NCBI GenBank assembly: GCA_903915535.1
Contig: CAIWTJ010000265.1
Coordinates: forward strand, 1 to 63,270
DNA: 63,270 nucleotides
DNA from: Enhydrobacter aerosaccus
GTDB lineage: Bacteria > Pseudomonadota > Alphaproteobacteria > Reyranellales > Reyranellaceae
Direction: 5' to 3'
The notes beneath the pieces are model-generated. The model did no database searches, had not been told where the DNA came from, and worked only from the letters and a program-made list of their open reading frames with translations. Shown here piece after piece: positions 1-63,270 of the stretch (its first letter is position 1; every line of letters begins with the position of its first letter). A program made the translations under genes and the position numbers.

Positions 1-141
1 GTCAAGGATGCCCTGGTGCGCGAAGGCGTGCCGGCGACGGCGATCTCGGTCATCGGCAAGGGTGAGACCCAGCCGCTGGTTCAGACGGCCGATGGCGTCC
101 GCGAGCCGCAGAACCGCCGCGTCGAGATCGTGATCCAGTAA
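1..141 (+). CDS. OmpA-like C-terminal domain protein (3' end only)
   Basis: The first 46 codons visible end in TAA at 139-141. The text has the GKGE-x-QPL and NRRVEIVI signatures that close the OmpA/MotB peptidoglycan-binding fold; the NRRVE arginine pair is typical of the family. Such proteins tie the outer membrane or an envelope complex to peptidoglycan. The upstream part lies outside the window, so the N-terminal architecture (lipoprotein, barrel or MotB-like) cannot be known. A good intrinsic terminator follows, so the gene ends its transcription unit here. Confidence 0.8.
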   Translation, partial: VKDALVREGVPATAISVIGKGETQPLVQTADGVREPQNRRVEIVIQ

Positions 142-168
142 TCACTCTCGAAGCTCAAGCTTCTAGGG

Positions 169-201
169 ACGGCCGGGTAACCCCCGGCCGTTTCCTTTTT
201 T
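169..201 (+). terminator. Rho-independent terminator after the OmpA-like gene
   Basis: A perfect 9-bp GC-rich stem (169-177 ACGGCCGGG with 183-191 CCCGGCCGT, 5-nt loop) is followed directly by a T-rich run (TTCCTTTTTT). It is the best-formed intrinsic terminator in the window and separates the OmpA-like gene from trcR. Confidence 0.85.
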
Positions 202-234
202 ATCAAAGACTTAGCCGCCAAAGTGCTTTTGAGG

Positions 235-263
235 TTGGCGGGACCGGGGCCGGTCTCTATATC
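235..263 (+). promoter_or_regulatory. Candidate sigma-70-type promoter of trcR
   Basis: TTGGCG (235-240) and TATATC (258-263) are separated by 17 bp. This gives a start near 270 and a short leader before the SD AGGAGA and the ATG at 285. Each hexamer matches the consensus at only 4 of 6 positions. The position, between a strong terminator and the gene, supports it more than the sequence does. Confidence 0.35.
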
Positions 264-284
264 CGGGCTCAGGAGAGTGAATTC

Positions 285-929
285 ATGTCGCAAGTGTTGA
301 TGCCCAAGGCGACCGCCGTCTGGCTGGTCGAGAATACGACCCTGACGTTCGACCAGATTTCGTCCTTCACGGGCCTGCATCCGCTCGAAGTGCAGGCGAT
401 TGCCGATGGCGAAGTGGCGGGCGGCATGACCGGGTTCGACCCCACGACCAACGGCCAGCTGACCAAGGAAGAGATCAAGCGCGTCGAAGCCGATCCGGCC
501 GGCCGCCTGAAGCTCACGCCACGCGACGTGCCGATGCCGCAGGCCCGCTCGAAGGGCCCGCGCTACACGCCGGTCGCCAAGCGCCAGGACCGTCCCGACG
601 CAATCGCCTGGCTGCTCAAGGTTCATCCCGAGCTGCAGGACAGCCAGGTCGCCAAGCTCGTCGGCTCGACCAAGAGCACGGTGCAGTCGGTCAAGGACCG
701 CAGCCACTGGAACATGCAGAACGTACGCCCGCGCGATCCGGTCACGCTGGGCCTGTGCTCGCTCAAGGACCTCAACGACGCTGTCGATCGCGCCCGCCGC
801 AAGGCCGCGCGCGAGGATGCGGCCAAGAAGAAGGCCAAGCTCGCCGCGGGCGAGCCGGTCGTCGAAGACGCGGCCGTCGAAGAGCCGGCTATCGTCGATC
901 CCGCCGAGGCCGACCAGCCCGACGTCTAG
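285..929 (+). CDS. trcR: Cell cycle regulator of the TrcR/DUF1013 family
   Basis: A 214-residue protein recognised as the DUF1013 family, which is nearly confined to alphaproteobacteria and is annotated as the cell-cycle transcriptional regulator TrcR. Residues 1-75 carry the conserved MPKATAVWLVENTTLTF start and helix-turn-helix-like text around FTGLHPLEVQAIADGE. A second HTH-like stretch (QVAKLVGSTKSTVQSV, about residues 120-140) follows, then a KA-rich linker and an acidic tail. The ATG is preceded by AGGAGA at good spacing. The gene is monocistronic between a terminator and a convergent gene. Its stop codon lies inside the perfect inverted repeat at 926-950. The family call is firm; the regulatory role comes from the family. 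Confidence 0.85.
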   Translation: MSQVLMPKATAVWLVENTTLTFDQISSFTGLHPLEVQAIADGEVAGGMTGFDPTTNGQLTKEEIKRVEADPAGRLKLTPRDVPMPQARSKGPRYTPVAKRQDRPDAIAWLLKVHPELQDSQVAKLVGSTKSTVQSVKDRSHWNMQNVRPRDPVTLGLCSLKDLNDAVDRARRKAAREDAAKKKAKLAAGEPVVEDAAVEEPAIVDPAEADQPDV

Positions 930-950
930 CCGCTGTCCGACAGCGGCTAG
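926..950. terminator. Perfect inverted repeat containing both convergent stop codons
   Basis: Positions 926-937 (CTAGCCGCTGTC) and 939-950 are exact reverse complements around a single base: a 12-bp arm on each side, in practice a 10-bp stem with a 5-nt loop. The TAG of trcR (927-929) and the stop of the minus-strand oxidoreductase (947-949) occupy the two arms symmetrically. No T-tract follows on either strand. It may act as a bidirectional terminator or a 3'-end stabiliser for both mRNAs. Confidence 0.6.
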
Positions 951-1942
951 CTGACGGTCAGCATTACTTTCCCGACATGGTCGGCGCGCTCCAGTTCGGC
1001 GTGCGCCGCCGCGGCATCCTTCAAGGCGAAGGTCTTGAAGATGATCGGCCTGATCGTGCCCTTCTCGAGCAGCGGCCACACTTTCTCTTTCAAGCCTTGG
1101 GCCATGCGCCCCTTGTTGGCGATGCTCTGAGGCCTGAGCGTGGAGCCGGTGAGGGTGAGGCGGTTCACCATCATCAGGCCCGCGCTGATCGTGGCGCTGG
1201 CGCCGCCCTGCAACGCGATGATCACGCAGCGGCCGTCCTGCTTCAGCAGCGACAGGTTCTTCGGCACATAGTCGCCCGCCACCATGTCGAGCACGACGTC
1301 GACACCGCCTGACAATTTCTTGATTTCGGCCGCCCAGTCGTTGTCCTTGTAGAGGACCGCGTGATCGGCGCCGAGCCTGGTCACCGCCGCCGCCTTCTCC
1401 GCATTGCGCACCGTGGTGAAGACCGTGCAGCCGAATGCCTTCGCGAGCTGGATCGCGGTGGTGCCGATGCCCGACGCGCCGCCGTGGATCAGCACGCTCT
1501 CGCCCGCTTTCAGCTGGCCGCGCTCGAAGAGATTGTGCCAGACGGTGAAATAGTTCTCCGGCAGGGCGGCGGCGTGCAGCATGTCGAAGCCTTTGGGCGG
1601 CGGCAGGCACTGCGGCGCGGGCACGGCGCAGTACTCGGCATAGGAGCCTCCCGGCGTCAGCGCGCACACCGGATCGCCGACGGTCCAACCCGAGACGCCG
1701 TCGCCGATCGCGGCGACCGAGCCTGCGGCCTCGAGGCCCGGCAGGTCCGACGCGCCCGCTGGCGGCGGATAGGCGCCCGTGCGCTGGGCGATGTCGGGCC
1801 GGTTCACGCCGGTCGCGGCGACCTTGATCAGCAGCTCGCCGGCCTTGAGCGTGGGCAGCGGGCGCGTGGCGGGGACCAGCGCCTCGGGGCCGCCGGGAGT
1901 CTTGATCTCGACGCACATCATGGTGGCGGGAAGCGCGCTCAT
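947..1942 (-). CDS. NAD(P)H quinone oxidoreductase, zinc-free MDR family
   Basis: A 331-residue medium-chain reductase of the quinone oxidoreductase/PIG3 type. Features in order are the GroES-like N-terminal domain (VAATGVNRPDIAQRTGAYPPP), the LPGLEAAGSVAAIG loop, then a Rossmann domain with the nucleotide-binding GGASGIGTTAIQLAKAFG near residues 150-165. Zinc ligands of alcohol dehydrogenases are absent. The usual role is NADPH-dependent one- or two-electron reduction of quinones or enals in the cytoplasm. The ATG at 1942 was chosen because it gives the family's normal N-terminus (MSALPATMMCVEI). A longer reading would run into the divergent DUF1192 gene. It converges on trcR. Confidence 0.88.
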   Translation of the reverse strand: MSALPATMMCVEIKTPGGPEALVPATRPLPTLKAGELLIKVAATGVNRPDIAQRTGAYPPPAGASDLPGLEAAGSVAAIGDGVSGWTVGDPVCALTPGGSYAEYCAVPAPQCLPPPKGFDMLHAAALPENYFTVWHNLFERGQLKAGESVLIHGGASGIGTTAIQLAKAFGCTVFTTVRNAEKAAAVTRLGADHAVLYKDNDWAAEIKKLSGGVDVVLDMVAGDYVPKNLSLLKQDGRCVIIALQGGASATISAGLMMVNRLTLTGSTLRPQSIANKGRMAQGLKEKVWPLLEKGTIRPIIFKTFALKDAAAAHAELERADHVGKVMLTVS

Positions 1943-2008
1943 GCTTGGCCTTTCAGTCTGGGGGAGGCGATGATAGGTCTCAAATAGCCGCTTCCGTGGA
2001 GGAGTGCC

Positions 2009-2200
2009 ATGGCCATCGACCTCGACGATCTCGACCCGCGCAACGCCCGCAAGGCGAAGCCGCTCAACCTCGACGACCTCAACATCGAGGACCTCAAGGA
2101 GTATGTCGCCGTGCTCAGGGCCGAGATCGAAAGGGTAGAGACCAAGATCAAGGCCAAGCAGAGCCACGCCTCGGCGGCGTCGGCGTTTTTCAAGAAGTAG
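2009..2200 (+). CDS. DUF1192 small protein
   Basis: A 63-residue protein of the DUF1192 family. It has an acidic start with the repeated LDDLD/LNLDDLNIEDLKEYV pattern, then a single heptad-like helix (residues 28-53, VAVLRAEIERVETKIKAKQ) likely to form a coiled coil, and a short FFKK tail. No enzymatic motif is present; the family's function is unknown. SD GGAGGA precedes the ATG. It opens a tight plus-strand run, with metY starting 16 bp downstream. Confidence 0.85.
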   Translation: MAIDLDDLDPRNARKAKPLNLDDLNIEDLKEYVAVLRAEIERVETKIKAKQSHASAASAFFKK

Positions 2201-2216
2201 CAGGCAAGGAAACCCT

Positions 2217-3512
2217 GTGGTCGACGCGAAATTCCTGAAGCCCGACACGCTGGCCCTGCACGCGGGCCAGCATCCCGACCCGGTGACGGGTGCGCGGGCG
2301 GTTCCGATTTATCAGACGACGTCCTTCGTCTTCCGCGACGTCGACCACGCCGCGAGCCTGTTCAATCTCGAGGTCGGCGGCCACATCTACAGCCGCATCT
2401 CCAATCCTACCGTCGCGGTCTTCGAGGAACGCGTCGCCGCGCTGGAAGAGGGCTCGGGCGCGCTGGGCGTGGCGAGCGGGCAGGCGGCGCTGCATATCGC
2501 GATCGCCACGTTGATGGACGCGGGCAGCCACATCGTGGCCTCGACGTCGCTCTATGGCGGTACGCGCAACATGCTGGCGCTCACCCTGCCGCGCTTCGGC
2601 ATCGAGACGACCTTCGTGCATCCGCGCGATCACGACGGCTTCGCGAGGGCGATCCGGCCCAACACGCGGCTGGTGATCGGCGAGACGATCGGCAATCCCG
2701 GGGGCGAGGTTTTGGACATTCCCGCCATTGCCGCCATCGCGCACGCGGCCAAAATCCCGCTGATGATCGACAACACCTTCGCCTCGCCGATCCTGTGCCG
2801 GCCGCTGACGCTGGGCGCCGACATCGTGTTCCAGTCGGCCACCAAGTTCATCGGCGGGCATGGCGTCGCGATCGGCGGCGTGATCGTCGAAAGCGGGCGC
2901 TTCGACTGGGAAGCCTCCGGCAAGTTCCCGACCCTCACCGAGCCCTATGCCGGCTATCACGGCATCGACTTCGCCGAGGAATTCGGCCCGCATGCCTTCA
3001 TCATGCGCGCCCGCAGCGAAGGCGTGCGCGACTTCGGCTGCTGCATGGCGCCCCAGACGGCGTTCTATCTGCTGCAAGGGCTCGAGACCCTGCCGTTGCG
3101 CGTGGCGCGCCACGGCGAGAACGCGCGCAAGGTGATCGACTTCCTGAAGGCCAACGCCGCCGTCGAGAGCATCGCCTCGCCCGAACTGCCCGACCATCCC
3201 GACCATGCGCTCGCGAAGAAGCTCCTGCCCAAGGGCACGGGCTCGATCTTCAGCTTCGACATCAAGGGCGGCCGCGAGGCCGGAAGGCGCTTCATCGAGC
3301 GGCTGAAACTCTTCTCGCATCTGGCGAACGTGGGTGATGCCAAGTCGCTGGTGATCCATCCTGCCTCGACGACGCATGCCCAGCTCGATGCCGCCGCGCT
3401 CAAGGCCGCCGGCATCGGCGAGGGCATGATCCGCTTGTCGGTCGGCCTCGAGGATCCCGAGGACATCCTCGACGATCTGGGCCAGGCCTTGCGCGCCTCG
3501 CAGAAGGCCTGA
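2217..3512 (+). CDS. metY: O-acetylhomoserine aminocarboxypropyltransferase (sulfhydrylase)
   Basis: A 431-residue PLP enzyme of the Cys/Met metabolism family that makes homocysteine (or methionine) from O-acetylhomoserine and sulfide or methanethiol. Visible motifs are TLALHAGQHPDP at the N-terminus, PIYQTTSFVF, YSRISNPT, the PLP phosphate-binding region, and the Schiff-base lysine in SATKFIGGHG (about residue 208). C-terminal SVGLEDPEDILDDL is typical. Length fits MetY rather than the roughly 390-residue MetB/MetC. The start is GTG at 2217 with AAGGAAA upstream. The next gene starts 2 bp after its stop. Confidence 0.93.
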   Translation: MVDAKFLKPDTLALHAGQHPDPVTGARAVPIYQTTSFVFRDVDHAASLFNLEVGGHIYSRISNPTVAVFEERVAALEEGSGALGVASGQAALHIAIATLMDAGSHIVASTSLYGGTRNMLALTLPRFGIETTFVHPRDHDGFARAIRPNTRLVIGETIGNPGGEVLDIPAIAAIAHAAKIPLMIDNTFASPILCRPLTLGADIVFQSATKFIGGHGVAIGGVIVESGRFDWEASGKFPTLTEPYAGYHGIDFAEEFGPHAFIMRARSEGVRDFGCCMAPQTAFYLLQGLETLPLRVARHGENARKVIDFLKANAAVESIASPELPDHPDHALAKKLLPKGTGSIFSFDIKGGREAGRRFIERLKLFSHLANVGDAKSLVIHPASTTHAQLDAAALKAAGIGEGMIRLSVGLEDPEDILDDLGQALRASQKA

Positions 3513-3514
3513 GC

Positions 3515-4303
3515 ATGAAGGTCACCGTAGACGGCCGGGAGGTCTTCGCGACCACCGGCGGCACCGACTTCGATCCGGCCAAGCCTGCCGTCGTATTCCT
3601 GCATGGCGCCGGTTTCGACCGCACGACCTGGCGCCTGCAGACACGCTGGTTCGCGCATCATGGCCGCAGTGTGCTGGCGCTGGATTTTCCGGCACACGGT
3701 CGCTCGCAGGGACCGGCGCTCACCTCCATACCGGCGATGGCCGATTGGACGGCGAAATTCATCGCTGCCGCCGGCCTCGCGAACGCCGCGCTCGTGGGGC
3801 ACTCGATGGGCGCGCTGGTCGCCCTCGATTGCGCGGCGCGTCACGCCGACAAGGTGAGGGCGCTGGCGCTCTGCGGGGTCGCGGTCGAAATGCCGGTGCA
3901 TCCCGAGATGCTCGAATCGGCCAGGGCCAACACGCTCAAGGTCCAGGAACTCATGACGTTCTGGGGGCTGGGCAGCGCCTTGCACAAGGGCGGCATGGTT
4001 TCACCCGGCCTGTGGCTGCGACGGGAGTCGCTGGCCGTTCTCGACGGCAACGAGCCCGGCGTGATCCACGCCGATCTGGCAGCGTGTAACGCCTACAAGG
4101 ATGCGCCCGCGCGCGCCGCCGAGGTGACGTGCCCGACGGTGCTGATCCTGGGCGACGGCGACCTAATGACGCCCGCCGCGAAAGCCAAGCCGCTGGCGGC
4201 GGCGGTCGCGGGATCGAAGACGGTGGTCATTCCGAACTGCGGCCACTTCATGATGGTCGAACGGCCCGACGAAACCCTTGCGGCGTTGCAAGCCAATGTC
4301 TGA
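3515..4303 (+). CDS. Alpha/beta hydrolase
   Basis: A 262-residue alpha/beta-hydrolase with FLHGAGFDRTTW (oxyanion region), LDFPAHGRS, the nucleophile elbow GHSMGA (Ser near residue 95), an acid in GDGDLMTP and a C-terminal catalytic His in NCGHFMMVERPD. No signal peptide, so it is cytoplasmic. The substrate is unknown; it resembles broad ester or C-C hydrolases. It sits 2 bp after metY and overlaps the next gene by 8 bp, so it is co-transcribed. Its neighbour metY and the MetX-like fold of such proteins invite comparison, but it lacks MetX length and motifs. Confidence 0.85.
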   Translation: MKVTVDGREVFATTGGTDFDPAKPAVVFLHGAGFDRTTWRLQTRWFAHHGRSVLALDFPAHGRSQGPALTSIPAMADWTAKFIAAAGLANAALVGHSMGALVALDCAARHADKVRALALCGVAVEMPVHPEMLESARANTLKVQELMTFWGLGSALHKGGMVSPGLWLRRESLAVLDGNEPGVIHADLAACNAYKDAPARAAEVTCPTVLILGDGDLMTPAAKAKPLAAAVAGSKTVVIPNCGHFMMVERPDETLAALQANV

Positions 4304-5033
4304 TCGCGTCGCTCTCGTCACCGGCTCGACCTCTGGCATCGGGGCTGCCATCGCGCGCCGTCTGGCGAGCGACGGCTATCGCGTCGCCCTGCACGGCCGC
4401 CGGTCCGCTGCCGAAGGCGAGGCTCTGGCCAAGGAAGCGGGGGCGGCGAGCTATCACGCGACCGATCTCTCCGATGTCGACAACGCCGGAGCGTTGGTGC
4501 GTTCCGTTCTCGAGAAGCACGGCCGCCTCGACGTGCTGGTGAACAATGCGGGCGAGGCCGCGCGCTTCCCGCACGCCGATCTGCGGGCCGCGACGCCCGC
4601 GGTGTGGCGGCGCATGATCGATGTGAACCTGATCGCCCCCTGGATGCTGATTACCGAGGCCGAGGCCGCTCTGCGGGCATCGGCGAAGACCGGCCGACCG
4701 GGCTGCATCGTCAACATCGGAACGCACGCTGCCGTGCGTCCCAAGGGCTCTTCGATCCCCTACGCGGCGGCGAAAGCCGCGCTGCATCACACCACGCGGC
4801 TGCTGGCGTTGGCGCTCGGTCCCGACATTCGCGTGAACTGCGTGGCGCCGGGCCTTGTCGACACGCCGATGGCCAAGGGCTGGGAGGCGGCCTACGAGCT
4901 CTGGAACACCAAGTCGCCGATGCGCCGGCCGGCCAAGCCCGAGGACATCGCCGACGTGGTGGCCGGCTTCTGCGCCAACGATTACGTTACGGGAGAGATC
5001 CTGATCGCCGACGGTGGGCTCAACCTCACCTGA
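4296..5033 (+). CDS. Short-chain dehydrogenase/reductase
   Basis: A 245-residue classical SDR. The cofactor motif TGSTSGIGAAIA lies at residues 9-20, NNAG near 88, and the catalytic Tyr-Lys pair in YAAAKAALHH (about residues 154-158). It ends with TGEILIADGGLNLT, the family's usual close. An arginine in ALHGRRS after beta-2 suggests an NADPH preference. The ATG at 4296 overlaps the preceding stop by 8 bp; an earlier in-frame TTG at 4278 would add six untypical residues. The substrate cannot be read from sequence. Confidence 0.87.
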   Translation: MSDRVALVTGSTSGIGAAIARRLASDGYRVALHGRRSAAEGEALAKEAGAASYHATDLSDVDNAGALVRSVLEKHGRLDVLVNNAGEAARFPHADLRAATPAVWRRMIDVNLIAPWMLITEAEAALRASAKTGRPGCIVNIGTHAAVRPKGSSIPYAAAKAALHHTTRLLALALGPDIRVNCVAPGLVDTPMAKGWEAAYELWNTKSPMRRPAKPEDIADVVAGFCANDYVTGEILIADGGLNLT

Positions 5034-5057
5034 GGTCACGAAGCAACGGAGGAAACA

Positions 5058-5885
5058 ATGAACGTCCAGACTTTACCGCCCGGCTACAAGACCGCGCCGT
5101 GGATGCCGCCCGAGAAGATCGACGGCAAGATGCTGGCCGAGGCCGCGGGCAAGTTGATCGAGATCCTGCGCATCCGCACGCAGCCGATCGGCATGAAGCT
5201 GTTCGAGGACGCCAAGGACATGGAGAAGATTCAGGGCCTGCGCCGACCGACTGAAGGCTTCAAGTTCACCATGTGCCAGATGGTGACGCAGTCGCGCTGG
5301 TACGGCTTCACGCTGGGCATCGAGGTCGACAATACGCGCGGCGGCAATTGCGGCGGCGTGGTCGGGCTCAACCATCCGGGCGAGGGCTTCCTGTCGGGCG
5401 ACCACATGAACGGCGTATGGTTCGGCAACAAGGAGGCATCGGCGGCGCACCAGGCGCAGATGCCGCGCGTGCCGCACGGCAAGTACAACGGCCTCGTCGT
5501 GACGCCGCTGCGCTCGGGCCGCCTCGATCCACCCGACATCTGCCTGTTCTATGCCACGCCCGGCCAGATGATCTACTTCATCAACGGCCTGCAGTATCAC
5601 CGCTACAAGCGCTACGACTTCACCTGCACCGGCGAGAGCGCCTGCGCGGACTCGTGGGGCCGGGCGCTGGCGACGCGCCAGACGTCGCTGTCACTGCCGT
5701 GCTTCGCCGAGCGCCGCTACGGCGGCGTGGCCGACGACGAGCTGCTGATGGCCTGCCCGCCGGACGAGTTCCTGCGCGCGATCGACGGCATGGGCCATCT
5801 CGCCAAGAACGGCCTGCGCTATCCGTTCCCGCCCTATGGCGCGGTGATGGATCCCGCCCTGGGCATGGCCAAGAGCTACGGCTGA
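5058..5885 (+). CDS. DUF169 family protein
   Basis: A 275-residue protein matching DUF169, a cytoplasmic family of unknown function. Conserved text includes RTQPIGMKLFED near residue 40, MCQMVTQSRWYGF, the cysteine-glycine stretch RGGNCGGVVGL and TPLRSGRLDPPDICLFYATPGQM. Several cysteines (MCQM, NCGG, FTCTGESACADSW) could bind metal or a redox centre, but no known ligand motif is complete. The SD GGAGG is strong. It lies 24 bp after the SDR and 2 bp before the 2H phosphoesterase, so it belongs to the operon. Confidence 0.82.
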   Translation: MNVQTLPPGYKTAPWMPPEKIDGKMLAEAAGKLIEILRIRTQPIGMKLFEDAKDMEKIQGLRRPTEGFKFTMCQMVTQSRWYGFTLGIEVDNTRGGNCGGVVGLNHPGEGFLSGDHMNGVWFGNKEASAAHQAQMPRVPHGKYNGLVVTPLRSGRLDPPDICLFYATPGQMIYFINGLQYHRYKRYDFTCTGESACADSWGRALATRQTSLSLPCFAERRYGGVADDELLMACPPDEFLRAIDGMGHLAKNGLRYPFPPYGAVMDPALGMAKSYG

Positions 5886-5887
5886 CG

Positions 5888-6370
5888 ATGCTCTACGTCG
5901 TGGCCTGGCCGCTGCTTGCCGGGGCCGACGACACGGCGCTGCGCCGCTTGCGCGCGCAGTATCATCCGAAGGAGGCGGACCTGATCGGTCCGCACTTCAC
6001 CCTGGTGTTCGGCGCCAAGACCGATCGCGAAGCCGACCTGCGCACGGCTCTCGACGGCGTCCGACGCCGGCCGTTCTGGTTCATGATCGACCGCATCGCG
6101 CGGCACGATCTCTATCTCTTCGCCGAACCGTCGGACGGGGCGGCCGAGCTCACCGAGCTTTACGAGACACTGAACGCCGCACCGGCCGGTGAGCCGTTCG
6201 AACCGCACATTACGCTCGGCGTATTTGGCACGGCGCCCGATGCCGAGAAGGTCGCGCGAATCGTCGAGCGGCAGCATCTGCCGATCCGCGGCCGAGTCGA
6301 AGAGCTGGCGCTGTTGCGCCGCAGCGGAGACCGCCTCGACACGCTGGTCACGGTGCCGCTTAGCCGATGA
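5888..6370 (+). CDS. 2H phosphoesterase / 2'-5' RNA ligase-like protein
   Basis: A 160-residue protein with two H-x-T/S motifs: PHFTLVFG at about residues 37-44 and PHITLGVFG at about 101-109. This is the signature of the 2H phosphoesterase superfamily (LigT/ThpR-like), which cleaves 2',3'-cyclic phosphates or related RNA ends. Both histidines are present, so it should be active. The length is at the small end of the family. It starts 2 bp after DUF169 and overlaps the next gene by 4 bp. The biological substrate is unknown. Confidence 0.75.
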   Translation: MLYVVAWPLLAGADDTALRRLRAQYHPKEADLIGPHFTLVFGAKTDREADLRTALDGVRRRPFWFMIDRIARHDLYLFAEPSDGAAELTELYETLNAAPAGEPFEPHITLGVFGTAPDAEKVARIVERQHLPIRGRVEELALLRRSGDRLDTLVTVPLSR

Positions 6371-7482
6371 AGCGCGTCTCGACCTGGCTGGCCGGAGTCT
6401 TGGCGCTCGTCGTCGTTGCGGCCTTCTTGCTCGGCAATCCGATCGCCTGGGGTGAGGCGGCGCTGATCATGCTGGATGTCGCGGCCGGCGGTGCGCCCAC
6501 TCTCTGGCAGGACGTGACGCGGCCGCCGTCGATGTATCCCGCGCGTTGGACCGACGGCGAGGGCGATCTCTACATGCCGGGCGGCAAGGTGCGCGCGGCG
6601 ATGGTGCTGGTGCCCGGCGCGGCTGTGTTGGGCCGTTCCGAGCCGCGCCTGCAGGCCTTCGCCCGCTCCTTTGCCCGCGCGGGGTTCGCCGTGCTGGTGC
6701 CGGAGCTGCCGGAGGTCCGCCAGCTCCGGCTCTCGCGCGGCGATGCCGATCGTATCGCGGCGGCGCTACGCCAACTCCACGCGTGGCAGCCGGCGGCGCC
6801 GCTGGGAGTCGCCGCAATCTCCTACGCCGTGGCGCCGACGATCATTGCGAGCCTGCAGGACGATCTCGTCGCGAAGGTCGACTTCATTGCCGGCGTGGGC
6901 GGCTATCGCGATACCGAGTCGGTGATCCGCTTCGTGACGACGGGCGTCTTCCGGCCGATGGGCTCGCCGCGCGAGAGTCACATCGAACCCAACCCCTATG
7001 GCCGGTGGGCCTTCCTGCTGGCGAACGCCGGCCGCCTCGACGACCCCGAGGACGAGCGGCTGCTCGAGCAGATCGCGCGGATGCGCTTTCGCGATCCCCA
7101 AGCCGATACCGCGCGCCTGTCCGGCGGCCTTGGACCGCGCGGACGCTCAGTGATGGCGCTGGTCGAGAACCGCGATCCCGATGCGGTGGGCCGCCTGATC
7201 GCGGCTCTCCCCGAGAATGTGCGCCGCGAGATCGATGCGCTCGACCTGGCGCTCTACGACCTGTCGAAGCTGCGCAGCCATCTGATCCTCGTGCATGGCC
7301 GCGGCGACACGATGGTGCCCTACAGCGAAAGCCAGGCGCTGGCGGCGGCGGCCGCGAACGCGCGCGTGTCGTTGTTCTTGATCGATGACATCGGCCATGT
7401 CGAATTCAGCGCCGTGAGCCTGGCCAACGGCTGGTCGATGGGCCGGGCGATCTTGACCCTGTTGGCGGAGCGTTCGCGCTAG
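6367..7482 (+). CDS. Membrane-anchored alpha/beta hydrolase-like protein
   Basis: A 371-residue protein with one N-terminal membrane segment (residues 5-26, WLAGVLALVVVAAFLL), probably leaving the enzyme domain in the periplasm. The remainder looks like an alpha/beta hydrolase: MVLVPGAAVLGRSEPR, a candidate nucleophile in AAISYAVAP, an acid in LVHGRGDTMVPYSES and a His in IDDIGHVEFS. The nucleophile elbow is atypical (A-x-S-x-A instead of G-x-S-x-G), so activity is uncertain. It ends the metY run; the next gene is convergent. Confidence 0.75.
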   Translation: MKRVSTWLAGVLALVVVAAFLLGNPIAWGEAALIMLDVAAGGAPTLWQDVTRPPSMYPARWTDGEGDLYMPGGKVRAAMVLVPGAAVLGRSEPRLQAFARSFARAGFAVLVPELPEVRQLRLSRGDADRIAAALRQLHAWQPAAPLGVAAISYAVAPTIIASLQDDLVAKVDFIAGVGGYRDTESVIRFVTTGVFRPMGSPRESHIEPNPYGRWAFLLANAGRLDDPEDERLLEQIARMRFRDPQADTARLSGGLGPRGRSVMALVENRDPDAVGRLIAALPENVRREIDALDLALYDLSKLRSHLILVHGRGDTMVPYSESQALAAAAANARVSLFLIDDIGHVEFSAVSLANGWSMGRAILTLLAERSR

Positions 7483-7485
7483 CGG

Positions 7486-7509
7486 CCAGATCAGCGCCCA
7501 GATCAGCGC
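7486..7509. repeat. Two-copy 12-bp tandem repeat across the sppA stop
   Basis: CCAGATCAGCGC is repeated exactly at 7486-7497 and 7498-7509. The second copy contains the sppA stop codon (complement of 7503-7505); the first copy would have provided an equivalent stop in another phase. It is a small slippage duplication in the convergent gap. Confidence 0.7.
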
Positions 7510-9257
7510 CAGAGCGGCGGCAGCGGCGGCAGGCGAACATTTCCGGGGCGGCTGTAGACGCCCACGCGGGCCAGCGCCTCGCGCACTTCCCTGGGGGCCC
7601 GGATCTGCGGCCCCCTGGCGTCGATGCCGGCCAGCTTCATCGCCTTGTCCAGCAGTCGCTGCCAGCGATCGCTGCCGGCCGGGAAGCGCCGCACCTCGAT
7701 CGGCTTTGCCTCGTCGATGCCGGCCTTGGCCTTGGCGATGCTGAGGGCGAGCTGCAGCCCGCCCAGCTCGTCGACCAGGCCGGCCCGCTTGGCGTCGATG
7801 CCGGTGAAGACACGGCCGCGCGCGACGGTGTCGATCTTCGCGGCGTCGAACTTGCGCGCATCGGCGACCTGTCGCGTGAAGTCGGCATAGACGGTGTCGA
7901 GTTCGCGCCCGATCGCGACGCGCTGTGCCGCGGTCGGATTGCGGAATGACGAGTACATGCCGGCGTTGGCCCCGACGCCGACCTTCTCGACCTTGACGCC
8001 GAGCATGTTCAACAGGTCGGTGGCGACGGGCCACATGCCGAACACGCCGATCGAGCCGGTGACGGTCGATGGCTCCGCCACGATCACGTCGGCGCGAACG
8101 GCGGCAAGATAGCCGCCCGACGCCGCGACATCGCCCATCGACACGATGACCGGCTTTCCGGCGGCGCGGGCACGGGCGACGCCGTCGGCCATGGCGTCGG
8201 CGGCGGGGTAGGTGCCGCCGGGCGAGTCGATGCGCAGGACGATGGCGCGAACCTCCTTGCTCTGGGAGGCCTGGTCGAGGGCATCGACCACGTCATCGGA
8301 GGTTGCCTCTGAATCGTCGTCGAGGAGACCGCCGCCTCCGCTGGAGGAGATCGTGCCGCTGGCGCGCACGAGTGCCACGACGTCCCCCTGCGGCTTCGTC
8401 GCCGACCTGTCGCCGGCATAGTCGCCGAAGACCACGATCTCCTGCGTCGAGCCCGCGCGCTGAAGCACTTCGTTCATCGCATCGGCGCGGTAGCCGATAC
8501 GGTCGACGAGGCCTTCCTGATGCGCGCGCTCGGAGTCGAAGGGGGCCGCGTCGATCAGCTGGCGCAGCTTGGCGGGCGCAATGCGGCGGTCGCGCGCCAC
8601 GTCATCGATGAACTGGCCGTAGAGACCGTCGAGAAGCTGCTGAAGATTGTCCCGGGCGGGCGCCGTCATGCCGGTTTCGGTGAAGCTGTCGGGCGCGCTC
8701 TTGTATTCGTAGCGCTTGCCGCCTTCCATGTGCACGCCAAGCTTGTCGAGGCCGCCTTTGAGGAACGGCGTCTCGACGGAAAGACCGGTCACCGCGAAGC
8801 CGCCGCTCGGCTGCAGCCAGATCTGGTCGAGCGCCGCGGCGAGATAGAAGTCCGCGAAGTGGTCGCCGCCGCCCAGCGATTCGGCGAACCCTATGGTGAA
8901 CTTGCCCTTGCCGCGGAAGCGCGCAATGGCCTGGCGCAGTTCCTGGACGCGCGCGAGACCGGCCGACTCGTCGCCGATTTCGACATACAGGCCGATGACC
9001 CGTGGATCGTCGGCCGCCTGCCACAGCGCCTGGGCGATTTCCGTGATGTCGCGCGAGCCGCGCCACAGATTGCCGTGCAGCACGTCCGTCGAGACCGTCT
9101 CCGGCGGTACGTCGCGCAGGTCGAGCGACAGGACCATGGACTTGGGCAGGGGCTTGGCGGCGAAGGGACCGGTGTAGAGAAACACGACACTGCCCGCGAC
9201 CGCCAGCAGGGTCAGGAAACCCAGGGTCGCAAGCAGACCGACTATAAATCGCCGCAT
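7503..9257 (-). CDS. sppA: Signal peptide peptidase SppA, 67K type
   Basis: A 584-residue inner-membrane serine protease that degrades remnant signal peptides. Residues 5-28 form the N-terminal anchor, followed by tandem S49 domains. The catalytic lysine should be in YEYKSAPDSF (first domain, about residue 187). The catalytic serine is in GDVAASGGYLAA (second domain, about residue 390), followed by the family text VTGSIGVFG. The two-domain length matches the 67K class, not the short SppA36. It follows the small membrane-protein gene by 18 bp in the fabI-aroC unit. Confidence 0.92.
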   Translation of the reverse strand: MRRFIVGLLATLGFLTLLAVAGSVVFLYTGPFAAKPLPKSMVLSLDLRDVPPETVSTDVLHGNLWRGSRDITEIAQALWQAADDPRVIGLYVEIGDESAGLARVQELRQAIARFRGKGKFTIGFAESLGGGDHFADFYLAAALDQIWLQPSGGFAVTGLSVETPFLKGGLDKLGVHMEGGKRYEYKSAPDSFTETGMTAPARDNLQQLLDGLYGQFIDDVARDRRIAPAKLRQLIDAAPFDSERAHQEGLVDRIGYRADAMNEVLQRAGSTQEIVVFGDYAGDRSATKPQGDVVALVRASGTISSSGGGGLLDDDSEATSDDVVDALDQASQSKEVRAIVLRIDSPGGTYPAADAMADGVARARAAGKPVIVSMGDVAASGGYLAAVRADVIVAEPSTVTGSIGVFGMWPVATDLLNMLGVKVEKVGVGANAGMYSSFRNPTAAQRVAIGRELDTVYADFTRQVADARKFDAAKIDTVARGRVFTGIDAKRAGLVDELGGLQLALSIAKAKAGIDEAKPIEVRRFPAGSDRWQRLLDKAMKLAGIDARGPQIRAPREVREALARVGVYSRPGNVRLPPLPPLWR

Positions 9258-9275
9258 GACGTCACTCCGTCCGAT

Positions 9276-9812
9276 CTAGGGACGCACCAAGTTGGGCCGG
9301 AAGGCCTTTACCGCGTCAAGCATCGCAGACGCACGCACGTCGAGCCCATTGTCGCGCACCAGTACGGCCGCCGGCACGCCGCGGATGGGACGCAGCCCGT
9401 CGTCGAGGTTCCACATCGAGAGCCGGAGGTTTGCCGCCACGAACGCCTCGGGCAGGATGCCGACCTGCAACTGCGGCCGGAACGCGAGGCGGCGCAGGCG
9501 CACCCACTGGATTTCATTCCAGCTGAAGCGCCAGTCGCGGCCGAAGCCCAGCGCGATGCCGTCGCGATCGATGACGATCTGCGGCTGCCGGTTCATCGCG
9601 CGCCGCACGCCGACCCACGAATAGGTGAGCATCGCGATCGACAGGGCGCCGAACAGCACGAACCGCTGGTCGGCGATGGAGAAGGTCGGCGCGTTGTCCG
9701 GATGGGTGGCGAAATGCGAGACCGCGATCGCGACCATGAGGACGGCGACCACCGCCATACTGACATTGTGCAAAGTGCCGTAGCGGGCTTCGACGACCTT
9801 GGGCGGCGGCAT
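9276..9812 (-). CDS. Small membrane protein of unknown function, PH-like
   Basis: A 178-residue protein with two hydrophobic helices (about residues 16-34 and 49-67), then a soluble domain with the pattern IVIDRDGIALGFGRDWRFSWNEIQWVRLRR, reminiscent of bacterial PH-like domains that follow a membrane hairpin. I recognise no named family. The ATG at 9812 is chosen because it begins 5 bp after the aroC stop; an earlier in-frame start would overlap aroC by about 90 bp with untypical basic text. It lies between aroC and sppA on the same strand. Confidence 0.7.
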   Translation of the reverse strand: MPPPKVVEARYGTLHNVSMAVVAVLMVAIAVSHFATHPDNAPTFSIADQRFVLFGALSIAMLTYSWVGVRRAMNRQPQIVIDRDGIALGFGRDWRFSWNEIQWVRLRRLAFRPQLQVGILPEAFVAANLRLSMWNLDDGLRPIRGVPAAVLVRDNGLDVRASAMLDAVKAFRPNLVRP

Positions 9813-9817
9813 CCCCG

Positions 9818-10888
9818 TCAGCCGTTTTGGGCGCGGTGGCGCAGCAGATGGTCGGCCAGCACGCACGCCACCATTGCCTCCGCGACCGGCGTGGCGCGGA
9901 TGCCAACGCACGGATCGTGGCGGCCCTTGGTGCGCAGTTCGATCTCTTTGCCGAAGCGGTCAACGCTGCGCACGGTCGCCAGGATCGAACTGGTGGGCTT
10001 CACGGCCAGGCGGCAGACGATGTCCTGGCCCGTCGAAATGCCGGCCAGGATGCCGCCGGCGTGGTTGCTGAGGAAGGCGGGCTTGCCCTCCTGCATGCGC
10101 ATCTCGTCGGCATTCTCCTCGCCGCTCATGGCGGCCGTCGCGAAGCCGTCGCCGATCTCCACGCCCTTGACGGCGTTGATGCTCATCAGTCCTTTGGCGA
10201 GATCGGCGTCGAGCTTGTCGTAGACCGGATCGCCGAGGCCAACCGGCACCCCGGAGGCCACGACCTCGATCACGGCGCCGCACGAGCTGCCGCGCTTGCG
10301 GATGTCGTCGAGATAGCCTTCCCAGCCCTGGGCGGCCTGGCGGTCGGGGCACCAGAAGGGATTGTCGCCGGTGGCGTCCCAGTCCCACTTGGTGCGGTCG
10401 ATCTTCTGTGTGCCGAGCTGGACCACGGCGCCACGAATCCTGACGCCATCGCCCAGAACCTTGCGGGCGATCGCGCCTGCGGCCACGCGTACCGCCGTCT
10501 CGCGCGCCGACTGGCGGCCGCCCCCGCGATAGTCGCGCACGCCATACTTCTGCAGATAGGTGTAGTCGCCGTGCGAGGGCCGGAACTGGTCCTTGATCTC
10601 GCCGTAGTCGCGGCTGCGCTGATCGACATTGTCGATGTGCAAGGCGATCGGCGTGCCGGTCGTGACGCCCTCGAAGACGCCGGACAGGATCTTCACCGTG
10701 TCGGGCTCCTGGCGCTGGGTCACGAAGCGCGACTGGCCGGGCCGGCGCTTGTCCATCCAGACCTGGATTTCCGCCTCGGTGATGGGAATGCGCGGCGGCG
10801 TGCCGTCGACGACGCAGCCGATCGCCGGTCCGTGGCTTTCGCCCCAGCTGGTGAACCTGAAGAGGGTGCCGAAGCTGCTGCCGGCCAT
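9818..10888 (-). CDS. aroC: Chorismate synthase
   Basis: A 356-residue enzyme converting EPSP to chorismate with reduced FMN, the last shared step of aromatic biosynthesis. The N-terminal [23 protein letters not shown], the [22 protein letters not shown] region and the C-terminal [19 protein letters not shown] motifs are complete. Length is normal. It starts 28 bp after the fabI stop, so the two essential genes probably share a transcript. Confidence 0.97.
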
Positions 10889-10916
10889 GTTTTCGACCGG
10901 CGCCGCCGGCCTCCGT

Positions 10917-11753
10917 TCACTCGCCTTCGAAGTTGCCGAGGAGCTCGGCGATTTGCTTCGCGGACGAGGAGTTGATCATGCCGACGACGTGGTAGCCCGC
11001 GTCGACGTGCATCACTTCACCGGTCACGCCGGTGCCGAGGTCGGAGAGCAGGAAGAGGGCGGAGTTGCCGACTTCCTCGGTGGTGATGTTGCGCTTGAGC
11101 GGCGAGTTCAGTTCGTTCCACTTCAGTATATAGCGGCCGTCGGCGATCCCGGCGAATGCGAGGGTCTTGATCGGGCCGGCGGAGATCGCGTTGACGCGGA
11201 TGTTCTCCTTGCCGAGGTCGGCCGCGAGATAGCGCACGCTCGCCTCTAGGGCTGCCTTGGCGACACCCATGATGTTGTAGTTCGGGATCACGCGCTCGGC
11301 GCCGTAGTAGGTGAGGGTGATGATGCTGCCACCCTTTTTCATCAGCGGCACGGCGCGCTGCGCCACGGCCGTGAGCGAGTAGCAGCTCACGTTCATCGTC
11401 AGCGCGAAATTCTCGGGCGAGGTGTTGAGGTAGCGGCCCTTCAGCTCTTCCTTGTTCGAGAAGGCGATGGCGTGGACCACGAAGTCGAGTTCGCCCCACT
11501 GCTTTTCGATCGAGGCGAACGCGGCATCGATGCTGGCAGGGTCGGTGACGTCGCACGGCTCCACGATCTCGCTGCCGATCGACTTGGCGAGCGGGCGGAG
11601 GCGCTTTTCCAGGGCTTCGCCCTGGAACGTGAAGGCGACCTTGGCGCCCTGCTCGTGGCAGGCCTTGGCGATCCCCCAGGCGATCGAGCGTTCGTTGGCG
11701 ACGCCCATGATGAGGCCTTTTTTGCCGGCCATCAGTTGTGCAGAAGCGATCAT
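10917..11753 (-). CDS. fabI: Enoyl-[acyl-carrier-protein] reductase, NADH
   Basis: A 278-residue type II fatty-acid-synthesis reductase. The FabI signature [15 protein letters not shown] lies at residues 17-31 and the YxxMxxxK catalytic pair in [12 protein letters not shown] (about residues 162-172). The preceding Tyr in [11 protein letters not shown] is the first conserved tyrosine. The start at 11753 gives the usual short extension before GKKGLIMG; an internal ATG seven codons in is possible. It faces pdxH across a 78-bp divergent gap that must hold both promoters. This enzyme is the family target of triclosan. Confidence 0.95.
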
Positions 11754-11831
11754 GTCTTGGTTCTAGCGGGGCGGGGCCTGCGGGACAAGATGCCGGTGGT
11801 ACAAGGCCATCCGGCGCTGCATATTGTGGGT

Positions 11832-12425
11832 ATGATACGAGAGACCGCCGATCCGCTCGAATTGTTCGCCGGGTGGTACGCCGAAGCCGAGAAAAGCGAG
11901 CCCAACGATCCCTCGGCCATGGCGCTGGCCACGGTGGGGCCAGATGGCACCCCTTCCGTGCGCATGGTCTTGTTGAAGGGCTACGACGCCGCAGGCTTCG
12001 TCTTTTACACCAATTATGAAAGCCGCAAGGGCCTGCACCTGCTGGCTCACCCCAAGGCCGCGCTGCTTTTCCACTGGAAGTCGCTGCGCCGGCAGGTGCG
12101 GATCGAGGGACCTGTCACCAAAACGACACCGGAAGAGGCCGACACCTATTTCGCCACTCGCGCCAGGGGCAGCCAGATCGGGGCCTGGGCATCGGACCAG
12201 TCGCGCCCGCTGGAGAGCCGGTTCGCGCTCGAAAAGAGCGTCGCGGAATTCGGGGCAAAACATCTGGTCGGAACCGTGCCGAGGCCGCCGCACTGGTCGG
12301 GCTTCCGCCTGCAGCCCAACCTGATCGAATTCTGGCAAGACGGCGCTTTCCGGCTGCACGACCGCCTGGAATACAGCCGTGCCTCCGCCGGTGCCCCGTG
12401 GTCGACGCGCACCCTCTACCCCTAG
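11832..12425 (+). CDS. pdxH: Pyridoxamine 5'-phosphate oxidase
   Basis: A 197-residue FMN flavoprotein oxidising PNP or PMP to pyridoxal 5'-phosphate. Conserved blocks are [39 protein letters not shown] (FMN phosphate binding), [28 protein letters not shown]-like [13 protein letters not shown] and [15 protein letters not shown]. The C-terminus is somewhat divergent but of the right length. The ATG at 11832 aligns best with family N-termini; an in-frame ATG at 11790 would add 14 residues. Overlaps the CDF gene by 28 bp. Confidence 0.93.
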
Positions 12426-13330
12426 CGCCCACTCCGCCGGCCGAAGTGGCTCGCCTGATGAGGCGGGCCAGTCTCGCGTCGATGGCGGTGGCTGCGATCC
12501 TGATCGGCTTCAAGACGGTCGCCTGGCTGCTGACGGATTCGGTCAGCATGCTGTCCTCGCTGGTCGATTCCTCCCTCGACCTGATCAGCTCGTTGATCAC
12601 CTTCATTGCCATTCGCCAGGCGCTGCAGCCGGCGGACGCCGAGCACCGCTTCGGTCACGGCAAGGCCGAGGCGCTGGCCGGCGTGGCGCAGGCCGGCTTC
12701 ATCGCGGCCTCGGCGGGCGGTCTTCTGCTTACGGTCTTCGACCGTGTGCTCCACCCGCGCCCGGTACAGCAGGAAAACCTCGGCATGCTGGTGAGCGGCC
12801 TCGCGGTCGTCCTGACCCTGGCGCTGATGATCTTCCAGAATTACGTCATCCGTCGCACCGGTTCGCTCGCCATCGGCGCGGACAGAGCCCACTACGCGAC
12901 CGACTTCGTGACCAATATCGCCGTCGGCATCGGCATCTTACTGGCCACCCGCCTCGACCAGCCGGTCATCGATCTCGTCGTCGCGAGCGGCGTCTCGATC
13001 TATCTGGCGACCAGCGCCTGGTCGATCGCCCGGTCCTCCATCGACGTGCTCATGGATCGTGAGTTGCCCGATGTGGACCGAAAGAAGATCCTCGACATCG
13101 TTCTGGCGCAGCCGGGCGTCCGCAGCGCGCACGACCTGCGCACCCGCTCGGCCGGCCTGACGACATTCATCCAGTTGCACGTCGTGTTTCATCCCAACAT
13201 GTCGCTCGGCCGGGCCCACGTCATGGGCGACAGCATCGAAGCCGCGATCCTCGAGGCATTCCCGCGGTCGGAAGTCATCCTGCATATCGACCCGTGGAAC
13301 GACGGCGAACCGCACGTCTCGACCGACTGA
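12398..13330 (+). CDS. Cation diffusion facilitator (divalent metal exporter)
   Basis: A 310-residue CDF transporter with about six membrane helices. Metal-site motifs are visible: DSSLDLISS in helix 2 and HYATDFVTN in helix 5, giving a D-x3-D / H-x3-D set as in FieF/YiiP-type Zn2+/Fe2+ exporters. [13 protein letters not shown] is the conserved loop. The C-terminal domain has the histidine-containing [28 protein letters not shown] dimer fold. The GTG at 12398 overlaps pdxH by 28 bp; a GTG at 12446 would remove the overlap and lose only a proline-rich leader, so the start is uncertain. Confidence 0.87.
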
Positions 13331-13333
13331 ACG

Positions 13334-14827
13334 ATGGCCGCTCGTCCTTCCTTTGTCGTCGAGGATCAGTCGGAGGTGATCGACTTTCTCGCCAAACGCC
13401 TCGCGCCGGCGAAGAAGATCGACACGCACGGTGCCGTGGTCTTCCTGTCCGGCGATCGCGGCTACAAGATGAAGCGCGCGGTGAAGTTCCCGTACATGGA
13501 TTTCTCGACGGTGGAGCGCCGGGCGGCAATGTGCGCCGCCGAAGTAGAATTCAACCAGCGCATGGCGCCGGAAATCTATCTCGGCACGATGCCGGTTCGG
13601 CGCACGCCCGCGCTCGTCCTGGGCGAGTTGAACGAGAAGCCGGGTGATGCGGCCGACTGGCTGGTCGTCATGCGTCGCTTCGACGAGACCTGCCTGTTCG
13701 ACCAGATGGCCGAGCGGGGTGCGTTGACGCCGGCACTGATGGCCGCACTGGGGGCGCGCGTGGCGCAGGTTCACGACAGCCTGCCGGTGATCCGGGGCAG
13801 CTTCTGCCAACCCGACGCCTATCGGGACTCGGTCGCTTCGGATGTCAGGCAGGTGACCGATCACGGCGACCGCCTCGATACGGAGATCAGCCGGAAACTC
13901 GCCGTCGCGCTGCCGGGCGCGCTGGAACCTTTTTTGGACCTGGTGGCGCGCCGCGTGACGGCGGGTGCCATCCGGCGCTGCCATGGCGATCTCCACCTGC
14001 GCAACATCGTGCTGATCGACGGCCAGCCGATGCCGTTCGATGCCATCGAGTTCTCCGAGCGCATCGCCAACATCGACGTGATGTACGACATCGCCTTCAC
14101 GCTGATGGATCTCTGCCATCGCGGCCTGCGGCCGCTGGCCAACCGGCTGCTGAACGAATGGCTGTGGCGCATCGCCGATCTGCCCGGCGCGCCGCACCAC
14201 GAGGCGCTGGCGCTCCTGCCGATGTTCCTCGCGCGGCGGGCCTGCATCCGAGCCTATGTCGATTCGTCCGTCACCGCCGTCAGCGGCGCCGACAACGCGC
14301 CGGCCCGGGCCTATCAGCGCTCGGCCATGATCTTCCTCGAGCCTTCACCGCCCAGGCTCATGGCCGTGGGAGGCCTCTCCGGCAGCGGCAAGACGACCTA
14401 CGCCCTCGAGATTGCCCCCGAGATCGGCCGCGCGCCGGGCGCGGTCGTGGTGCGCAGCGACGTCGAGCGCAAGCGCCTGGCAGGCATTCCGCTGCAAGCG
14501 CGTATGCCGGCCGGCAGCTACACGCCCGAGTCCTCGGCCCAGGTCTATGCCGCGATGCTGGATCGTGCCGGACAAGCGCTCCGGGCCGGTCACAGCGTCG
14601 TCCTCGATGCGGTATTCGCGAAGCCTGAGGAGCGGGCGGCGGCAGAAGCATTGGCCGCCAAGGTCGATGTGCCCTTCGAGGGCACGTGGCTCGATATTCC
14701 CAAGGAGGTCGCCCAGGCGCGCGTCGCCGCGCGGACGGGCGACGCCTCCGATGCGACGCCCGCGGTCGTCGAACGCCAGTTCGGTTACGACCTGGGCGAG
14801 ATCAGCTGGAAGAGAGTCGCCCGTTAA
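13334..14827 (+). CDS. Fused aminoglycoside-phosphotransferase-like / P-loop kinase protein
   Basis: A 497-residue two-domain protein. Residues 30-300 look like an APH/choline-kinase-type phosphotransferase, with catalytic CHGDLHLRNI near 215 and a metal-binding DAIEF. Residues 340-497 are a P-loop kinase with GGLSGSGKTTYA (about 345-356), VVRSDVERKRL and GHSVVLDAVFAKPEER, as in zeta-toxin/YjjK-type small-molecule kinases. This tandem architecture is a known but uncharacterised family. The substrate is unknown and antibiotic resistance should not be assumed. It begins 3 bp after the CDF gene, so the three genes from pdxH form a unit. Confidence 0.82.
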   Translation: MAARPSFVVEDQSEVIDFLAKRLAPAKKIDTHGAVVFLSGDRGYKMKRAVKFPYMDFSTVERRAAMCAAEVEFNQRMAPEIYLGTMPVRRTPALVLGELNEKPGDAADWLVVMRRFDETCLFDQMAERGALTPALMAALGARVAQVHDSLPVIRGSFCQPDAYRDSVASDVRQVTDHGDRLDTEISRKLAVALPGALEPFLDLVARRVTAGAIRRCHGDLHLRNIVLIDGQPMPFDAIEFSERIANIDVMYDIAFTLMDLCHRGLRPLANRLLNEWLWRIADLPGAPHHEALALLPMFLARRACIRAYVDSSVTAVSGADNAPARAYQRSAMIFLEPSPPRLMAVGGLSGSGKTTYALEIAPEIGRAPGAVVVRSDVERKRLAGIPLQARMPAGSYTPESSAQVYAAMLDRAGQALRAGHSVVLDAVFAKPEERAAAEALAAKVDVPFEGTWLDIPKEVAQARVAARTGDASDATPAVVERQFGYDLGEISWKRVAR

Positions 14828-14896
14828 AATAACGGGAAAACGGAAAGCGCGATGGGTAGCGGGGTAGCGCCAATTGCGCCAACTGCCGTTGCCCCG

Positions 14897-14922
14897 CTCG
14901 ATCTGCCCCCTCGATCTGCCCC
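14897..14922. repeat. 13-bp tandem duplication
   Basis: CTCGATCTGCCCC occurs exactly twice in direct succession (14897-14909, 14910-14922) in the non-coding region between convergent genes. It looks like replication slippage in decaying sequence and has no evident function. Confidence 0.7.
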
Positions 14923-15033
14923 ACCGTGCAGCGTCTCCCGAGGCCCCCGCGCTTCGGCCCGACTGTCTCGTGCCTCGGGTCCGGGTCCCCGATGCCGCGA
15001 GATGGGAACGCGCGAAGCAGAATCAAGCTTCTT

Positions 15034-15137
15034 TGTCGTCCTGAGCGTAGCGAAGGACCTGACGCCTGCCACTAACTACTTATTCGCCGCCCGTATGTGA
15101 TCGTTCCATGAGGTCCTTCGCTGCGCTCAGGACGACA
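15034..15137. repeat. REP-like inverted repeat pair
   Basis: A 27-bp unit at 15034-15060 (core CCTGAGCGTAGCGAAGGACC) recurs in inverted orientation at 15111-15137 with one mismatch, separated by 50 bp. Each unit is itself nearly palindromic around the GAGCGTAGCGAAGG core. Very similar CCTGAGCG-AGCGAAGG sequences are widely scattered in unrelated GC-rich genomes as small dispersed elements, usually in convergent intergenic gaps, exactly the setting here. Folding would give a long hairpin downstream of both convergent genes. Confidence 0.75.
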
Positions 15138-15141
15138 GTGG

Positions 15142-15618
15142 TCACTTCTTCGATGCCGCGTAGTGCACGCCGTAGGCGGGGGCTGCGTCGAAGACCTGTT
15201 GCGCTTCCGCGATGGAACGCGCCTCGCCATCGGCGGCGGCGATGCCGGCTTCGGCGATGAAGCGCTCGAGACCGCCCGGCGCGTAGAGGATCAGGACCTC
15301 GCAGGTGTCGGGGGGCAGGACCTCGAAGCTGTACTTGAGCCCCGGCTCGGCGTGCAGGAAATCGCCCTTGTTCAGGATCACCTCGCGGCCTTCCAGCGAG
15401 AAGCGGATGGTGCCCGCGATCACATAGAAGGCTTCGGCCTCGCGGCTGTGGTGATGCTCGGCGGCACCGCCGCCCACGGCGATGGTCGAATGGGAGAGGG
15501 CGTAGCGCTTGCCGGTTTCGGCGGCGCCCGCGATCACGGCCTGGTGTTGGCCGCCGATCCAGTAGGCCCGGCGCTGGGCGACGGGGACGATGGTGTAGCG
15601 GGGTGTTTCTGTGCTCAT
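15142..15618 (-). CDS. Cupin domain protein
   Basis: A 158-residue single-domain cupin. Motif 1 appears as EHHHSREAEAFYVIAGTIRFSLEG (about residues 54-77) with three candidate metal histidines and a glutamate. Motif 2 is GDFLHAEPGLKYSFEVLP with one histidine. The metal site therefore seems intact, and small-molecule binding, isomerase or dioxygenase roles are possible. The ATG at 15618 was chosen over one four codons upstream because it clears the preceding gene. It lies 24 bp after the AraC regulator gene, which also has a cupin sensor; the two may act on the same ligand. Confidence 0.8.
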   Translation of the reverse strand: MSTETPRYTIVPVAQRRAYWIGGQHQAVIAGAAETGKRYALSHSTIAVGGGAAEHHHSREAEAFYVIAGTIRFSLEGREVILNKGDFLHAEPGLKYSFEVLPPDTCEVLILYAPGGLERFIAEAGIAAADGEARSIAEAQQVFDAAPAYGVHYAASKK

Positions 15619-15642
15619 GCCGACCAGCATGCCGGCGAGGGC

Positions 15643-16272
15643 TCAGCCCGTCTTGGATGGATCTGACCAGGCCTGCCTGAAGGCCTTGGGCGTGAACCCG
15701 TAGGTGCGCACGAACTCGCGGTTCAGATGCGCTTGATCGTAGAAGCCGGTGTCGAAGGCCGCGGCGGCAGGCGGAGCACCGTCGCGCAGCAGGGCCTTCG
15801 CCTTCTGCAGCACCATGAGGACATGGAAGTTGTGCAGGCCCGTGCCGGTGACGCGGTGAAACGTGCGGGCGAGATGGCCGCCCGAAACATGAAGAGCCTT
15901 CGCCAGCTCATCGGGATCGCTGCGCAAACCTTCGCGTCGGGTCAGCAACTCGATCGCACGGGCGACCAGCCGCTCATCGTCGCGCGTTGCCGGGCGCGGC
16001 GGGGCGGGATGCACGATGAAGTCCGACGTGAAGGCCCAGCCTTCGGAATCGACAGGTTCGAAGCGATGGATCGTGCCCGCGGGCACGACGACCGTGTCGC
16101 CGGCGTGCACATCGCGCGAGGTGTGAGGCAGCCGCAGCCGCGCGCGTCCCGCCGTGATCCGGACGACCTCGTCGCCTGCGTGATAGTGCGGCCGGAAGCG
16201 CCAGGCCGATCGTTCGCCGGTGATCGTCTCGATCCTCTGGCGAACGCTCAGCGTGGTGCGCGGCCCGGGCAA
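15643..16272 (-). CDS. AraC family transcriptional regulator with cupin sensor domain
   Basis: A 209-residue regulator. Residues 1-90 form a cupin-like ligand domain (RFRPHYHAGDEVVRITAGRARL, HAGDTVVVPAGTIHRFEPVD). The C-terminal half holds two helix-turn-helix elements, LAKALHVSGGHLARTFHRVTG and AAFDTGFYDQAHLNREFVRTYGFTPKAFR, the standard AraC signature. The likely start is TTG at 16272, exactly adjacent to the uvrA stop; no ATG lies near, so the start is uncertain. It probably controls itself and the downstream cupin gene. Confidence 0.83.
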   Translation of the reverse strand: MPGPRTTLSVRQRIETITGERSAWRFRPHYHAGDEVVRITAGRARLRLPHTSRDVHAGDTVVVPAGTIHRFEPVDSEGWAFTSDFIVHPAPPRPATRDDERLVARAIELLTRREGLRSDPDELAKALHVSGGHLARTFHRVTGTGLHNFHVLMVLQKAKALLRDGAPPAAAAFDTGFYDQAHLNREFVRTYGFTPKAFRQAWSDPSKTG

Positions 16273-19173
<2,901 letters not shown>

Positions 19174-19257
19174 GTGGGTCCGACAATAGCGCGGGGCGCG
19201 GGGATCAGCGCATATGGCTATCCACAGACCTATTCACCAGTCCGATGTCAGGAAATG

Positions 19258-20499
19258 TCAGGCAGTCGCGGTTTGTGCGGCAATCCGCGCCGTCGGCTTG
19301 TCGTTCATCAGGAGTTGCATCGTGCCGGCCGCCAAGCCCACCAGCACCCCGATCTTCCAGGCGAGGTCGTACGAGCCCATGAGATCAAACAGATAGCCGC
19401 CGCCCCAGGCGCCCAGGAACGAGCCCGCCTGGTGGCTGAGGAAGGCGATGCCGGTCAGGGTCGACAGGAAGCGCAGGCCGAAGATCTGGACCACCAGCCC
19501 GTTGACCAGCGGGATCACGCCCAGCCACAGGCTGCCCATAACCGCGGCGAAGACCACGACCGTGAGCGGCGTCGGCGGATAGGAGAAGAAGGCGGCGAGA
19601 GCAGCCGAGCGGACGAGGTAGATCGCGCCCAGCAGCAGGCGCTTGGGATACCGGTCGCCCAGCCAGCCGAACACCCAGGAGCTCATGATGTTGAAGCCGC
19701 CGATCAGCATCAGCGCGATGGCGCTGTAGGACGGGTCCATGCCGCACTGCGCGAGATAGGTGGGCAGATGGGTCGTCAGGAACACGAGCTGCAGGCCGCA
19801 CACGAAAAAGGCGATCGACATCACGACGTAGCCCGTGTGCCGGCCGGCTTCGCCCAGCGCGTTGCCAAGCGTGAGGTCGCGGTCGGTCGTACGGCCGTTG
19901 GGCAGGCGATCCGCGCCGCTGCCGACGAAGGCCGCCGGAAGCATGGCGATGGCGATGATCACGAACACCCAGAGGCCCGCGCGCCAGCCGTCGTGGTTCA
20001 GCATGTAGGCGGCGACCGGCGCGGTCAGCATGGTCCCGACGGATCCTGCCGCTGAGACGATGCCGAACGCCAGCGTGCGCCTGGTCGGGGCCACGACGCG
20101 CGCGGCGATGTTGGCGGTGATGCCGGAGGTCGTGCAGGCCAACGCCACGCCGATCATCACGCCGGCGCCGATCACGATCGGCAGCGTGCTGGTGGCGGTG
20201 GCCGTCAGGATCAGTCCGACGATGTAGATCAGACAGCCCACGAGCGAGACCCAGCGCGTGCCGTATTTGTCGGCAAGCACGCCTGCGAAGGGTTGGCTGA
20301 CGCCCCAGGCGACCTGCTGGACGGAGATCGCGAGCGCGAAGTCGGAGATGGCGATCCCGAGGTCGCGGGCCGCCGGGGCCTGGAAGAGGCCGAGGTTTTG
20401 CCGCAGGCCCATTCCGATGGTCATCATCAGCGCCGCGCCCGAGAGCATGGCGTAGGCCTGGCCGCGCGAGACCTGGGGAACGTGGAAGGTGTCTTTCAT
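19258..20499 (-). CDS. MFS transporter
   Basis: A 413-residue major facilitator with about 12 hydrophobic helices. The A-motif-like loop GVLADKYGTRW follows helix 2, and a second copy GWLGDRYPKRLLLG sits between helices 8 and 9. The sequence resembles the monocarboxylate/oxalate-formate-like branch but carries no substrate-specific signature. The ATG at 20499 is preferred; an in-frame start 12 codons upstream would run through the palindrome at 20516-20534. That palindrome is a plausible operator for this gene. It is not operonic with uvrA (84-bp gap). Confidence 0.85.
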   Translation of the reverse strand: MKDTFHVPQVSRGQAYAMLSGAALMMTIGMGLRQNLGLFQAPAARDLGIAISDFALAISVQQVAWGVSQPFAGVLADKYGTRWVSLVGCLIYIVGLILTATATSTLPIVIGAGVMIGVALACTTSGITANIAARVVAPTRRTLAFGIVSAAGSVGTMLTAPVAAYMLNHDGWRAGLWVFVIIAIAMLPAAFVGSGADRLPNGRTTDRDLTLGNALGEAGRHTGYVVMSIAFFVCGLQLVFLTTHLPTYLAQCGMDPSYSAIALMLIGGFNIMSSWVFGWLGDRYPKRLLLGAIYLVRSAALAAFFSYPPTPLTVVVFAAVMGSLWLGVIPLVNGLVVQIFGLRFLSTLTGIAFLSHQAGSFLGAWGGGYLFDLMGSYDLAWKIGVLVGLAAGTMQLLMNDKPTARIAAQTATA

Positions 20500-20515
20500 G
20501 GCCAAAACATACGGA

Positions 20516-20534
20516 TGGTCCCGAAGAGGGACCA
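20516..20534. promoter_or_regulatory. Candidate operator upstream of the MFS gene
   Basis: TGGTCCC (20516-20522) and GGGACCA (20528-20534) are exact inverted repeats separated by 5 bp, 17 bp upstream of the MFS start. Length and symmetry suit a dimeric repressor site (GntR-, TetR- or MarR-type; TGGT...ACCA ends are common in GntR sites). No such regulator gene is adjacent. A hairpin role in the 5' leader is the alternative. Confidence 0.4.
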
Positions 20535-20675
20535 ATGAATTCGCGGAGGGGCATCATGAGCTCTCCTCACGATACAACCCAAAATCGGTGGCTGTTCACA
20601 GGCGGCCCGGAGTAGGTTCCGCCTCGTGAGGTAGGTGCTGCGTCCCGCGGCACCGGGAATGCGAAGGAGGCCCCC

Positions 20676-21176
20676 ATGGCGGGCAGCGTCAACAAAGTCA
20701 TCCTCGTCGGCAATCTGGGGCGCGACCCCGAGACCAAGCCCATGCAGGACGGACGATCCCTGGTGAACATGTCGGTGGCGACGTCGGAGAATTGGCGCGA
20801 CCGCACGAGCGGCGAGCGCAAGGAGCGCACCGAGTGGCACCGCGTCGTGATCTTCAACGACAAGCTGGGCGAGGTCGCCACGAAGTATCTGAAGAAGGGC
20901 GCCAAGGTTTATCTCGAAGGCCAGCTCACGACCCGCAAGTGGACGGACCAGAGCGGCCAGGAACGCTACACGACCGAGGTCGTCATCCCGCGTTTCGGCG
21001 GCCAGCTCACCATGCTCGACGGACGCGGCGGTGACGGCGCCGGCATGGGCGGTGGTATGGGCGGCGGCATGGACGACGAGATGGGCGGCGGCAGCGCGAT
21101 GGCGGCGGCGCCCAGCAGCGGCGGCCGTACGCCGGCGCGCAGCAAGGCCGAGCTCGACGACGACATTCCGTTCTGA
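20676..21176 (+). CDS. ssb: Single-stranded DNA-binding protein
   Basis: A 166-residue SSB. Residues 1-110 form the OB fold, starting [19 protein letters not shown], with the conserved tryptophans ENWRDR and EWHRVVIF and the [17 protein letters not shown] segment. The C-terminal linker is glycine/methionine-rich, and the protein ends in the acidic DDDIPF tail that recruits repair and replication proteins. It is divergent from the MFS gene. No alphaproteobacterial LexA box with correct spacing was found upstream. Confidence 0.96.
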
Positions 21177-21185
21177 GCAGCTGTT

Positions 21186-21617
21186 CTACAGATCGATAAA
21201 CCGATCGCGGGTTTGCGGCGTCGGCAGGTGACAGCTTGGCCGATGCCCGAACCAGCGATAGCGATTGCGCGCGACCAGGTCATAGACCGGGTCACGCACG
21301 AATGCCGGGATCGCCGAGAGTGGCTGTAGCCAGCGCGGCCACCCTCTGAGATGGCGCAGCGACCGCAGGGCGGCGGTCGATTGCAGGAAGGCCTGGTCGT
21401 CCTCGATGAGCAGGATGGTGCGATCGAGCGTGCCGAAGGGCAGGCCAAGAGTCTGGGCGACATGTTGCCCGAGCACGGACTGCGTCGAGGCAAATCTCAG
21501 CAATCCGTCGCCATCGTGCTTCAGGCAGAAATTGACGAAGCCGCTGCACAGCACGCAATAGCCGTCGAAGAAGTAGATCGGCTGTGGCAGGCCGGCGAGC
21601 TGCGGCGGCAGCTTCAT
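21186..21617 (-). CDS. DCC-type thiol-disulfide oxidoreductase (DUF393)
   Basis: A 143-residue DUF393 protein. The family motif appears as FFDGYCVLCSGFVNF (about residues 16-30), a D-G-x-C-x-L-C variant of the DCC signature with both cysteines retained. The C-terminal text RDPVYDLVARNRYRWFG is characteristic. The function is predicted as a thioredoxin-like disulfide oxidoreductase, but physiological data for the family are scarce. Its ATG overlaps the stop of the HAD hydrolase gene by 4 bp, implying coupled translation. Confidence 0.85.
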   Translation of the reverse strand: MKLPPQLAGLPQPIYFFDGYCVLCSGFVNFCLKHDGDGLLRFASTQSVLGQHVAQTLGLPFGTLDRTILLIEDDQAFLQSTAALRSLRHLRGWPRWLQPLSAIPAFVRDPVYDLVARNRYRWFGHRPSCHLPTPQTRDRFIDL

Positions 21618-22255
21618 GCCGGCAGGCCGAGCGCCCGCAATTCGGCGATGGTTTCCGCCGCCGAGCGATGGTGGATGCCCGCCATGCCGATGGCTCGCGC
21701 GCCGTCGACGTTGGCCAGCACGTCGTCGATGAACACCGCGTCGCCGGGCTCGAACGCTCCCGCCCGGCAGGCCAGGCGATAGATCGCGGCGTCGGGTTTG
21801 GACTGCAGGACGAGACCCGAGACGATGTAATCGCTGAACCGGCCGATGAAGGGATGGCGTCGATGCGCCGGCCCGCGCAGCCACGCGTCCATGAAGGCGG
21901 GCGCATTGGACAGAAGATAGAGCGGCGTGCCCGCCGCGTGCAGGTGTTCGACCAGCTCGGCCATCTCCGGGAAGCTGTGATCGCACATCTCGTCGAAGCG
22001 CGCGTAGAAGGCTTCGATCAGCGCCTCCTTGCCCGGGTGCTGGGCCCGCAGCCGTTGCGTGGCCGTCGCCGGGTCGCCGCCGTGATCCTGATCGCTATGC
22101 CATCGCGACGTGGTGACCTCGGCCAGGAAGCGCTCCATTTCGGCGGGGTCGGCGATCAACTTGCGATAGAGGTGCCGCGGGTTCCAGTCGAGCAGCACGC
22201 CACCCATGTCGAAGACCGCGACCGAAGGTTTTGACGGGGCTGGTTTGGGGGCCAT
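21614..22255 (-). CDS. HAD family hydrolase
   Basis: A 213-residue haloacid-dehalogenase-type enzyme. Motif I is FDMGGVLLDWNPRHLY (about residues 15-30; the nucleophile Asp is retained, the usual second Asp is Gly, as in the YihX/epoxide-hydrolase-N-terminal-like group). Motif II is LYLLSNAP, and motif IV is FIDDVLANVDGARAIGM. Sugar-phosphate phosphatase activity is the likely class, resembling YihX. The gene is divergent from gyrA across 178 bp that include an AT-rich stretch. Confidence 0.85.
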   Translation of the reverse strand: MAPKPAPSKPSVAVFDMGGVLLDWNPRHLYRKLIADPAEMERFLAEVTTSRWHSDQDHGGDPATATQRLRAQHPGKEALIEAFYARFDEMCDHSFPEMAELVEHLHAAGTPLYLLSNAPAFMDAWLRGPAHRRHPFIGRFSDYIVSGLVLQSKPDAAIYRLACRAGAFEPGDAVFIDDVLANVDGARAIGMAGIHHRSAAETIAELRALGLPA

Positions 22256-22433
22256 TCCGGGGCCTTTTTCAGGACGAATTTCAGGTGAAATTTACTTAAT
22301 AAAATCAATAAGTTAAAGGGCTCTTTCTGGGACGTTTTTAGTTGGTGTTCGGGGGCTGGTTTGGTAGGGTGCCGCTCCTCTCCGCGGAACCCCCGGCGGA
22401 GCCACAAAAACGAGCAAAAAACCAAGGAAATTT

Positions 22434-25256
<2,823 letters not shown>

Positions 25257-25326
25257 GGCCGGCCCGTGTCGCTAAGACTTCGCCGCTGTAACCGGCGCAC
25301 TCATTGTCGGAAAACGAGGGGGAATC

Positions 25327-25854
25327 ATGGCCGTGGAACGCACGGGTGTGTATCCGGGCACGTTCGATCCCATCACGAGCGGGCACATGGAAGTGATCCG
25401 GCGCTCCTTGCGCCTGGTCGACAAGTTGGTGATCGGGCCGGCCATCAATATCGGCAAGGGGCCGCTGTTCTCCCTCGAGGAGCGGATCGAGATCATCAAG
25501 GAAGACATCGCGGACTTTCCACAGGCCGATCGCGACCGCATCGAGGTCGTGCCGTTCGAGGGGCTGCTGATCCATTTCGCACGTCAGGTGAACGCCGGGG
25601 TGATCATCCGTGGGCTGCGCGCGGTTTCGGACTTCGAGTACGAAATCCAGATGGCCAACATGAATGCCCGCATGGAGCCCAACGTGGAAACCATCTTTCT
25701 GATGGCATCCGACCGGCACCAGTTCATCTCCTCCTCGCTGGTCAAGGATATTGCCCGGCTGGGCGGGGACACCTCGCAATTCGTGTCCAAAAAGGTCTTC
25801 CAGCGCCTGAAAAAGAAGTTTTCGGCGAATTGCCCCCCTGTGCGGCTGCGTTGA
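25327..25854 (+). CDS. coaD: Phosphopantetheine adenylyltransferase
   Basis: A 175-residue enzyme of CoA biosynthesis that transfers AMP to 4'-phosphopantetheine. The nucleotidyltransferase motif is YPGTFDPITSGHMEVIRR (T/HxGH type), RGLRAVSDFEYEIQMA is conserved, and the C-terminal ISSSLVKDIARLGGD matches the ISSTxVR-type motif. SD GAGGGGG precedes the ATG. It lies 70 bp after gyrA and upstream of tRNA-Lys on the same strand. Confidence 0.95.
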   Translation: MAVERTGVYPGTFDPITSGHMEVIRRSLRLVDKLVIGPAINIGKGPLFSLEERIEIIKEDIADFPQADRDRIEVVPFEGLLIHFARQVNAGVIIRGLRAVSDFEYEIQMANMNARMEPNVETIFLMASDRHQFISSSLVKDIARLGGDTSQFVSKKVFQRLKKKFSANCPPVRLR

Positions 25855-25920
25855 CCATGGGGCTGTCGCACCTTATACGAGCGCCGCGCGGGGTTTCGGC
25901 CTGCGGCGCAATGCCGGGGC

Positions 25921-25995
25921 GGGCCCGTAGCTCAACGGTAGAGCATCTGACTTTTAATCAGAGGGTCGTTGGTTCGACACCAACCGGGCCCACCA
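25921..25995 (+). tRNA. tRNA-Lys (anticodon TTT), CCA encoded
   Basis: All arms fold: acceptor GGGCCCG (25921-25927) with CGGGCCC (25985-25991), D stem GCTC/GAGC, anticodon stem TCTGA/TCAGA with loop CTTTTAA (25951-25957, anticodon TTT), 5-nt variable loop, T stem GTTGG/CCAAC with loop TTCGACA. A discriminator A and genomic CCA follow. I found no repeated copy of its 3' end in the window, so there is no sign of an integration boundary. Confidence 0.96.
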
Positions 25996-26023
25996 CTGGA
26001 CCCACTAGGGAGAAGCGCGGCTC

Positions 26024-26905
26024 ATGCCGTCGGTGAACGTCGTCAACGGCAAACAGATCGTGGTCGAGAATGCCGGCCTCGCGCAACGCCTGGTGGGATT
26101 CTTCACCAAGCCGTTCCTGCAGATGTGGCATCATCAGGACCTGATCGCCGCGATCCTGCGCCGTGAAATGAGCGAGCGATTCAAGGGATCGATCGCGGGC
26201 TGGGTGTGGGCGATCGTGGCGCCGCTGCTGGCGATCGCGGTCTATACGTTCTTCTTCTCGAGCAAGCTCGAAATGCCGGCGATGTATTCGGTGACGAAGA
26301 ATCCGGGCGTCAATTACGCCCTGTTCATCCTCAGCGGCATTGTCGTTTTCAACTTCTGGTCCGAGATGGCCTTTCGTGCGCCGATGCTGCTGCACGAATA
26401 CACGCACTTCATCAAGCAGACGATCTTCCCGAGCGACATGCTGGCGGTCATCTCGACGCTTCGCGCGACAGCCTACACGCTGATCTCGATCACTGTGCTG
26501 CTGATCTTCCAGGCCAGTGTCGTGCACAGCCTGCCGCTCACGGTGCTGCTCCTGCCGTTCATCCTGATCCCCTTCATCGCTTTCCTGGTCGGCATGTCCT
26601 GGTTCCTGTGCGCGATCGGCGCCTTCACGCGCGATGCCGGGTACCTGATGATCAACGTTGCGCCGCTGTTCATGTTTGCGACGCCGGTGTTCTATCCGCA
26701 CACCATGCTGCCGGCGCCGTGGGATTTTTGGATCTACGCCAACGCGCTCACCGGATACGTCGAGGTCATGCGCGACATCGTTCTGCTCGGGAAGCTGCCG
26801 GACCTGCGTGTCTATCTCTGGACGATCGCAACGTCGGTGTTCACGTTCTACTTCGGCTATTGGTTCTTCGACAGGTATCGGAATGTCATTGTCGACGTCA
26901 TCTGA
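26024..26905 (+). CDS. ABC-2 type polysaccharide export permease (KpsM/Wzm-like)
   Basis: A 293-residue inner-membrane protein with six hydrophobic helices after a cytoplasmic start, and the typical ILRREMSERFKGSIAGWVWAIVAPL amphipathic entry. The C-terminal TPVFYPHTMLPAPWDFWIYANALTGYVEVMRDIVL is the conserved end of this family. It should form the channel of a polysaccharide or glycolipid exporter with the ATPase encoded next, whose start overlaps its stop by 23 bp. It is the first gene of the envelope locus, 28 bp after tRNA-Lys. Confidence 0.88.
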   Translation: MPSVNVVNGKQIVVENAGLAQRLVGFFTKPFLQMWHHQDLIAAILRREMSERFKGSIAGWVWAIVAPLLAIAVYTFFFSSKLEMPAMYSVTKNPGVNYALFILSGIVVFNFWSEMAFRAPMLLHEYTHFIKQTIFPSDMLAVISTLRATAYTLISITVLLIFQASVVHSLPLTVLLLPFILIPFIAFLVGMSWFLCAIGAFTRDAGYLMINVAPLFMFATPVFYPHTMLPAPWDFWIYANALTGYVEVMRDIVLLGKLPDLRVYLWTIATSVFTFYFGYWFFDRYRNVIVDVI

Positions 26906-27665
26906 CATCGTTGTCAGGACCAAGAGTCTCGGCAAGGCTTACCAGCTCTATGCCCGGCGCAACGATTGGCTGAAGCAGGTCATGTTCGGCTGGTGGAAAT
27001 CGTTCTTCAAGCCGTTCTGGGTGCTGCGCGACATCGATCTCGAGGTCCGGCGCGGTGAAAGTATCGGCATCCTTGGCCGCAACGGCTGTGGCAAATCGAC
27101 CTTGCTCCAGGTGATCTGCGGCATGACGCTGCCGTCTCATGGCGAGCTCAGGGTGACAGGACGCATTGCCCCCGTGCTGGCGCTGGGCTCCACCTTCGAT
27201 CTCGAGCTGTCAGGCCGCGAGAACGTGATGATCGGCGGCGCGGTGCTCGGGCTCAAGCGGTCCGAGGTGCTGCGCAAATTCAGTTCGATCTCGGAGTTCG
27301 CGGGCATCGGCGACTACATGGATCAGCCGGTGAAGCACTATTCGATGGGCATGCGCACGCGGCTTGCCTTCTCGATCTGCGCCCACGTCGAAGCCGAGAT
27401 TCTCGTCGTCGACGAGGCGTTGGCCGTCGGCGATGCCGCCTTCCAGCGCAAGTGCCTCGACTGGATCGACAATTTCCGCAAGACCGGCACGCTGCTCTTC
27501 GTCTCGCATTCGATGGCGGAGGTCCGCCGGCTGTGCACGCGCGCGATCTGGATCGAGGAAGGCCGCATCCGCGAGCAGGGCGATCCGAGCACGGTGATCC
27601 GCAACTATCACCGCGCCCTGCTGGTGGAAAAGGACGACGTCCACCGCTTCTCGGCAAGCGAGTAG
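26883..27665 (+). CDS. ABC-2 polysaccharide exporter ATPase (KpsT/Wzt-like)
   Basis: A 260-residue ATPase. Walker A is LGRNGCGKSTLLQV (about residues 65-78), the signature is HYSMGMRTRLAFSICAHVEAEILVVDEALAVGD (atypical SMGMR in place of LSGGQ, diagnostic of the KpsT/TagH branch), and the switch His is in FVSHSMAEV. There is no C-terminal carbohydrate-binding extension as in Wzt of O9a-type systems, so chain-end recognition would need another factor. The ATG at 26883 inside the permease gene yields the correct N-terminus. It ends 6 bp before the GT-STAS gene. Confidence 0.88.
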   Translation: MSLSTSSDIVVRTKSLGKAYQLYARRNDWLKQVMFGWWKSFFKPFWVLRDIDLEVRRGESIGILGRNGCGKSTLLQVICGMTLPSHGELRVTGRIAPVLALGSTFDLELSGRENVMIGGAVLGLKRSEVLRKFSSISEFAGIGDYMDQPVKHYSMGMRTRLAFSICAHVEAEILVVDEALAVGDAAFQRKCLDWIDNFRKTGTLLFVSHSMAEVRRLCTRAIWIEEGRIREQGDPSTVIRNYHRALLVEKDDVHRFSASE

Positions 27666-27671
27666 CAGCGC

Positions 27672-29222
27672 ATGGCAGCAGGCGCCCTGGCGTGGGCAGG
27701 CCTCGGCTGGTGGACGGCGAGCACCGCGCTGCATTGGGCAACCGCCATATTGGCCGGCCAGCGACGACCGCCTCCCGATCGTCTGTCCGCCGTCAGCCGC
27801 TCTCCCGCCGATTTCTCGATCGTCGCACCGATGAGCGGTGCTTCGGACGCTTCGAGTGCGTACGTGCAGGCCTTGATGGCGCTGTCCGCCGCTGGCGCCG
27901 AAGTGCTGATCTGCGTGGCTTCGGATGACGATGGAGCGGTGGTGCCGGTGCGCACCCTGTGGCCCGACGCACCGATCCTGGTCGGCAACGACACCACCTT
28001 CAATCCCAAGATGAACAATGTGCGCAAGGGGCTCGAGGCGGCAAGCCGTCCACTCGTGGCCTTGTGCGACGCGGGCATTCTGCTCGATGCCGAGAACCTG
28101 CGCCGTGCCGCGCTGCCGCTGTCCGATTCCGTCGGGCTTGTTCTCGCCCTCAAGGCAGGAGAAGCGCCCGGCAATTTCGCCGCGGAACTCGAACGCTCCT
28201 ATATCGACAGCCAGCAGGCGCGCTTCCTCCTTGCGGCCGATCGGATCGGCATAACCGTCGCCTCCGGCGGCGTTACCCTGATCTCACGCGATACGCTGCA
28301 GCGGATCGGCAACTGGCGCGGTTTCAATCGCTGGATCGCCGACGACTATTCCGTGACCCGCTCGGTGCGTGAGCTCGGATTAAAGACGACCCTGGGCGAT
28401 TTCATGGTGCGCCTGCCGCTCGGGGCACGCGAATGGCCGGTCGTGTGGCGGCGCCAGGTACGCTGGGCGCGCACGAGGATGCATCTCCCGGTCTGGCCGC
28501 TGGTTGTTTGGGAACCCGTCATCGGATGGCTGCTCTCCGGGATCGCCGGCACCGCGGGACTGATCGGCGCGGGAGTGGATGTCGAAATCGTGGCCGGGTG
28601 CGCGGTCGTGCACGCGCTGCTCTGGATGGCAGGGGAGAAATGGTTCATGTCGCGGCATGGGCTGGCGTTCGGTTGGCGCGCGGCCGCGGCAACCCTCGTT
28701 CGAGAAAGCCTCGCGCCGGTTCTCATGATCAGTGCGCTGAGCAGTCGCGCGATCATCTGGCGTGGCACCGATCTCGGCGGGCAATGGCGTACGACGGGCG
28801 CGGGCGAACTCGGGGATGAATTGCCGGAGCCGGCCGTATTGAATGCCGTGGATATGTCCAGAGACATCGAGGTCGTGGATCTGCCCGACTGTGTCGATTC
28901 CACGACGGCGGAACTCATCGAGCAATCGATCCTGAGCAGGATCGTGCCGGGCGGGCGCGTGATCGTCGATGGCGTCAAGGTGACTTATATGGGGGCCGCG
29001 GGCGTACGTGCGCTTGCGGGCATCCTGCATCATGCCCAAATCGCCGGCGCCCGGATTGTTTTTTGCCGGTTTGGCGGTGCTGCGGCAGATTGCCTTGTGG
29101 TCAGCGGATTTTCCAGGCTGCTGGACGTCGCCGAATCGGTAGAGGAAGCAACGGTTCGGCTCCAATCCGGCCTGTTAGCGAAGCCTGTCGAGAGCTTGCA
29201 CCCGCGCGGTGCGACAGGGTAA
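27672..29222 (+). CDS. GT2/GT21-like glycosyltransferase fused to a C-terminal STAS domain
   Basis: A 516-residue protein. After an N-terminal membrane helix, residues 45-270 resemble ceramide-glucosyltransferase-type (GT21) enzymes: ASDDDG near 83, NPKMNNVRKG near 111, DAGILLD near 132, DDYSV near 225 and the RQVRWARTR motif near 260. Two or three further membrane segments follow (about 285-370). Residues 393-498 form a STAS domain (IEVVDLPDCVDSTTAEL to RLLDVAESVEEATVRL). The site where anti-sigma antagonists carry a phosphorylated Ser (x-S-S-G) reads G441-A-A-G here, so phospho-switching is unlikely. It probably makes a glycolipid or primes a glycan; the STAS domain may tether the enzyme to a transporter or lipid. 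Confidence 0.78.
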   Translation: MAAGALAWAGLGWWTASTALHWATAILAGQRRPPPDRLSAVSRSPADFSIVAPMSGASDASSAYVQALMALSAAGAEVLICVASDDDGAVVPVRTLWPDAPILVGNDTTFNPKMNNVRKGLEAASRPLVALCDAGILLDAENLRRAALPLSDSVGLVLALKAGEAPGNFAAELERSYIDSQQARFLLAADRIGITVASGGVTLISRDTLQRIGNWRGFNRWIADDYSVTRSVRELGLKTTLGDFMVRLPLGAREWPVVWRRQVRWARTRMHLPVWPLVVWEPVIGWLLSGIAGTAGLIGAGVDVEIVAGCAVVHALLWMAGEKWFMSRHGLAFGWRAAAATLVRESLAPVLMISALSSRAIIWRGTDLGGQWRTTGAGELGDELPEPAVLNAVDMSRDIEVVDLPDCVDSTTAELIEQSILSRIVPGGRVIVDGVKVTYMGAAGVRALAGILHHAQIAGARIVFCRFGGAAADCLVVSGFSRLLDVAESVEEATVRLQSGLLAKPVESLHPRGATG

Positions 29223-29298
29223 TTACAGTATCGGCTGGGGCAAGACCAAAGAGACGCTGGACGGCATCGTGCCGACCGTTCTGCACGGAGAGGCGAAT

Positions 29299-30429
29299 TT
29301 GACAATTTGGAGCTGGCTGCGCGCCATCGCGCGACCCACTGCCATTGTCCTTGGTTTTGGTATCGTTGCCGGTTGCCAGGCTATTCCCGGAGACGGCCCG
29401 TGGATGAACGATGCAAGCTCTCGTACCACCGAGGCATTGCCGTTCGACGTGATCGATCTCACGCCAACCACCGTCGTGGCCTACAGGCCTCCGGCGACTG
29501 TCGATGTGCCGTCGGTGACCAGCGGCCTTTCGGCCGGTGGCCGTATCGCCGTCGCTCCGGGCGACGTGCTCAAGGTCCGTATCTTCGAACCTTATGAAGG
29601 CAGCGTATTCCCGACGATTCAACGTCCTGGCGCCGATCTGGGTGCCCAGCGCGTGACGGACGACGGCACGATCGGCGTTCCTTATCTCGGCACGGTGGCC
29701 GTTGCCGGTCTCGATCTCACGCGTATCGAACAGCGGATCGCCGGCGAACTGACCGCCAAGGGCAAGGCACAGGATCCTCAGGTCATCGTCGAATTCGTTG
29801 CCGATCGCACGCACACGATAATGGTGTCGGGCGACGTGCGAAATCCGGGCCGACTGTCCATCCTCGATGGCATCCGGTCCGTCGTGGACGCCATCAATCG
29901 CGCCGGTGGGCTGAACAATACCGCCGCCGCCCAGGCGGAAGTCGTGGTCCGGCGCAACGGCCAGCCCATTCTTCAGGCCCAGTATTCCGAGTTGCTGGCC
30001 GGCCACGATATTCCGGTCCAGAAGGGCGATGAAATCGTCGTTCGGCCGAATTCGCGACTTTTTACAGTGCTGGGCGCCGTCGCCAAGGCCGGCAATGTCG
30101 AACTGACCAAGACCAACATGACCCTTCTCGAGGCCTTGGGGGCGGTCAGCGGCCTGAACGACGAGCGGGCGAACAAAACCGGCGTTTTTGTCTTCCGGAT
30201 GGGCGACTTGCAGAACAATCCCAATGCTCGGGGACGGGTTTTTCGTCTGGACCTGAACCAGCCAGTGTCTATCTTTGTGGCGCAGCAATTCGGGGTCCAG
30301 GCCCGTGATGTGCTCTACGTCACGAATGCGCCACTTTATGAGTACAACAAGATTCTGACCGCCATCTATCGCACGTTCTCGATCGTGGGCATCGCGAAGG
30401 GTTCTGTCACCACGTCGAGCACGTTCTGA
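29299..30429 (+). CDS. Outer-membrane polysaccharide export lipoprotein (Wza/OPX-like)
   Basis: A 376-residue OPX family protein. The TTG at 29299 with SD GGAGAGG gives a 25-residue lipoprotein signal ending GFGIVAG-C, so Cys26 is the lipidated residue. A longer frame from 29209 would bury that signal. The poly-export domain starts IAVAPGDVLKVRIFEPYEG and continues VTDDGTIGVPYLGTVAVAG; SLBB repeats follow (IMVSGDVRNPGRLSI, FTVLGAVAKAGNVEL). It should form the outer-membrane exit for the glycan. No PCP/Wzc or KpsE gene is present nearby. Confidence 0.88.
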   Translation: MTIWSWLRAIARPTAIVLGFGIVAGCQAIPGDGPWMNDASSRTTEALPFDVIDLTPTTVVAYRPPATVDVPSVTSGLSAGGRIAVAPGDVLKVRIFEPYEGSVFPTIQRPGADLGAQRVTDDGTIGVPYLGTVAVAGLDLTRIEQRIAGELTAKGKAQDPQVIVEFVADRTHTIMVSGDVRNPGRLSILDGIRSVVDAINRAGGLNNTAAAQAEVVVRRNGQPILQAQYSELLAGHDIPVQKGDEIVVRPNSRLFTVLGAVAKAGNVELTKTNMTLLEALGAVSGLNDERANKTGVFVFRMGDLQNNPNARGRVFRLDLNQPVSIFVAQQFGVQARDVLYVTNAPLYEYNKILTAIYRTFSIVGIAKGSVTTSSTF

Positions 30430-30470
30430 TTCGGAAGCGGTCTGACGTAGCATTTTGGATACGGATAGGG

Positions 30471-31469
30471 ATGGCGCGAGCGCAAAAATTCAGATGGAGT
30501 GCAGTGGGCGTGGCGATAATTGTCGCCGTGGCCGCCCTTGGCCTTTGGATCGCGCCTAGTCGACAGACCAGCAGCGCGCAGGATGCCATCACGGCGAACG
30601 GCCCGCTGATTTCCCGCGGCTATACCGACGCGCCGGCCGGAACGGCGGTGCTGGCCGGCAATTCGGAGGGCGGCAACGTCCTCATGGAGCTGCGGGTCAC
30701 GGAGAGCCAGGTCGTGAAGCGCGACGAAATCATCGGCGTGATGTCCAGCTATCCCAAGGCGGACGTCATGGTGCGAACCGCCGAGGGCGACCTCGAGAAG
30801 GCCAAGCGTCAGCGCGAAGCGATGGTATCGGGCTATCGCACGGCCGAGATCGCCATGCAGGAAGTGGTCGTCAAGGGCAAGACCGAGGAGCTGAAACTCA
30901 AGAAGCTCGAACTGCAGCGCTCGGGCAAGCAGCCGGACATGAAGGAGATCGAGCTCAACATCTCCCAGCAGGACTTGGCGCGTGAACAAGCCAAGCTGCG
31001 CGTCATGAAGGAAACACTCGTCACCGACATCGAGCAATCGGACACCGATATCGCGATCCTGACGGCCAAGGTGGACAACGCGCGCGTCTCGCGCGAGCAG
31101 GCCTTGGTGCGGTCGCCCCTGAACGGTGTCGTGGTGCAGCTCCACACCCGGCAGGGTGAGCGGGTGAATGCCGGTGGCATCGCGAAGATCGTCGACATGA
31201 GCCAGATGCACGTGTTTGCCGACGTCGACGAGGTCCATCTCGCCCGTCTGTCGCCCGGCGGCAGGGTTGAAATCACCTTCCGCGGCAGCGCGACGGTCTA
31301 CAAGGGCAAGATTGGACGCATCGCGCCGACGGTGAAGCGCATGCAACGCGTGGAGCCGGACGGCGGCACGTCGACAGATGGCCGCGTCGTGCAGGTGGAG
31401 ATCGATCTCGACGATCTCGCCAGCCTGCCGCAGGTCCTCGGTCGCGAGACACGCGTCACCTTCCTCTGA
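30471..31469 (+). CDS. HlyD/DevB-type periplasmic adaptor
   Basis: A 332-residue membrane-fusion protein with one N-terminal anchor (residues 9-27), a lipoyl/barrel half, a long alpha-helical hairpin rich in Lys/Glu (about residues 95-205, including LEKAKRQREAMVSGYRTAE), and the second lipoyl half VRSPLNGVVVQLHTRQGERVNAGG. It bridges the inner-membrane ABC transporter to an outer-membrane duct. Its stop overlaps the permease start by one base. It is the first gene of a DevBCA-like trio; no TolC gene follows. Confidence 0.85.
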   Translation: MARAQKFRWSAVGVAIIVAVAALGLWIAPSRQTSSAQDAITANGPLISRGYTDAPAGTAVLAGNSEGGNVLMELRVTESQVVKRDEIIGVMSSYPKADVMVRTAEGDLEKAKRQREAMVSGYRTAEIAMQEVVVKGKTEELKLKKLELQRSGKQPDMKEIELNISQQDLAREQAKLRVMKETLVTDIEQSDTDIAILTAKVDNARVSREQALVRSPLNGVVVQLHTRQGERVNAGGIAKIVDMSQMHVFADVDEVHLARLSPGGRVEITFRGSATVYKGKIGRIAPTVKRMQRVEPDGGTSTDGRVVQVEIDLDDLASLPQVLGRETRVTFL

Positions 31470-32734
31470 TGGTCTTCGCGCTGCCCGCCTTGCCGTCGCT
31501 CAAGCTTTGGCGATGGCTGCCGAAGGCGTCTCTGTCGCATCTACGCAGGGCTGCCCGGACAGCGGCGGAAATGCCGCTCGGCGCCCAGCAGCTGCGGCGG
31601 CAGAGGACGAGCACGCTCCTGTCGCTGGCCGGTGTGACCGCCAGCCTGCTGGTGATCTTTGCCCAGCTCGGGATCGAGCGCGCCGTCTATTACTCGTCGA
31701 TCCGAATCCACCGTGCCGTCTTGTCCGAACTGGTTCTGGTTTCCGCCGGTTTCAAGTCGCTGCAGCTCCACGCCAACGTCCAGATGTCCATGCGCGATAT
31801 CGTGGAGGCCAATTCGGCGGTGGCAAGTACATCCCCGATCTGGTTCGACATCATGTCGATCAAGCACACCGGCATGAACGCGCCTCGCCAGCTTGCATGG
31901 TGGGCCCTCGATGTCGAGCGCCCGGCGATCGATGTGCCGGAGCTGCGCGAAAATCTGTACAAGCTTCGCGCCACGCGCCGCATTCTGTTCGATCGAGATT
32001 CGCGCCCCTATTTCGGCGATCTCGCGGCAGTCGCCGACAAAGGCCAGGAAGTACCGGTCCTCGGGCCTCCGGACTATCGCCAGTTGCTGCGCGAACTTTT
32101 CGTGGTGGGCACGGTCGCGATCGGACCGAATGTCGTGAACGACGGCAACGTCATCATGTCGGAAGAGACCATGGCCGAGGTGTTCGGGTCCTGGTACCTC
32201 GACCGCCCGGCGTTCATCGGCGTCTCCCTGGCGCCGGGTGCCGATATCATCGCCACGCGCGATCAGCTCAACAAGGCGCTCAATGGACGCGCCGAAGTCA
32301 TCACGATCGCCGAATTCGAGAACCGCGAAAAGAGCTACTGGTCGAGCGAGACACCGGTCGGCTACATCACCGATCTCGGCTTCATCATGGGCCTGATGAT
32401 CGGCATGGTGTTCATCTACTACGCGCAATACCAGATCATCCGCTTCTATCTGCCCGAGTACGCCATCCTGAAAAGTCTCGGCTACGACTGGTGGTTTTTC
32501 CTGTTCATGATCGGTCAGATCGGTGCCGCGATCATCACGCCTGCCTTCCTGGTTGCATTCGTCATGGCACGCGTCTTTTATGGCGCGGCGGAGGCGGCGA
32601 TTCACCTCGGCATGACCATGGGGCTGAGGGAAATGATCGTGGCGCTGGTGGCGTCTCTGATCATGACGACAGTATCGAGTCTGTTCGCGATCCGCCGTTT
32701 GTGGAAGGTCGATCCCATCATGTTGTTCGAGTAA
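31469..32734 (+). CDS. FtsX-like ABC permease, DevC type
   Basis: A 421-residue MacB/FtsX-fold permease. One helix sits near residues 47-66 (TLLSLAGVTASLLVIFAQLG), then a large periplasmic domain, and three helices near the C-terminus. The segment LPEYAILKSLGYDWWF matches the LPEYATLKAMGY signature of DevC. It ends IRRLWKVDPIMLFE, the usual FtsX-like close. In cyanobacteria DevBCA exports heterocyst glycolipids; here the substrate is more likely the product of the linked glycosyltransferases. Confidence 0.86.
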   Translation: MVFALPALPSLKLWRWLPKASLSHLRRAARTAAEMPLGAQQLRRQRTSTLLSLAGVTASLLVIFAQLGIERAVYYSSIRIHRAVLSELVLVSAGFKSLQLHANVQMSMRDIVEANSAVASTSPIWFDIMSIKHTGMNAPRQLAWWALDVERPAIDVPELRENLYKLRATRRILFDRDSRPYFGDLAAVADKGQEVPVLGPPDYRQLLRELFVVGTVAIGPNVVNDGNVIMSEETMAEVFGSWYLDRPAFIGVSLAPGADIIATRDQLNKALNGRAEVITIAEFENREKSYWSSETPVGYITDLGFIMGLMIGMVFIYYAQYQIIRFYLPEYAILKSLGYDWWFFLFMIGQIGAAIITPAFLVAFVMARVFYGAAEAAIHLGMTMGLREMIVALVASLIMTTVSSLFAIRRLWKVDPIMLFE

Positions 32735-32737
32735 TCG

Positions 32738-33454
32738 ATGGCATCCGATACCAATGTCCTGGGTCCGCCCGTGGTCGAGGCGGTCGACATCCACCACCAC
32801 TACGGCGAAGGCCCGCAGCGCACCGACGTGCTGTTCGACATCAACATGCACGTTCGGGAAGGCGAGCTGGTGATCGTCACCGGGCCTTCGGGCTCCGGCA
32901 AGACGACCCTGCTCACGATCCTCGGCACCATGCGGCGGCCGTCGGAAGGCAAGCTGCGCCTGCTGGGCACGGATTTGGCTGACCTGCAGGGCGCCAAGCT
33001 GGACAGCCTGCGCAACCGGGTGCGCTTTCTCTTCCAGAAACGCAATCTCCTGTCATCGCTGACGGCCCTGCAGAACGTCGTCGCAGGCGTCGCGACCACA
33101 CCCCTTGCCGATCCGGCCTGGGACGAGCAGCGCGCGCGCCATCTTCTGGGAATACTGGGGCTCGGTGACAAGGCCGATGCCTGGCCTGACGAGCTTTCGG
33201 GCGGCCAGCAGCAGCGCGTGGCGATTGCGCGCGTGATGATCGGCCTTCCCGACCTGATCATCGCCGACGAGCCGACCTCGGCGCTCGATCGCGTGGCCGG
33301 CCGGCTAGTGGTCGATCAACTCAAGGATCTCGCCCTGCGCGCCAAGTGCGCCGTGGTGCTCTCGACGCACGATGAGCGTATCTTCGACGTGGCGTCGCGA
33401 CGCCTGCATATCGAAGACGGCCGCTGCTTCGAAGTCCCGATCCACTATCACTGA
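32738..33454 (+). CDS. ABC transporter ATPase, DevA/LolD type
   Basis: A 238-residue ATPase. Walker A is [15 protein letters not shown] (about residues 49-63), the signature [17 protein letters not shown], Walker [13 protein letters not shown] and the switch His in STHDERIF. The internal [18 protein letters not shown] is the LolD/MacB-branch Q-loop text. It is the energising subunit of the FtsX-like permease 3 bp upstream. The following synthase gene begins 11 bp downstream. Confidence 0.92.
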
Positions 33455-33465
33455 GCGGCCTGATC

Positions 33466-34710
33466 GTGCTGCTCTCGCTCGTCGATCTGATCGTGCTTCT
33501 GTGCTTTGCCGCGCAATTCGCCATCGCGGGATATTATTTCTACTTGCTGTATTGGCTGTCGGAGTTGCCTCCGGTTGAAGCGCAGCAGCCGCCATTGCCC
33601 GACGAGCTGCCGAGGGTGCTGGTTCAGCTTCCGGTCTACAACGAGCCAACCGTCGTCGAGCGCGCCCTGGCCTCGGCCGGTGCGCTCGACTGGCCGCGCG
33701 ATCGCCTGAGGATCCAGTTGCTCGACGACAGCACCGATCTGACGTCCGACATCGCCGTCCACGCCATCGCGCGCCTGCGGAAGGACGGTGTCGACGCCGA
33801 GCATGTGCGGCGCCCGGATCGGACGGGTTTCAAGGCGGGGGCGCTGGCTGCCGGCATGGCGCTCGACGACGCGCCCTACGTGGCGGTATTCGATGCCGAC
33901 TTCGTGCCGCCGCCCGACTGGCTCAAGCGGACGATGGCCGCGATGTTGGCCAATCCAAAAGCTGCGTTCGTGCAGACGCGCATCGAATGGGGCAACGGCG
34001 AGCATAACTGGCTGACGCGCGCCCAGCGGCTGATGCAGGACTCGCATTTCGCCGTCGAGCAGGACGTGCGCGCCCGTCGCGGCGTGCCGTTCCAGTTCAA
34101 CGGTACAGGCGGTATCTGGCGCCGCGCGGCGGTGGAGGAGGCGGGGGGCTGGTCGCACGATACGCTGTCGGAGGATCTCGACCTCGTGCTGCGCACGCAT
34201 CTCAAGGGCTGGGGCGGCGTGTTCCTGATGGAGCCGCACGTCGTGGGCGAGTTGCCACAGAACGTCGACGATTTCCGTGTCCAGCAAAGCCGCTGGTCGA
34301 AGGGCTTTGTGCAGGTCGCGCGGAAGCTGCTGCTGCCGATCTGGAGTTCGGACCTGTCCGGCGAAGCCAAGTTCACGACGACGGTGGCGCTGGGGCAGCA
34401 GCTCGTCTTTCCGGTGCTGGTCGTGGGCGCGGTCGGGTTGGTCATCTCGTCGTTCGGTCATGGAGGCCTGCCGGGATTCTTCCGCTTCCTGCTCTGGCTG
34501 TGGTTTGTCGCGGCGCTGTTCATCCTGTTCGCCTCGACATGGGGCGCCTTTCGCCGGTTGCAGCGCGGCACCCTCGGCCGCTATGTCGCGACGGCGCTCA
34601 GCGTGCCGGGCGTGATCGGATATCTGGCCGCGGCCAATGCCGGTGCTATCGTCGGTGCGGCCTTCGGCAAGAAGACAGAGTTCACCCGCACGCCGAAGAC
34701 GGGAGCCTGA
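33466..34710 (+). CDS. Processive GT2 glycan synthase 1 (CslA/mannan-synthase-like)
   Basis: A 414-residue membrane glycosyltransferase. An N-terminal helix (residues 7-30) precedes the GT-A domain: LPVYNEPTVVERAL, LLDDSTD (D1), FDADFVPP (DxD), TGGIWRRAAVEEAGGW, SEDLDLVLR (catalytic TED-like) and the QQSRWSKG (Q/RxxRW) motif of processive synthases. Three or four C-terminal helices follow. The short length without a PilZ domain fits CslA/glucomannan-type rather than BcsA. The start is GTG at 33466 with a weak SD. GDP-mannose is the likely donor given the convergent manC. Confidence 0.86.
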   Translation: MLLSLVDLIVLLCFAAQFAIAGYYFYLLYWLSELPPVEAQQPPLPDELPRVLVQLPVYNEPTVVERALASAGALDWPRDRLRIQLLDDSTDLTSDIAVHAIARLRKDGVDAEHVRRPDRTGFKAGALAAGMALDDAPYVAVFDADFVPPPDWLKRTMAAMLANPKAAFVQTRIEWGNGEHNWLTRAQRLMQDSHFAVEQDVRARRGVPFQFNGTGGIWRRAAVEEAGGWSHDTLSEDLDLVLRTHLKGWGGVFLMEPHVVGELPQNVDDFRVQQSRWSKGFVQVARKLLLPIWSSDLSGEAKFTTTVALGQQLVFPVLVVGAVGLVISSFGHGGLPGFFRFLLWLWFVAALFILFASTWGAFRRLQRGTLGRYVATALSVPGVIGYLAAANAGAIVGAAFGKKTEFTRTPKTGA

Positions 34711-34713
34711 CCG

Positions 34714-36009
34714 GTGGCGCTGATTGCTACGCTCGCTCTGCTGCTCGCGACAGTGTTCGTGGTCTGCTGCGCCCTGCTCGCGGCGTTCATTGGCAGCCTG
34801 CTTTACATGGTCGTGCTCAATCATCGCCTGCGCGTGCGGGGCCTCGCGCACGAGGAAGATCTGCTCGATACAAGGCTGCCGCCCGACGCCGAGCTGCCGC
34901 ACGTTGTGGTTCAGATCCCTTCGTTCAACGAAGGTCCGGTGCTGCGTCGCGGAGTAGAGGCGGCGGCCAGGCTCGACTGGCCGCGCGACAAGCTTCACAT
35001 CCAGCTGCTCGACGACAGCACCGACGAGACGGCGGACCTCGCCCGTACGGTGACGGCCGAACTGCGGGCCAAGGGCTTCGACGTGGTGGCCCTGCAGCGA
35101 ACCGACCGGTCAGGCTTTAAAGGCGGCGCCCTGCACGAGGCGATGCAGCAGACGCCGCACAACTACTTCGCCGTGTTCGACGTCGACTACGTGCCGCCAG
35201 TCGATTTCCTGCGCAAGTGCATGCGCGTCTTCGTGGCAGAGCCGAAGACGGCCTTCGTTCAGGCGCGCTTCGACTTTCTCAATCCGCACGTGAATGCCCT
35301 CACCGAAATGCAGATGGTGACGCTCGACGCCCATCTCGGCATCGAGCAGGCGACACGTTACTGGGCGGGCCACCCGCTGCCATTCAACGGCACCTGCGGC
35401 ATCTGGCAACGCGAGGCCATCGAGGCCGGTGGCGGCTGGAAGGGCGATACCGTCACGGAGGATCTCGATCTCACCTATCGCGGCTGGGTGAAGGGATGGC
35501 GTTCGGTCTTTCTGGTAAGCGTGCCGGTGCCGGGCGAACTGCCGGAGGACATGAAGACCTGGCTGCGGCAGCAACAGCGCTGGCAGGACGGCTTCCGCCA
35601 CGTCGGCATGCGCATGTTCCCGGAGATCCTGAAGAGCAAGAGCATCGATTTCTCGGCCAAGATTGCCGCGCTGCTCCATCTCTGCATGGCGCTCAATCAG
35701 CCGGTACTGCTGATCGGTGTCGTCTCGGGCATGTTGGCCGGCTTGCTGGCGCCCGCTCTCAGGCCGCTGCTGTTCGACCTGTTCCTGCTGACGGTCGTCT
35801 GGGTGATCTTTTGTGCGGCCACGTTCCTGCGCGCCGGGCACAATTTCATCCGCGGCGGCGAGATGCCCCCCGGTCGCTTCGCGATCGTGCTGCTGCGCTT
35901 CGTCGGCGGCCAGGTCGGCATGGTCGTACGCAGCCTGTTCGTTCATCTGCGCAAGGCGATGAGCAAGCCCAAGCCTATCGTGTTCGACCGGACGCCCAAG
36001 AAGGGTTAG
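34714..36009 (+). CDS. Processive GT2 glycan synthase 2 (paralog of the preceding gene)
   Basis: A 431-residue relative of the previous gene with the same order of motifs: IPSFNEGPVLRRGVEA, LLDDSTDETADL, FDVDYVPP, TCGIWQREAIEAGGGW, TEDLDLTYRGW, and QQQRWQDG. The DxD site reads DVD instead of DAD and the QxxRW site is QQQRW, so both copies keep catalytic residues. N-terminal helix (2-28) plus a C-terminal helix group. GTG start 3 bp after the upstream stop. Its TAG overlaps the convergent manC stop by 3 bp. The two synthases may build alternating linkages or form a heterodimer. Confidence 0.86.
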   Translation: MALIATLALLLATVFVVCCALLAAFIGSLLYMVVLNHRLRVRGLAHEEDLLDTRLPPDAELPHVVVQIPSFNEGPVLRRGVEAAARLDWPRDKLHIQLLDDSTDETADLARTVTAELRAKGFDVVALQRTDRSGFKGGALHEAMQQTPHNYFAVFDVDYVPPVDFLRKCMRVFVAEPKTAFVQARFDFLNPHVNALTEMQMVTLDAHLGIEQATRYWAGHPLPFNGTCGIWQREAIEAGGGWKGDTVTEDLDLTYRGWVKGWRSVFLVSVPVPGELPEDMKTWLRQQQRWQDGFRHVGMRMFPEILKSKSIDFSAKIAALLHLCMALNQPVLLIGVVSGMLAGLLAPALRPLLFDLFLLTVVWVIFCAATFLRAGHNFIRGGEMPPGRFAIVLLRFVGGQVGMVVRSLFVHLRKAMSKPKPIVFDRTPKKG

Positions 36010-37412
36010 ACGCGCGCGTAGATGTCCTCGTAGCGCGTGATGTCGTCTTCCTCGAGATAGTCTCCAGTCTGGACCTCGACCACTTCGAGCGGCTCGGTGC
36101 CCGGATTGGCCAGGCGATGGATGCCGCCCATCGGGATGTAGACCGACTGGTTCTCGTGCAGCGTCATGATCTTGCCGTCGAGCGTCACCTCGGCGATGCC
36201 CTTGACCACCACCCAATGCTCGGCGCGGCGCTTGTGGCTCTGCAGGCTGAGCTTGCCCTTGGGATTGACGGTGAGGCGCTTGGCGCGAAACCGCTCGCCG
36301 CGGTCGATGTCCTGGTAGCTGCCCCACGGGCGATGCATCACGACGTGCTCGGTGGCGGCCTTGTGCTTGCCGTCGGACATGCGCTGCACGACGTCCTTGA
36401 GGCGCGGAAGATTGTCGCGATGACCCACAAGCACGGCGTCGCCCATTGCGACCACGACGACTTCCTCGACGCCGATCACGGCGGTCAGCGGGCCGTCCGA
36501 GCGGACGTAGGAGTTGCGCACATGGTCGAGTTCGACCGGCCCCTCCGTGACATTGCCGGCTGAATCGGCGTCGCCGATGTCGAGCAGGGCGTCCCAGGTG
36601 CCGAGATCGGACCAACGGAACTTCGCCGGCACCACCCAGCATTTGTCGGTGCGCTCCATGACGGCATAGTCGATCGACTTGGCCGGCGCCTTGGCGAAGG
36701 CCTCGGCGTCGAGGAAGATCGTCGATCCGACTTTCTTGGCCTTGGCCACGGCCTCTTCGGCGGCGGCGGCCATAGCGGGCTCGAAGCGCGCCATTTCCGA
36801 CAGCAGCAGTTCGGGCGGAAACAGGAAGTTGCCGCTGTTCCACAGCAAGCCCTCGGCGATGTACTGCAGCGCCTTCTGCGCCGTGGGCTTCTCGACGAAG
36901 GCCGCGACCTTCTGCACGGGGCCGATGTTCGGGCTGCCGGGACGGATGTAGCCGTAGTCGACCTTGGGCTCCGTGGGCGGAATGCCGAAGGTGACAATGC
37001 CGCCCTGTTGCACGGCGACGAGGCCGTCGCGGCAACCCTGGCGGAATTCCTCCGCGCCGATCACCAGGTGGTCCGACGCCAACGCCAGCACGGCCTTGGC
37101 ACCGAGGTTGCGGGTATAGGCGGCGGCCGCCGCCATCGCCGGGCCGGAGTCGCGGCGCGATGGTTCGACCAGGATGTCGATTTCCACGCCGATGTCCTTG
37201 GCCTGCTTCTCGGCCATGAAGCGATAGGCATCGTTGGTGGCGATCACCGGTTTGCCGAAAAGGCCACGGTCGGCCACCCGCTCGAGGGTCTGCTGGAAGG
37301 TCGATTGCTTGCCGAGCAGCGGCACGAACTGTTTGGGCATGCTCTCGCGCGACAGCGGCCATAAGCGCTTGCCGGAGCCTCCGACCAGGATAACGGGGGT
37401 GATCTGCGACAT
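36006..37412 (-). CDS. manC: Mannose-1-phosphate guanylyltransferase / mannose-6-phosphate isomerase
   Basis: A 468-residue bifunctional type II PMI. The N-terminal pyrophosphorylase signature is VILVGGSGKRLWPLSRESMPKQF (residues 7-29), with FVEKPTAQKALQYI near 160. The C-terminal cupin isomerase half shows RPWGSYQDIDRGERFRAKRLTVNPKGKLSLQSHKRRAEHWVVVKG. It makes GDP-mannose, the donor for mannan, exopolysaccharide or GDP-fucose pathways. The ATG at 37412 gives the family N-terminus. It converges on the glycan synthase genes and probably supplies them. Confidence 0.94.
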   Translation of the reverse strand: MSQITPVILVGGSGKRLWPLSRESMPKQFVPLLGKQSTFQQTLERVADRGLFGKPVIATNDAYRFMAEKQAKDIGVEIDILVEPSRRDSGPAMAAAAAYTRNLGAKAVLALASDHLVIGAEEFRQGCRDGLVAVQQGGIVTFGIPPTEPKVDYGYIRPGSPNIGPVQKVAAFVEKPTAQKALQYIAEGLLWNSGNFLFPPELLLSEMARFEPAMAAAAEEAVAKAKKVGSTIFLDAEAFAKAPAKSIDYAVMERTDKCWVVPAKFRWSDLGTWDALLDIGDADSAGNVTEGPVELDHVRNSYVRSDGPLTAVIGVEEVVVVAMGDAVLVGHRDNLPRLKDVVQRMSDGKHKAATEHVVMHRPWGSYQDIDRGERFRAKRLTVNPKGKLSLQSHKRRAEHWVVVKGIAEVTLDGKIMTLHENQSVYIPMGGIHRLANPGTEPLEVVEVQTGDYLEEDDITRYEDIYARV

Positions 37413-37419
37413 TGTCTCC

Positions 37420-39120
37420 TCAGCCTGCGGGCCGGCTCGTATTTCGGGCCGCATGTTGGGCGGCGATATAGCCGAAGGTGAGGGCCGGGCCAATGGTGAT
37501 ACCGGCTCCCGGATAGGTACCGCCCATGACACTCGTCATGTCGTTTCCGGCGGCGTACAGCCCGGGGATCGGCTGGCCGGCGCTGTCGAGCACGCGGGCG
37601 TGCCCGTCGGCCCGCAGACCAAGGAAGGTGCCGATGTCGCCCGGGATCATTTTCATCGCATAGAACGGCCCGGTCTCGATCGGCGCCAGGCAAGGATTGG
37701 GCTTGTGGGTCGGATCGCCGTTGAAGCGGTGATAGGCATCGGTGCCCTTGCCGAAATCGGGATCCTCGCCGCGGGCGGCGTTCGCGTTGAAGCGATCGAT
37801 GGTGGCCTGCAGGGTGGCTGCATCGACGCCGATGCGGGCGGCGAGTTCCCGCCAGCTCTGAGCGCTCAGCAGATAGCCGCTCTTGAGATGCGGTCCGAGC
37901 GGCAACGGCGCCGGGCCGATCGCGCCCATGCCATAGCGGCGGATGGCGCGATGGTCGCAGAGCAGCCAGCTGCTCGTCTCTCGACGCCCCCGACAGGCTT
38001 CGACCATCGCCGGAACGAAGTCGTGATACGACGCCGACTCGTTGGTGAAGCGTCGTCCTTCGGGATCCACGGCGATGTAGCCCGGCTTGCCGCGCTCGTA
38101 GAAATGGGGGAACGGTAAAGTCGTGCCGTCGGGCTGCGGCACCAGCGACACAGGCACCCAGGCCGCGGCATACGCGACGTCCTCCGCCATCGCGCCGCCC
38201 GCGCTCTGGCCGAGGCGAATGCCGTCACCCCGATTGCCGGGCGGCGGTGCGGACCGATGAGCGTGCCCGTCACGCACGTGCCCGTAGTAGCGCGCCTTCA
38301 GATCGGCATTGGCCGGGAATCCGCCGCACGCCAGGACGACGCCGCAGGTGGCCGTGATCTCCCGGCGCTTGCCGTCATGCTCGACGATGGCACCGGTCAC
38401 ACGGCCGCTCTTCTGGACGAGCTCGACGACCGGACTGTTCAGCCACAGTTCGATGCCGCGCTCTTGGGCCGACAGCGCGAGGGCCGCGATCAGCCCGTTG
38501 CCATTGGTGAGACGCGTGCCGCGGTCGTGGGTGAGGCGATCGTAAGCGTAGCGCGCGGTCATGCCGGCGACGTGCAGCGCCGATCTTGCCGATCGCGTCA
38601 TCTTGAAGACGTGCGGCAGGTCGTTGCGACCCAGCATCATGCCGCCGAACGCCATCATGGTCCTGATCGGCGGGCGCAGGTCCTTGAAACGCTTGCCCAG
38701 GCGCCGTCCGTCGAACGGCAGCGGCAGCAGCGAGCGTCCGCCCTGCGCCGCGCCCGGCTTGGTCGGATGATAGTCCGCCCAGATCGGCACGGCCTCGTAG
38801 CGCACGTGCGTATTGTTCTCGATGAACTCGACGGCGGGATTGCAGTTGTCGAGGAAGGCGTTGGCCAGATCGAGGTTCAGGCGATTGCCCGCTTCGTGCT
38901 GCAGATAGGTGAGGGCCTCTTCTTTCGAGTCGGCGATGCCCAGCGCGCGACCGTGCCGGTTGCCCGGGATCCAGATGACCCCCGCCGAATAGGCCGTCGT
39001 GCCGCCGAACTGCGGTTCCTTCTCGACCATCAGCACCTTGAGCCCTGCGTGCGAGGCCGTGAGCGCGGCGGAGAAGCCGGCCGCACCCGAGCCGACCACA
39101 AGCAGACCGACGGTTGTCAC
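37420..39120 (-). CDS. FAD-dependent dehydrogenase, 3-ketosteroid-dehydrogenase/fumarate-reductase-like
   Basis: A 566-residue flavoprotein. The FAD motif VVGSGAAGFSAALTASHAGLKVLMVEKEPQFGGTTAYSAG covers residues 7-46. The C-terminal FAD segment reads GLYAAGNDMTSVMGGTYPGAGITIGPALTFGYIAA, which is typical of the KstD/FrdA family, and GTFLGLRADGHARVLD is conserved. Substrates in the family include 3-oxosteroids and alpha,beta-unsaturated acids; which applies cannot be told. The start is GTG at 39120, overlapping the channel gene stop by 4 bp (GTGA), so the two are translationally coupled. It ends 7 bp upstream of the manC start. Confidence 0.83.
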   Translation of the reverse strand: MTTVGLLVVGSGAAGFSAALTASHAGLKVLMVEKEPQFGGTTAYSAGVIWIPGNRHGRALGIADSKEEALTYLQHEAGNRLNLDLANAFLDNCNPAVEFIENNTHVRYEAVPIWADYHPTKPGAAQGGRSLLPLPFDGRRLGKRFKDLRPPIRTMMAFGGMMLGRNDLPHVFKMTRSARSALHVAGMTARYAYDRLTHDRGTRLTNGNGLIAALALSAQERGIELWLNSPVVELVQKSGRVTGAIVEHDGKRREITATCGVVLACGGFPANADLKARYYGHVRDGHAHRSAPPPGNRGDGIRLGQSAGGAMAEDVAYAAAWVPVSLVPQPDGTTLPFPHFYERGKPGYIAVDPEGRRFTNESASYHDFVPAMVEACRGRRETSSWLLCDHRAIRRYGMGAIGPAPLPLGPHLKSGYLLSAQSWRELAARIGVDAATLQATIDRFNANAARGEDPDFGKGTDAYHRFNGDPTHKPNPCLAPIETGPFYAMKMIPGDIGTFLGLRADGHARVLDSAGQPIPGLYAAGNDMTSVMGGTYPGAGITIGPALTFGYIAAQHAARNTSRPAG

Positions 39121-40304
39121 TGCGGATTTCCTCTTGAGGCGTCTTCGTTCTCGCTCCGCCGGCGCCGGGCTTCCTTCTCGACCGCCGCGACCAGCGACGG
39201 GATGTGGGAGGCGATGGCGTAGAAGTCGCTGGCATACAGGACGAGCAGGGTCGTGGGCTGCGTGGTGACGATCGTGGCACTGCGGGGCAGGCGGTCGAGC
39301 AGGGCCATCTCGCCGAAGAAGCCTCCCTGGGAAAGCTTCACCGAATCGCGCGGCAGGCGGACCTCGACCTCGCCTTCGGAAATGAAGAACATCGAATCGC
39401 CCGCATCGTCGCGGCGCACCACGACGATGCGGGGCGGATAATGGCGCACGCGCAATTTGCCGACGATCTCGGAGAGGGTCACCGTGCCGAGCTCGGTGAA
39501 CATCGGTACCTTGGTGACCTGGTCCCAGACGCGCAGGTATTCGCGGCGGCGCTCTTCCTCGGCAAAACCGGTCGCCAGAATGCCGGTCATGAGCGCGAGC
39601 ACCAGGATGCCGCAGACCATGACGACAGAGCCGATCATCTTGCCGCCAACCGTGTGCGGGATGACGTCGCCGTAGCCTGTCGTGGTCAGGGTCACGACTC
39701 CCCACCACAGGGCAGCGGGGATGCTTCCGAACTGCTCGGGCTGGCCGGCGCGCTCGAACATGTGCGTCGCCGTCGACGCCGACACCAGGATGATGATGAA
39801 GACGATCAGCACGGAGGCCAGCGTCGCGCGCTCGTTGGCGATCACCCGGCCCAGGGTCGACATGGAGGGTGCATAGATGCCGAGCTTCAGAATCCAGAGG
39901 ATGCAGAAGACCGATGAGGCGTCGCTGTTGGCGTGCAGCGAACCGGTGGTGATCGCGAAGGCGGGAACCACGGCCAACAGGCCGATCAGGCCGCCGATCG
40001 AAGAGGCCCAGCGCAGCCGTGCTTTGGCATCGCTCATGCCGGCGAAGCGTACCGACTCGGGAGCCACCCATATCCGCGCGATGTATTCGGCGAGGAATAT
40101 GCCCGCCACGATCACGATGATGGCGGTGAGCGCCTCTTCCAGGGCCGGAGGCAGTTTGTCGACCGACGAAATGGCGACTGCCAGCAGCCCCGCGCCCAAT
40201 GCCATCAGATGGAAGGCGCGCCAGCGCCGCCCGCTGGGGCTGAAACTGGTCTGGCGCAGGATCGAATAGACCCGTGCGCGCGTCGTTGAGCCGGTGGCCG
40301 CCAC
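39117..40304 (-). CDS. Cyclic-nucleotide-gated K+ channel (MlotiK1-like)
   Basis: A 395-residue six-helix channel. The pore filter is TTTGYGDV (about residue 205), preceded by the pore helix AALWWGVVT. S4-like positive charges are few (LGRVIANERATL), so it is probably voltage-insensitive. The C-terminal cyclic-nucleotide-binding domain (about 270-375) has the phosphate-binding cassette GGFFGEMALLDRLPRSATIV, retaining Gly-Glu and the Arg that binds cAMP phosphate. Architecture and length match MlotiK1 of Mesorhizobium. GTG start at 40304. It is upstream of and coupled to the flavoprotein dehydrogenase. Confidence 0.88.
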   Translation of the reverse strand: MAATGSTTRARVYSILRQTSFSPSGRRWRAFHLMALGAGLLAVAISSVDKLPPALEEALTAIIVIVAGIFLAEYIARIWVAPESVRFAGMSDAKARLRWASSIGGLIGLLAVVPAFAITTGSLHANSDASSVFCILWILKLGIYAPSMSTLGRVIANERATLASVLIVFIIILVSASTATHMFERAGQPEQFGSIPAALWWGVVTLTTTGYGDVIPHTVGGKMIGSVVMVCGILVLALMTGILATGFAEEERRREYLRVWDQVTKVPMFTELGTVTLSEIVGKLRVRHYPPRIVVVRRDDAGDSMFFISEGEVEVRLPRDSVKLSQGGFFGEMALLDRLPRSATIVTTQPTTLLVLYASDFYAIASHIPSLVAAVEKEARRRRSENEDASRGNPQ

Positions 40305-40321
40305 GGCGAACCATAGGCGGC

Positions 40322-40338
40322 TTGGCGTGCGATTTGCA
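40322..40338 (+). promoter_or_regulatory. Candidate sigma-54 promoter of the TRAP operon
   Basis: TTGGCGTGCGATTTGCA has GG (-24) and GC (-12) with exactly 10 bp between them and the full TTGCA -12 element. The -24 element is TTGGCGTG against the consensus TGGCACG. The predicted start lies near 40350, 43 bp before dctP. TRAP/dct operons and nitrogen-salvage genes are often RpoN-dependent, which fits the genes downstream. No enhancer site was identified. Confidence 0.45.
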
Positions 40339-40392
40339 GCGCGGCCGGTACGGTTCTACGGTCGGCGCTTTCCGGGGCTAAGGGGGATTTCA

Positions 40393-41406
40393 ATGGGTTT
40401 GGGACGCAGAACGGCACTCAAGGCAGGTCTTGGCGCGGTCGCGATGGCGCCGGCCATGGCACCGTCGATCGTGCGTGCGCAGGCGGCGATGAAGCTGCCG
40501 CTGGCGACGGTCTGGCCCGATGCCAACTTCCACGTGATCAACTGCCGCCGCTTCGCCGACGAGGTGAAGAAGGCAACGGGCGGCGCCATCGACATCGACG
40601 TGAAGTCGGGCGGCCAGCTGGGCTTCAAGGGCCCGGAGTGCCTGCGCGCCGTCCGCGACGGGCTGGTGCCGATTGCCGACTATCTCAACACGCAGCAGGT
40701 CGGTGACGAGCCCTTCATGGGCATCGAGGGGCTGCCCTTCCTCGCCGGATCGCGCGAGGAGCTGAAGATCCTGCACAAGCACATCCGGCCCGAGTTCGAG
40801 AAGATCGCGGCCAAGAACAACCAGAAGATCCTCTACGTCGTGCCGTGGCCCAACCAGTACCTGCATCTGAAGGTGAAGGTCGACTCCGTTGACGGATTGA
40901 AGGGCATCAAGATCCGCACCGCCGACAAGGGCGCGCAGGACATCTGGGCTTCCGCCGGCATGGCGCCGGTTGTGATGCCGTGGGGCGAGCTTCTGCCCGC
41001 TCTTTCGTCAGGCGCGGTGTCGGGCGTGTCTACCTCCGCGGTGTCCGGCGTCGACGGCAAATTCTGGGAATTCCTGAAGTTCTTCTACGCCACCAACCAG
41101 CAGTGGTCGTCGGACATCGTGGCAATCAACATGGACGTCTGGAAGAAGATCAAGCCCGAGCACCAGAAGGCGATCACCGATCTCGCCGCCAAGCTCGAGC
41201 CGGAGTTCTGGGAGTCGGCCTTTGCCGCCGACAAGGACTGCGCCAAGAAGATGGTCGATGGCGGCATGACGCTCGTCACGCCGTCGCCCGCGATGATCGC
41301 CGACCTGCGCAAGAAGAGCGATCATCTGGTGGCCGACTTCATGAAGAAGGTTCCGTCCTCACAGGCGCCGGTCAAGGCCTATCTCGCCGAGGTCAAGCGC
41401 GCCTGA
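40393..41406 (+). CDS. dctP: TRAP transporter solute-binding protein, DctP family
   Basis: A 337-residue periplasmic receptor. The signal (residues 1-30, GRRTALKAGLGAVAMAPAMAPSIVRAQA) has a twin-arginine start and an AQA cleavage site, so Tat export is likely. The mature part has the DctP pattern: a helix with FADEVKKATGGAIDIDV, GIEGLPFLAGSREEL, GLKGIKIRTADKGAQDIWASAGMAPVVMPWGELLPALSSG (with the conserved Arg that binds substrate carboxylate) and VSTSAVSG. The ligand should be an organic acid or amino acid. Starts with SD AGGGGGA; its stop overlaps dctQ by one base. Confidence 0.9.
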   Translation: MGLGRRTALKAGLGAVAMAPAMAPSIVRAQAAMKLPLATVWPDANFHVINCRRFADEVKKATGGAIDIDVKSGGQLGFKGPECLRAVRDGLVPIADYLNTQQVGDEPFMGIEGLPFLAGSREELKILHKHIRPEFEKIAAKNNQKILYVVPWPNQYLHLKVKVDSVDGLKGIKIRTADKGAQDIWASAGMAPVVMPWGELLPALSSGAVSGVSTSAVSGVDGKFWEFLKFFYATNQQWSSDIVAINMDVWKKIKPEHQKAITDLAAKLEPEFWESAFAADKDCAKKMVDGGMTLVTPSPAMIADLRKKSDHLVADFMKKVPSSQAPVKAYLAEVKRA

Positions 41407-41990
41407 TGCAACACGGCGGACCGAACCCGAACGCTGGAGCGCCCGCGGCTCTGCGTCCGCTTCTCGACGGCATCGACAGGCTCAGCCGGCTCGACGGCTG
41501 GCTGGGCGTCGGCTGCCTCGCAAGCCTCACCGCGCTGATGCTTGCCGAGGTGATCGTGCGGGCCCTGTCGAACGTCATTGAGTGGGTGCCAGCCGATATC
41601 CCCGTGGCGTGGGAATACAGCTCCTACCTGATGGCCGCGTGCTTCACCTTCGGTGCCGCCATGACTTTGCGTGCCGGCGGCCATATTCGCGTGACGCTGG
41701 TCGTGTCCCGCGTCTCGCCGCAGGTGCGGCGCTGGTTGGAGACCGTGCTCGCGGCGATGGGCGTCTTTTTCTGCGGCTTCCTCGGCTGGTCGATGGCCTA
41801 CTTCACCTGGCGCAGCTTCGATGCCGGGCAAACCTCGATCTCGAGCGGCACGTTGGTCTGGATCCCGCAATTCTTCGTCACCTTCGGGATCGTCTTGTTG
41901 ATGATCCAGTTCGTGGCACGTTTCTTTCAGGCGGCCCTCGGTCTGCCGCTGGAAGACGTCAGCATGCGCGCGGGGCACGTCGCAGAATAA
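41406..41990 (+). CDS. dctQ: TRAP transporter small permease, DctQ family
   Basis: A 194-residue protein with four hydrophobic helices. The family's RAGGHIRVTLVVSRVSPQVRRWLE, located after helix 2, is the clearest signature, together with the amphipathic VPADIPVAWEYSSYLM. It is encoded between dctP and dctM with one-base overlaps on both sides. It forms the membrane complex with DctM. Confidence 0.88.
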   Translation: MQHGGPNPNAGAPAALRPLLDGIDRLSRLDGWLGVGCLASLTALMLAEVIVRALSNVIEWVPADIPVAWEYSSYLMAACFTFGAAMTLRAGGHIRVTLVVSRVSPQVRRWLETVLAAMGVFFCGFLGWSMAYFTWRSFDAGQTSISSGTLVWIPQFFVTFGIVLLMIQFVARFFQAALGLPLEDVSMRAGHVAE

Positions 41991-43294
41991 TGCTTATCGT
42001 CGTCGTTACCATGTTCGCCGTGCTATTTGCGTTTCTTGCGAGTGGCATGTGGATCGGCTGGACCCTCGCGGTCACCGGAACCATCCTGCTCGCGCTGTTC
42101 CGCGATATCCCGCTCGACAAGCTGCTGGCACAATACGCATGGAACATTCTCACCACGCAGGAATTGCTGGCGCTGCCGCTCTTCATCCTGATGGGAGAGA
42201 TTCTGTTCAGGACGCGCCTGTCACAATCCCTGTTCAAGGGACTGGCGCCGTGGGCCGCGCTGCTGCCCGGCCGGCTGCTGCACGTCAATGTCATCGGCTG
42301 CACGATCTTCGCGGCGATCTCGGGCTCCTCGGCCGCGACCACCCAGGTTGTGGGCCGCATCTCGATCGCCGAACTGATGAAGCGCGGCTATTCGAAGGAT
42401 GTCGCCGTGGGCTCCCTCGCCGGCTCGGGAACGCTAGGGTTTCTGATCCCGCCCTCCAACATCATGATCATCTACGGCGTGCTGGGCGACGTCTCGGTGT
42501 CCAAGCTGTTCACCGCGGGCTTCATCCCGGGCTTCCTGCTGGCCGGATGCTTCATGGCCTGGATCATGATCCACACCGCGATCAACCCGTCGCTGGTGCC
42601 CGAGAGCGAACGCAAGATCAGGATCGCCTCGGCGGCTGAATACATGGAATCGATCAAGGAACTGGGACCGGCGGTGTTCCTGATCTTCTGCGTGCTGGGC
42701 TCGATGTATGGCGGCCTCGCGACGCCGTCGGAGGCGGCGGGCGTCGGCGTGCTGGGTGCCCTGTTCGTCGCGCGGCTCCAGGGGGAATTGAACCGGGAGC
42801 AGCTGAAAGCCATCGGCATTGGCGCCGTGCAGACCTGCTCGATGATCGCGCTGATCGTGCTCGGCGCGTCGATCCTGGGCAGCGCCGCGGCCTTCCTCGG
42901 CATCCCGGCCGCCGTGGCCGAGATCGTGACCGACATGCACCTGTCGCCGTTCATGTTGATCGTGGCCCTGATCGTCTTTTACCTGATCCTGGGCTGCTTC
43001 CTCGACGGCTTCAGCATGATCGTCATGACCCTGCCCATCGTGCTGCCGATCGTGAAGGTCGCGGGCTTCGATCCGATCTGGTTCGGCATCTTCCTGGTCC
43101 TCGTGGTCGAGATGGCGCAGATCACGCCGCCCGTCGGCTTCAATCTCTTCGTCATCCAGGGGCTGACCGAGGACGGGCTGGGCTATGTGGCCAAGGTGAC
43201 CTTGCCGTATCTGCTGATCATGATTCTGTTCACCCTGGTCGTGACGGTGTTCCCCGACATTGCCCTCTGGCTTCCGAGGTACCTCGCCAGCTAG
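41990..43294 (+). CDS. dctM: TRAP transporter large permease, DctM family
   Basis: A 434-residue membrane protein with about 12 helices. Signatures include LLALPLFILMGEIL, AAISGSSAATTQVVGRISIAELMKRGYSK, the GTLGFLIPPSNIMIIYGV loop that marks DctM, and the C-terminal GCFLDGFSMIVMTLPIVLPI with EMAQITPPVGFNLFVIQG. It contains the Na+/substrate path of the TRAP transporter. The start ATG shares one base with the dctQ stop. A hairpin follows its stop and includes the SD of the next gene. Confidence 0.92.
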   Translation: MLIVVVTMFAVLFAFLASGMWIGWTLAVTGTILLALFRDIPLDKLLAQYAWNILTTQELLALPLFILMGEILFRTRLSQSLFKGLAPWAALLPGRLLHVNVIGCTIFAAISGSSAATTQVVGRISIAELMKRGYSKDVAVGSLAGSGTLGFLIPPSNIMIIYGVLGDVSVSKLFTAGFIPGFLLAGCFMAWIMIHTAINPSLVPESERKIRIASAAEYMESIKELGPAVFLIFCVLGSMYGGLATPSEAAGVGVLGALFVARLQGELNREQLKAIGIGAVQTCSMIALIVLGASILGSAAAFLGIPAAVAEIVTDMHLSPFMLIVALIVFYLILGCFLDGFSMIVMTLPIVLPIVKVAGFDPIWFGIFLVLVVEMAQITPPVGFNLFVIQGLTEDGLGYVAKVTLPYLLIMILFTLVVTVFPDIALWLPRYLAS

Positions 43295-43323
43295 TCTCTC
43301 CCAACCAGCCTTGGGGGAGAGAC
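43294..43323 (+). promoter_or_regulatory. Hairpin sequestering the SD of the glutamine-synthetase-like gene
   Basis: GTCTCTCCC (43294-43302) pairs perfectly with GGGAGAGAC (43315-43323) over 9 bp; two more A-T pairs can add after a C bulge. The right arm contains the SD GGGGGAGAG, one base from the ATG at 43325. Forming the hairpin would mask ribosome binding, so this may limit translation of the ligase or act as a switch. It also follows dctM by zero bases. Confidence 0.5.
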
Positions 43324-43324
43324 G

Positions 43325-44689
43325 ATGGATCCGCGTCAGGTCAAGACCGCAGCCGATGCGCTGAAGATCGTCAAGGAGCGCGGGCTGAAGCACGTCAAGG
43401 TCGGCGTGCACGACATCGACGGCATCCTGCGCGGCAAATACATCCACATCGACAAGTTCAAGTCCGCGCTAGAAGGCGGCTTCGGCTTCTGCGACGTCGT
43501 GCTGGGCTGGGATGCCAACGACCAGCTCTACGACAACGTCACCATGACCGGCTGGCACACGGGCTATCCCGACGCCACGGTCCGCGTGCTTCCCGACACC
43601 TGCCGCGAGATCGCGACCGAGCCCGGCAATCTCCTGTTCCTGTGCGAGTTCACCGAGAAATTCGAGACGATCTGCCCTCGTGGCACCCTGCGTAGAGTGT
43701 TGGCGCGGGCAAAAAAGATGGGCTTCGAAGTGAAGGTCGGCTTCGAATACGAGTTCTTCGTCTTCGCCGAGACCGCCCATTCGATCCGCGAGAAGGGCTA
43801 CAAGAACCTGAAGCCCATCTCGCCGGGGTTCTTTGGCTATTCGATGTTGCGCAACTCGGTGCTGAGCGACTGGTACAAGGACCTGCTCGCGATGTGCGAG
43901 ACCATGGACATGGGCATCGAGGGTCTGCACACGGAGACCGGCGCGGGCGTGCTCGAAGCTGCGCTGCGCGTGTCCGACGCGCTCGAGGCGACGGACAAGG
44001 CCGCGCTCTTCAAGCTCTACACAAAGGTACTGGCCCAGAAGCGCGACTGGCTCGCGACCTTCATGGCCAAGTGGTCGAAGGATTGGCCGGGCTGCGGCGG
44101 CCACATGCACATGTCTTTGTGGAAGGACGGCAAGCCCGCTTTCTTCGACGAGAAGGCGCCGCACAGGATGAGCAAGACCATGCGCCAGTTCGTGGCCGGC
44201 CAGCAGGCGCTGATGCCCGAGACGCTGGCGATGGTCGCCTCGACGGTGAATGCCTATCGCCGCCTGATCCCCGGCTTCTGGGCGCCGACGGTCTCGGCCT
44301 GGGGCGTCGAGAACCGGACGACGGCGCTGCGCGTGATCCCGGGATCGGCGAAGTCGACGCGGGTGGAGTATCGCGTGGCCGCGGCCGACGCCAATCCCTA
44401 CCTGGCGCTGTCGGCCGCGATCGGTGCGGGCCTGTGGGGCATCGAGCACAAGCTCGATCCGGGCGAGCCGATTTCCGGCAACAGCTACGACAAGAAGCAT
44501 CCGGCCAAGATCCAGCTGCCGCGTACCCTGATGGAAGCGGCCGGGCGGCTGAAGGCGTCGAAGGCCTCGCGCGACCTCTTCGGGGATGCCTTCGTCGATC
44601 ATTATTCTGCAACACGGGAGTGGGAAGAGCGTGAGTTCCGCAAGGCCATCACGGAATGGGAGCTCGACCGATACATGGAAATCATCTGA
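43325..44689 (+). CDS. Glutamine synthetase-like ligase (GlnA family, glutamylamide synthetase type)
   Basis: A 454-residue GS-fold enzyme. Visible motifs are VHDIDGILRGKYI (N-terminal strand, seen in PuuA/GlnA4-like ligases), GFEYEFFVF (metal-binding E), the HTETGAGVLEAAL block with active-site Glu, GCGGHMHMSLW (ATP and metal His), and NRTTALRVIPGSAKSTRVEYRVAAADANPYLALSAAI. Housekeeping GlnA signatures such as the adenylylation Tyr loop are not obvious, so glutamate is probably joined to an amine such as methylamine, ethanolamine or a polyamine. The stop overlaps the next start by one base. Confidence 0.82.
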   Translation: MDPRQVKTAADALKIVKERGLKHVKVGVHDIDGILRGKYIHIDKFKSALEGGFGFCDVVLGWDANDQLYDNVTMTGWHTGYPDATVRVLPDTCREIATEPGNLLFLCEFTEKFETICPRGTLRRVLARAKKMGFEVKVGFEYEFFVFAETAHSIREKGYKNLKPISPGFFGYSMLRNSVLSDWYKDLLAMCETMDMGIEGLHTETGAGVLEAALRVSDALEATDKAALFKLYTKVLAQKRDWLATFMAKWSKDWPGCGGHMHMSLWKDGKPAFFDEKAPHRMSKTMRQFVAGQQALMPETLAMVASTVNAYRRLIPGFWAPTVSAWGVENRTTALRVIPGSAKSTRVEYRVAAADANPYLALSAAIGAGLWGIEHKLDPGEPISGNSYDKKHPAKIQLPRTLMEAAGRLKASKASRDLFGDAFVDHYSATREWEEREFRKAITEWELDRYMEII

Positions 44690-47136
44690 TGGCCGTTCCG
44701 ACACAGGCCCGGGTCGTCATCATCGGCGGCGGCATCATGGGATGCTCGACGGCCTATCATCTGGCGAAGAACGGCTGGAAGGACGTCGTGCTGCTGGAGC
44801 AGGGACGGCTGAGCGGCGGCACGACCTGGCACGCCGCAGGACTCGTCGGCCAACTGCGCGGCTACCAGAACCTGACCAAGCTCATCCAATACAGCACCGA
44901 GCTCTATTCGAAGCTCGAAGCCGAGACGGGTTTGGCCACGGGCTGGAAGCAATGCGGCTCGCTGTCGGTGGCGCGCACGCAAGAGCGCATGACCCTGCTG
45001 CGCCGGTCGGCGGCAACGGCGAACAAACAGGGCGTGGCCTGCGAGGAGCTGACGCCGCAACAGGCCGGCGACAAGTATCCGATCATGCGCACCGACGATC
45101 TGGTGGGAGCGGTCTGGCTGCCGGGCGACGGCAAGGCCAATCCCACGGACATCACGCAGGCCCTGGCCAAGGGCGCGCGCAACAACGGCGTGCGCATCTT
45201 CGAGAAGACACGGGTGACCTCGATCGACACCAAGGCTGGCCGTGTCACCGGCGTGCAGACGACCGAAGGCCCGATCGCGGCAGAGATCGTCGTTAACTGT
45301 GGCGGCCAGTGGGCGCGCCAGGTCGGGCGCATGGTGGGCGTGACAGTGCCGCTCTATTCCTGCGAGCACATGTACATCGTCACGGAGAAAATGGAGGGCG
45401 TGCCGCGCGACCTGCCGGTGATGCGCGATCCCGACGGCTACATCTACTTCAAGGAAGAGGTCGGCGGCCTTCTCATGGGCGGCTTCGAGCCCGAGGCCAA
45501 GCCGTGGAACAAGGATGTCATCCCCGACGACTTCGAGTTTGGAATCCTGCCGGACGACTGGGAGCAGTTCCAGATCCTGATGGACAACGCGCTGATCCGC
45601 GTGCCGCAGCTCGAGAAGACCGGCATCAAGACGTTCATGAACGGGCCCGAGAGCTTCACGCCCGATCTAAACTACATCCTGGGCGAGGCGCCGCAGCTGA
45701 AAGGCTTCTTCGTCGGCGCCGGCTTCAATTCCATGGGCATCGCGAGCTCGGGCGGCGCCGGCATGGCGCTGGCCGAATGGATCATCGCGGGCGAGCCCAC
45801 CCTCGATCTCTGGCCGGTCGACATCCGCCGCTTCGCCAACTTCCATGGCAACGACACCTGGCTGCGCGAGCGCGTCTCCGAGACGCTTGGCCTGCACTAC
45901 AAGATGCCGTGGCCGCAGCGCGAGCACGAGAGCGGCCGGCCGTTCCGCCGCTCGCCGCTCTACGATCGCCTCAAGGCGCGCGGCGCCTGGTTCGGCAACA
46001 AGATGGGCTGGGATCGGCCCAACTGGTTCGCCGGCCCCGGAAAGACTCCCGACATGCAGTATGGCTGGGGTCGTGGTGCCTGGTTTGATGCGGTGGCGGC
46101 CGAGCACAAGGCGACCCGCGAAGCCGTCACGGTCGTCGACGAGACGTCGTTCGGAAAGTTCATGGTGCAGGGGCGCGATGCCGAGAAGGTGCTGCAGCTT
46201 CTCAGCACCAACGATATCGCCGTGCCGGTGGGGCGCACTGTCTACACCGGCTTGTTGAACGAACGGGGCACTTACGAGAGCGATCTCACCATCGCGCGGC
46301 TCGCTCGCGACAAGTTCATGGTCGTCACCGGGTCGGCGCAGGTCACGCGAGACGCCGACTGGATCTCGCGTCATATGCTGCAGGATGCGCATGTGACGCT
46401 GACAGACGTGACCGGCGGCTGGACCGTCTTGTCGGTCATGGGGCCGAACAGCCGCGCGCTGCTGCAGCGCGTGAGCAAGGCCGACTTCTCCAACGAGGCG
46501 TTTCCCTTCGCGACCATCCGCGAGATCGGCGTCGGCTTCGCGACCGTGTTGGCGTCGCGCCGCACCTACATGGGTGAACTGGGCTGGGAGCTTTACGTGC
46601 CGGCGGAGTTCGCCGTCACGGTCTTCGAGACCCTGCATGCGGCAGGTGCGGAGTACGGCCTGCGCGACGGCGGCTACTACGCCATCGAATCGTTGCGACT
46701 GGAGAAGGGCTATCGCGCCTGGGCGCGCGAGCTGACGCCGGACGACACGCCGTGGCAGGCGGGGCTGGGCTGGGCCGTGAAGCTGGACAAGCCCGGCGGC
46801 TTCATCGGCCGCGAGGCTCTGGTCGAAGCGAAGGCGAGACCGCTCGACCGGCGTCTGGTCTCGGTCGTGCTCAAGGACCCCGAGCCGCTGCTGTGGGGCG
46901 GCGAGACGTTGCTGCGTGATGGCCGACCGGTCGGCGACCTGACCTCGGCGGGCTACGGCCATACGATCGGCGCGTCGGTCGGGCTCGGCTACATTAAGCG
47001 TTCCGACGGACTGGCCATCGACGCGGCGTGGCTGGAAAGCGGCAAGGTCGAAGTCGATCTCGCGGGGAGCCGGCTCGAGGCCAAGGTGTCCTTCAAGGCG
47101 CCCTACGACTCGAGCGGCTCGCGGATCAAGGGCTGA
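44689..47136 (+). CDS. Dimethylglycine/sarcosine-dehydrogenase-like flavoprotein with GcvT domain
   Basis: An 815-residue enzyme. Residues 9-370 form a DAO-type FAD domain starting VVIIGGGIMGCSTAYHLAKNG. The histidine in GGTTWHAAGLVGQ is placed like the covalent-FAD His of dimethylglycine/sarcosine dehydrogenases. The second half (about 430-805) is a GcvT-like folate-binding domain ending in the GcvT C-terminal barrel (VVLKDPEPLLWGGETLLRDGRPVGDLTSAGYG). It likely oxidatively demethylates an N-methyl amine and passes formaldehyde to tetrahydrofolate. It overlaps the ligase gene by 1 bp. Its 3' end overlaps the convergent Na/Pi gene by 34 bp. Confidence 0.86.
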   Translation: MAVPTQARVVIIGGGIMGCSTAYHLAKNGWKDVVLLEQGRLSGGTTWHAAGLVGQLRGYQNLTKLIQYSTELYSKLEAETGLATGWKQCGSLSVARTQERMTLLRRSAATANKQGVACEELTPQQAGDKYPIMRTDDLVGAVWLPGDGKANPTDITQALAKGARNNGVRIFEKTRVTSIDTKAGRVTGVQTTEGPIAAEIVVNCGGQWARQVGRMVGVTVPLYSCEHMYIVTEKMEGVPRDLPVMRDPDGYIYFKEEVGGLLMGGFEPEAKPWNKDVIPDDFEFGILPDDWEQFQILMDNALIRVPQLEKTGIKTFMNGPESFTPDLNYILGEAPQLKGFFVGAGFNSMGIASSGGAGMALAEWIIAGEPTLDLWPVDIRRFANFHGNDTWLRERVSETLGLHYKMPWPQREHESGRPFRRSPLYDRLKARGAWFGNKMGWDRPNWFAGPGKTPDMQYGWGRGAWFDAVAAEHKATREAVTVVDETSFGKFMVQGRDAEKVLQLLSTNDIAVPVGRTVYTGLLNERGTYESDLTIARLARDKFMVVTGSAQVTRDADWISRHMLQDAHVTLTDVTGGWTVLSVMGPNSRALLQRVSKADFSNEAFPFATIREIGVGFATVLASRRTYMGELGWELYVPAEFAVTVFETLHAAGAEYGLRDGGYYAIESLRLEKGYRAWARELTPDDTPWQAGLGWAVKLDKPGGFIGREALVEAKARPLDRRLVSVVLKDPEPLLWGGETLLRDGRPVGDLTSAGYGHTIGASVGLGYIKRSDGLAIDAAWLESGKVEVDLAGSRLEAKVSFKAPYDSSGSRIKG

Positions 47137-48782
47137 CCGGTCTTCAGGCGCGTGTTGGCGAGCTCGCCTGCTGCTTCGAGGATCGGATAGGCAACCGAGG
47201 TCAGGTGGCCGTTTATGCGCTTCAGATCCCGGATGACGTCGAGATGGATCGAGCTGGTCTCCATCGATTCCGGCCGGCCCTCGCGCAAGCGGGCATAGTG
47301 GCTCTCGGCGGCGACGGTCTCGGACTCGCGCATGGCGGTCTTCTCGGCGACCAGGCGGCGGGCCAGTGAAATGTCGCGCGTGGTGAAGACGTTCAGCGCG
47401 AGCCGCACGTTCTCCAGCACATGGGCGTGGATCGCCTTCAGCTCGGCCATGCCTTCGCTCGAGAAGGTGTACCGCTTCTTGATCTTCTTGCCGGCGAGTT
47501 CCATCAGGTTCTTGTCGATGATGTCGCCGATATGCTCGAGGTTGGTCGTGAAGGACAGGATCTCGACGTAACGTCGGCCTTCCTCCTCACCCAATTCGTT
47601 GCGCGAGACCTGGATCAGATAGAGCTTGATCGACTCGTAGAGCTTGTCGACCACGTTGTCTTCCTGCTCGATCGTGCGTGCCAGCCGCTGATCGTTTTTC
47701 TCGAAGACGGTGATCGACTGGCGCAGCATGTCGGCCACGCGGTCGCCGAGGTTGAGCGTCTCGCGCGTGGCGCAGGCCAGGGCCTCCGCGGGCGTGTCGA
47801 GCACGGTCGGGTCGAGATGACGGGGCCGGGCGGCATCGTCGGCCTGCGGTCGCGACGGGAGGAGACGCCGGCAGAGCGTGGCGAGCGGCTCGATCAACGG
47901 CAGGAAGAGGATCGCGGCCACGACGCTGAAGGCCGTATGAAAATTCACCAGCAGGCGGGCGGGGGCGGCGTCGACGAAGGCCAGCCAGTGGTGGATCGGG
48001 ACCAGGAACGGCACCGCAAGGATGCCCACAGTCACGCGGGTGATGAGGTTGCCGAGCGGCACGCGGCGCGCGTCGACGTCGGTGCTGGACTGGTCGTAGT
48101 AGGGCGCGATCGCGCCACCGATGTTGGCGCCGATCACCAGCGCGAGCGCCAGCTCCGGCTGAATGATGCCGCTCGAAGCGAACGACATGACCAGTAGCAC
48201 GGTCGAAAGACTGGAATGGATGAACCAGGTCGCGGCGGCGGCGAAGACGACGGCCAGCACGTATTCGTCCTGCAGGCCCTTCAGTACGGTGACGAAGGTG
48301 GGCGATTCCCGCAAGGGCAGGGCCGAGTGTTCGAGCAACTGCAGCGACAGCAGCATCAGGCCGAGCCCGATCGCCACCCGGCCGAGATGCCGGACCTTGT
48401 CGTTCTCGCTCGACAGGAAGCCGATGACGCCCGCCGCGATCATCAGCGGCGACACCCAGTTGAGATCGAACGACAGGACCTGGGCGGTGAGCGTCGTGCC
48501 GACATTGGCGCCCAGCATGACCGCGAGCGCGATCGACAGGGAAATCAGCCCGCGGCCGGCGAAGGATGCCAGCAGCAGCGCCGTCGCCGTGCTGGACTGC
48601 AATACGCCGGTCAGGCCAAGGCCGCCGGCGAACGCCGTGAAGCGGTTGCGCGAGCAGGCGCCGATCGCCCGCCGCAACGCCGCGCCAAAGGCGCGCGTCA
48701 GGCCGGTGCGGACCATGCGCACGCCCCAGAGGAGAAGGGCGACGCTGCCGATGACGTTGAGGATGGTGCTTACGCCGTGCAT
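47103..48782 (-). CDS. Na/Pi cotransporter family protein with PhoU-like domain
   Basis: A 559-residue protein of the NptA/YjbB type. The membrane half (about 1-320) contains two inverted repeats with the QSST core: GGLGLTGVLQSSTATALLLASF and SSLSTVLLVMSFASSG. The cytoplasmic half (about 340-555) is a PhoU-like helical bundle (NLGDRVADMLRQSITVF, NLEHIGDIIDKNLMEL). It transports phosphate with Na+; direction is uncertain because YjbB-type members can export. A three-heptamer Pho box lies 33-61 bp upstream. Its end overlaps the convergent flavoprotein gene by 34 bp. Confidence 0.9.
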   Translation of the reverse strand: MHGVSTILNVIGSVALLLWGVRMVRTGLTRAFGAALRRAIGACSRNRFTAFAGGLGLTGVLQSSTATALLLASFAGRGLISLSIALAVMLGANVGTTLTAQVLSFDLNWVSPLMIAAGVIGFLSSENDKVRHLGRVAIGLGLMLLSLQLLEHSALPLRESPTFVTVLKGLQDEYVLAVVFAAAATWFIHSSLSTVLLVMSFASSGIIQPELALALVIGANIGGAIAPYYDQSSTDVDARRVPLGNLITRVTVGILAVPFLVPIHHWLAFVDAAPARLLVNFHTAFSVVAAILFLPLIEPLATLCRRLLPSRPQADDAARPRHLDPTVLDTPAEALACATRETLNLGDRVADMLRQSITVFEKNDQRLARTIEQEDNVVDKLYESIKLYLIQVSRNELGEEEGRRYVEILSFTTNLEHIGDIIDKNLMELAGKKIKKRYTFSSEGMAELKAIHAHVLENVRLALNVFTTRDISLARRLVAEKTAMRESETVAAESHYARLREGRPESMETSSIHLDVIRDLKRINGHLTSVAYPILEAAGELANTRLKTGQPLIREPLES

Positions 48783-48814
48783 TACGTTCGAATCCTAAGC
48801 CTCTCTCCACATTG

Positions 48815-48843
48815 ATGAAAGTTTTTTGACAGAAATATGACGG
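48815..48843. promoter_or_regulatory. Pho box with three heptamers, between the Na/Pi and phnW genes
   Basis: Read on the minus strand, CCGTCAT (48843-48837), CTGTCAA (48832-48826) and CTTTCAT (48821-48815) are direct heptamers separated by AT-only 4-bp spacers (ATTT, AAAA), a strict 11-bp period. This matches the alphaproteobacterial PhoB consensus CTGTCAT-N4-CTGTCAT. The orientation favours the Na/Pi gene. For phnW a GATTAT hexamer lies 11 bp beyond the box at 48855-48860, but the half-sites face the other way, so activation of that side is less sure. Confidence 0.75.
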
Positions 48844-48884
48844 GGTCGCTGGACGATTATGGTCCGCCGGACGATCATCGGAAC

Positions 48885-50039
48885 ATGACCACTGCAAAAC
48901 CAGCCGCGTCCGAAACCGGCGATCCTCTTCTGCTCACGCCCGGCCCGCTCACCACCTCCATCACGGTGAAGCAGGCCATGGTTCACGACTGGGGGTCGCG
49001 CGATCAGGGCTTCATCGCCATCAACAAGATGGTGTTGGAGAAGATCGTGGAGCTCGCGGGCGGTGAGGGCACGCACGTCACCGTGCCGGTGCAAGGCTCG
49101 GGCACCTTCGCCGTCGAGGCGATGATCACGAGCTTCGTTCCGAAGATGGGCAAGCTGCTGGTCTTGATCAATGGCGCCTACGGCCATCGCGCGAAGAAAA
49201 TCGCCGAGATCGCCGGCCGTGGCGTCATCTCCTACGAGACGCCGGAGGATACGCCGCCCGATCTCGCCAAGCTCGACAGGCTGCTGGCCGACGACAAGGC
49301 AATCACCCACGTCTTCGCCGTCCACTGCGAGACGACCTCGGGAGTGCTCAATCCGATCGCCGAGACGGCGGCGCTGGTGGCCAAGCATGGCCGCCGCCTG
49401 CTGGTCGACTCCATGAGTGCGTTCGGCGCCCTTGAACTGGACGCTCGCAAGGTGCCTTACGATGCGATGGCGTCGTCATCGAACAAGTGCCTCGAAGGCG
49501 TGCCGGGCCTGGGCTTCGTCGTGTGCCGCAAGACGGCGCTCGCCGAGTGCAAGGGCAACGCCACGACCCTGGTGCTCGATCTCTTCGAGCAGGCCGAGGG
49601 ATTCGCCAAGACGGGGCAGTATCGATTCACCCCGCCGATCCACGTCATCGTGGCGCTGGGCAAGGCGATCGAGGAGCATGCGGCCGAAGGCGGCGTCGCA
49701 GGGCGGGGCAAACGCTACCGCGAGAATGCCAAGGTGCTGATCGACGGCATGCGCGCCATGGGCTTCCGCACGCTGCTGCCGGACGCGCTGCAGGCGCCGA
49801 TCATCGTCACCTTCCATATGCCAACCGACCCCAAGTTCGTCTTCCAGCGCTTCTATGACGGCCTGAAGGATCGTGGTTACGTCATCTATCCCGGCAAGCT
49901 GACGGTGGCGGACTCCTTCCGGATCGGCTGCATCGGCCGGCTCTACCCGAAGGACATGAAGGGGGCGCTCGCGGCCGTGCGTGACGTGCTCGACGAGATG
50001 AGGGTCAGCAACGGCGGCCAGGCTCTGGCGGCGGAGTAA
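48885..50039 (+). CDS. phnW: 2-aminoethylphosphonate-pyruvate transaminase
   Basis: A 384-residue class V PLP aminotransferase turning 2-aminoethylphosphonate plus pyruvate into phosphonoacetaldehyde plus alanine. Signatures are LLLTPGPLTTSITVKQAMVHDWGSRDQ at the start, GSGTFAVEAMI, VDSMSAFGALELD and the PLP lysine in SSNKCLEGVPGLGFV. The ATG at 48885 gives the family N-terminus; an in-frame ATG at 48837 would lie inside the Pho box, so it is rejected. phnA begins 3 bp downstream. No phnX is present. Confidence 0.93.
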   Translation: MTTAKPAASETGDPLLLTPGPLTTSITVKQAMVHDWGSRDQGFIAINKMVLEKIVELAGGEGTHVTVPVQGSGTFAVEAMITSFVPKMGKLLVLINGAYGHRAKKIAEIAGRGVISYETPEDTPPDLAKLDRLLADDKAITHVFAVHCETTSGVLNPIAETAALVAKHGRRLLVDSMSAFGALELDARKVPYDAMASSSNKCLEGVPGLGFVVCRKTALAECKGNATTLVLDLFEQAEGFAKTGQYRFTPPIHVIVALGKAIEEHAAEGGVAGRGKRYRENAKVLIDGMRAMGFRTLLPDALQAPIIVTFHMPTDPKFVFQRFYDGLKDRGYVIYPGKLTVADSFRIGCIGRLYPKDMKGALAAVRDVLDEMRVSNGGQALAAE

Positions 50040-50042
50040 GCG

Positions 50043-51305
50043 ATGGCACCGGACAGCATCAACAAGGCGGGCGGCGAGATCGCGCTCAACGGTCGGCGCT
50101 ATGCCTTTCCCAGGCGGCCGACGGTCGTGGTCTGCATCGACGGCTCGGAACCGGGATACATCGAACGCACGGTCGAGGCGGGCCGCGCTCCGTGGTTCGC
50201 GAAGACCCTGAAGAACGGCACCAACCAGATCGCCGACTGCGTTGTTCCAAGCTTCACCAACCCCAACAACCTGTCGATCGTCACGGGGCGTCCTCCCTCC
50301 GTGCATGGCATCAGTGGCAACTACTTCCTCGACCCGGACACCGGCAAGGAAGTCATGATGAACGATCCGAAGTTCCTGCGGGTCGAGACCCTGTTTCCGG
50401 CCTTCCAGCGCGCGGGCTGCCGCATCGCCGTCGTTACCGCCAAGGACAAGCTGCGCGGCCTGCTGGGCAAGGGTCTCGACCTGGGACCAGGCAAGGCGTG
50501 CGCCTTCTCGTCGGAGAAATCCGACAAGGCGACCCTGGCCGAGAACGGAATCGAGAACGTGAATGCGTTGGTCGGCATGCCGGTGCCGGACGTCTACAGT
50601 GCCGGACTGTCGGAGTTCGTCTTCGCCGCCGGCGTCAAGCTGATGGAGCGCGACCGGCCGGAGATCATGTATCTCTCGACGACCGACTACATCCAGCACA
50701 AGCACGCGCCCGGCACGCCGGTGGCCAACGACTTCTATGCGATGATGGACGGCTACATGGCCAAGCTCGATGCGATGGGCTGCACCATCGTCCTCACCGC
50801 CGATCACGGCATGAACGCCAAGTTCGGCAAGGACGGCCAGCCCGACGTGATCTACCTGCAGGACCTGTTCGACAAGTGGCTGGGCACCGACAAGGCGCGC
50901 GTCATCCTGCCGATCACCGATCCCTATGTCGTTCATCACGGTGCGCTGGGCTCGTATGCGGTCGTCTATCTGCCGGCCGGCGTCTCGCACTCGGAGATGG
51001 TGGCGAAGATAAAGTCGCTGCCCGGCATCGAGGCCGCGCTCACCCGTGAGGAGGCTGCCGCCCGCTTCGAACTGCCCGCGGACCGGCTGGGCGATCTCAT
51101 CGTCGTCTCCACGCAGCACAAGGTGCTGGGCACCTCGGCGTCGCGGCACGATCTCAGCGGCCTCACCGAGCCGCTGCGCAGTCACGGCGGCATTTCCGAG
51201 CAGAAGGTGCCGCTGATCTGCAATGCGCCGCTGGCGACCGCAGCGAACGGCCGGCACTGGCGCAACTTCGATGCTTTCGATCTGGCCTTGAACCTCGTCG
51301 CCTGA
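50043..51305 (+). CDS. phnA: Phosphonoacetate hydrolase
   Basis: A 420-residue alkaline-phosphatase-superfamily enzyme hydrolysing phosphonoacetate to acetate and phosphate. Metal and nucleophile motifs are CIDGSEPGYIE (first Asp), SFTNPNNLSIVTG (nucleophilic Thr), STTDYIQHKHAPG (Asp and His), TADHGMNAK (Asp, His) and LRSHGGISEQ (His). The complete ligand set suggests an active di-zinc enzyme. With PhnW it defines the PhnW-Y-A route, which needs an aldehyde dehydrogenase (PhnY) that is not in the window. Confidence 0.92.
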   Translation: MAPDSINKAGGEIALNGRRYAFPRRPTVVVCIDGSEPGYIERTVEAGRAPWFAKTLKNGTNQIADCVVPSFTNPNNLSIVTGRPPSVHGISGNYFLDPDTGKEVMMNDPKFLRVETLFPAFQRAGCRIAVVTAKDKLRGLLGKGLDLGPGKACAFSSEKSDKATLAENGIENVNALVGMPVPDVYSAGLSEFVFAAGVKLMERDRPEIMYLSTTDYIQHKHAPGTPVANDFYAMMDGYMAKLDAMGCTIVLTADHGMNAKFGKDGQPDVIYLQDLFDKWLGTDKARVILPITDPYVVHHGALGSYAVVYLPAGVSHSEMVAKIKSLPGIEAALTREEAAARFELPADRLGDLIVVSTQHKVLGTSASRHDLSGLTEPLRSHGGISEQKVPLICNAPLATAANGRHWRNFDAFDLALNLVA

Positions 51306-51332
51306 CGGGCGTTATCTCCCTGGAGGTGAATC

Positions 51333-51689
51333 ATGGCCAATCAGACCTTGAAGGGCGGCTGTCACTGCGGCGCCGTCGCCTACACCGTGGACGTCGATCC
51401 CGCGGCCTCGATGAGCTGCAACTGCTCGATCTGCAGCAAGCTTGGAGCCGTCTGGGCGTTCACGCCCAAGTCCAATTTCAAGCTGACGAAGGGCGAGGGC
51501 AGGACGGGCGATTATCAGTTCAACAAGCACGTGCTGCATCACCGCTTCTGCCCAACCTGCGGCATCGAGAGCTACGCCGAGGGCAAGGGCAAGGATGGCT
51601 CAGAGCAGGTCGGAATTAATCTCCGTTGCGTCGAGGGTATCGACGTGGACAAATTGACTCCCAAGAAATTCGATGGCCGGAGCATGTAA
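51333..51689 (+). CDS. GFA family zinc-binding protein
   Basis: A 118-residue protein of the glutathione-dependent formaldehyde-activating (GFA) family. The zinc cysteines are seen as GGCHCGAVAYTV, SCNCSICSKLG and FCPTCGIESYAEG. Most members have no demonstrated enzyme activity. SD TGGAGGT precedes the ATG. It sits 27 bp after phnA and 23 bp before the PEP-mutase-like gene. Its position in the phosphonate operon is unexplained; handling of an aldehyde or thiol adduct is a speculation. Confidence 0.85.
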   Translation: MANQTLKGGCHCGAVAYTVDVDPAASMSCNCSICSKLGAVWAFTPKSNFKLTKGEGRTGDYQFNKHVLHHRFCPTCGIESYAEGKGKDGSEQVGINLRCVEGIDVDKLTPKKFDGRSM

Positions 51690-51707
51690 CCTCCTGCCCG
51701 CAGGAGG
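51690..51707 (+). promoter_or_regulatory. Hairpin containing the SD of the first PEP-mutase-like gene
   Basis: CCTCCTGC (51690-51697) and GCAGGAGG (51700-51707) are exact reverse complements, giving a 7-bp stem with a 4-nt loop. The right arm is a perfect SD (AGGAGG, 51702-51707), 5 bp from the ATG at 51713. The arm begins one base after the GFA stop. Ribosomes ending translation of the GFA gene would melt it, so it can couple the two genes translationally. Confidence 0.55.
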
Positions 51708-51712
51708 AAAAC

Positions 51713-52537
51713 ATGACCGTCAGCCAGGCCGACAAGGCAAAGAAATTGCGTGCCCTGCACGAGGCGCCGGGCGCTTTCGTCATTCCCAATCCGTGGGACG
51801 CGGGCTCGGCGCGCGTGCTGGAGGGGATGGGCTTCGAGGCGCTGGCGACATCGAGCGGCGCCAAGGCCGGTGTACTGGGGCGGCGGGACGGCAAGGTAAC
51901 GCGAGACGAAGCCCTGGCGAATGCGCGGCTGATCGCGGGCGCCGTCGATCTTCCGGTGATCGGCGATCTCGAGAAGGGATTCGGCGACACGCCCGATGCC
52001 GCGGCGCTGACGATCAAGGGCGCTGCCGAGGCGGGACTGGTCGGCGGGTCGATCGAGGATGCCACGGGCGACAAGGACAAGCCCCTGTTCGATCTCGAGA
52101 CCGCGGCGGCGCGTGTGAAGGCTGCGGTGCAGGCAGCACGTGCGCTGCCGTTTCCGTTCGTGCTGACGGCGCGCGCCGAGGGCTTCCTGCGCGGCAAGGC
52201 CGACCTCGATGACGTCATCGCCCGCCTGAAGGCGTTCGAGGCCGCAGGCGCTGACGTGTTGTTCGCGCCCGGCCTTCCCGATCTCGCCGCGGTCAAGAAG
52301 GTGACCAGTGCCATCGGCAGGCCGTTCAATTTCATGGTTGGCATCAAGGGCCGGTCCTGGTCGAAATCCGAGCTCGAGGCGGCCGGCGTGAAGCGGATCA
52401 GCCTCGCTACTTCGCTTTACAAGGCCGCGATGAGCGGTCTGATCGACGCGGCCAAAGAAGTGAAGGAAAAGGGCACTTTCACCTATGTCGACCGGGTGAT
52501 CTCCACCCCCGATCTCGGCGCCTTCATGAAGGGCTGA
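51713..52537 (+). CDS. PEP mutase/isocitrate lyase superfamily protein 1
   Basis: A 274-residue protein of the isocitrate lyase/PEP mutase family. Text includes IPNPWDAGSARVLEGMGFEALATSSGA (phosphate-binding loop), DLEKGFGDTPDAA (metal Asp), GGSIEDATGDKDKPLFD (IED catalytic loop) and TARAEGFLRGK. It lacks the EDK-x5-NS loop of true PEP mutase and the KKCGH of isocitrate lyase, so the C-C or C-P substrate is unknown. Possible roles are oxaloacetate- or phosphonopyruvate-like hydrolase/lyase. A paralog lies at 54044. The SD lies in a hairpin. Confidence 0.85.
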   Translation: MTVSQADKAKKLRALHEAPGAFVIPNPWDAGSARVLEGMGFEALATSSGAKAGVLGRRDGKVTRDEALANARLIAGAVDLPVIGDLEKGFGDTPDAAALTIKGAAEAGLVGGSIEDATGDKDKPLFDLETAAARVKAAVQAARALPFPFVLTARAEGFLRGKADLDDVIARLKAFEAAGADVLFAPGLPDLAAVKKVTSAIGRPFNFMVGIKGRSWSKSELEAAGVKRISLATSLYKAAMSGLIDAAKEVKEKGTFTYVDRVISTPDLGAFMKG

Positions 52538-52580
52538 AACGCGAGTTGCGCGAACCTGACGGTTGCGTCATCAAAAGGGG

Positions 52581-54032
52581 ATGGAGCATTTCGACGTACT
52601 GATCGTCGGTGCCGGCCTGTCCGGAATCGGCGCTGCCTGGCACTTGCAGGATCGCTGCCCGGGCAAGAGCTACGCCATCCTGGAGGGCCGCGCCGCGAGT
52701 GGCGGTACCTGGGACCTTTTCCGGTATCCCGGCGTGCGCTCTGATTCCGACATGTACACGCTGGGCTACCGTTTCCGGCCCTGGAAGGAAGCCAAGGCGA
52801 TCGCCGACGGGCCGTCGATCCTGAAGTACATTCGCGAAGTTGCGAGCGATCACGGCATCGACCGGAAGATCCGCTTCAGCCATCGCGTCGTCGCTGCTTC
52901 GTGGTCGACGCCGGAGGCGCGCTGGACGGTCGAGGTCGAACGCGGAGAGGACAAGGAGCGCGTCCGCTTTACCTGCAGCTTCCTGTGGATGTGCAGCGGC
53001 TACTATCGCACCGACTCGGGCTACCTGCCCGAGTTCGCGGGCATCGAACGCTTCAAGGGCCGCGTCGTCCATCCGCAGAAATGGACCGACGACATCGACT
53101 ACAAGGACAAGAAGGTCGTGGTGATCGGAAGCGGTGCCACCGCGGTGACGCTGGTGCCATCGATGGCCGACAGTGGCGCCGCGCACGTCACGATGCTGCA
53201 GCGCTCGCCGACCTACATGGCAATGCGGCCGTCGCAGGACCCGTTTGCGATCAAGATGCGCAAGCGCCTGCCGCTCAGGCTTGCCTACATGGTCACGCGC
53301 TGGAAGAACGTGCTGCTCGGCATGTATTTCTTCCAGATGTGCAAGCGCTACCCGGACAAGGTGAAGAGTTTGCTGCTGGGTGGCGTGCAGAAGGTGCTGG
53401 GGCCCGATCACGACGTCGAGACGCACTTCACGCCGCGCTACAATCCCTGGGACCAGCGGCTCTGCCTGGTGCCCGACGCGGATTTCTTCCGCGCCATGCG
53501 CCGCGGCAAGGTCGACGTCGTCACCGATCACATCGAGACTTTTACCGAGACCGGCATCAAGCTGAAGTCGGGCAAGGAACTCGCGGCCGACCTCGTCGTG
53601 ACCGCGACCGGGCTCGTGCTGGTGCCGGTGGGCGGCGCGAAGCTCACGGTCGACGGCCAGCCGGTCGATCTCAGCAAGCGCTTCATCTACAAGGGCATGA
53701 TGTATTCCGAAGTGCCCAACCTCGCGTCAGTGTTCGGCTACACCAACGCCTCCTGGACCCTGAAGGCCGACCTCGTCAGCGAATATGTCTGCCGCATCCT
53801 CAACCACATGGCGCGCGGCGGCTATCGCATCTGCATGCCGCGCAACGACGATCCGACGCTCAGCGAGGAACCGTGGGTCAGTTTCTCCTCGGGCTACATC
53901 CAGCGCGCACTCGCGCACCAGCCCAAGCAGGGCTCGCGGCGGCCGTGGAAGCTCTACCAGAACTACGCGCTCGATCTCCTCAGCCTGCGCTTCGGCTCGA
54001 TCCGCGACCGGGCCATGAATTTCATCCGTTAG
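52581..54032 (+). CDS. Flavin-containing monooxygenase, Baeyer-Villiger-like
   Basis: A 483-residue class B flavin monooxygenase. The FAD motif is VLIVGAGLSGIGAAWHLQ (residues 5-22), the NADPH motif is VVVIGSGATAVTLVPSMA (about 180-197), and the fingerprint FKGRVVHPQKWT sits before the NADPH motif, matching FxGxxxHxxxW with Thr in place of P/D at the end. GGTWDLFRYPGVRSDSDMYTLGYRF is the conserved substrate loop. It oxygenates a carbonyl or a soft nucleophile (S, N, P). It is flanked by the two PEP-mutase paralogs. ATG at 52581 with SD AAGGGG. Confidence 0.87.
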   Translation: MEHFDVLIVGAGLSGIGAAWHLQDRCPGKSYAILEGRAASGGTWDLFRYPGVRSDSDMYTLGYRFRPWKEAKAIADGPSILKYIREVASDHGIDRKIRFSHRVVAASWSTPEARWTVEVERGEDKERVRFTCSFLWMCSGYYRTDSGYLPEFAGIERFKGRVVHPQKWTDDIDYKDKKVVVIGSGATAVTLVPSMADSGAAHVTMLQRSPTYMAMRPSQDPFAIKMRKRLPLRLAYMVTRWKNVLLGMYFFQMCKRYPDKVKSLLLGGVQKVLGPDHDVETHFTPRYNPWDQRLCLVPDADFFRAMRRGKVDVVTDHIETFTETGIKLKSGKELAADLVVTATGLVLVPVGGAKLTVDGQPVDLSKRFIYKGMMYSEVPNLASVFGYTNASWTLKADLVSEYVCRILNHMARGGYRICMPRNDDPTLSEEPWVSFSSGYIQRALAHQPKQGSRRPWKLYQNYALDLLSLRFGSIRDRAMNFIR

Positions 54033-54043
54033 GAAGGAACGCC

Positions 54044-54862
54044 ATGCCGAGCCAAGCCGAGAAGGGCCGCCTGTTCAAAGAGCGGCACGCCAAGCCGGGC
54101 ATTATCCTTCTTCCCAATCCGTGGGATGCCGGCACGGCGAAGCTGCTCGCGTGGCTGGGCTTCGAGGCGCTGGCAACGACCAGCCTCGGCATGTCGAACG
54201 CGCTCGGCCGCGTCGACGGCGATGGCGCGGTGAGTCGCGCCGAGCTGATCGAGAACTGCCGCGTGATCGCCGAGGCGACCGACCTGCCGGTGAATGCCGA
54301 TCTCGAGAACGGGTATGCAGACGATCCCAGGGAAGCGGCGACGATCCTGCGCGATGCGGCCGAGGTCGGCATCGTGGGCGGCTCGATCGAGGATTGGAGC
54401 GGCGAGAAGATATATGACTTCAACCACGCCGTTGAGCGGGTGGTCGCGGGCGTCGAGATGGCGCGCTCGCTCCCGGTGCCGTTCACCTTCGTCGCGCGCG
54501 CGGAGAACCTGATCCGCGGCCGACCCGACATGGACGACACGATCAGGCGCCTGCAGGCCTTCGAGAAGGCCGGCGCCGATGTACTCTACGCGCCCGGGCT
54601 GCGCGACCTCGCCTCGATGAAGCTCGTGGCATCGGCGGTGTCCAAGCCGATCAACGTGGTGATGAGCGCGGGCGATCCCACGCTTACGGCTGCGGAGATG
54701 GAGGCGGTGGGCGTGAAGCGGATCAGCGTCGGTGGGGCGCTGTCGCGGCTGGCGCTGGCGGCTTTCATGAAAGGCGCCCGGGAGATGAAGGACCAGGGTG
54801 GTTTCACCTGGATGCGGGACACCCTGCCGACCAAGGACCTCAAGCCGGTATTCGGCGGCTAA
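54044..54862 (+). CDS. PEP mutase/isocitrate lyase superfamily protein 2
   Basis: A 272-residue paralog of the gene at 51713, with LLPNPWDAGTAKLLAWLGFEALATTSLG, DLENGYADDPREAATIL (DLENG instead of DLEKG), GGSIEDWSGEKIYDFNHAVERV and ARAENLIRGRPDMDDTIRRLQAFEKAGADVLYAPGL. The IED and RAE residues are retained. The divergence between copies, including the SIED loop, suggests different substrates. Starts 11 bp after the monooxygenase stop with SD AGGAAGG. Confidence 0.85.
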   Translation: MPSQAEKGRLFKERHAKPGIILLPNPWDAGTAKLLAWLGFEALATTSLGMSNALGRVDGDGAVSRAELIENCRVIAEATDLPVNADLENGYADDPREAATILRDAAEVGIVGGSIEDWSGEKIYDFNHAVERVVAGVEMARSLPVPFTFVARAENLIRGRPDMDDTIRRLQAFEKAGADVLYAPGLRDLASMKLVASAVSKPINVVMSAGDPTLTAAEMEAVGVKRISVGGALSRLALAAFMKGAREMKDQGGFTWMRDTLPTKDLKPVFGG

Positions 54863-54900
54863 ATACGGTTACAACCCGGTGAATGGCGGCGTGCTGGCGG

Positions 54901-54944
54901 AGTCCCGGCCAGCCCGCTAAGGTTTTCGGCCTAACAGGGGGACT
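54901..54944 (+). promoter_or_regulatory. Possible hairpin over the SD of the phosphonate-binding-protein gene
   Basis: AGTCCC (54901-54906) pairs with GGGACT (54939-54944) and an inner GGCC (54907-54910) with GGCC (54928-54931), with a 7-nt bulge on the 3' side. The SD AGGGGGA (54936-54942) overlaps the outer right arm, 3 bp from the ATG at 54948. Weaker than the other two SD hairpins in this window. Confidence 0.3.
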
Positions 54945-54947
54945 GCA

Positions 54948-55988
54948 ATGACGATCTCGACATGGACGCGCCGCGCGCTTTGCCTGGGCATTGCCGCGGC
55001 TTCGCTCGCCGCCGCGCCGGCCTTCGCGCAGAAGACCAAGCTCACGGTCTACACGGCGCTGGAGAACGACCAGCTCGGTCCGTTCAAGAAGGCTTTCGAA
55101 GCCGACAATCCCACGATCGAAATCGCCTGGGTGCGTGATTCGACGGGCGTGGTCGCGGCCAAGCTGATGGCCGAGAAGGACAATCCCCGCGCCGACATCA
55201 TCTGGGGCCTCGCCGCGTCGAACGTCGGCCTGATGGCGCAGATGGGCATGCTCGAACCCTACACGCCGCCCGGCGCCAAGGACCTGAAGCCGCTCTTCCG
55301 CAGCGGCAAGACGCCCGACACCTGGGTCGGCATGGACGCCTATCTCTCGGTCGTGTGCTTCAACACGGCGGAAGCGGAGAAGGGCAAGAAGCCCAAGCCC
55401 GCGACCTGGGCCGATCTCATCAAGCCCGACTACAAGGACTCGATCGTGATGCCGAACCCGGCGTCGTCGGGCACCGGCTATCTCACGGTCGCGGCCTGGC
55501 TGCAGATCATGGGCGAGGAAGCCGGCTGGAAATACATGGACGCGCTGCACCAGAACATCGCGCAGTACATCCACTCGGGCTCGGCGCCCTGCGTGCAGGC
55601 GGCCAAAGGCGAGCGCATGATCGGCATCGGCCTCGACACGCGCGGCGCTTCGGAGAAGACCAAGGGCGCACCGCTCGACATCATCGTGCCCAAGGAAGGT
55701 CTGGGCTGGGAACTCGAGGTCACCGCGATCGTGAAGGGCACGAAGAACCTCGACGCCGCGAAGAAGCTCGCCGATTGGGCCGCGACCAAGAAGGCCAACG
55801 AGCTCTATGCCGACACCTATCCGATCGTGGCGCTGGCGGGCGTCGCCAAGATGCCGGCGAACTATCCCGCGGATGGCGAGAAGGCGATGATCAAGAACGA
55901 CGTCGAATGGATGTCGAAGAACCGCGACCGGATCCTGGCGGAGTGGACCAAGCGCTACGACGGAAAGTCGGCTCCGAAGGCCAAGTGA
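54948..55988 (+). CDS. 2-aminoethylphosphonate ABC transporter substrate-binding protein
   Basis: A 346-residue periplasmic binding protein of the family found with 2-aminoethylphosphonate importers (PhnS2 group, Fe3+-like fold). The signal is residues 1-27 (TRRALCLGIAAASLAAAPAFAQ, cleaved after AFA). The mature start KTKLTVYTALENDQLGPFKKAFEADNP, then WVRDSTGVVAAKLMAEKDNPRADIIWGLAAS, with C-terminal KKANELYADTYPIVAL, are characteristic. The two transport genes follow at 13 bp and by overlap. Confidence 0.87.
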   Translation: MTISTWTRRALCLGIAAASLAAAPAFAQKTKLTVYTALENDQLGPFKKAFEADNPTIEIAWVRDSTGVVAAKLMAEKDNPRADIIWGLAASNVGLMAQMGMLEPYTPPGAKDLKPLFRSGKTPDTWVGMDAYLSVVCFNTAEAEKGKKPKPATWADLIKPDYKDSIVMPNPASSGTGYLTVAAWLQIMGEEAGWKYMDALHQNIAQYIHSGSAPCVQAAKGERMIGIGLDTRGASEKTKGAPLDIIVPKEGLGWELEVTAIVKGTKNLDAAKKLADWAATKKANELYADTYPIVALAGVAKMPANYPADGEKAMIKNDVEWMSKNRDRILAEWTKRYDGKSAPKAK

Positions 55989-56008
55989 GCTTATAGGCCA
56001 AGTGAGCT
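55978..56008 (+). repeat. 14-bp tandem duplication at the binding-protein stop / ATPase start
   Basis: AGGCCAAGTGAGCT occurs at 55978-55991 and 55995-56008, period 17. The first copy's GTGA holds the binding-protein stop (TGA 55986-55988); the second copy's GTGA holds the ATPase start (GTG 56002). The ancestral arrangement was probably a 4-bp GTGA overlap, as still seen at the next junction (57057-57060). Confidence 0.8.
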
Positions 56009-57060
56009 ATCTCGAAGTCCGGAACCTCACCAAGTGTTTCGGGGACTTTACCGCCCTCCGCGATGTCTCGCTCGACGTCGCGGAGGGTGAGTTCGTCTGC
56101 TTCCTCGGTCCCTCGGGCTGCGGCAAAACCACGTTGCTGCGCGCCATCGCCGGGCTCGAGCCGCAAAGCTCGGGCACGATCCGGCAGAAGGGCAGGGATG
56201 TCTCGTCCCTGCCGCCTGCGCAGCGCGATTTCGGCATCGTCTTCCAGTCCTACGCACTCTTTCCCAACCTGACGGTCGCCGACAATGTCGGTTACGGCCT
56301 CGCGAGCCGCCGCCGGAAGCGCGCCGAGATCGCCGCGCGCGTCACGGAGTTGCTGAGCCTGGTCGGCATGCCGGACGCCGGCGTCAAATATCCCGCGCAA
56401 CTCTCGGGCGGCCAGCAGCAGCGCGTGGCGCTGGCGCGTGCGCTCGCGACGTCGCCGGGATTGCTGCTGCTCGACGAGCCCCTGTCGGCGCTCGATGCCC
56501 GCGTCCGTGTGCGGTTGCGTCACGAGATCAAGACGCTGCAGCGCCGCCTGGGCGTCACGACGATCATGGTGACCCACGACCAGGAAGAGGCGCTCACCAT
56601 GGCCGACCGGATCGTGGTGATGAACCACGGCGTGATCGAGCAGGTCGGCACGCCGCAGGACATCTATCGCGCGCCCGCGACCGCCTTCGTCGCCGATTTC
56701 GTGGGGGCCATGAACTTCCTCGACGGCACGCTCGAAGCGCCCGACCGAGTTCGCATCGGCTCCGTCTCCCTGGCGTGCCAGGCGCAGGACGGATTGAAAC
56801 AGGGGGCGGGCGTGCGGCTCTGCATCCGGCCCGAGGACGTTCGCGTTCGCGACCTGCCGGTCGGCGCCGCGAACCGCTTGACGGTGAAGGTGAAGGAGCT
56901 CGATTTCGTCGGCGCATTCTGCCGGGCCTCCCTCGAGGCGGGCGACATCGCGCTGATGGCCGACTTCTCCAGCAACCTCATCCGCGATCTGGGCGTGACC
57001 ATGGGCGGCACGCTCGACGTGGCCCTGCCGCCCGATCGCCTCAGGATCTTCGCCGCGTGA
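56002..57060 (+). CDS. 2-aminoethylphosphonate ABC transporter ATPase
   Basis: A 352-residue importer ATPase. Walker A LGPSGCGKTTLLRAIAG (about residues 33-49), signature [16 protein letters not shown], Walker B LLLLDEPLSALDARVR, switch HDQEEAL. A C-terminal TOBE-like domain (about 260-350) ends LDVALPPDRLRIFAA. The group fits PhnT2. Start GTG at 56002 comes from the duplicated GTGA. Its stop overlaps the permease start by 4 bp (GTGA). Confidence 0.88.
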   Translation: MSYLEVRNLTKCFGDFTALRDVSLDVAEGEFVCFLGPSGCGKTTLLRAIAGLEPQSSGTIRQKGRDVSSLPPAQRDFGIVFQSYALFPNLTVADNVGYGLASRRRKRAEIAARVTELLSLVGMPDAGVKYPAQLSGGQQQRVALARALATSPGLLLLDEPLSALDARVRVRLRHEIKTLQRRLGVTTIMVTHDQEEALTMADRIVVMNHGVIEQVGTPQDIYRAPATAFVADFVGAMNFLDGTLEAPDRVRIGSVSLACQAQDGLKQGAGVRLCIRPEDVRVRDLPVGAANRLTVKVKELDFVGAFCRASLEAGDIALMADFSSNLIRDLGVTMGGTLDVALPPDRLRIFAA

Positions 57061-58742
57061 GCCTCGCGATCGCGACCGGCACGATCCGCGCGTCACGCGA
57101 AGACCTCCTGATGCGCGCGGGCGTGGTCGCCGTCGTTGCGATCCTGCTGCTGATGGTCGGCCTGCCGCTCTGGGCGTTGCTGGCCAAGGGATTCGAGGAT
57201 GCCGACGGCCGCTTCGTGGGCCTTGCCAACTATGCGGCCTATTTCGCGACGCCGGCGTTGTTCAATTCGGCGCTCAACAGTTTCGAGGTCGCCGCGATCA
57301 CCACGCTGGTCGTCGTGCCGCTCGCGTTCCTCTACGCCTATGCGCTGACGCGCACCGTGCTGCCGCTGCGCTGGCTGTTCCAGGGCATCGCACTGATCCC
57401 GATCTTCGCGCCCTCGCTGCTGCCCGGGCTGGCGTTGATCTATCTTTTTGGCACGCAAGGTTTCTTCAAGGCGCTGGTCGGCGGCCAGATCTACGGCATC
57501 AAGGGCATCGTCATCGCCCAGGTCTTCTACTGCTTCCCGCACGCCGTGCTGATCCTGACGACGGCGCTGCGCACCGCCGACGCGCGGCTCTACGAGGCGG
57601 CCGATGCGCTGGGCGCCTCGAAGCTGCGGGTCTTCTTCACCGTCACCCTGCCCGGCGCAAAATACGGCGTCGTGAGCGCCGCCATGGTGGTGTTCACCCT
57701 GGTGATCACCGACTTCGGCGTCGCAAAGGTGATCGGCGGCAATTTCAACGTGCTGGCGACCGACGTCTACAAGCAGGTGATCGGCCAGCAGAACTTCTCG
57801 ATGGGCGCGGTGGTGGGCATGGTGCTGCTGGCGCCGGCGGCACTGGCCTTCGCCGTCGACCGGCTGGTGCAGAGGAAGCAGGTGGCGCTGCTGACGGCGC
57901 GCGCCGTGCCGCTGGAGCCGCGGCCGAAATTCGCCCGCGATGCGTTCTTCACGCTGTTCTGCGTGATCGTCTCGCTCTTCATTCTCGCGATCATCGGCAT
58001 GGCGGCTTGGGGCTCGCTGATCAAGTACTGGCCGTACAATCTCAGCCTGACCTGGGCCAACTACGACTTCGAGAAGGTCGATGCCAATGGCTGGGATTCG
58101 CTGCTGAACTCGATACGCATGGCCGTGGGCGCCGCGATCTTCGGCACGGCACTGATGTTCGTGGGCGCCTGGCTCACCGAGAAGACGAGGGGCTTCGGGG
58201 CCGTGCGCGGGCTGGTGCAGCTTCTCGCGTTCCTGCCGATGGCGGTGCCCGGACTCGTATTGGGACTTGGCTACATCTTCTTCTTCAACGCGCGGAACAA
58301 TCCCCTCAATTTTCTCTACGCCACGATGGCGATCCTCGTGATCAATTCGGTGGCGCACTTCTACACGGTGGGGCATCTCACGGCCGCCACGGCCCTGAAG
58401 CAGATCGATCCCGAGTTCGAGGCGGTGTCGGCCTCGCTCAAGGTGCCGGTGTGGCGCACGTTCCTGCGGGTGACGGTGCCGATCTGCCTGCCCGCGATCC
58501 TCGACATCGCGATCTACCTGTTCGTGAACGCGATGACGACCGTGTCGTCGGTGATCTTCCTCTATTCGCCCGACACCAAGCTCGCCTCCGTGGCGGCCCT
58601 CAACATCGAGGAGGCGGGCACGACGGCGGCGGCCGCCGCGCTCTGCCTCGTGATTGTGGGAATCTCGGCCACCGTGAAGGGCCTGCACCTCCTGGCGGAC
58701 CGCTTCCTGTTCGACCGGCTGCAGCGCTGGCGCAGGCGCTAG
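57057..58742 (+). CDS. 2-aminoethylphosphonate ABC transporter permease (fused double permease)
   Basis: A 561-residue protein with about 12 helices, made of two BPD-transporter permease halves. The first has the EAA loop EAADALGASKLRVFFTVTLPGAK (about 180-202), the second EAVSASLKVPVWRTFLRVTVPICLPAIL (about 456-483). This fused form is the PhnV2 type. The GTG at 57057 overlaps the ATPase stop by 4 bp. The next gene starts one base after its stop. Confidence 0.88.
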   Translation: MSLAIATGTIRASREDLLMRAGVVAVVAILLLMVGLPLWALLAKGFEDADGRFVGLANYAAYFATPALFNSALNSFEVAAITTLVVVPLAFLYAYALTRTVLPLRWLFQGIALIPIFAPSLLPGLALIYLFGTQGFFKALVGGQIYGIKGIVIAQVFYCFPHAVLILTTALRTADARLYEAADALGASKLRVFFTVTLPGAKYGVVSAAMVVFTLVITDFGVAKVIGGNFNVLATDVYKQVIGQQNFSMGAVVGMVLLAPAALAFAVDRLVQRKQVALLTARAVPLEPRPKFARDAFFTLFCVIVSLFILAIIGMAAWGSLIKYWPYNLSLTWANYDFEKVDANGWDSLLNSIRMAVGAAIFGTALMFVGAWLTEKTRGFGAVRGLVQLLAFLPMAVPGLVLGLGYIFFFNARNNPLNFLYATMAILVINSVAHFYTVGHLTAATALKQIDPEFEAVSASLKVPVWRTFLRVTVPICLPAILDIAIYLFVNAMTTVSSVIFLYSPDTKLASVAALNIEEAGTTAAAAALCLVIVGISATVKGLHLLADRFLFDRLQRWRRR

Positions 58743-58743
58743 C

Positions 58744-59436
58744 ATGACGACCGTGCTCGAGATCCTGGCCGGGCTGTTGCCGGGCTACGCCCTCGCCTCG
58801 TTCACCGAGTCGGTGATGCACGAATACGTTGCCGACGCGTCACCGAAGATCGTGGCGGGCTGGCGGCGTTATCCTCGCTTGTTCCAGAAGCTGATCAATA
58901 CGCATTTCGGGCACCACGTCGTCCATCATCATCAGACCTATCTGACGACGCACGTGCGGCAGTTCGAGACGCCCTGTCATCGCAGCCGTGTGACGGGCTT
59001 CCTGATACGACGGGGACGGTACGGCCGGATTCTGGTCGCGAGCGACTTTGGCCTTCGCCTGCTGCCGTCCGGAGTGCTTTTTCACATTCTGCCGCTGGCG
59101 CCGGCGGCCGCGGCCTTGTGGCTGACGGCGCCGTCTCCCACGTCGTTGGCGGCGACAGTCACGTTCACTCTGCCGGCGCTGTTCAGCCACGCGGTGCATC
59201 CGTTTCTGCACATGCCTTTCTCGCAGGCGCAGAGTGCCGCGCCACCGCTGATGGCGCTGTTTCTGAGGACGGCATACGGGCGCGCGCTGTATCGCAACCA
59301 CTTCCTGCATCACCACTATGGCGGCGTCAGCAACTTCAACCTGGTGCTCGGAGGCGATGTACTGCGGCGGAAGTGCCGCCGCGCCGATGCCGCCGCCCTG
59401 CGCGCGATGCGGGACGTCGGCATGCCTCTCGCCTAG
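58744..59436 (+). CDS. Histidine-rich membrane hydroxylase-like protein
   Basis: A 230-residue protein with two or more hydrophobic stretches (about 5-20, 98-150) and clustered histidines: MHEYV, HFGHHVVHHHQTY, HAVHPFLH and RNHFLHHHYGG. The set recalls the eight-histidine di-iron site of the fatty-acid hydroxylase/sterol desaturase superfamily, and NHFLHHHYGGVSNFNLVLGGD is close to that family's C-terminal HHxxHH-type text. The substrate is unknown. Encoded one base after the phosphonate permease, so co-transcribed. A short stem-loop (59431-59437 with 59454-59460) overlaps its stop. Confidence 0.7.
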   Translation: MTTVLEILAGLLPGYALASFTESVMHEYVADASPKIVAGWRRYPRLFQKLINTHFGHHVVHHHQTYLTTHVRQFETPCHRSRVTGFLIRRGRYGRILVASDFGLRLLPSGVLFHILPLAPAAAALWLTAPSPTSLAATVTFTLPALFSHAVHPFLHMPFSQAQSAAPPLMALFLRTAYGRALYRNHFLHHHYGGVSNFNLVLGGDVLRRKCRRADAAALRAMRDVGMPLA

Positions 59437-59463
59437 CCTTTCCGGGAGCAACTGCTAGGCTTT
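59431..59463 (+). other. Stem-loop over the hydroxylase stop codon
   Basis: GCCTAGC (59431-59437) pairs with GCTAGGC (59454-59460); the stop TAG lies in the left arm and only TTT follows the right arm. It could be a weak terminator or an mRNA processing point between the hydroxylase gene and the hydrolase gene. Confidence 0.4.
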
Positions 59464-59487
59464 GCCGATCAAAGGAGAGGGAAAACA

Positions 59488-60549
59488 ATGAACCGCCTGC
59501 ACGCCGCGATCGCGACGATCTTCACGCTGCTGTCGGGTCCGGCCATCGCCGCCGACTATCCCAAACCGCAGGAAGGCGACTGGACGGCAAAGGCCTTCAG
59601 GCTGCACACCGGCGAGACCTTGCCGGAGGTGCGGCTGCACTACACGACCATCGGCGATTCCAAGGGCGAGCCGGTGCTCATGCTGCACGGCTCCTCGCAA
59701 TCCGGAACGGCGCTGCTCAACGCAGGGTTCGCGGGGGAACTGTTCGGGCCGGGCCAGCCACTCGATGCAGCGAAGTACTTCATCATCCTTCCCGACGCGC
59801 TGGGTCACGGCAAGTCGTCCAAGCCCTCGGACGGGCTGAAGGCCAAGTTCCCGAAATACGACTATGCCGACATGGTCGACGCGCATTATCGCCTGCTGAC
59901 CGAGGGCATGGGCGTCAAGCATGTCCGCGTCGTCATGGGCAATTCGATGGGCGGGATGCACACCTGGCTGTGGGGCGAGAAGTATCCCGATTTCATGGAC
60001 GCGCTGGTGCCGATGGCCAGCCAGCCGACGCCGATGTCGGCGCGGAACTGGATGATGCGCCGCCTGATCATCGACTCGGTGAAGAACGATCCCGACTGGC
60101 ACGACGGCAACTACACGACCCAGCCGAAGAACGTGAAAGCCGCCGCCGTGTTCTACGGAATCGCCACCTCGGGCGGGACGCTCGCGTATTCGAAGCTCGC
60201 GCCCACGCGCGCGGCCGCCGACAAGATGCTCGACGACCGGCTTAACGCGCCGTTCACGGCCGACGCCAACGACTACATGTACCAGTGGGAAGCCTCGGGC
60301 GATTACGACCCGACGCCCGATCTGGCGAAGATCAAGGCCAAGGTCCTCGCGATCAATGCCGCGGACGACGAGCGCAATCCGCCCGAGACCGGCCTCACCG
60401 AGGCCGCGCTGAAGCAGATCAGGGATGCGAAGCTCTACCTGATTCCCGCGAGCACCGAGACGCGAGGTCATGGTACGACGGGCAATGCGAAGTTCTACGC
60501 CACGCAGCTCTCCGACTTTCTGCGGGGTCTGCCTGCACCCGCGCGGTAA
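59488..60549 (+). CDS. Exported alpha/beta hydrolase, MetX-like
   Basis: A 353-residue protein with a cleavable signal (residues 1-22, MNRLHAAIATIFTLLSGPAIAADYP). The body resembles homoserine O-acetyltransferase-like hydrolases: LHYTTIGDSKGEPVLMLHGSS, DALGHGKSSKPSDGL, the nucleophile GNSMGGMHTW (about 150-155), an acid in NAADDERNPPE and a His in TRGHGTTGNA. True MetX is cytoplasmic, so this is more likely a periplasmic esterase or hydrolase. SD GGAGAGGG precedes the ATG; the next gene follows directly. Confidence 0.82.
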   Translation: MNRLHAAIATIFTLLSGPAIAADYPKPQEGDWTAKAFRLHTGETLPEVRLHYTTIGDSKGEPVLMLHGSSQSGTALLNAGFAGELFGPGQPLDAAKYFIILPDALGHGKSSKPSDGLKAKFPKYDYADMVDAHYRLLTEGMGVKHVRVVMGNSMGGMHTWLWGEKYPDFMDALVPMASQPTPMSARNWMMRRLIIDSVKNDPDWHDGNYTTQPKNVKAAAVFYGIATSGGTLAYSKLAPTRAAADKMLDDRLNAPFTADANDYMYQWEASGDYDPTPDLAKIKAKVLAINAADDERNPPETGLTEAALKQIRDAKLYLIPASTETRGHGTTGNAKFYATQLSDFLRGLPAPAR

Positions 60550-61689
60550 ATGAACCGCGTCGTCATCATTGGTGGCGGCGCGATGGGGTCGTCAGTCGCC
60601 TGGCACCTCGCGGGCGATCCGGATTGCTCGGGTACCGTCACCGTCATCGAGCGCGATCCGACCTACGCGACGGCATCGTCGTCGCTGTCGGCGAGTTCGA
60701 TCCGGCAACAATTCTCGACGCCGCTCAATATCCACCTCTCGCGTTACGGCGTCGGCTTCCTGCGACGTGCGCCGGAGCTGCTGGGCATCGATCTCGGGTT
60801 GAAGGAGCCTGGGTATCTCTTTCTCGCGTCGTCGGCGGGCGAGGCCGTGCTGCGGGCGAACAACGCGGTCCAGCGCGGCGAGGGGTGCGCGGTTGACCTT
60901 TTCGATCCTGCGGCATTGGTCGCCCGGTTTCCGTCGCTGTCGGCGGAGGGAATCGTGCTCGCCTCGCACGGCACGGCCAACGAAGGCTGGTTCGACGGGC
61001 CGGCGCTGATGCAGGCGTTCCGCCGCAAGGCGATCGAGCGGGGCGCGACCTATGTCGCCGACGAGGTGGTGGGGCTGTCGCCGCATGCCGTCACGCTGAA
61101 GTCGGGCTCTCGGATCGAGGCCGACACGATCGTGATCGCGGCCGGTCCGCAATCGGGCGAGGTCGCGGCGCTGGCAGGCATAGCGCTGCCGGTCGAGCCG
61201 CGCCGGCGCTCGGTGTTCGTCTTCGATTGCCGGGAGAAGCTGCCGTTGCTGCCGCTCACCATCGATCCTTCGGGCGTGTGGTTCCGGCCCGAGGGGCGCT
61301 TCTATCTCGCAGGCACGTCGCCGGCAGAGGGCAACGATCCGCCCGGTGCGCCGCTCGAGGTGCAACATCAGGAGTGGGACGAGCTGGTCTGGCCGGCGCT
61401 GGCGGCAAGGGTCCCGGCGTTCGAGGCGGCCAAGGTGGTGAATTCCTGGGCGGGCCACTACGAGTACAACACCTTCGACCAGAACGGCATTGTCGGCCGC
61501 CATCCGGGGCACGAGAGCATCGTCTTCGCCACGGGCTTTTCCGGCCACGGCATCCAGCAGTCGCCGGCCGTGGGCCGCGCGGTGGCCGAGTTGATCGTGC
61601 ACGGCAACTATCGAACCCTAGATCTATTGCCGTTCGCCTATGAGCGGATATCCGCAGGGCGGCCTGTGCGGGAGCTCAACGTGGTGTGA
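60550..61689 (+). CDS. FAD-dependent oxidoreductase, DAO family
   Basis: A 379-residue D-amino-acid/glycine-oxidase-like protein. The FAD motif is VVIIGGGAMGSSVAWHLAGDP (residues 3-23). The middle has DTIVIAAGPQSGEVAALAGIALPVEPRRRSVFVFD, and the C-terminus NGIVGRHPGHESIVFATGFSGHGIQQSPAVGRAVAELI. No GcvT domain. It should oxidise a primary or secondary amine with O2 or a quinone. Starts exactly at the preceding stop. In a phosphonate operon it could act on an N-alkyl aminophosphonate, but that is inference. Confidence 0.87.
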   Translation: MNRVVIIGGGAMGSSVAWHLAGDPDCSGTVTVIERDPTYATASSSLSASSIRQQFSTPLNIHLSRYGVGFLRRAPELLGIDLGLKEPGYLFLASSAGEAVLRANNAVQRGEGCAVDLFDPAALVARFPSLSAEGIVLASHGTANEGWFDGPALMQAFRRKAIERGATYVADEVVGLSPHAVTLKSGSRIEADTIVIAAGPQSGEVAALAGIALPVEPRRRSVFVFDCREKLPLLPLTIDPSGVWFRPEGRFYLAGTSPAEGNDPPGAPLEVQHQEWDELVWPALAARVPAFEAAKVVNSWAGHYEYNTFDQNGIVGRHPGHESIVFATGFSGHGIQQSPAVGRAVAELIVHGNYRTLDLLPFAYERISAGRPVRELNVV

Positions 61690-61718
61690 TAGGCTGGGGC
61701 GTTCCACAGGAGAGTGCC

Positions 61719-63050
61719 GTGCCCGATCAGCCGTTGGTGAATTCAGACCTGCAATCCGCGCTCACCGAAGTCCGCCAGGCCTATATCGACCGCAATCCCA
61801 AGAGCTTCGCGCGCCAGCAGGAGGCGCTGCAGGCGATGCCCGGCGGCAACACGCGCACGACGCTCCACAATTCGCCGTTCCCGCTTACCGTCGTGAAGGG
61901 CGAGGGGTGCCGGCTGTGGGACGTCGACGGCCACGAGTACATCGACGTGCTGGGCGAATATACCGCCGGCATCTACGGCCACTCGCACCCCGTGATCCGC
62001 AAGGCGATCGACAAGGCGCTGGACCACGGCTGGAACTTCGCCGGCCGCAACGAGAACGAGGGCAAGCTCGCCAGGATGATCGTCGACCGCATGCCGTCGA
62101 TCGACCTGGTGCGCTTCACCAACTCCGGCACCGAGGGCAACGTGATGGCGCTCGCGGGCGCCAAGGTCTTCGCCCAGCGCAGGGGCCGCAAGCACGCCAA
62201 GAAGGTCATGGTCTTCCACGGCGGCTATCACGGCGGCGTCCTCTACTTCGTGTCGGGCGGCAGTCCGGTGAACATGCCCTACGAATATATCGTGGGCCCC
62301 TACAACGACGTGGACGGCGCGCGCGAACTGCTGCGCCAGCACGCGCAGGAAATCTTCGCCGTGCTGGTGGAGCCGATGCAGGGCAGCCACGGCTGCCTGC
62401 CGGGCGATCCCGAGTTCCTCCACATGCTGCGCAAGGAGACCTGGAGCCACGATATCACGCTGATCTTCGACGAGGTCATGACCTCGCGCCTGTCGGCGGG
62501 CGGCCTGCAGGCCAAGCTCGGCGTGATCCCGGACATGACGACGCTCGGCAAGTACATCGGCGGCGGCATGTCGTTCGGCGCCTTTGGCGGCAAGCGCGAG
62601 ATCATGGAGCTGTTCGACCCGACCAAGCCCGACTCGTTGCCGCACGCCGGCACGTTCAACAACAACGTGCTCACCATGGCGGCGGGTGCTGCGGGCTACG
62701 GCGAGGTCTATACGCCCGCGGCGGCCGATGAGCTGAACGCGCGCGGCGACAAGATCCGCGAGCGGCTGAACGCGATCTGCCGGAAGGCCGACGTGGCGTT
62801 CCAGTTCTCCGGCATCGGCTCGATGATGACGGCGCACGCCACCCGGCGGCCGATCAAGACGGCGGCCGACATCGCTTCGTCGAACCAGGACGTGAAGGAG
62901 CTGTTCTACTTCGACATGGCGGCCGCGGGCATCTGGATCGCCCGGCGCGGCTTCGTGGCGCTCAACATCATGATCGGCGACGCCGAAGCCGATCGCTTCG
63001 TGGGCGCCGTCGAGGAGTTCGTGTCGGCGCGCAAGGCGCTCCTGAAGTGA
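61719..63050 (+). CDS. Class III PLP-dependent enzyme (HemL-like aminotransferase family)
   Basis: A 443-residue class III PLP enzyme. MPGGNTRTTLHNSPFPL and WDVDGHEYIDVLGEYTAGIYGHSHPVI resemble glutamate-1-semialdehyde aminomutase-like proteins. RFTNSGTEGNVMAL is the PLP phosphate loop, LIFDEVMTSRLS holds the PLP Asp, and TTLGKYIGGGMSFGAFGG the Schiff-base Lys. Position far from haem genes argues against HemL; family relatives include aminotransferases and PLP lyases. The GTG at 61719 with SD AGGAG at 61708-61712 is preferred over an in-frame GTG at 61686 inside the upstream gene. Confidence 0.85.
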   Translation: MPDQPLVNSDLQSALTEVRQAYIDRNPKSFARQQEALQAMPGGNTRTTLHNSPFPLTVVKGEGCRLWDVDGHEYIDVLGEYTAGIYGHSHPVIRKAIDKALDHGWNFAGRNENEGKLARMIVDRMPSIDLVRFTNSGTEGNVMALAGAKVFAQRRGRKHAKKVMVFHGGYHGGVLYFVSGGSPVNMPYEYIVGPYNDVDGARELLRQHAQEIFAVLVEPMQGSHGCLPGDPEFLHMLRKETWSHDITLIFDEVMTSRLSAGGLQAKLGVIPDMTTLGKYIGGGMSFGAFGGKREIMELFDPTKPDSLPHAGTFNNNVLTMAAGAAGYGEVYTPAAADELNARGDKIRERLNAICRKADVAFQFSGIGSMMTAHATRRPIKTAADIASSNQDVKELFYFDMAAAGIWIARRGFVALNIMIGDAEADRFVGAVEEFVSARKALLK

Positions 63051-63067
63051 TCATGGTCTTCCGGACC

Positions 63068-63084
63068 GCGAGCCTCCGGCTCGC
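63068..63084. other. Short perfect stem-loop after the PLP-enzyme gene
   Basis: GCGAGCC (63068-63074) pairs with GGCTCGC (63078-63084) around TCC, 18 bp after the stop. No T-tract follows. It may be a Rho-dependent end structure or part of a dispersed repeat. Further downstream GCGCGCG/CGCGCGC (near 63129-63148) is another GC stem. Between 63051 and 63226 I see no gene. Confidence 0.4.
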
Positions 63085-63226
63085 TCATCGTCGCAAGGGC
63101 AAAAAGTGCGGCGATCCGTTTGAGCATGAGCGCGCGAGGACGCGCGCGGTCCAAAAGAGCTTGAGCCTCAAGTACTTGAAAATGCTGAATTCATTTCGAG
63201 TCAGACTCTCAGCGTGAGGTGGTGGT

Positions 63227-63270
63227 TTAAGCAGCGTCAATGATTACGCCCCACTCCTTCTGCAGCCACA
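63227..63270 (-). CDS. Possible C-terminal end of an unidentified protein
   Basis: Reading the minus strand from the window edge gives 13 codons (WLQKEWGVIIDAA) closed by TAA at 63229-63227. This is too short to identify and could be chance, since a 13-codon open stretch is common. It is listed only because the window cuts off here. Confidence 0.15.
   Translation of the reverse strand, partial: WLQKEWGVIIDAA

Follow-up and report, generated by a model that had tools for sequence, protein, structure and literature searches.

The stretch of DNA analyzed herein (63,270 nucleotides, called the window below) encodes a GT21-type glycosyltransferase (GT) fused to a STAS domain without the phosphoserine, and the observations set out below confirm that this fusion is real (Table 1). 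Since the two parts are separate neighbors in most of the genus Reyranella, to which we take this DNA to belong, the fusion is a young, derived event on an older partnership. Despite the absence of the switch residue, the STAS domain has been kept under selection.

Table 1. Positions of the features discussed in the text, numbered along the window
Feature	Position	Strand	Basis or remark
GT21-STAS fusion gene, 516 aa	27672..29222	+	open frame, Pfam, AlphaFold2 model
GT21-type glycosyltransferase part, residues 1-376	27672..28799	+	Pfam, invariant motifs, Foldseek, hydropathy
DAG motif of GT21 part (residues 133-135)	28068-28076	+	
DDY motif of GT21 part (residues 224-226)	28341-28349	+	
RQVRW motif of GT21 part (residues 261-265)	28452-28466	+	
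Linker, residues 377-397	28800..28862	+	low model confidence, dN/dS 0.30-0.73
STAS domain, residues 398-500	28863..29171	+	Pfam, PDB profile search, structure models, dN/dS 0.11-0.24
Lost switch site G441-A442-A443-G444	28992..29003	+	alignment; SAAG in separate-gene relatives
ABC-2 type permease (Wzm/KpsM-like)	26024..26905	+	PF01061 E 1.7e-14, synteny
ABC ATPase, polysaccharide/teichoic-acid export kind (Wzt/KpsT-like)	26883..27665	+	ends 6 bp before fusion gene
Outer-membrane polysaccharide export protein (Poly_export + SLBB), probable TTG start	29299..30429	+	
DevB-like membrane fusion protein (HlyD)	30471..31469	+	TIGR02971 97 bits, below cut-off 129
DevC-like permease	31469..32734	+	TIGR01185 182.9 bits, below cut-off 290
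DevA-like ATPase	32738..33454	+	TIGR02982 247 bits, below cut-off 296
GT2 glycosyltransferase (cellulose-synthase-like)	33466..34710	+	
Second GT2 glycosyltransferase	34714..36009	+	
Promoter-like element TTGCAC-N18-TAATTA	29196..29225	+	overlaps fusion gene 3' end and stop codon

The N-terminal part was matched by Glyco_transf_21 (PF13506) at residues 103-267, with 112.1 bits against a cut-off of 21.7 (E 2.6e-32), and by Glyco_tranf_2_3 at residues 49-267 (E 7.7e-13). The DAG, DDY and RQVRW motifs were invariant in a 33-row GT alignment, which leaves out L022, where the GT is broken. Thus, the assignment to a GT21-type transferase that was proposed in an earlier note on this DNA stands. Hydropathy places the hydrophobic helices of this part between about residues 275 and 357, with stretches at about 283-313 and 338-356. 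The STAS profile PF01740 matched residues 399-493 with 38.6 bits against a cut-off of 22.6 (E 9.6e-10). Both domains are therefore where the earlier note had put them, but the borders are not: the GT matches start at 49 or 103 and end at 267, rather than running from 45 to 270, and the STAS match covers 399-493 rather than 393-498. Elsewhere in the same genome, PF01740 matched only two frames of 550 and 571 aa, which are SulP-sized.

The full-length AlphaFold2 model, computed from an alignment of 35 rows (fused, GT-only and STAS-only, plus three read-through rows), had a mean pLDDT of 82.7, with values below 50 at residues 215-222, in the linker (370-396) and in the tail (505-516). The GT part was mostly modelled with confidence, and no contact between GT and STAS could be read from this model. 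In Foldseek, the best match of the GT part was 6yv7 PcManGT, with cellulose and hyaluronan synthases also near. The STAS part of the same model matched 4hyl_A with a TM-score by target of 0.82 and an rmsd of 1.6 over 102 columns, at rank 35 of the list, behind the GT matches. When modelled alone, STAS reached a mean pLDDT of 74.3, and its best match was again 4hyl_A, an anti-sigma antagonist (Z 16.1, rmsd 1.8, 104 residues), followed by RsbS, TM1081, SLC26A11, TM1442 and SpoIIAA chains at Z of about 14-15; SulP/SLC26 STAS domains are thus also high in the list (SLC26A11, Z 14.5). No family, MlaB included, is counted as disfavored here for being missing from these structure comparisons. A profile match above the cut-off and a predicted STAS fold were accordingly both obtained, the two observations on which the earlier note had let its STAS assignment depend. 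An internal ATG lies within the linker at 28854-28856 (codon 395), from which a free STAS could be made in the window, L081 and L082; L083 has no methionine at this position.

The earlier note had also read A442-A443-G444 in place of the SSG switch. The residues bear this out (G-A-A-G at 441-444), and a profile alignment agrees, in that A442 aligns with the first Ser of the MDSSG motif of SpoIIAA. The switch position is Ala in the window and in 53 of the 53 two-part loci in a 55-locus set, the motif being SAAG in the 50 loci with separate genes and GAAG in the three fused loci and the window. Judging from this distribution, the loss of the switch Ser preceded the fusion, and the change from Ser to Gly at the preceding residue is confined to the fused clade. 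Ala occupied the site in all 43 Reyranella STAS rows, whereas all 26 RsbV-like rows taken from other families have Ser; these 26 are the loci read out of 35 non-Reyranella genomes of the same class with a STAS match. In a PDB profile search, the domain was nearest by sequence to RsbV/SpoIIAA-type antagonists (4hyl, 1th8 and TM1442), with which it shares the fold. It differs from them in having Ala for the switch Ser and in that it adjoins, or is fused to, a glycosyltransferase. The TIGR00377 score was 36.5 bits, below its cut-off of 53.45.

The STAS gene sits inside a polysaccharide cluster, flanked by genes for an export protein, ABC proteins and GT2 enzymes. The order in the window is gyrA, coaD, tRNA-Lys, wzm, wzt, GT21-STAS, OPX, DevB-, DevC- and DevA-like genes and two GT2 genes, where coaD, wzm, wzt and opx are names that we take to fit these kinds of gene. 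From wzm through GT21, STAS, opx and devB/C/A to the second GT2 gene, this order is kept in 55 loci, as far as the contigs extend. A second OPX match was present in L132 and in L116, and the latter (10001-11552) also has a long branch and deviates in both its GT-STAS junction and its promoter-like element. Further along the window, a weak Tail_P2_I match at 38257-39222 (+ strand) lies opposite a strong FAD-binding frame and is probably a shadow frame.

Two neighboring genes are by far the commoner form of the pair. Both parts are present in 53 of the 55 loci, fused in three (L081, L082 and L083) and as two neighboring genes in 50; in the remaining two, L129 and L135, the sequence breaks off within the GT. 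In 38 of the 50 separate-gene loci, the stop codon of the GT and the start codon of an in-frame STAS overlap as ATGA. The other 12 junctions vary, from close neighbors to a gap of about 320 bases between the GT stop and the STAS match in L102 (2979-3301), a distance that sets it apart from every other locus whose GT is intact. In L112 (5380-6045; genome G005), an in-frame TAG just past DDY breaks the GT21 and leaves the STAS intact, which is either a damaged gene or an assembly error. Of 37 genomes of the genus, counting the present one, 34 carry a GT and a STAS that adjoin each other (fused in 3, separate in 31), and the other three, with a completeness of 73-82%, show neither.

Two of the fused loci in the 55-locus set come from genomes that also belong to the 37 (G036 and G001); in all, four of the genomes analyzed show the fusion. 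G036, with 8% contamination, carries besides its fusion a second partial STAS match at a contig end (C218, 1-192), with 77% identity to residues 453-516. In a quick GT tree of 52 rows, from which two short GT rows were omitted, the three fused loci group with the window in a single clade (SH-aLRT 100), the state changing once on the tree. Five pairs were compared within this clade, of which some had a dS close to 1 or higher; dN/dS was 0.11-0.24 for STAS and 0.12-0.19 for the GT part. Purifying selection thus continues to act on STAS in its fused form. The linker, which evolves faster (Table 1), differs in length within the clade.

Outside Reyranella, the pairing was not encountered in the genomes sampled. 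A search of 398 genomes of the phylum with a model of 348 positions, in effect a GT search, gave 30 matching non-Reyranella genomes, and no STAS lay within about 1.5 kb at the 28 GT21-like loci read. Likewise, four other GT21-like places within Reyranella, one of them at a contig end, had no STAS. It follows that GT21 enzymes do not generally need STAS. HpnI and other GT21 enzymes share with the fusion the GT21 domain, the hydrophobic helices and the catalytic motifs, but the fusion scored only 110.2 bits with the HpnI model TIGR03472, far under its cut-off of 310, and differs from those 28 loci in the STAS at its side. No STAS was found at the 10 DevC-like loci read from 13 matching non-Reyranella genomes. 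A WecG-STAS architecture is known as well; WecG-type GT matches occurred in 67 of 347 genomes, and it was not seen in the 30 loci read. Among plasmids, 29 records matched the query, none covering 80% of it. Within the sampled genomes, then, the pairing appears confined to Reyranella. In L169, which comes from a different alphaproteobacterial family, a pair of GT21-like matches is found within a few kb of DevABC-like genes on the opposite strand (146-2447, + strand; 6731-9590, - strand), an arrangement hinting at a glycolipid link without STAS.

Among the literature matches listed for STAS with glycosyltransferase or exopolysaccharide, and the titles listed for Reyranella exopolysaccharide, no description of the Reyranella pair was found. 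Nonetheless, a STAS-GT fusion is already known as a kind, so that the earlier statement that no STAS-fused glycosyltransferase had been described has to be withdrawn. In the available text of a review (PMC8256260, citing Wang 2007), Anabaena all4160 is given as a glycosyltransferase whose N-terminus carries a STAS domain, and the accessible part of PMC4390870, like the title of Wang 2007, has it among the genes needed for heterocyst envelope polysaccharide. Both proteins hold STAS and GT in one polypeptide, but the STAS of all4160 is N-terminal and that of Reyranella C-terminal, a comparison made by description only. The Reyranella fusion is thus a variant with a C-terminal STAS.

Two further STAS proteins are tied to polysaccharide loci. 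SypA, from the syp locus of Vibrio fischeri, is active when unphosphorylated, by a mechanism and through a further partner given as unknown in the sections available of PMC4517449 and PMC10120452; the latter describes SypA-S56A as active in polysaccharide-dependent biofilm formation, S56D as not, and the further partner as still sought. Like the Reyranella STAS, SypA is a small STAS protein in a polysaccharide locus, and its Ser-to-Ala form is active. Unlike it, SypA is switched through phosphorylation of S56 by SypE, whereas the Reyranella STAS has no Ser and no such kinase was found among the frames scanned. HmpV, from the hmp locus of Nostoc punctiforme, is likewise tied to polysaccharide with its target unknown, to go by the accessible parts of PMC8256260 and PMC10120452, but it belongs to a kinase/phosphatase switch, unlike the Reyranella STAS.

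To rank candidate partners, residual correlations were computed between the branch lengths of 11 genes of the cluster, placed on a common tree of 67 branches. The 35 loci used, out of 56, were those in which every one of the 11 genes reached 75% coverage; L112 was among them despite its broken GT. STAS ranked highest with GT21 (rho 0.40, p 0.0008, or about 0.008 when corrected for 10 genes), followed by DevC (rho 0.36, p 0.003, about 0.03 corrected). Lower values were obtained with OPX, DevA and GT2a (0.21), coaD and GT2b (0.08), DevB-like (0.01), and Wzt and Wzm (-0.09). With the fused branches removed, rho was 0.38 (p 0.002) for GT21 and 0.33 for DevC, and leaving out one at a time gave ranges of 0.34-0.45 and 0.31-0.37, respectively. 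Such covariation is an aid to ranking and not a proof, and its controls were mixed: gt2a-gt2b (0.51), opx-mfp (0.33) and wzm-wzt (0.28) were high, but devC-devA, which form one transporter, gave only 0.08, and coaD-wzt, where no link is expected, gave 0.34.

The reading that we tentatively prefer, at a probability a little short of even, is that STAS is a permanently "unphosphorylated-like" module of the RsbV/SypA type, with GT21 as the partner that it activates or positions. In most Reyranella, a small separate STAS would be made beside GT21, usually by way of the overlapping ATGA, and would bind it with the face that STAS domains commonly turn to their partners. Once bound, it might keep GT21 active or hold it in position beside the cluster's own export machinery, and in the clade of the window the merging into one protein would fix the pair at 1:1. 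What GT21 makes may be a sugar linked to lipid, for which the exporter would be the Wzm/Wzt-like or the DevBCA-like system. Several observations argue for GT21 as the partner, namely the fusion of genes that are otherwise neighbors (3 fused, 50 separate), their both-or-neither occurrence in 37 genomes, the single fused clade, the constraint on STAS after fusion, the Ala at the switch site, the invariant GT motifs and the top rank in rate covariation. A STAS that is permanently "on" is suggested by the activity of SypA-S56A in Vibrio, as given in the portion of PMC10120452 available. The case is weakened because genes that lie together in a cluster can evolve at similar rates, or be coupled, without their products touching, and because DevC covaried nearly as well under mixed controls, GT21 occurs elsewhere free of STAS, the model has no readable GT-STAS contact, and dN/dS in the tail (501-516) is at least 1 in four of the five pairs.

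It is unlikely, though worth weighing, that STAS is instead a coupling factor that bridges the GT to an exporter (DevC/DevA or Wzm/Wzt) in the manner of MlaB on MlaF, so that new glycolipid is handed to export. The conserved cluster with its two ABC systems and the correlation with DevC are in keeping with such a bridge. Moreover, MlaB binds MlaF, its helical face contacting the helical subdomain of MlaF in the account that the accessible text of PMC7367683 gives, and the Reyranella STAS would resemble it in being a STAS permanently built into a lipid-handling membrane complex. Against this, STAS did not covary with Wzt or Wzm, though the method misses devC-devA too, and the DevC-like loci read elsewhere are without STAS. 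The domain is RsbV-like, and MlaB was not among the 14 PDB sequences matched at E <= 1. MlaB also needs T52 (its T52A form is reported as non-functional in E. coli in that same text), whereas Ala is invariant here, and it belongs to MlaFEDB, whereas no MlaE or MCE match was found in the 30 window frames scanned (22-63 kb). The analogy to MlaB drawn in the earlier note is therefore weakened. Its specific proposal of docking on the ATPase encoded 6 bp upstream is likewise disfavored by the rho of -0.09 with Wzt against 0.40 with GT21, weak evidence given the low devC-devA value, and a docking-type role as such stays plausible.

Quite improbable, in our estimate, is a ligand sensor (for lipid, nucleotide or ACP) that tunes the GT to substrate supply. 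Other STAS domains have been proposed to bind ions, nucleotides and fatty acids (in the part of PMC7367683 available), the ACP-bound YchM STAS (3ny7) is in the fold list, and F467, D473 and C474 never vary across the 43 Reyranella rows, while most of the 26 comparators have other residues there; C465, equally invariant, is shared with 15 of those comparators. On the other hand, changing S58 of SpoIIAA to Ala lowers its NTPase activity, by the excerpted account in PMC8256260, and Ala is what all Reyranella rows carry. Still more doubtful is a STAS that takes part in a sigma-factor/kinase partner switch, locked unphosphorylated, with its operon position incidental. Its nearest solved relatives by sequence are indeed anti-sigma antagonists, and the genome holds 14 HATPase_c_2 matches (7 above cut-off) and two SpoIIE matches, all off this contig. 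Yet none of the 53 two-part loci has the Ser, no GHKL kinase or PP2C phosphatase was matched in the 30 frames of the window that were scanned (22-63 kb), and a STAS on a short linker to a membrane protein could hardly act freely. A neutral, chance run-together with a functionless STAS tail might be read from the mere four fused genomes and the fast-evolving linker, but it is scarcely credible given the low dN/dS of STAS in the fused clade and its place beside the GT in the other 50 two-part loci.

A natural GT fusion, on top of a genus-wide switchless pair, names a candidate kind of target for STAS proteins of polysaccharide loci and offers a simple test system. A bolder proposal, which we put forward as improbable on present grounds, is that a membrane glycosyltransferase is the direct target of STAS proteins of the SypA/HmpV kind, and that Reyranella dropped the switch, leaving a permanent activating subunit that one clade then fused. 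Were this true, it would fill in the output step that is lacking for STAS proteins of polysaccharide loci, the fusion having exposed the partner, and STAS would be an obligate regulatory subunit of a kind new for GT21 enzymes.

The 3' end of the fusion gene carries a further conserved feature. The pattern TTGCA-...-TAA[T/C]TA occurred in 49 of the 55 loci (+ strand searched), once per locus and always with a spacing of 18, and it is perhaps a promoter for opx and the downstream genes; a consensus promoter scan did not report it. The C-terminal tail "LHPRG.G" was considered as a protein motif and rejected, because in L103 the STAS frame stops earlier and the DNA element persists beyond it nearly unchanged (TTGCAC, TAATTT); the element accounts for the conserved letters. 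The dN/dS of the last 16 residues (501-516), which was 1.0-2.5 in four of five pairs at low dS, fits this overlap with the DNA element.
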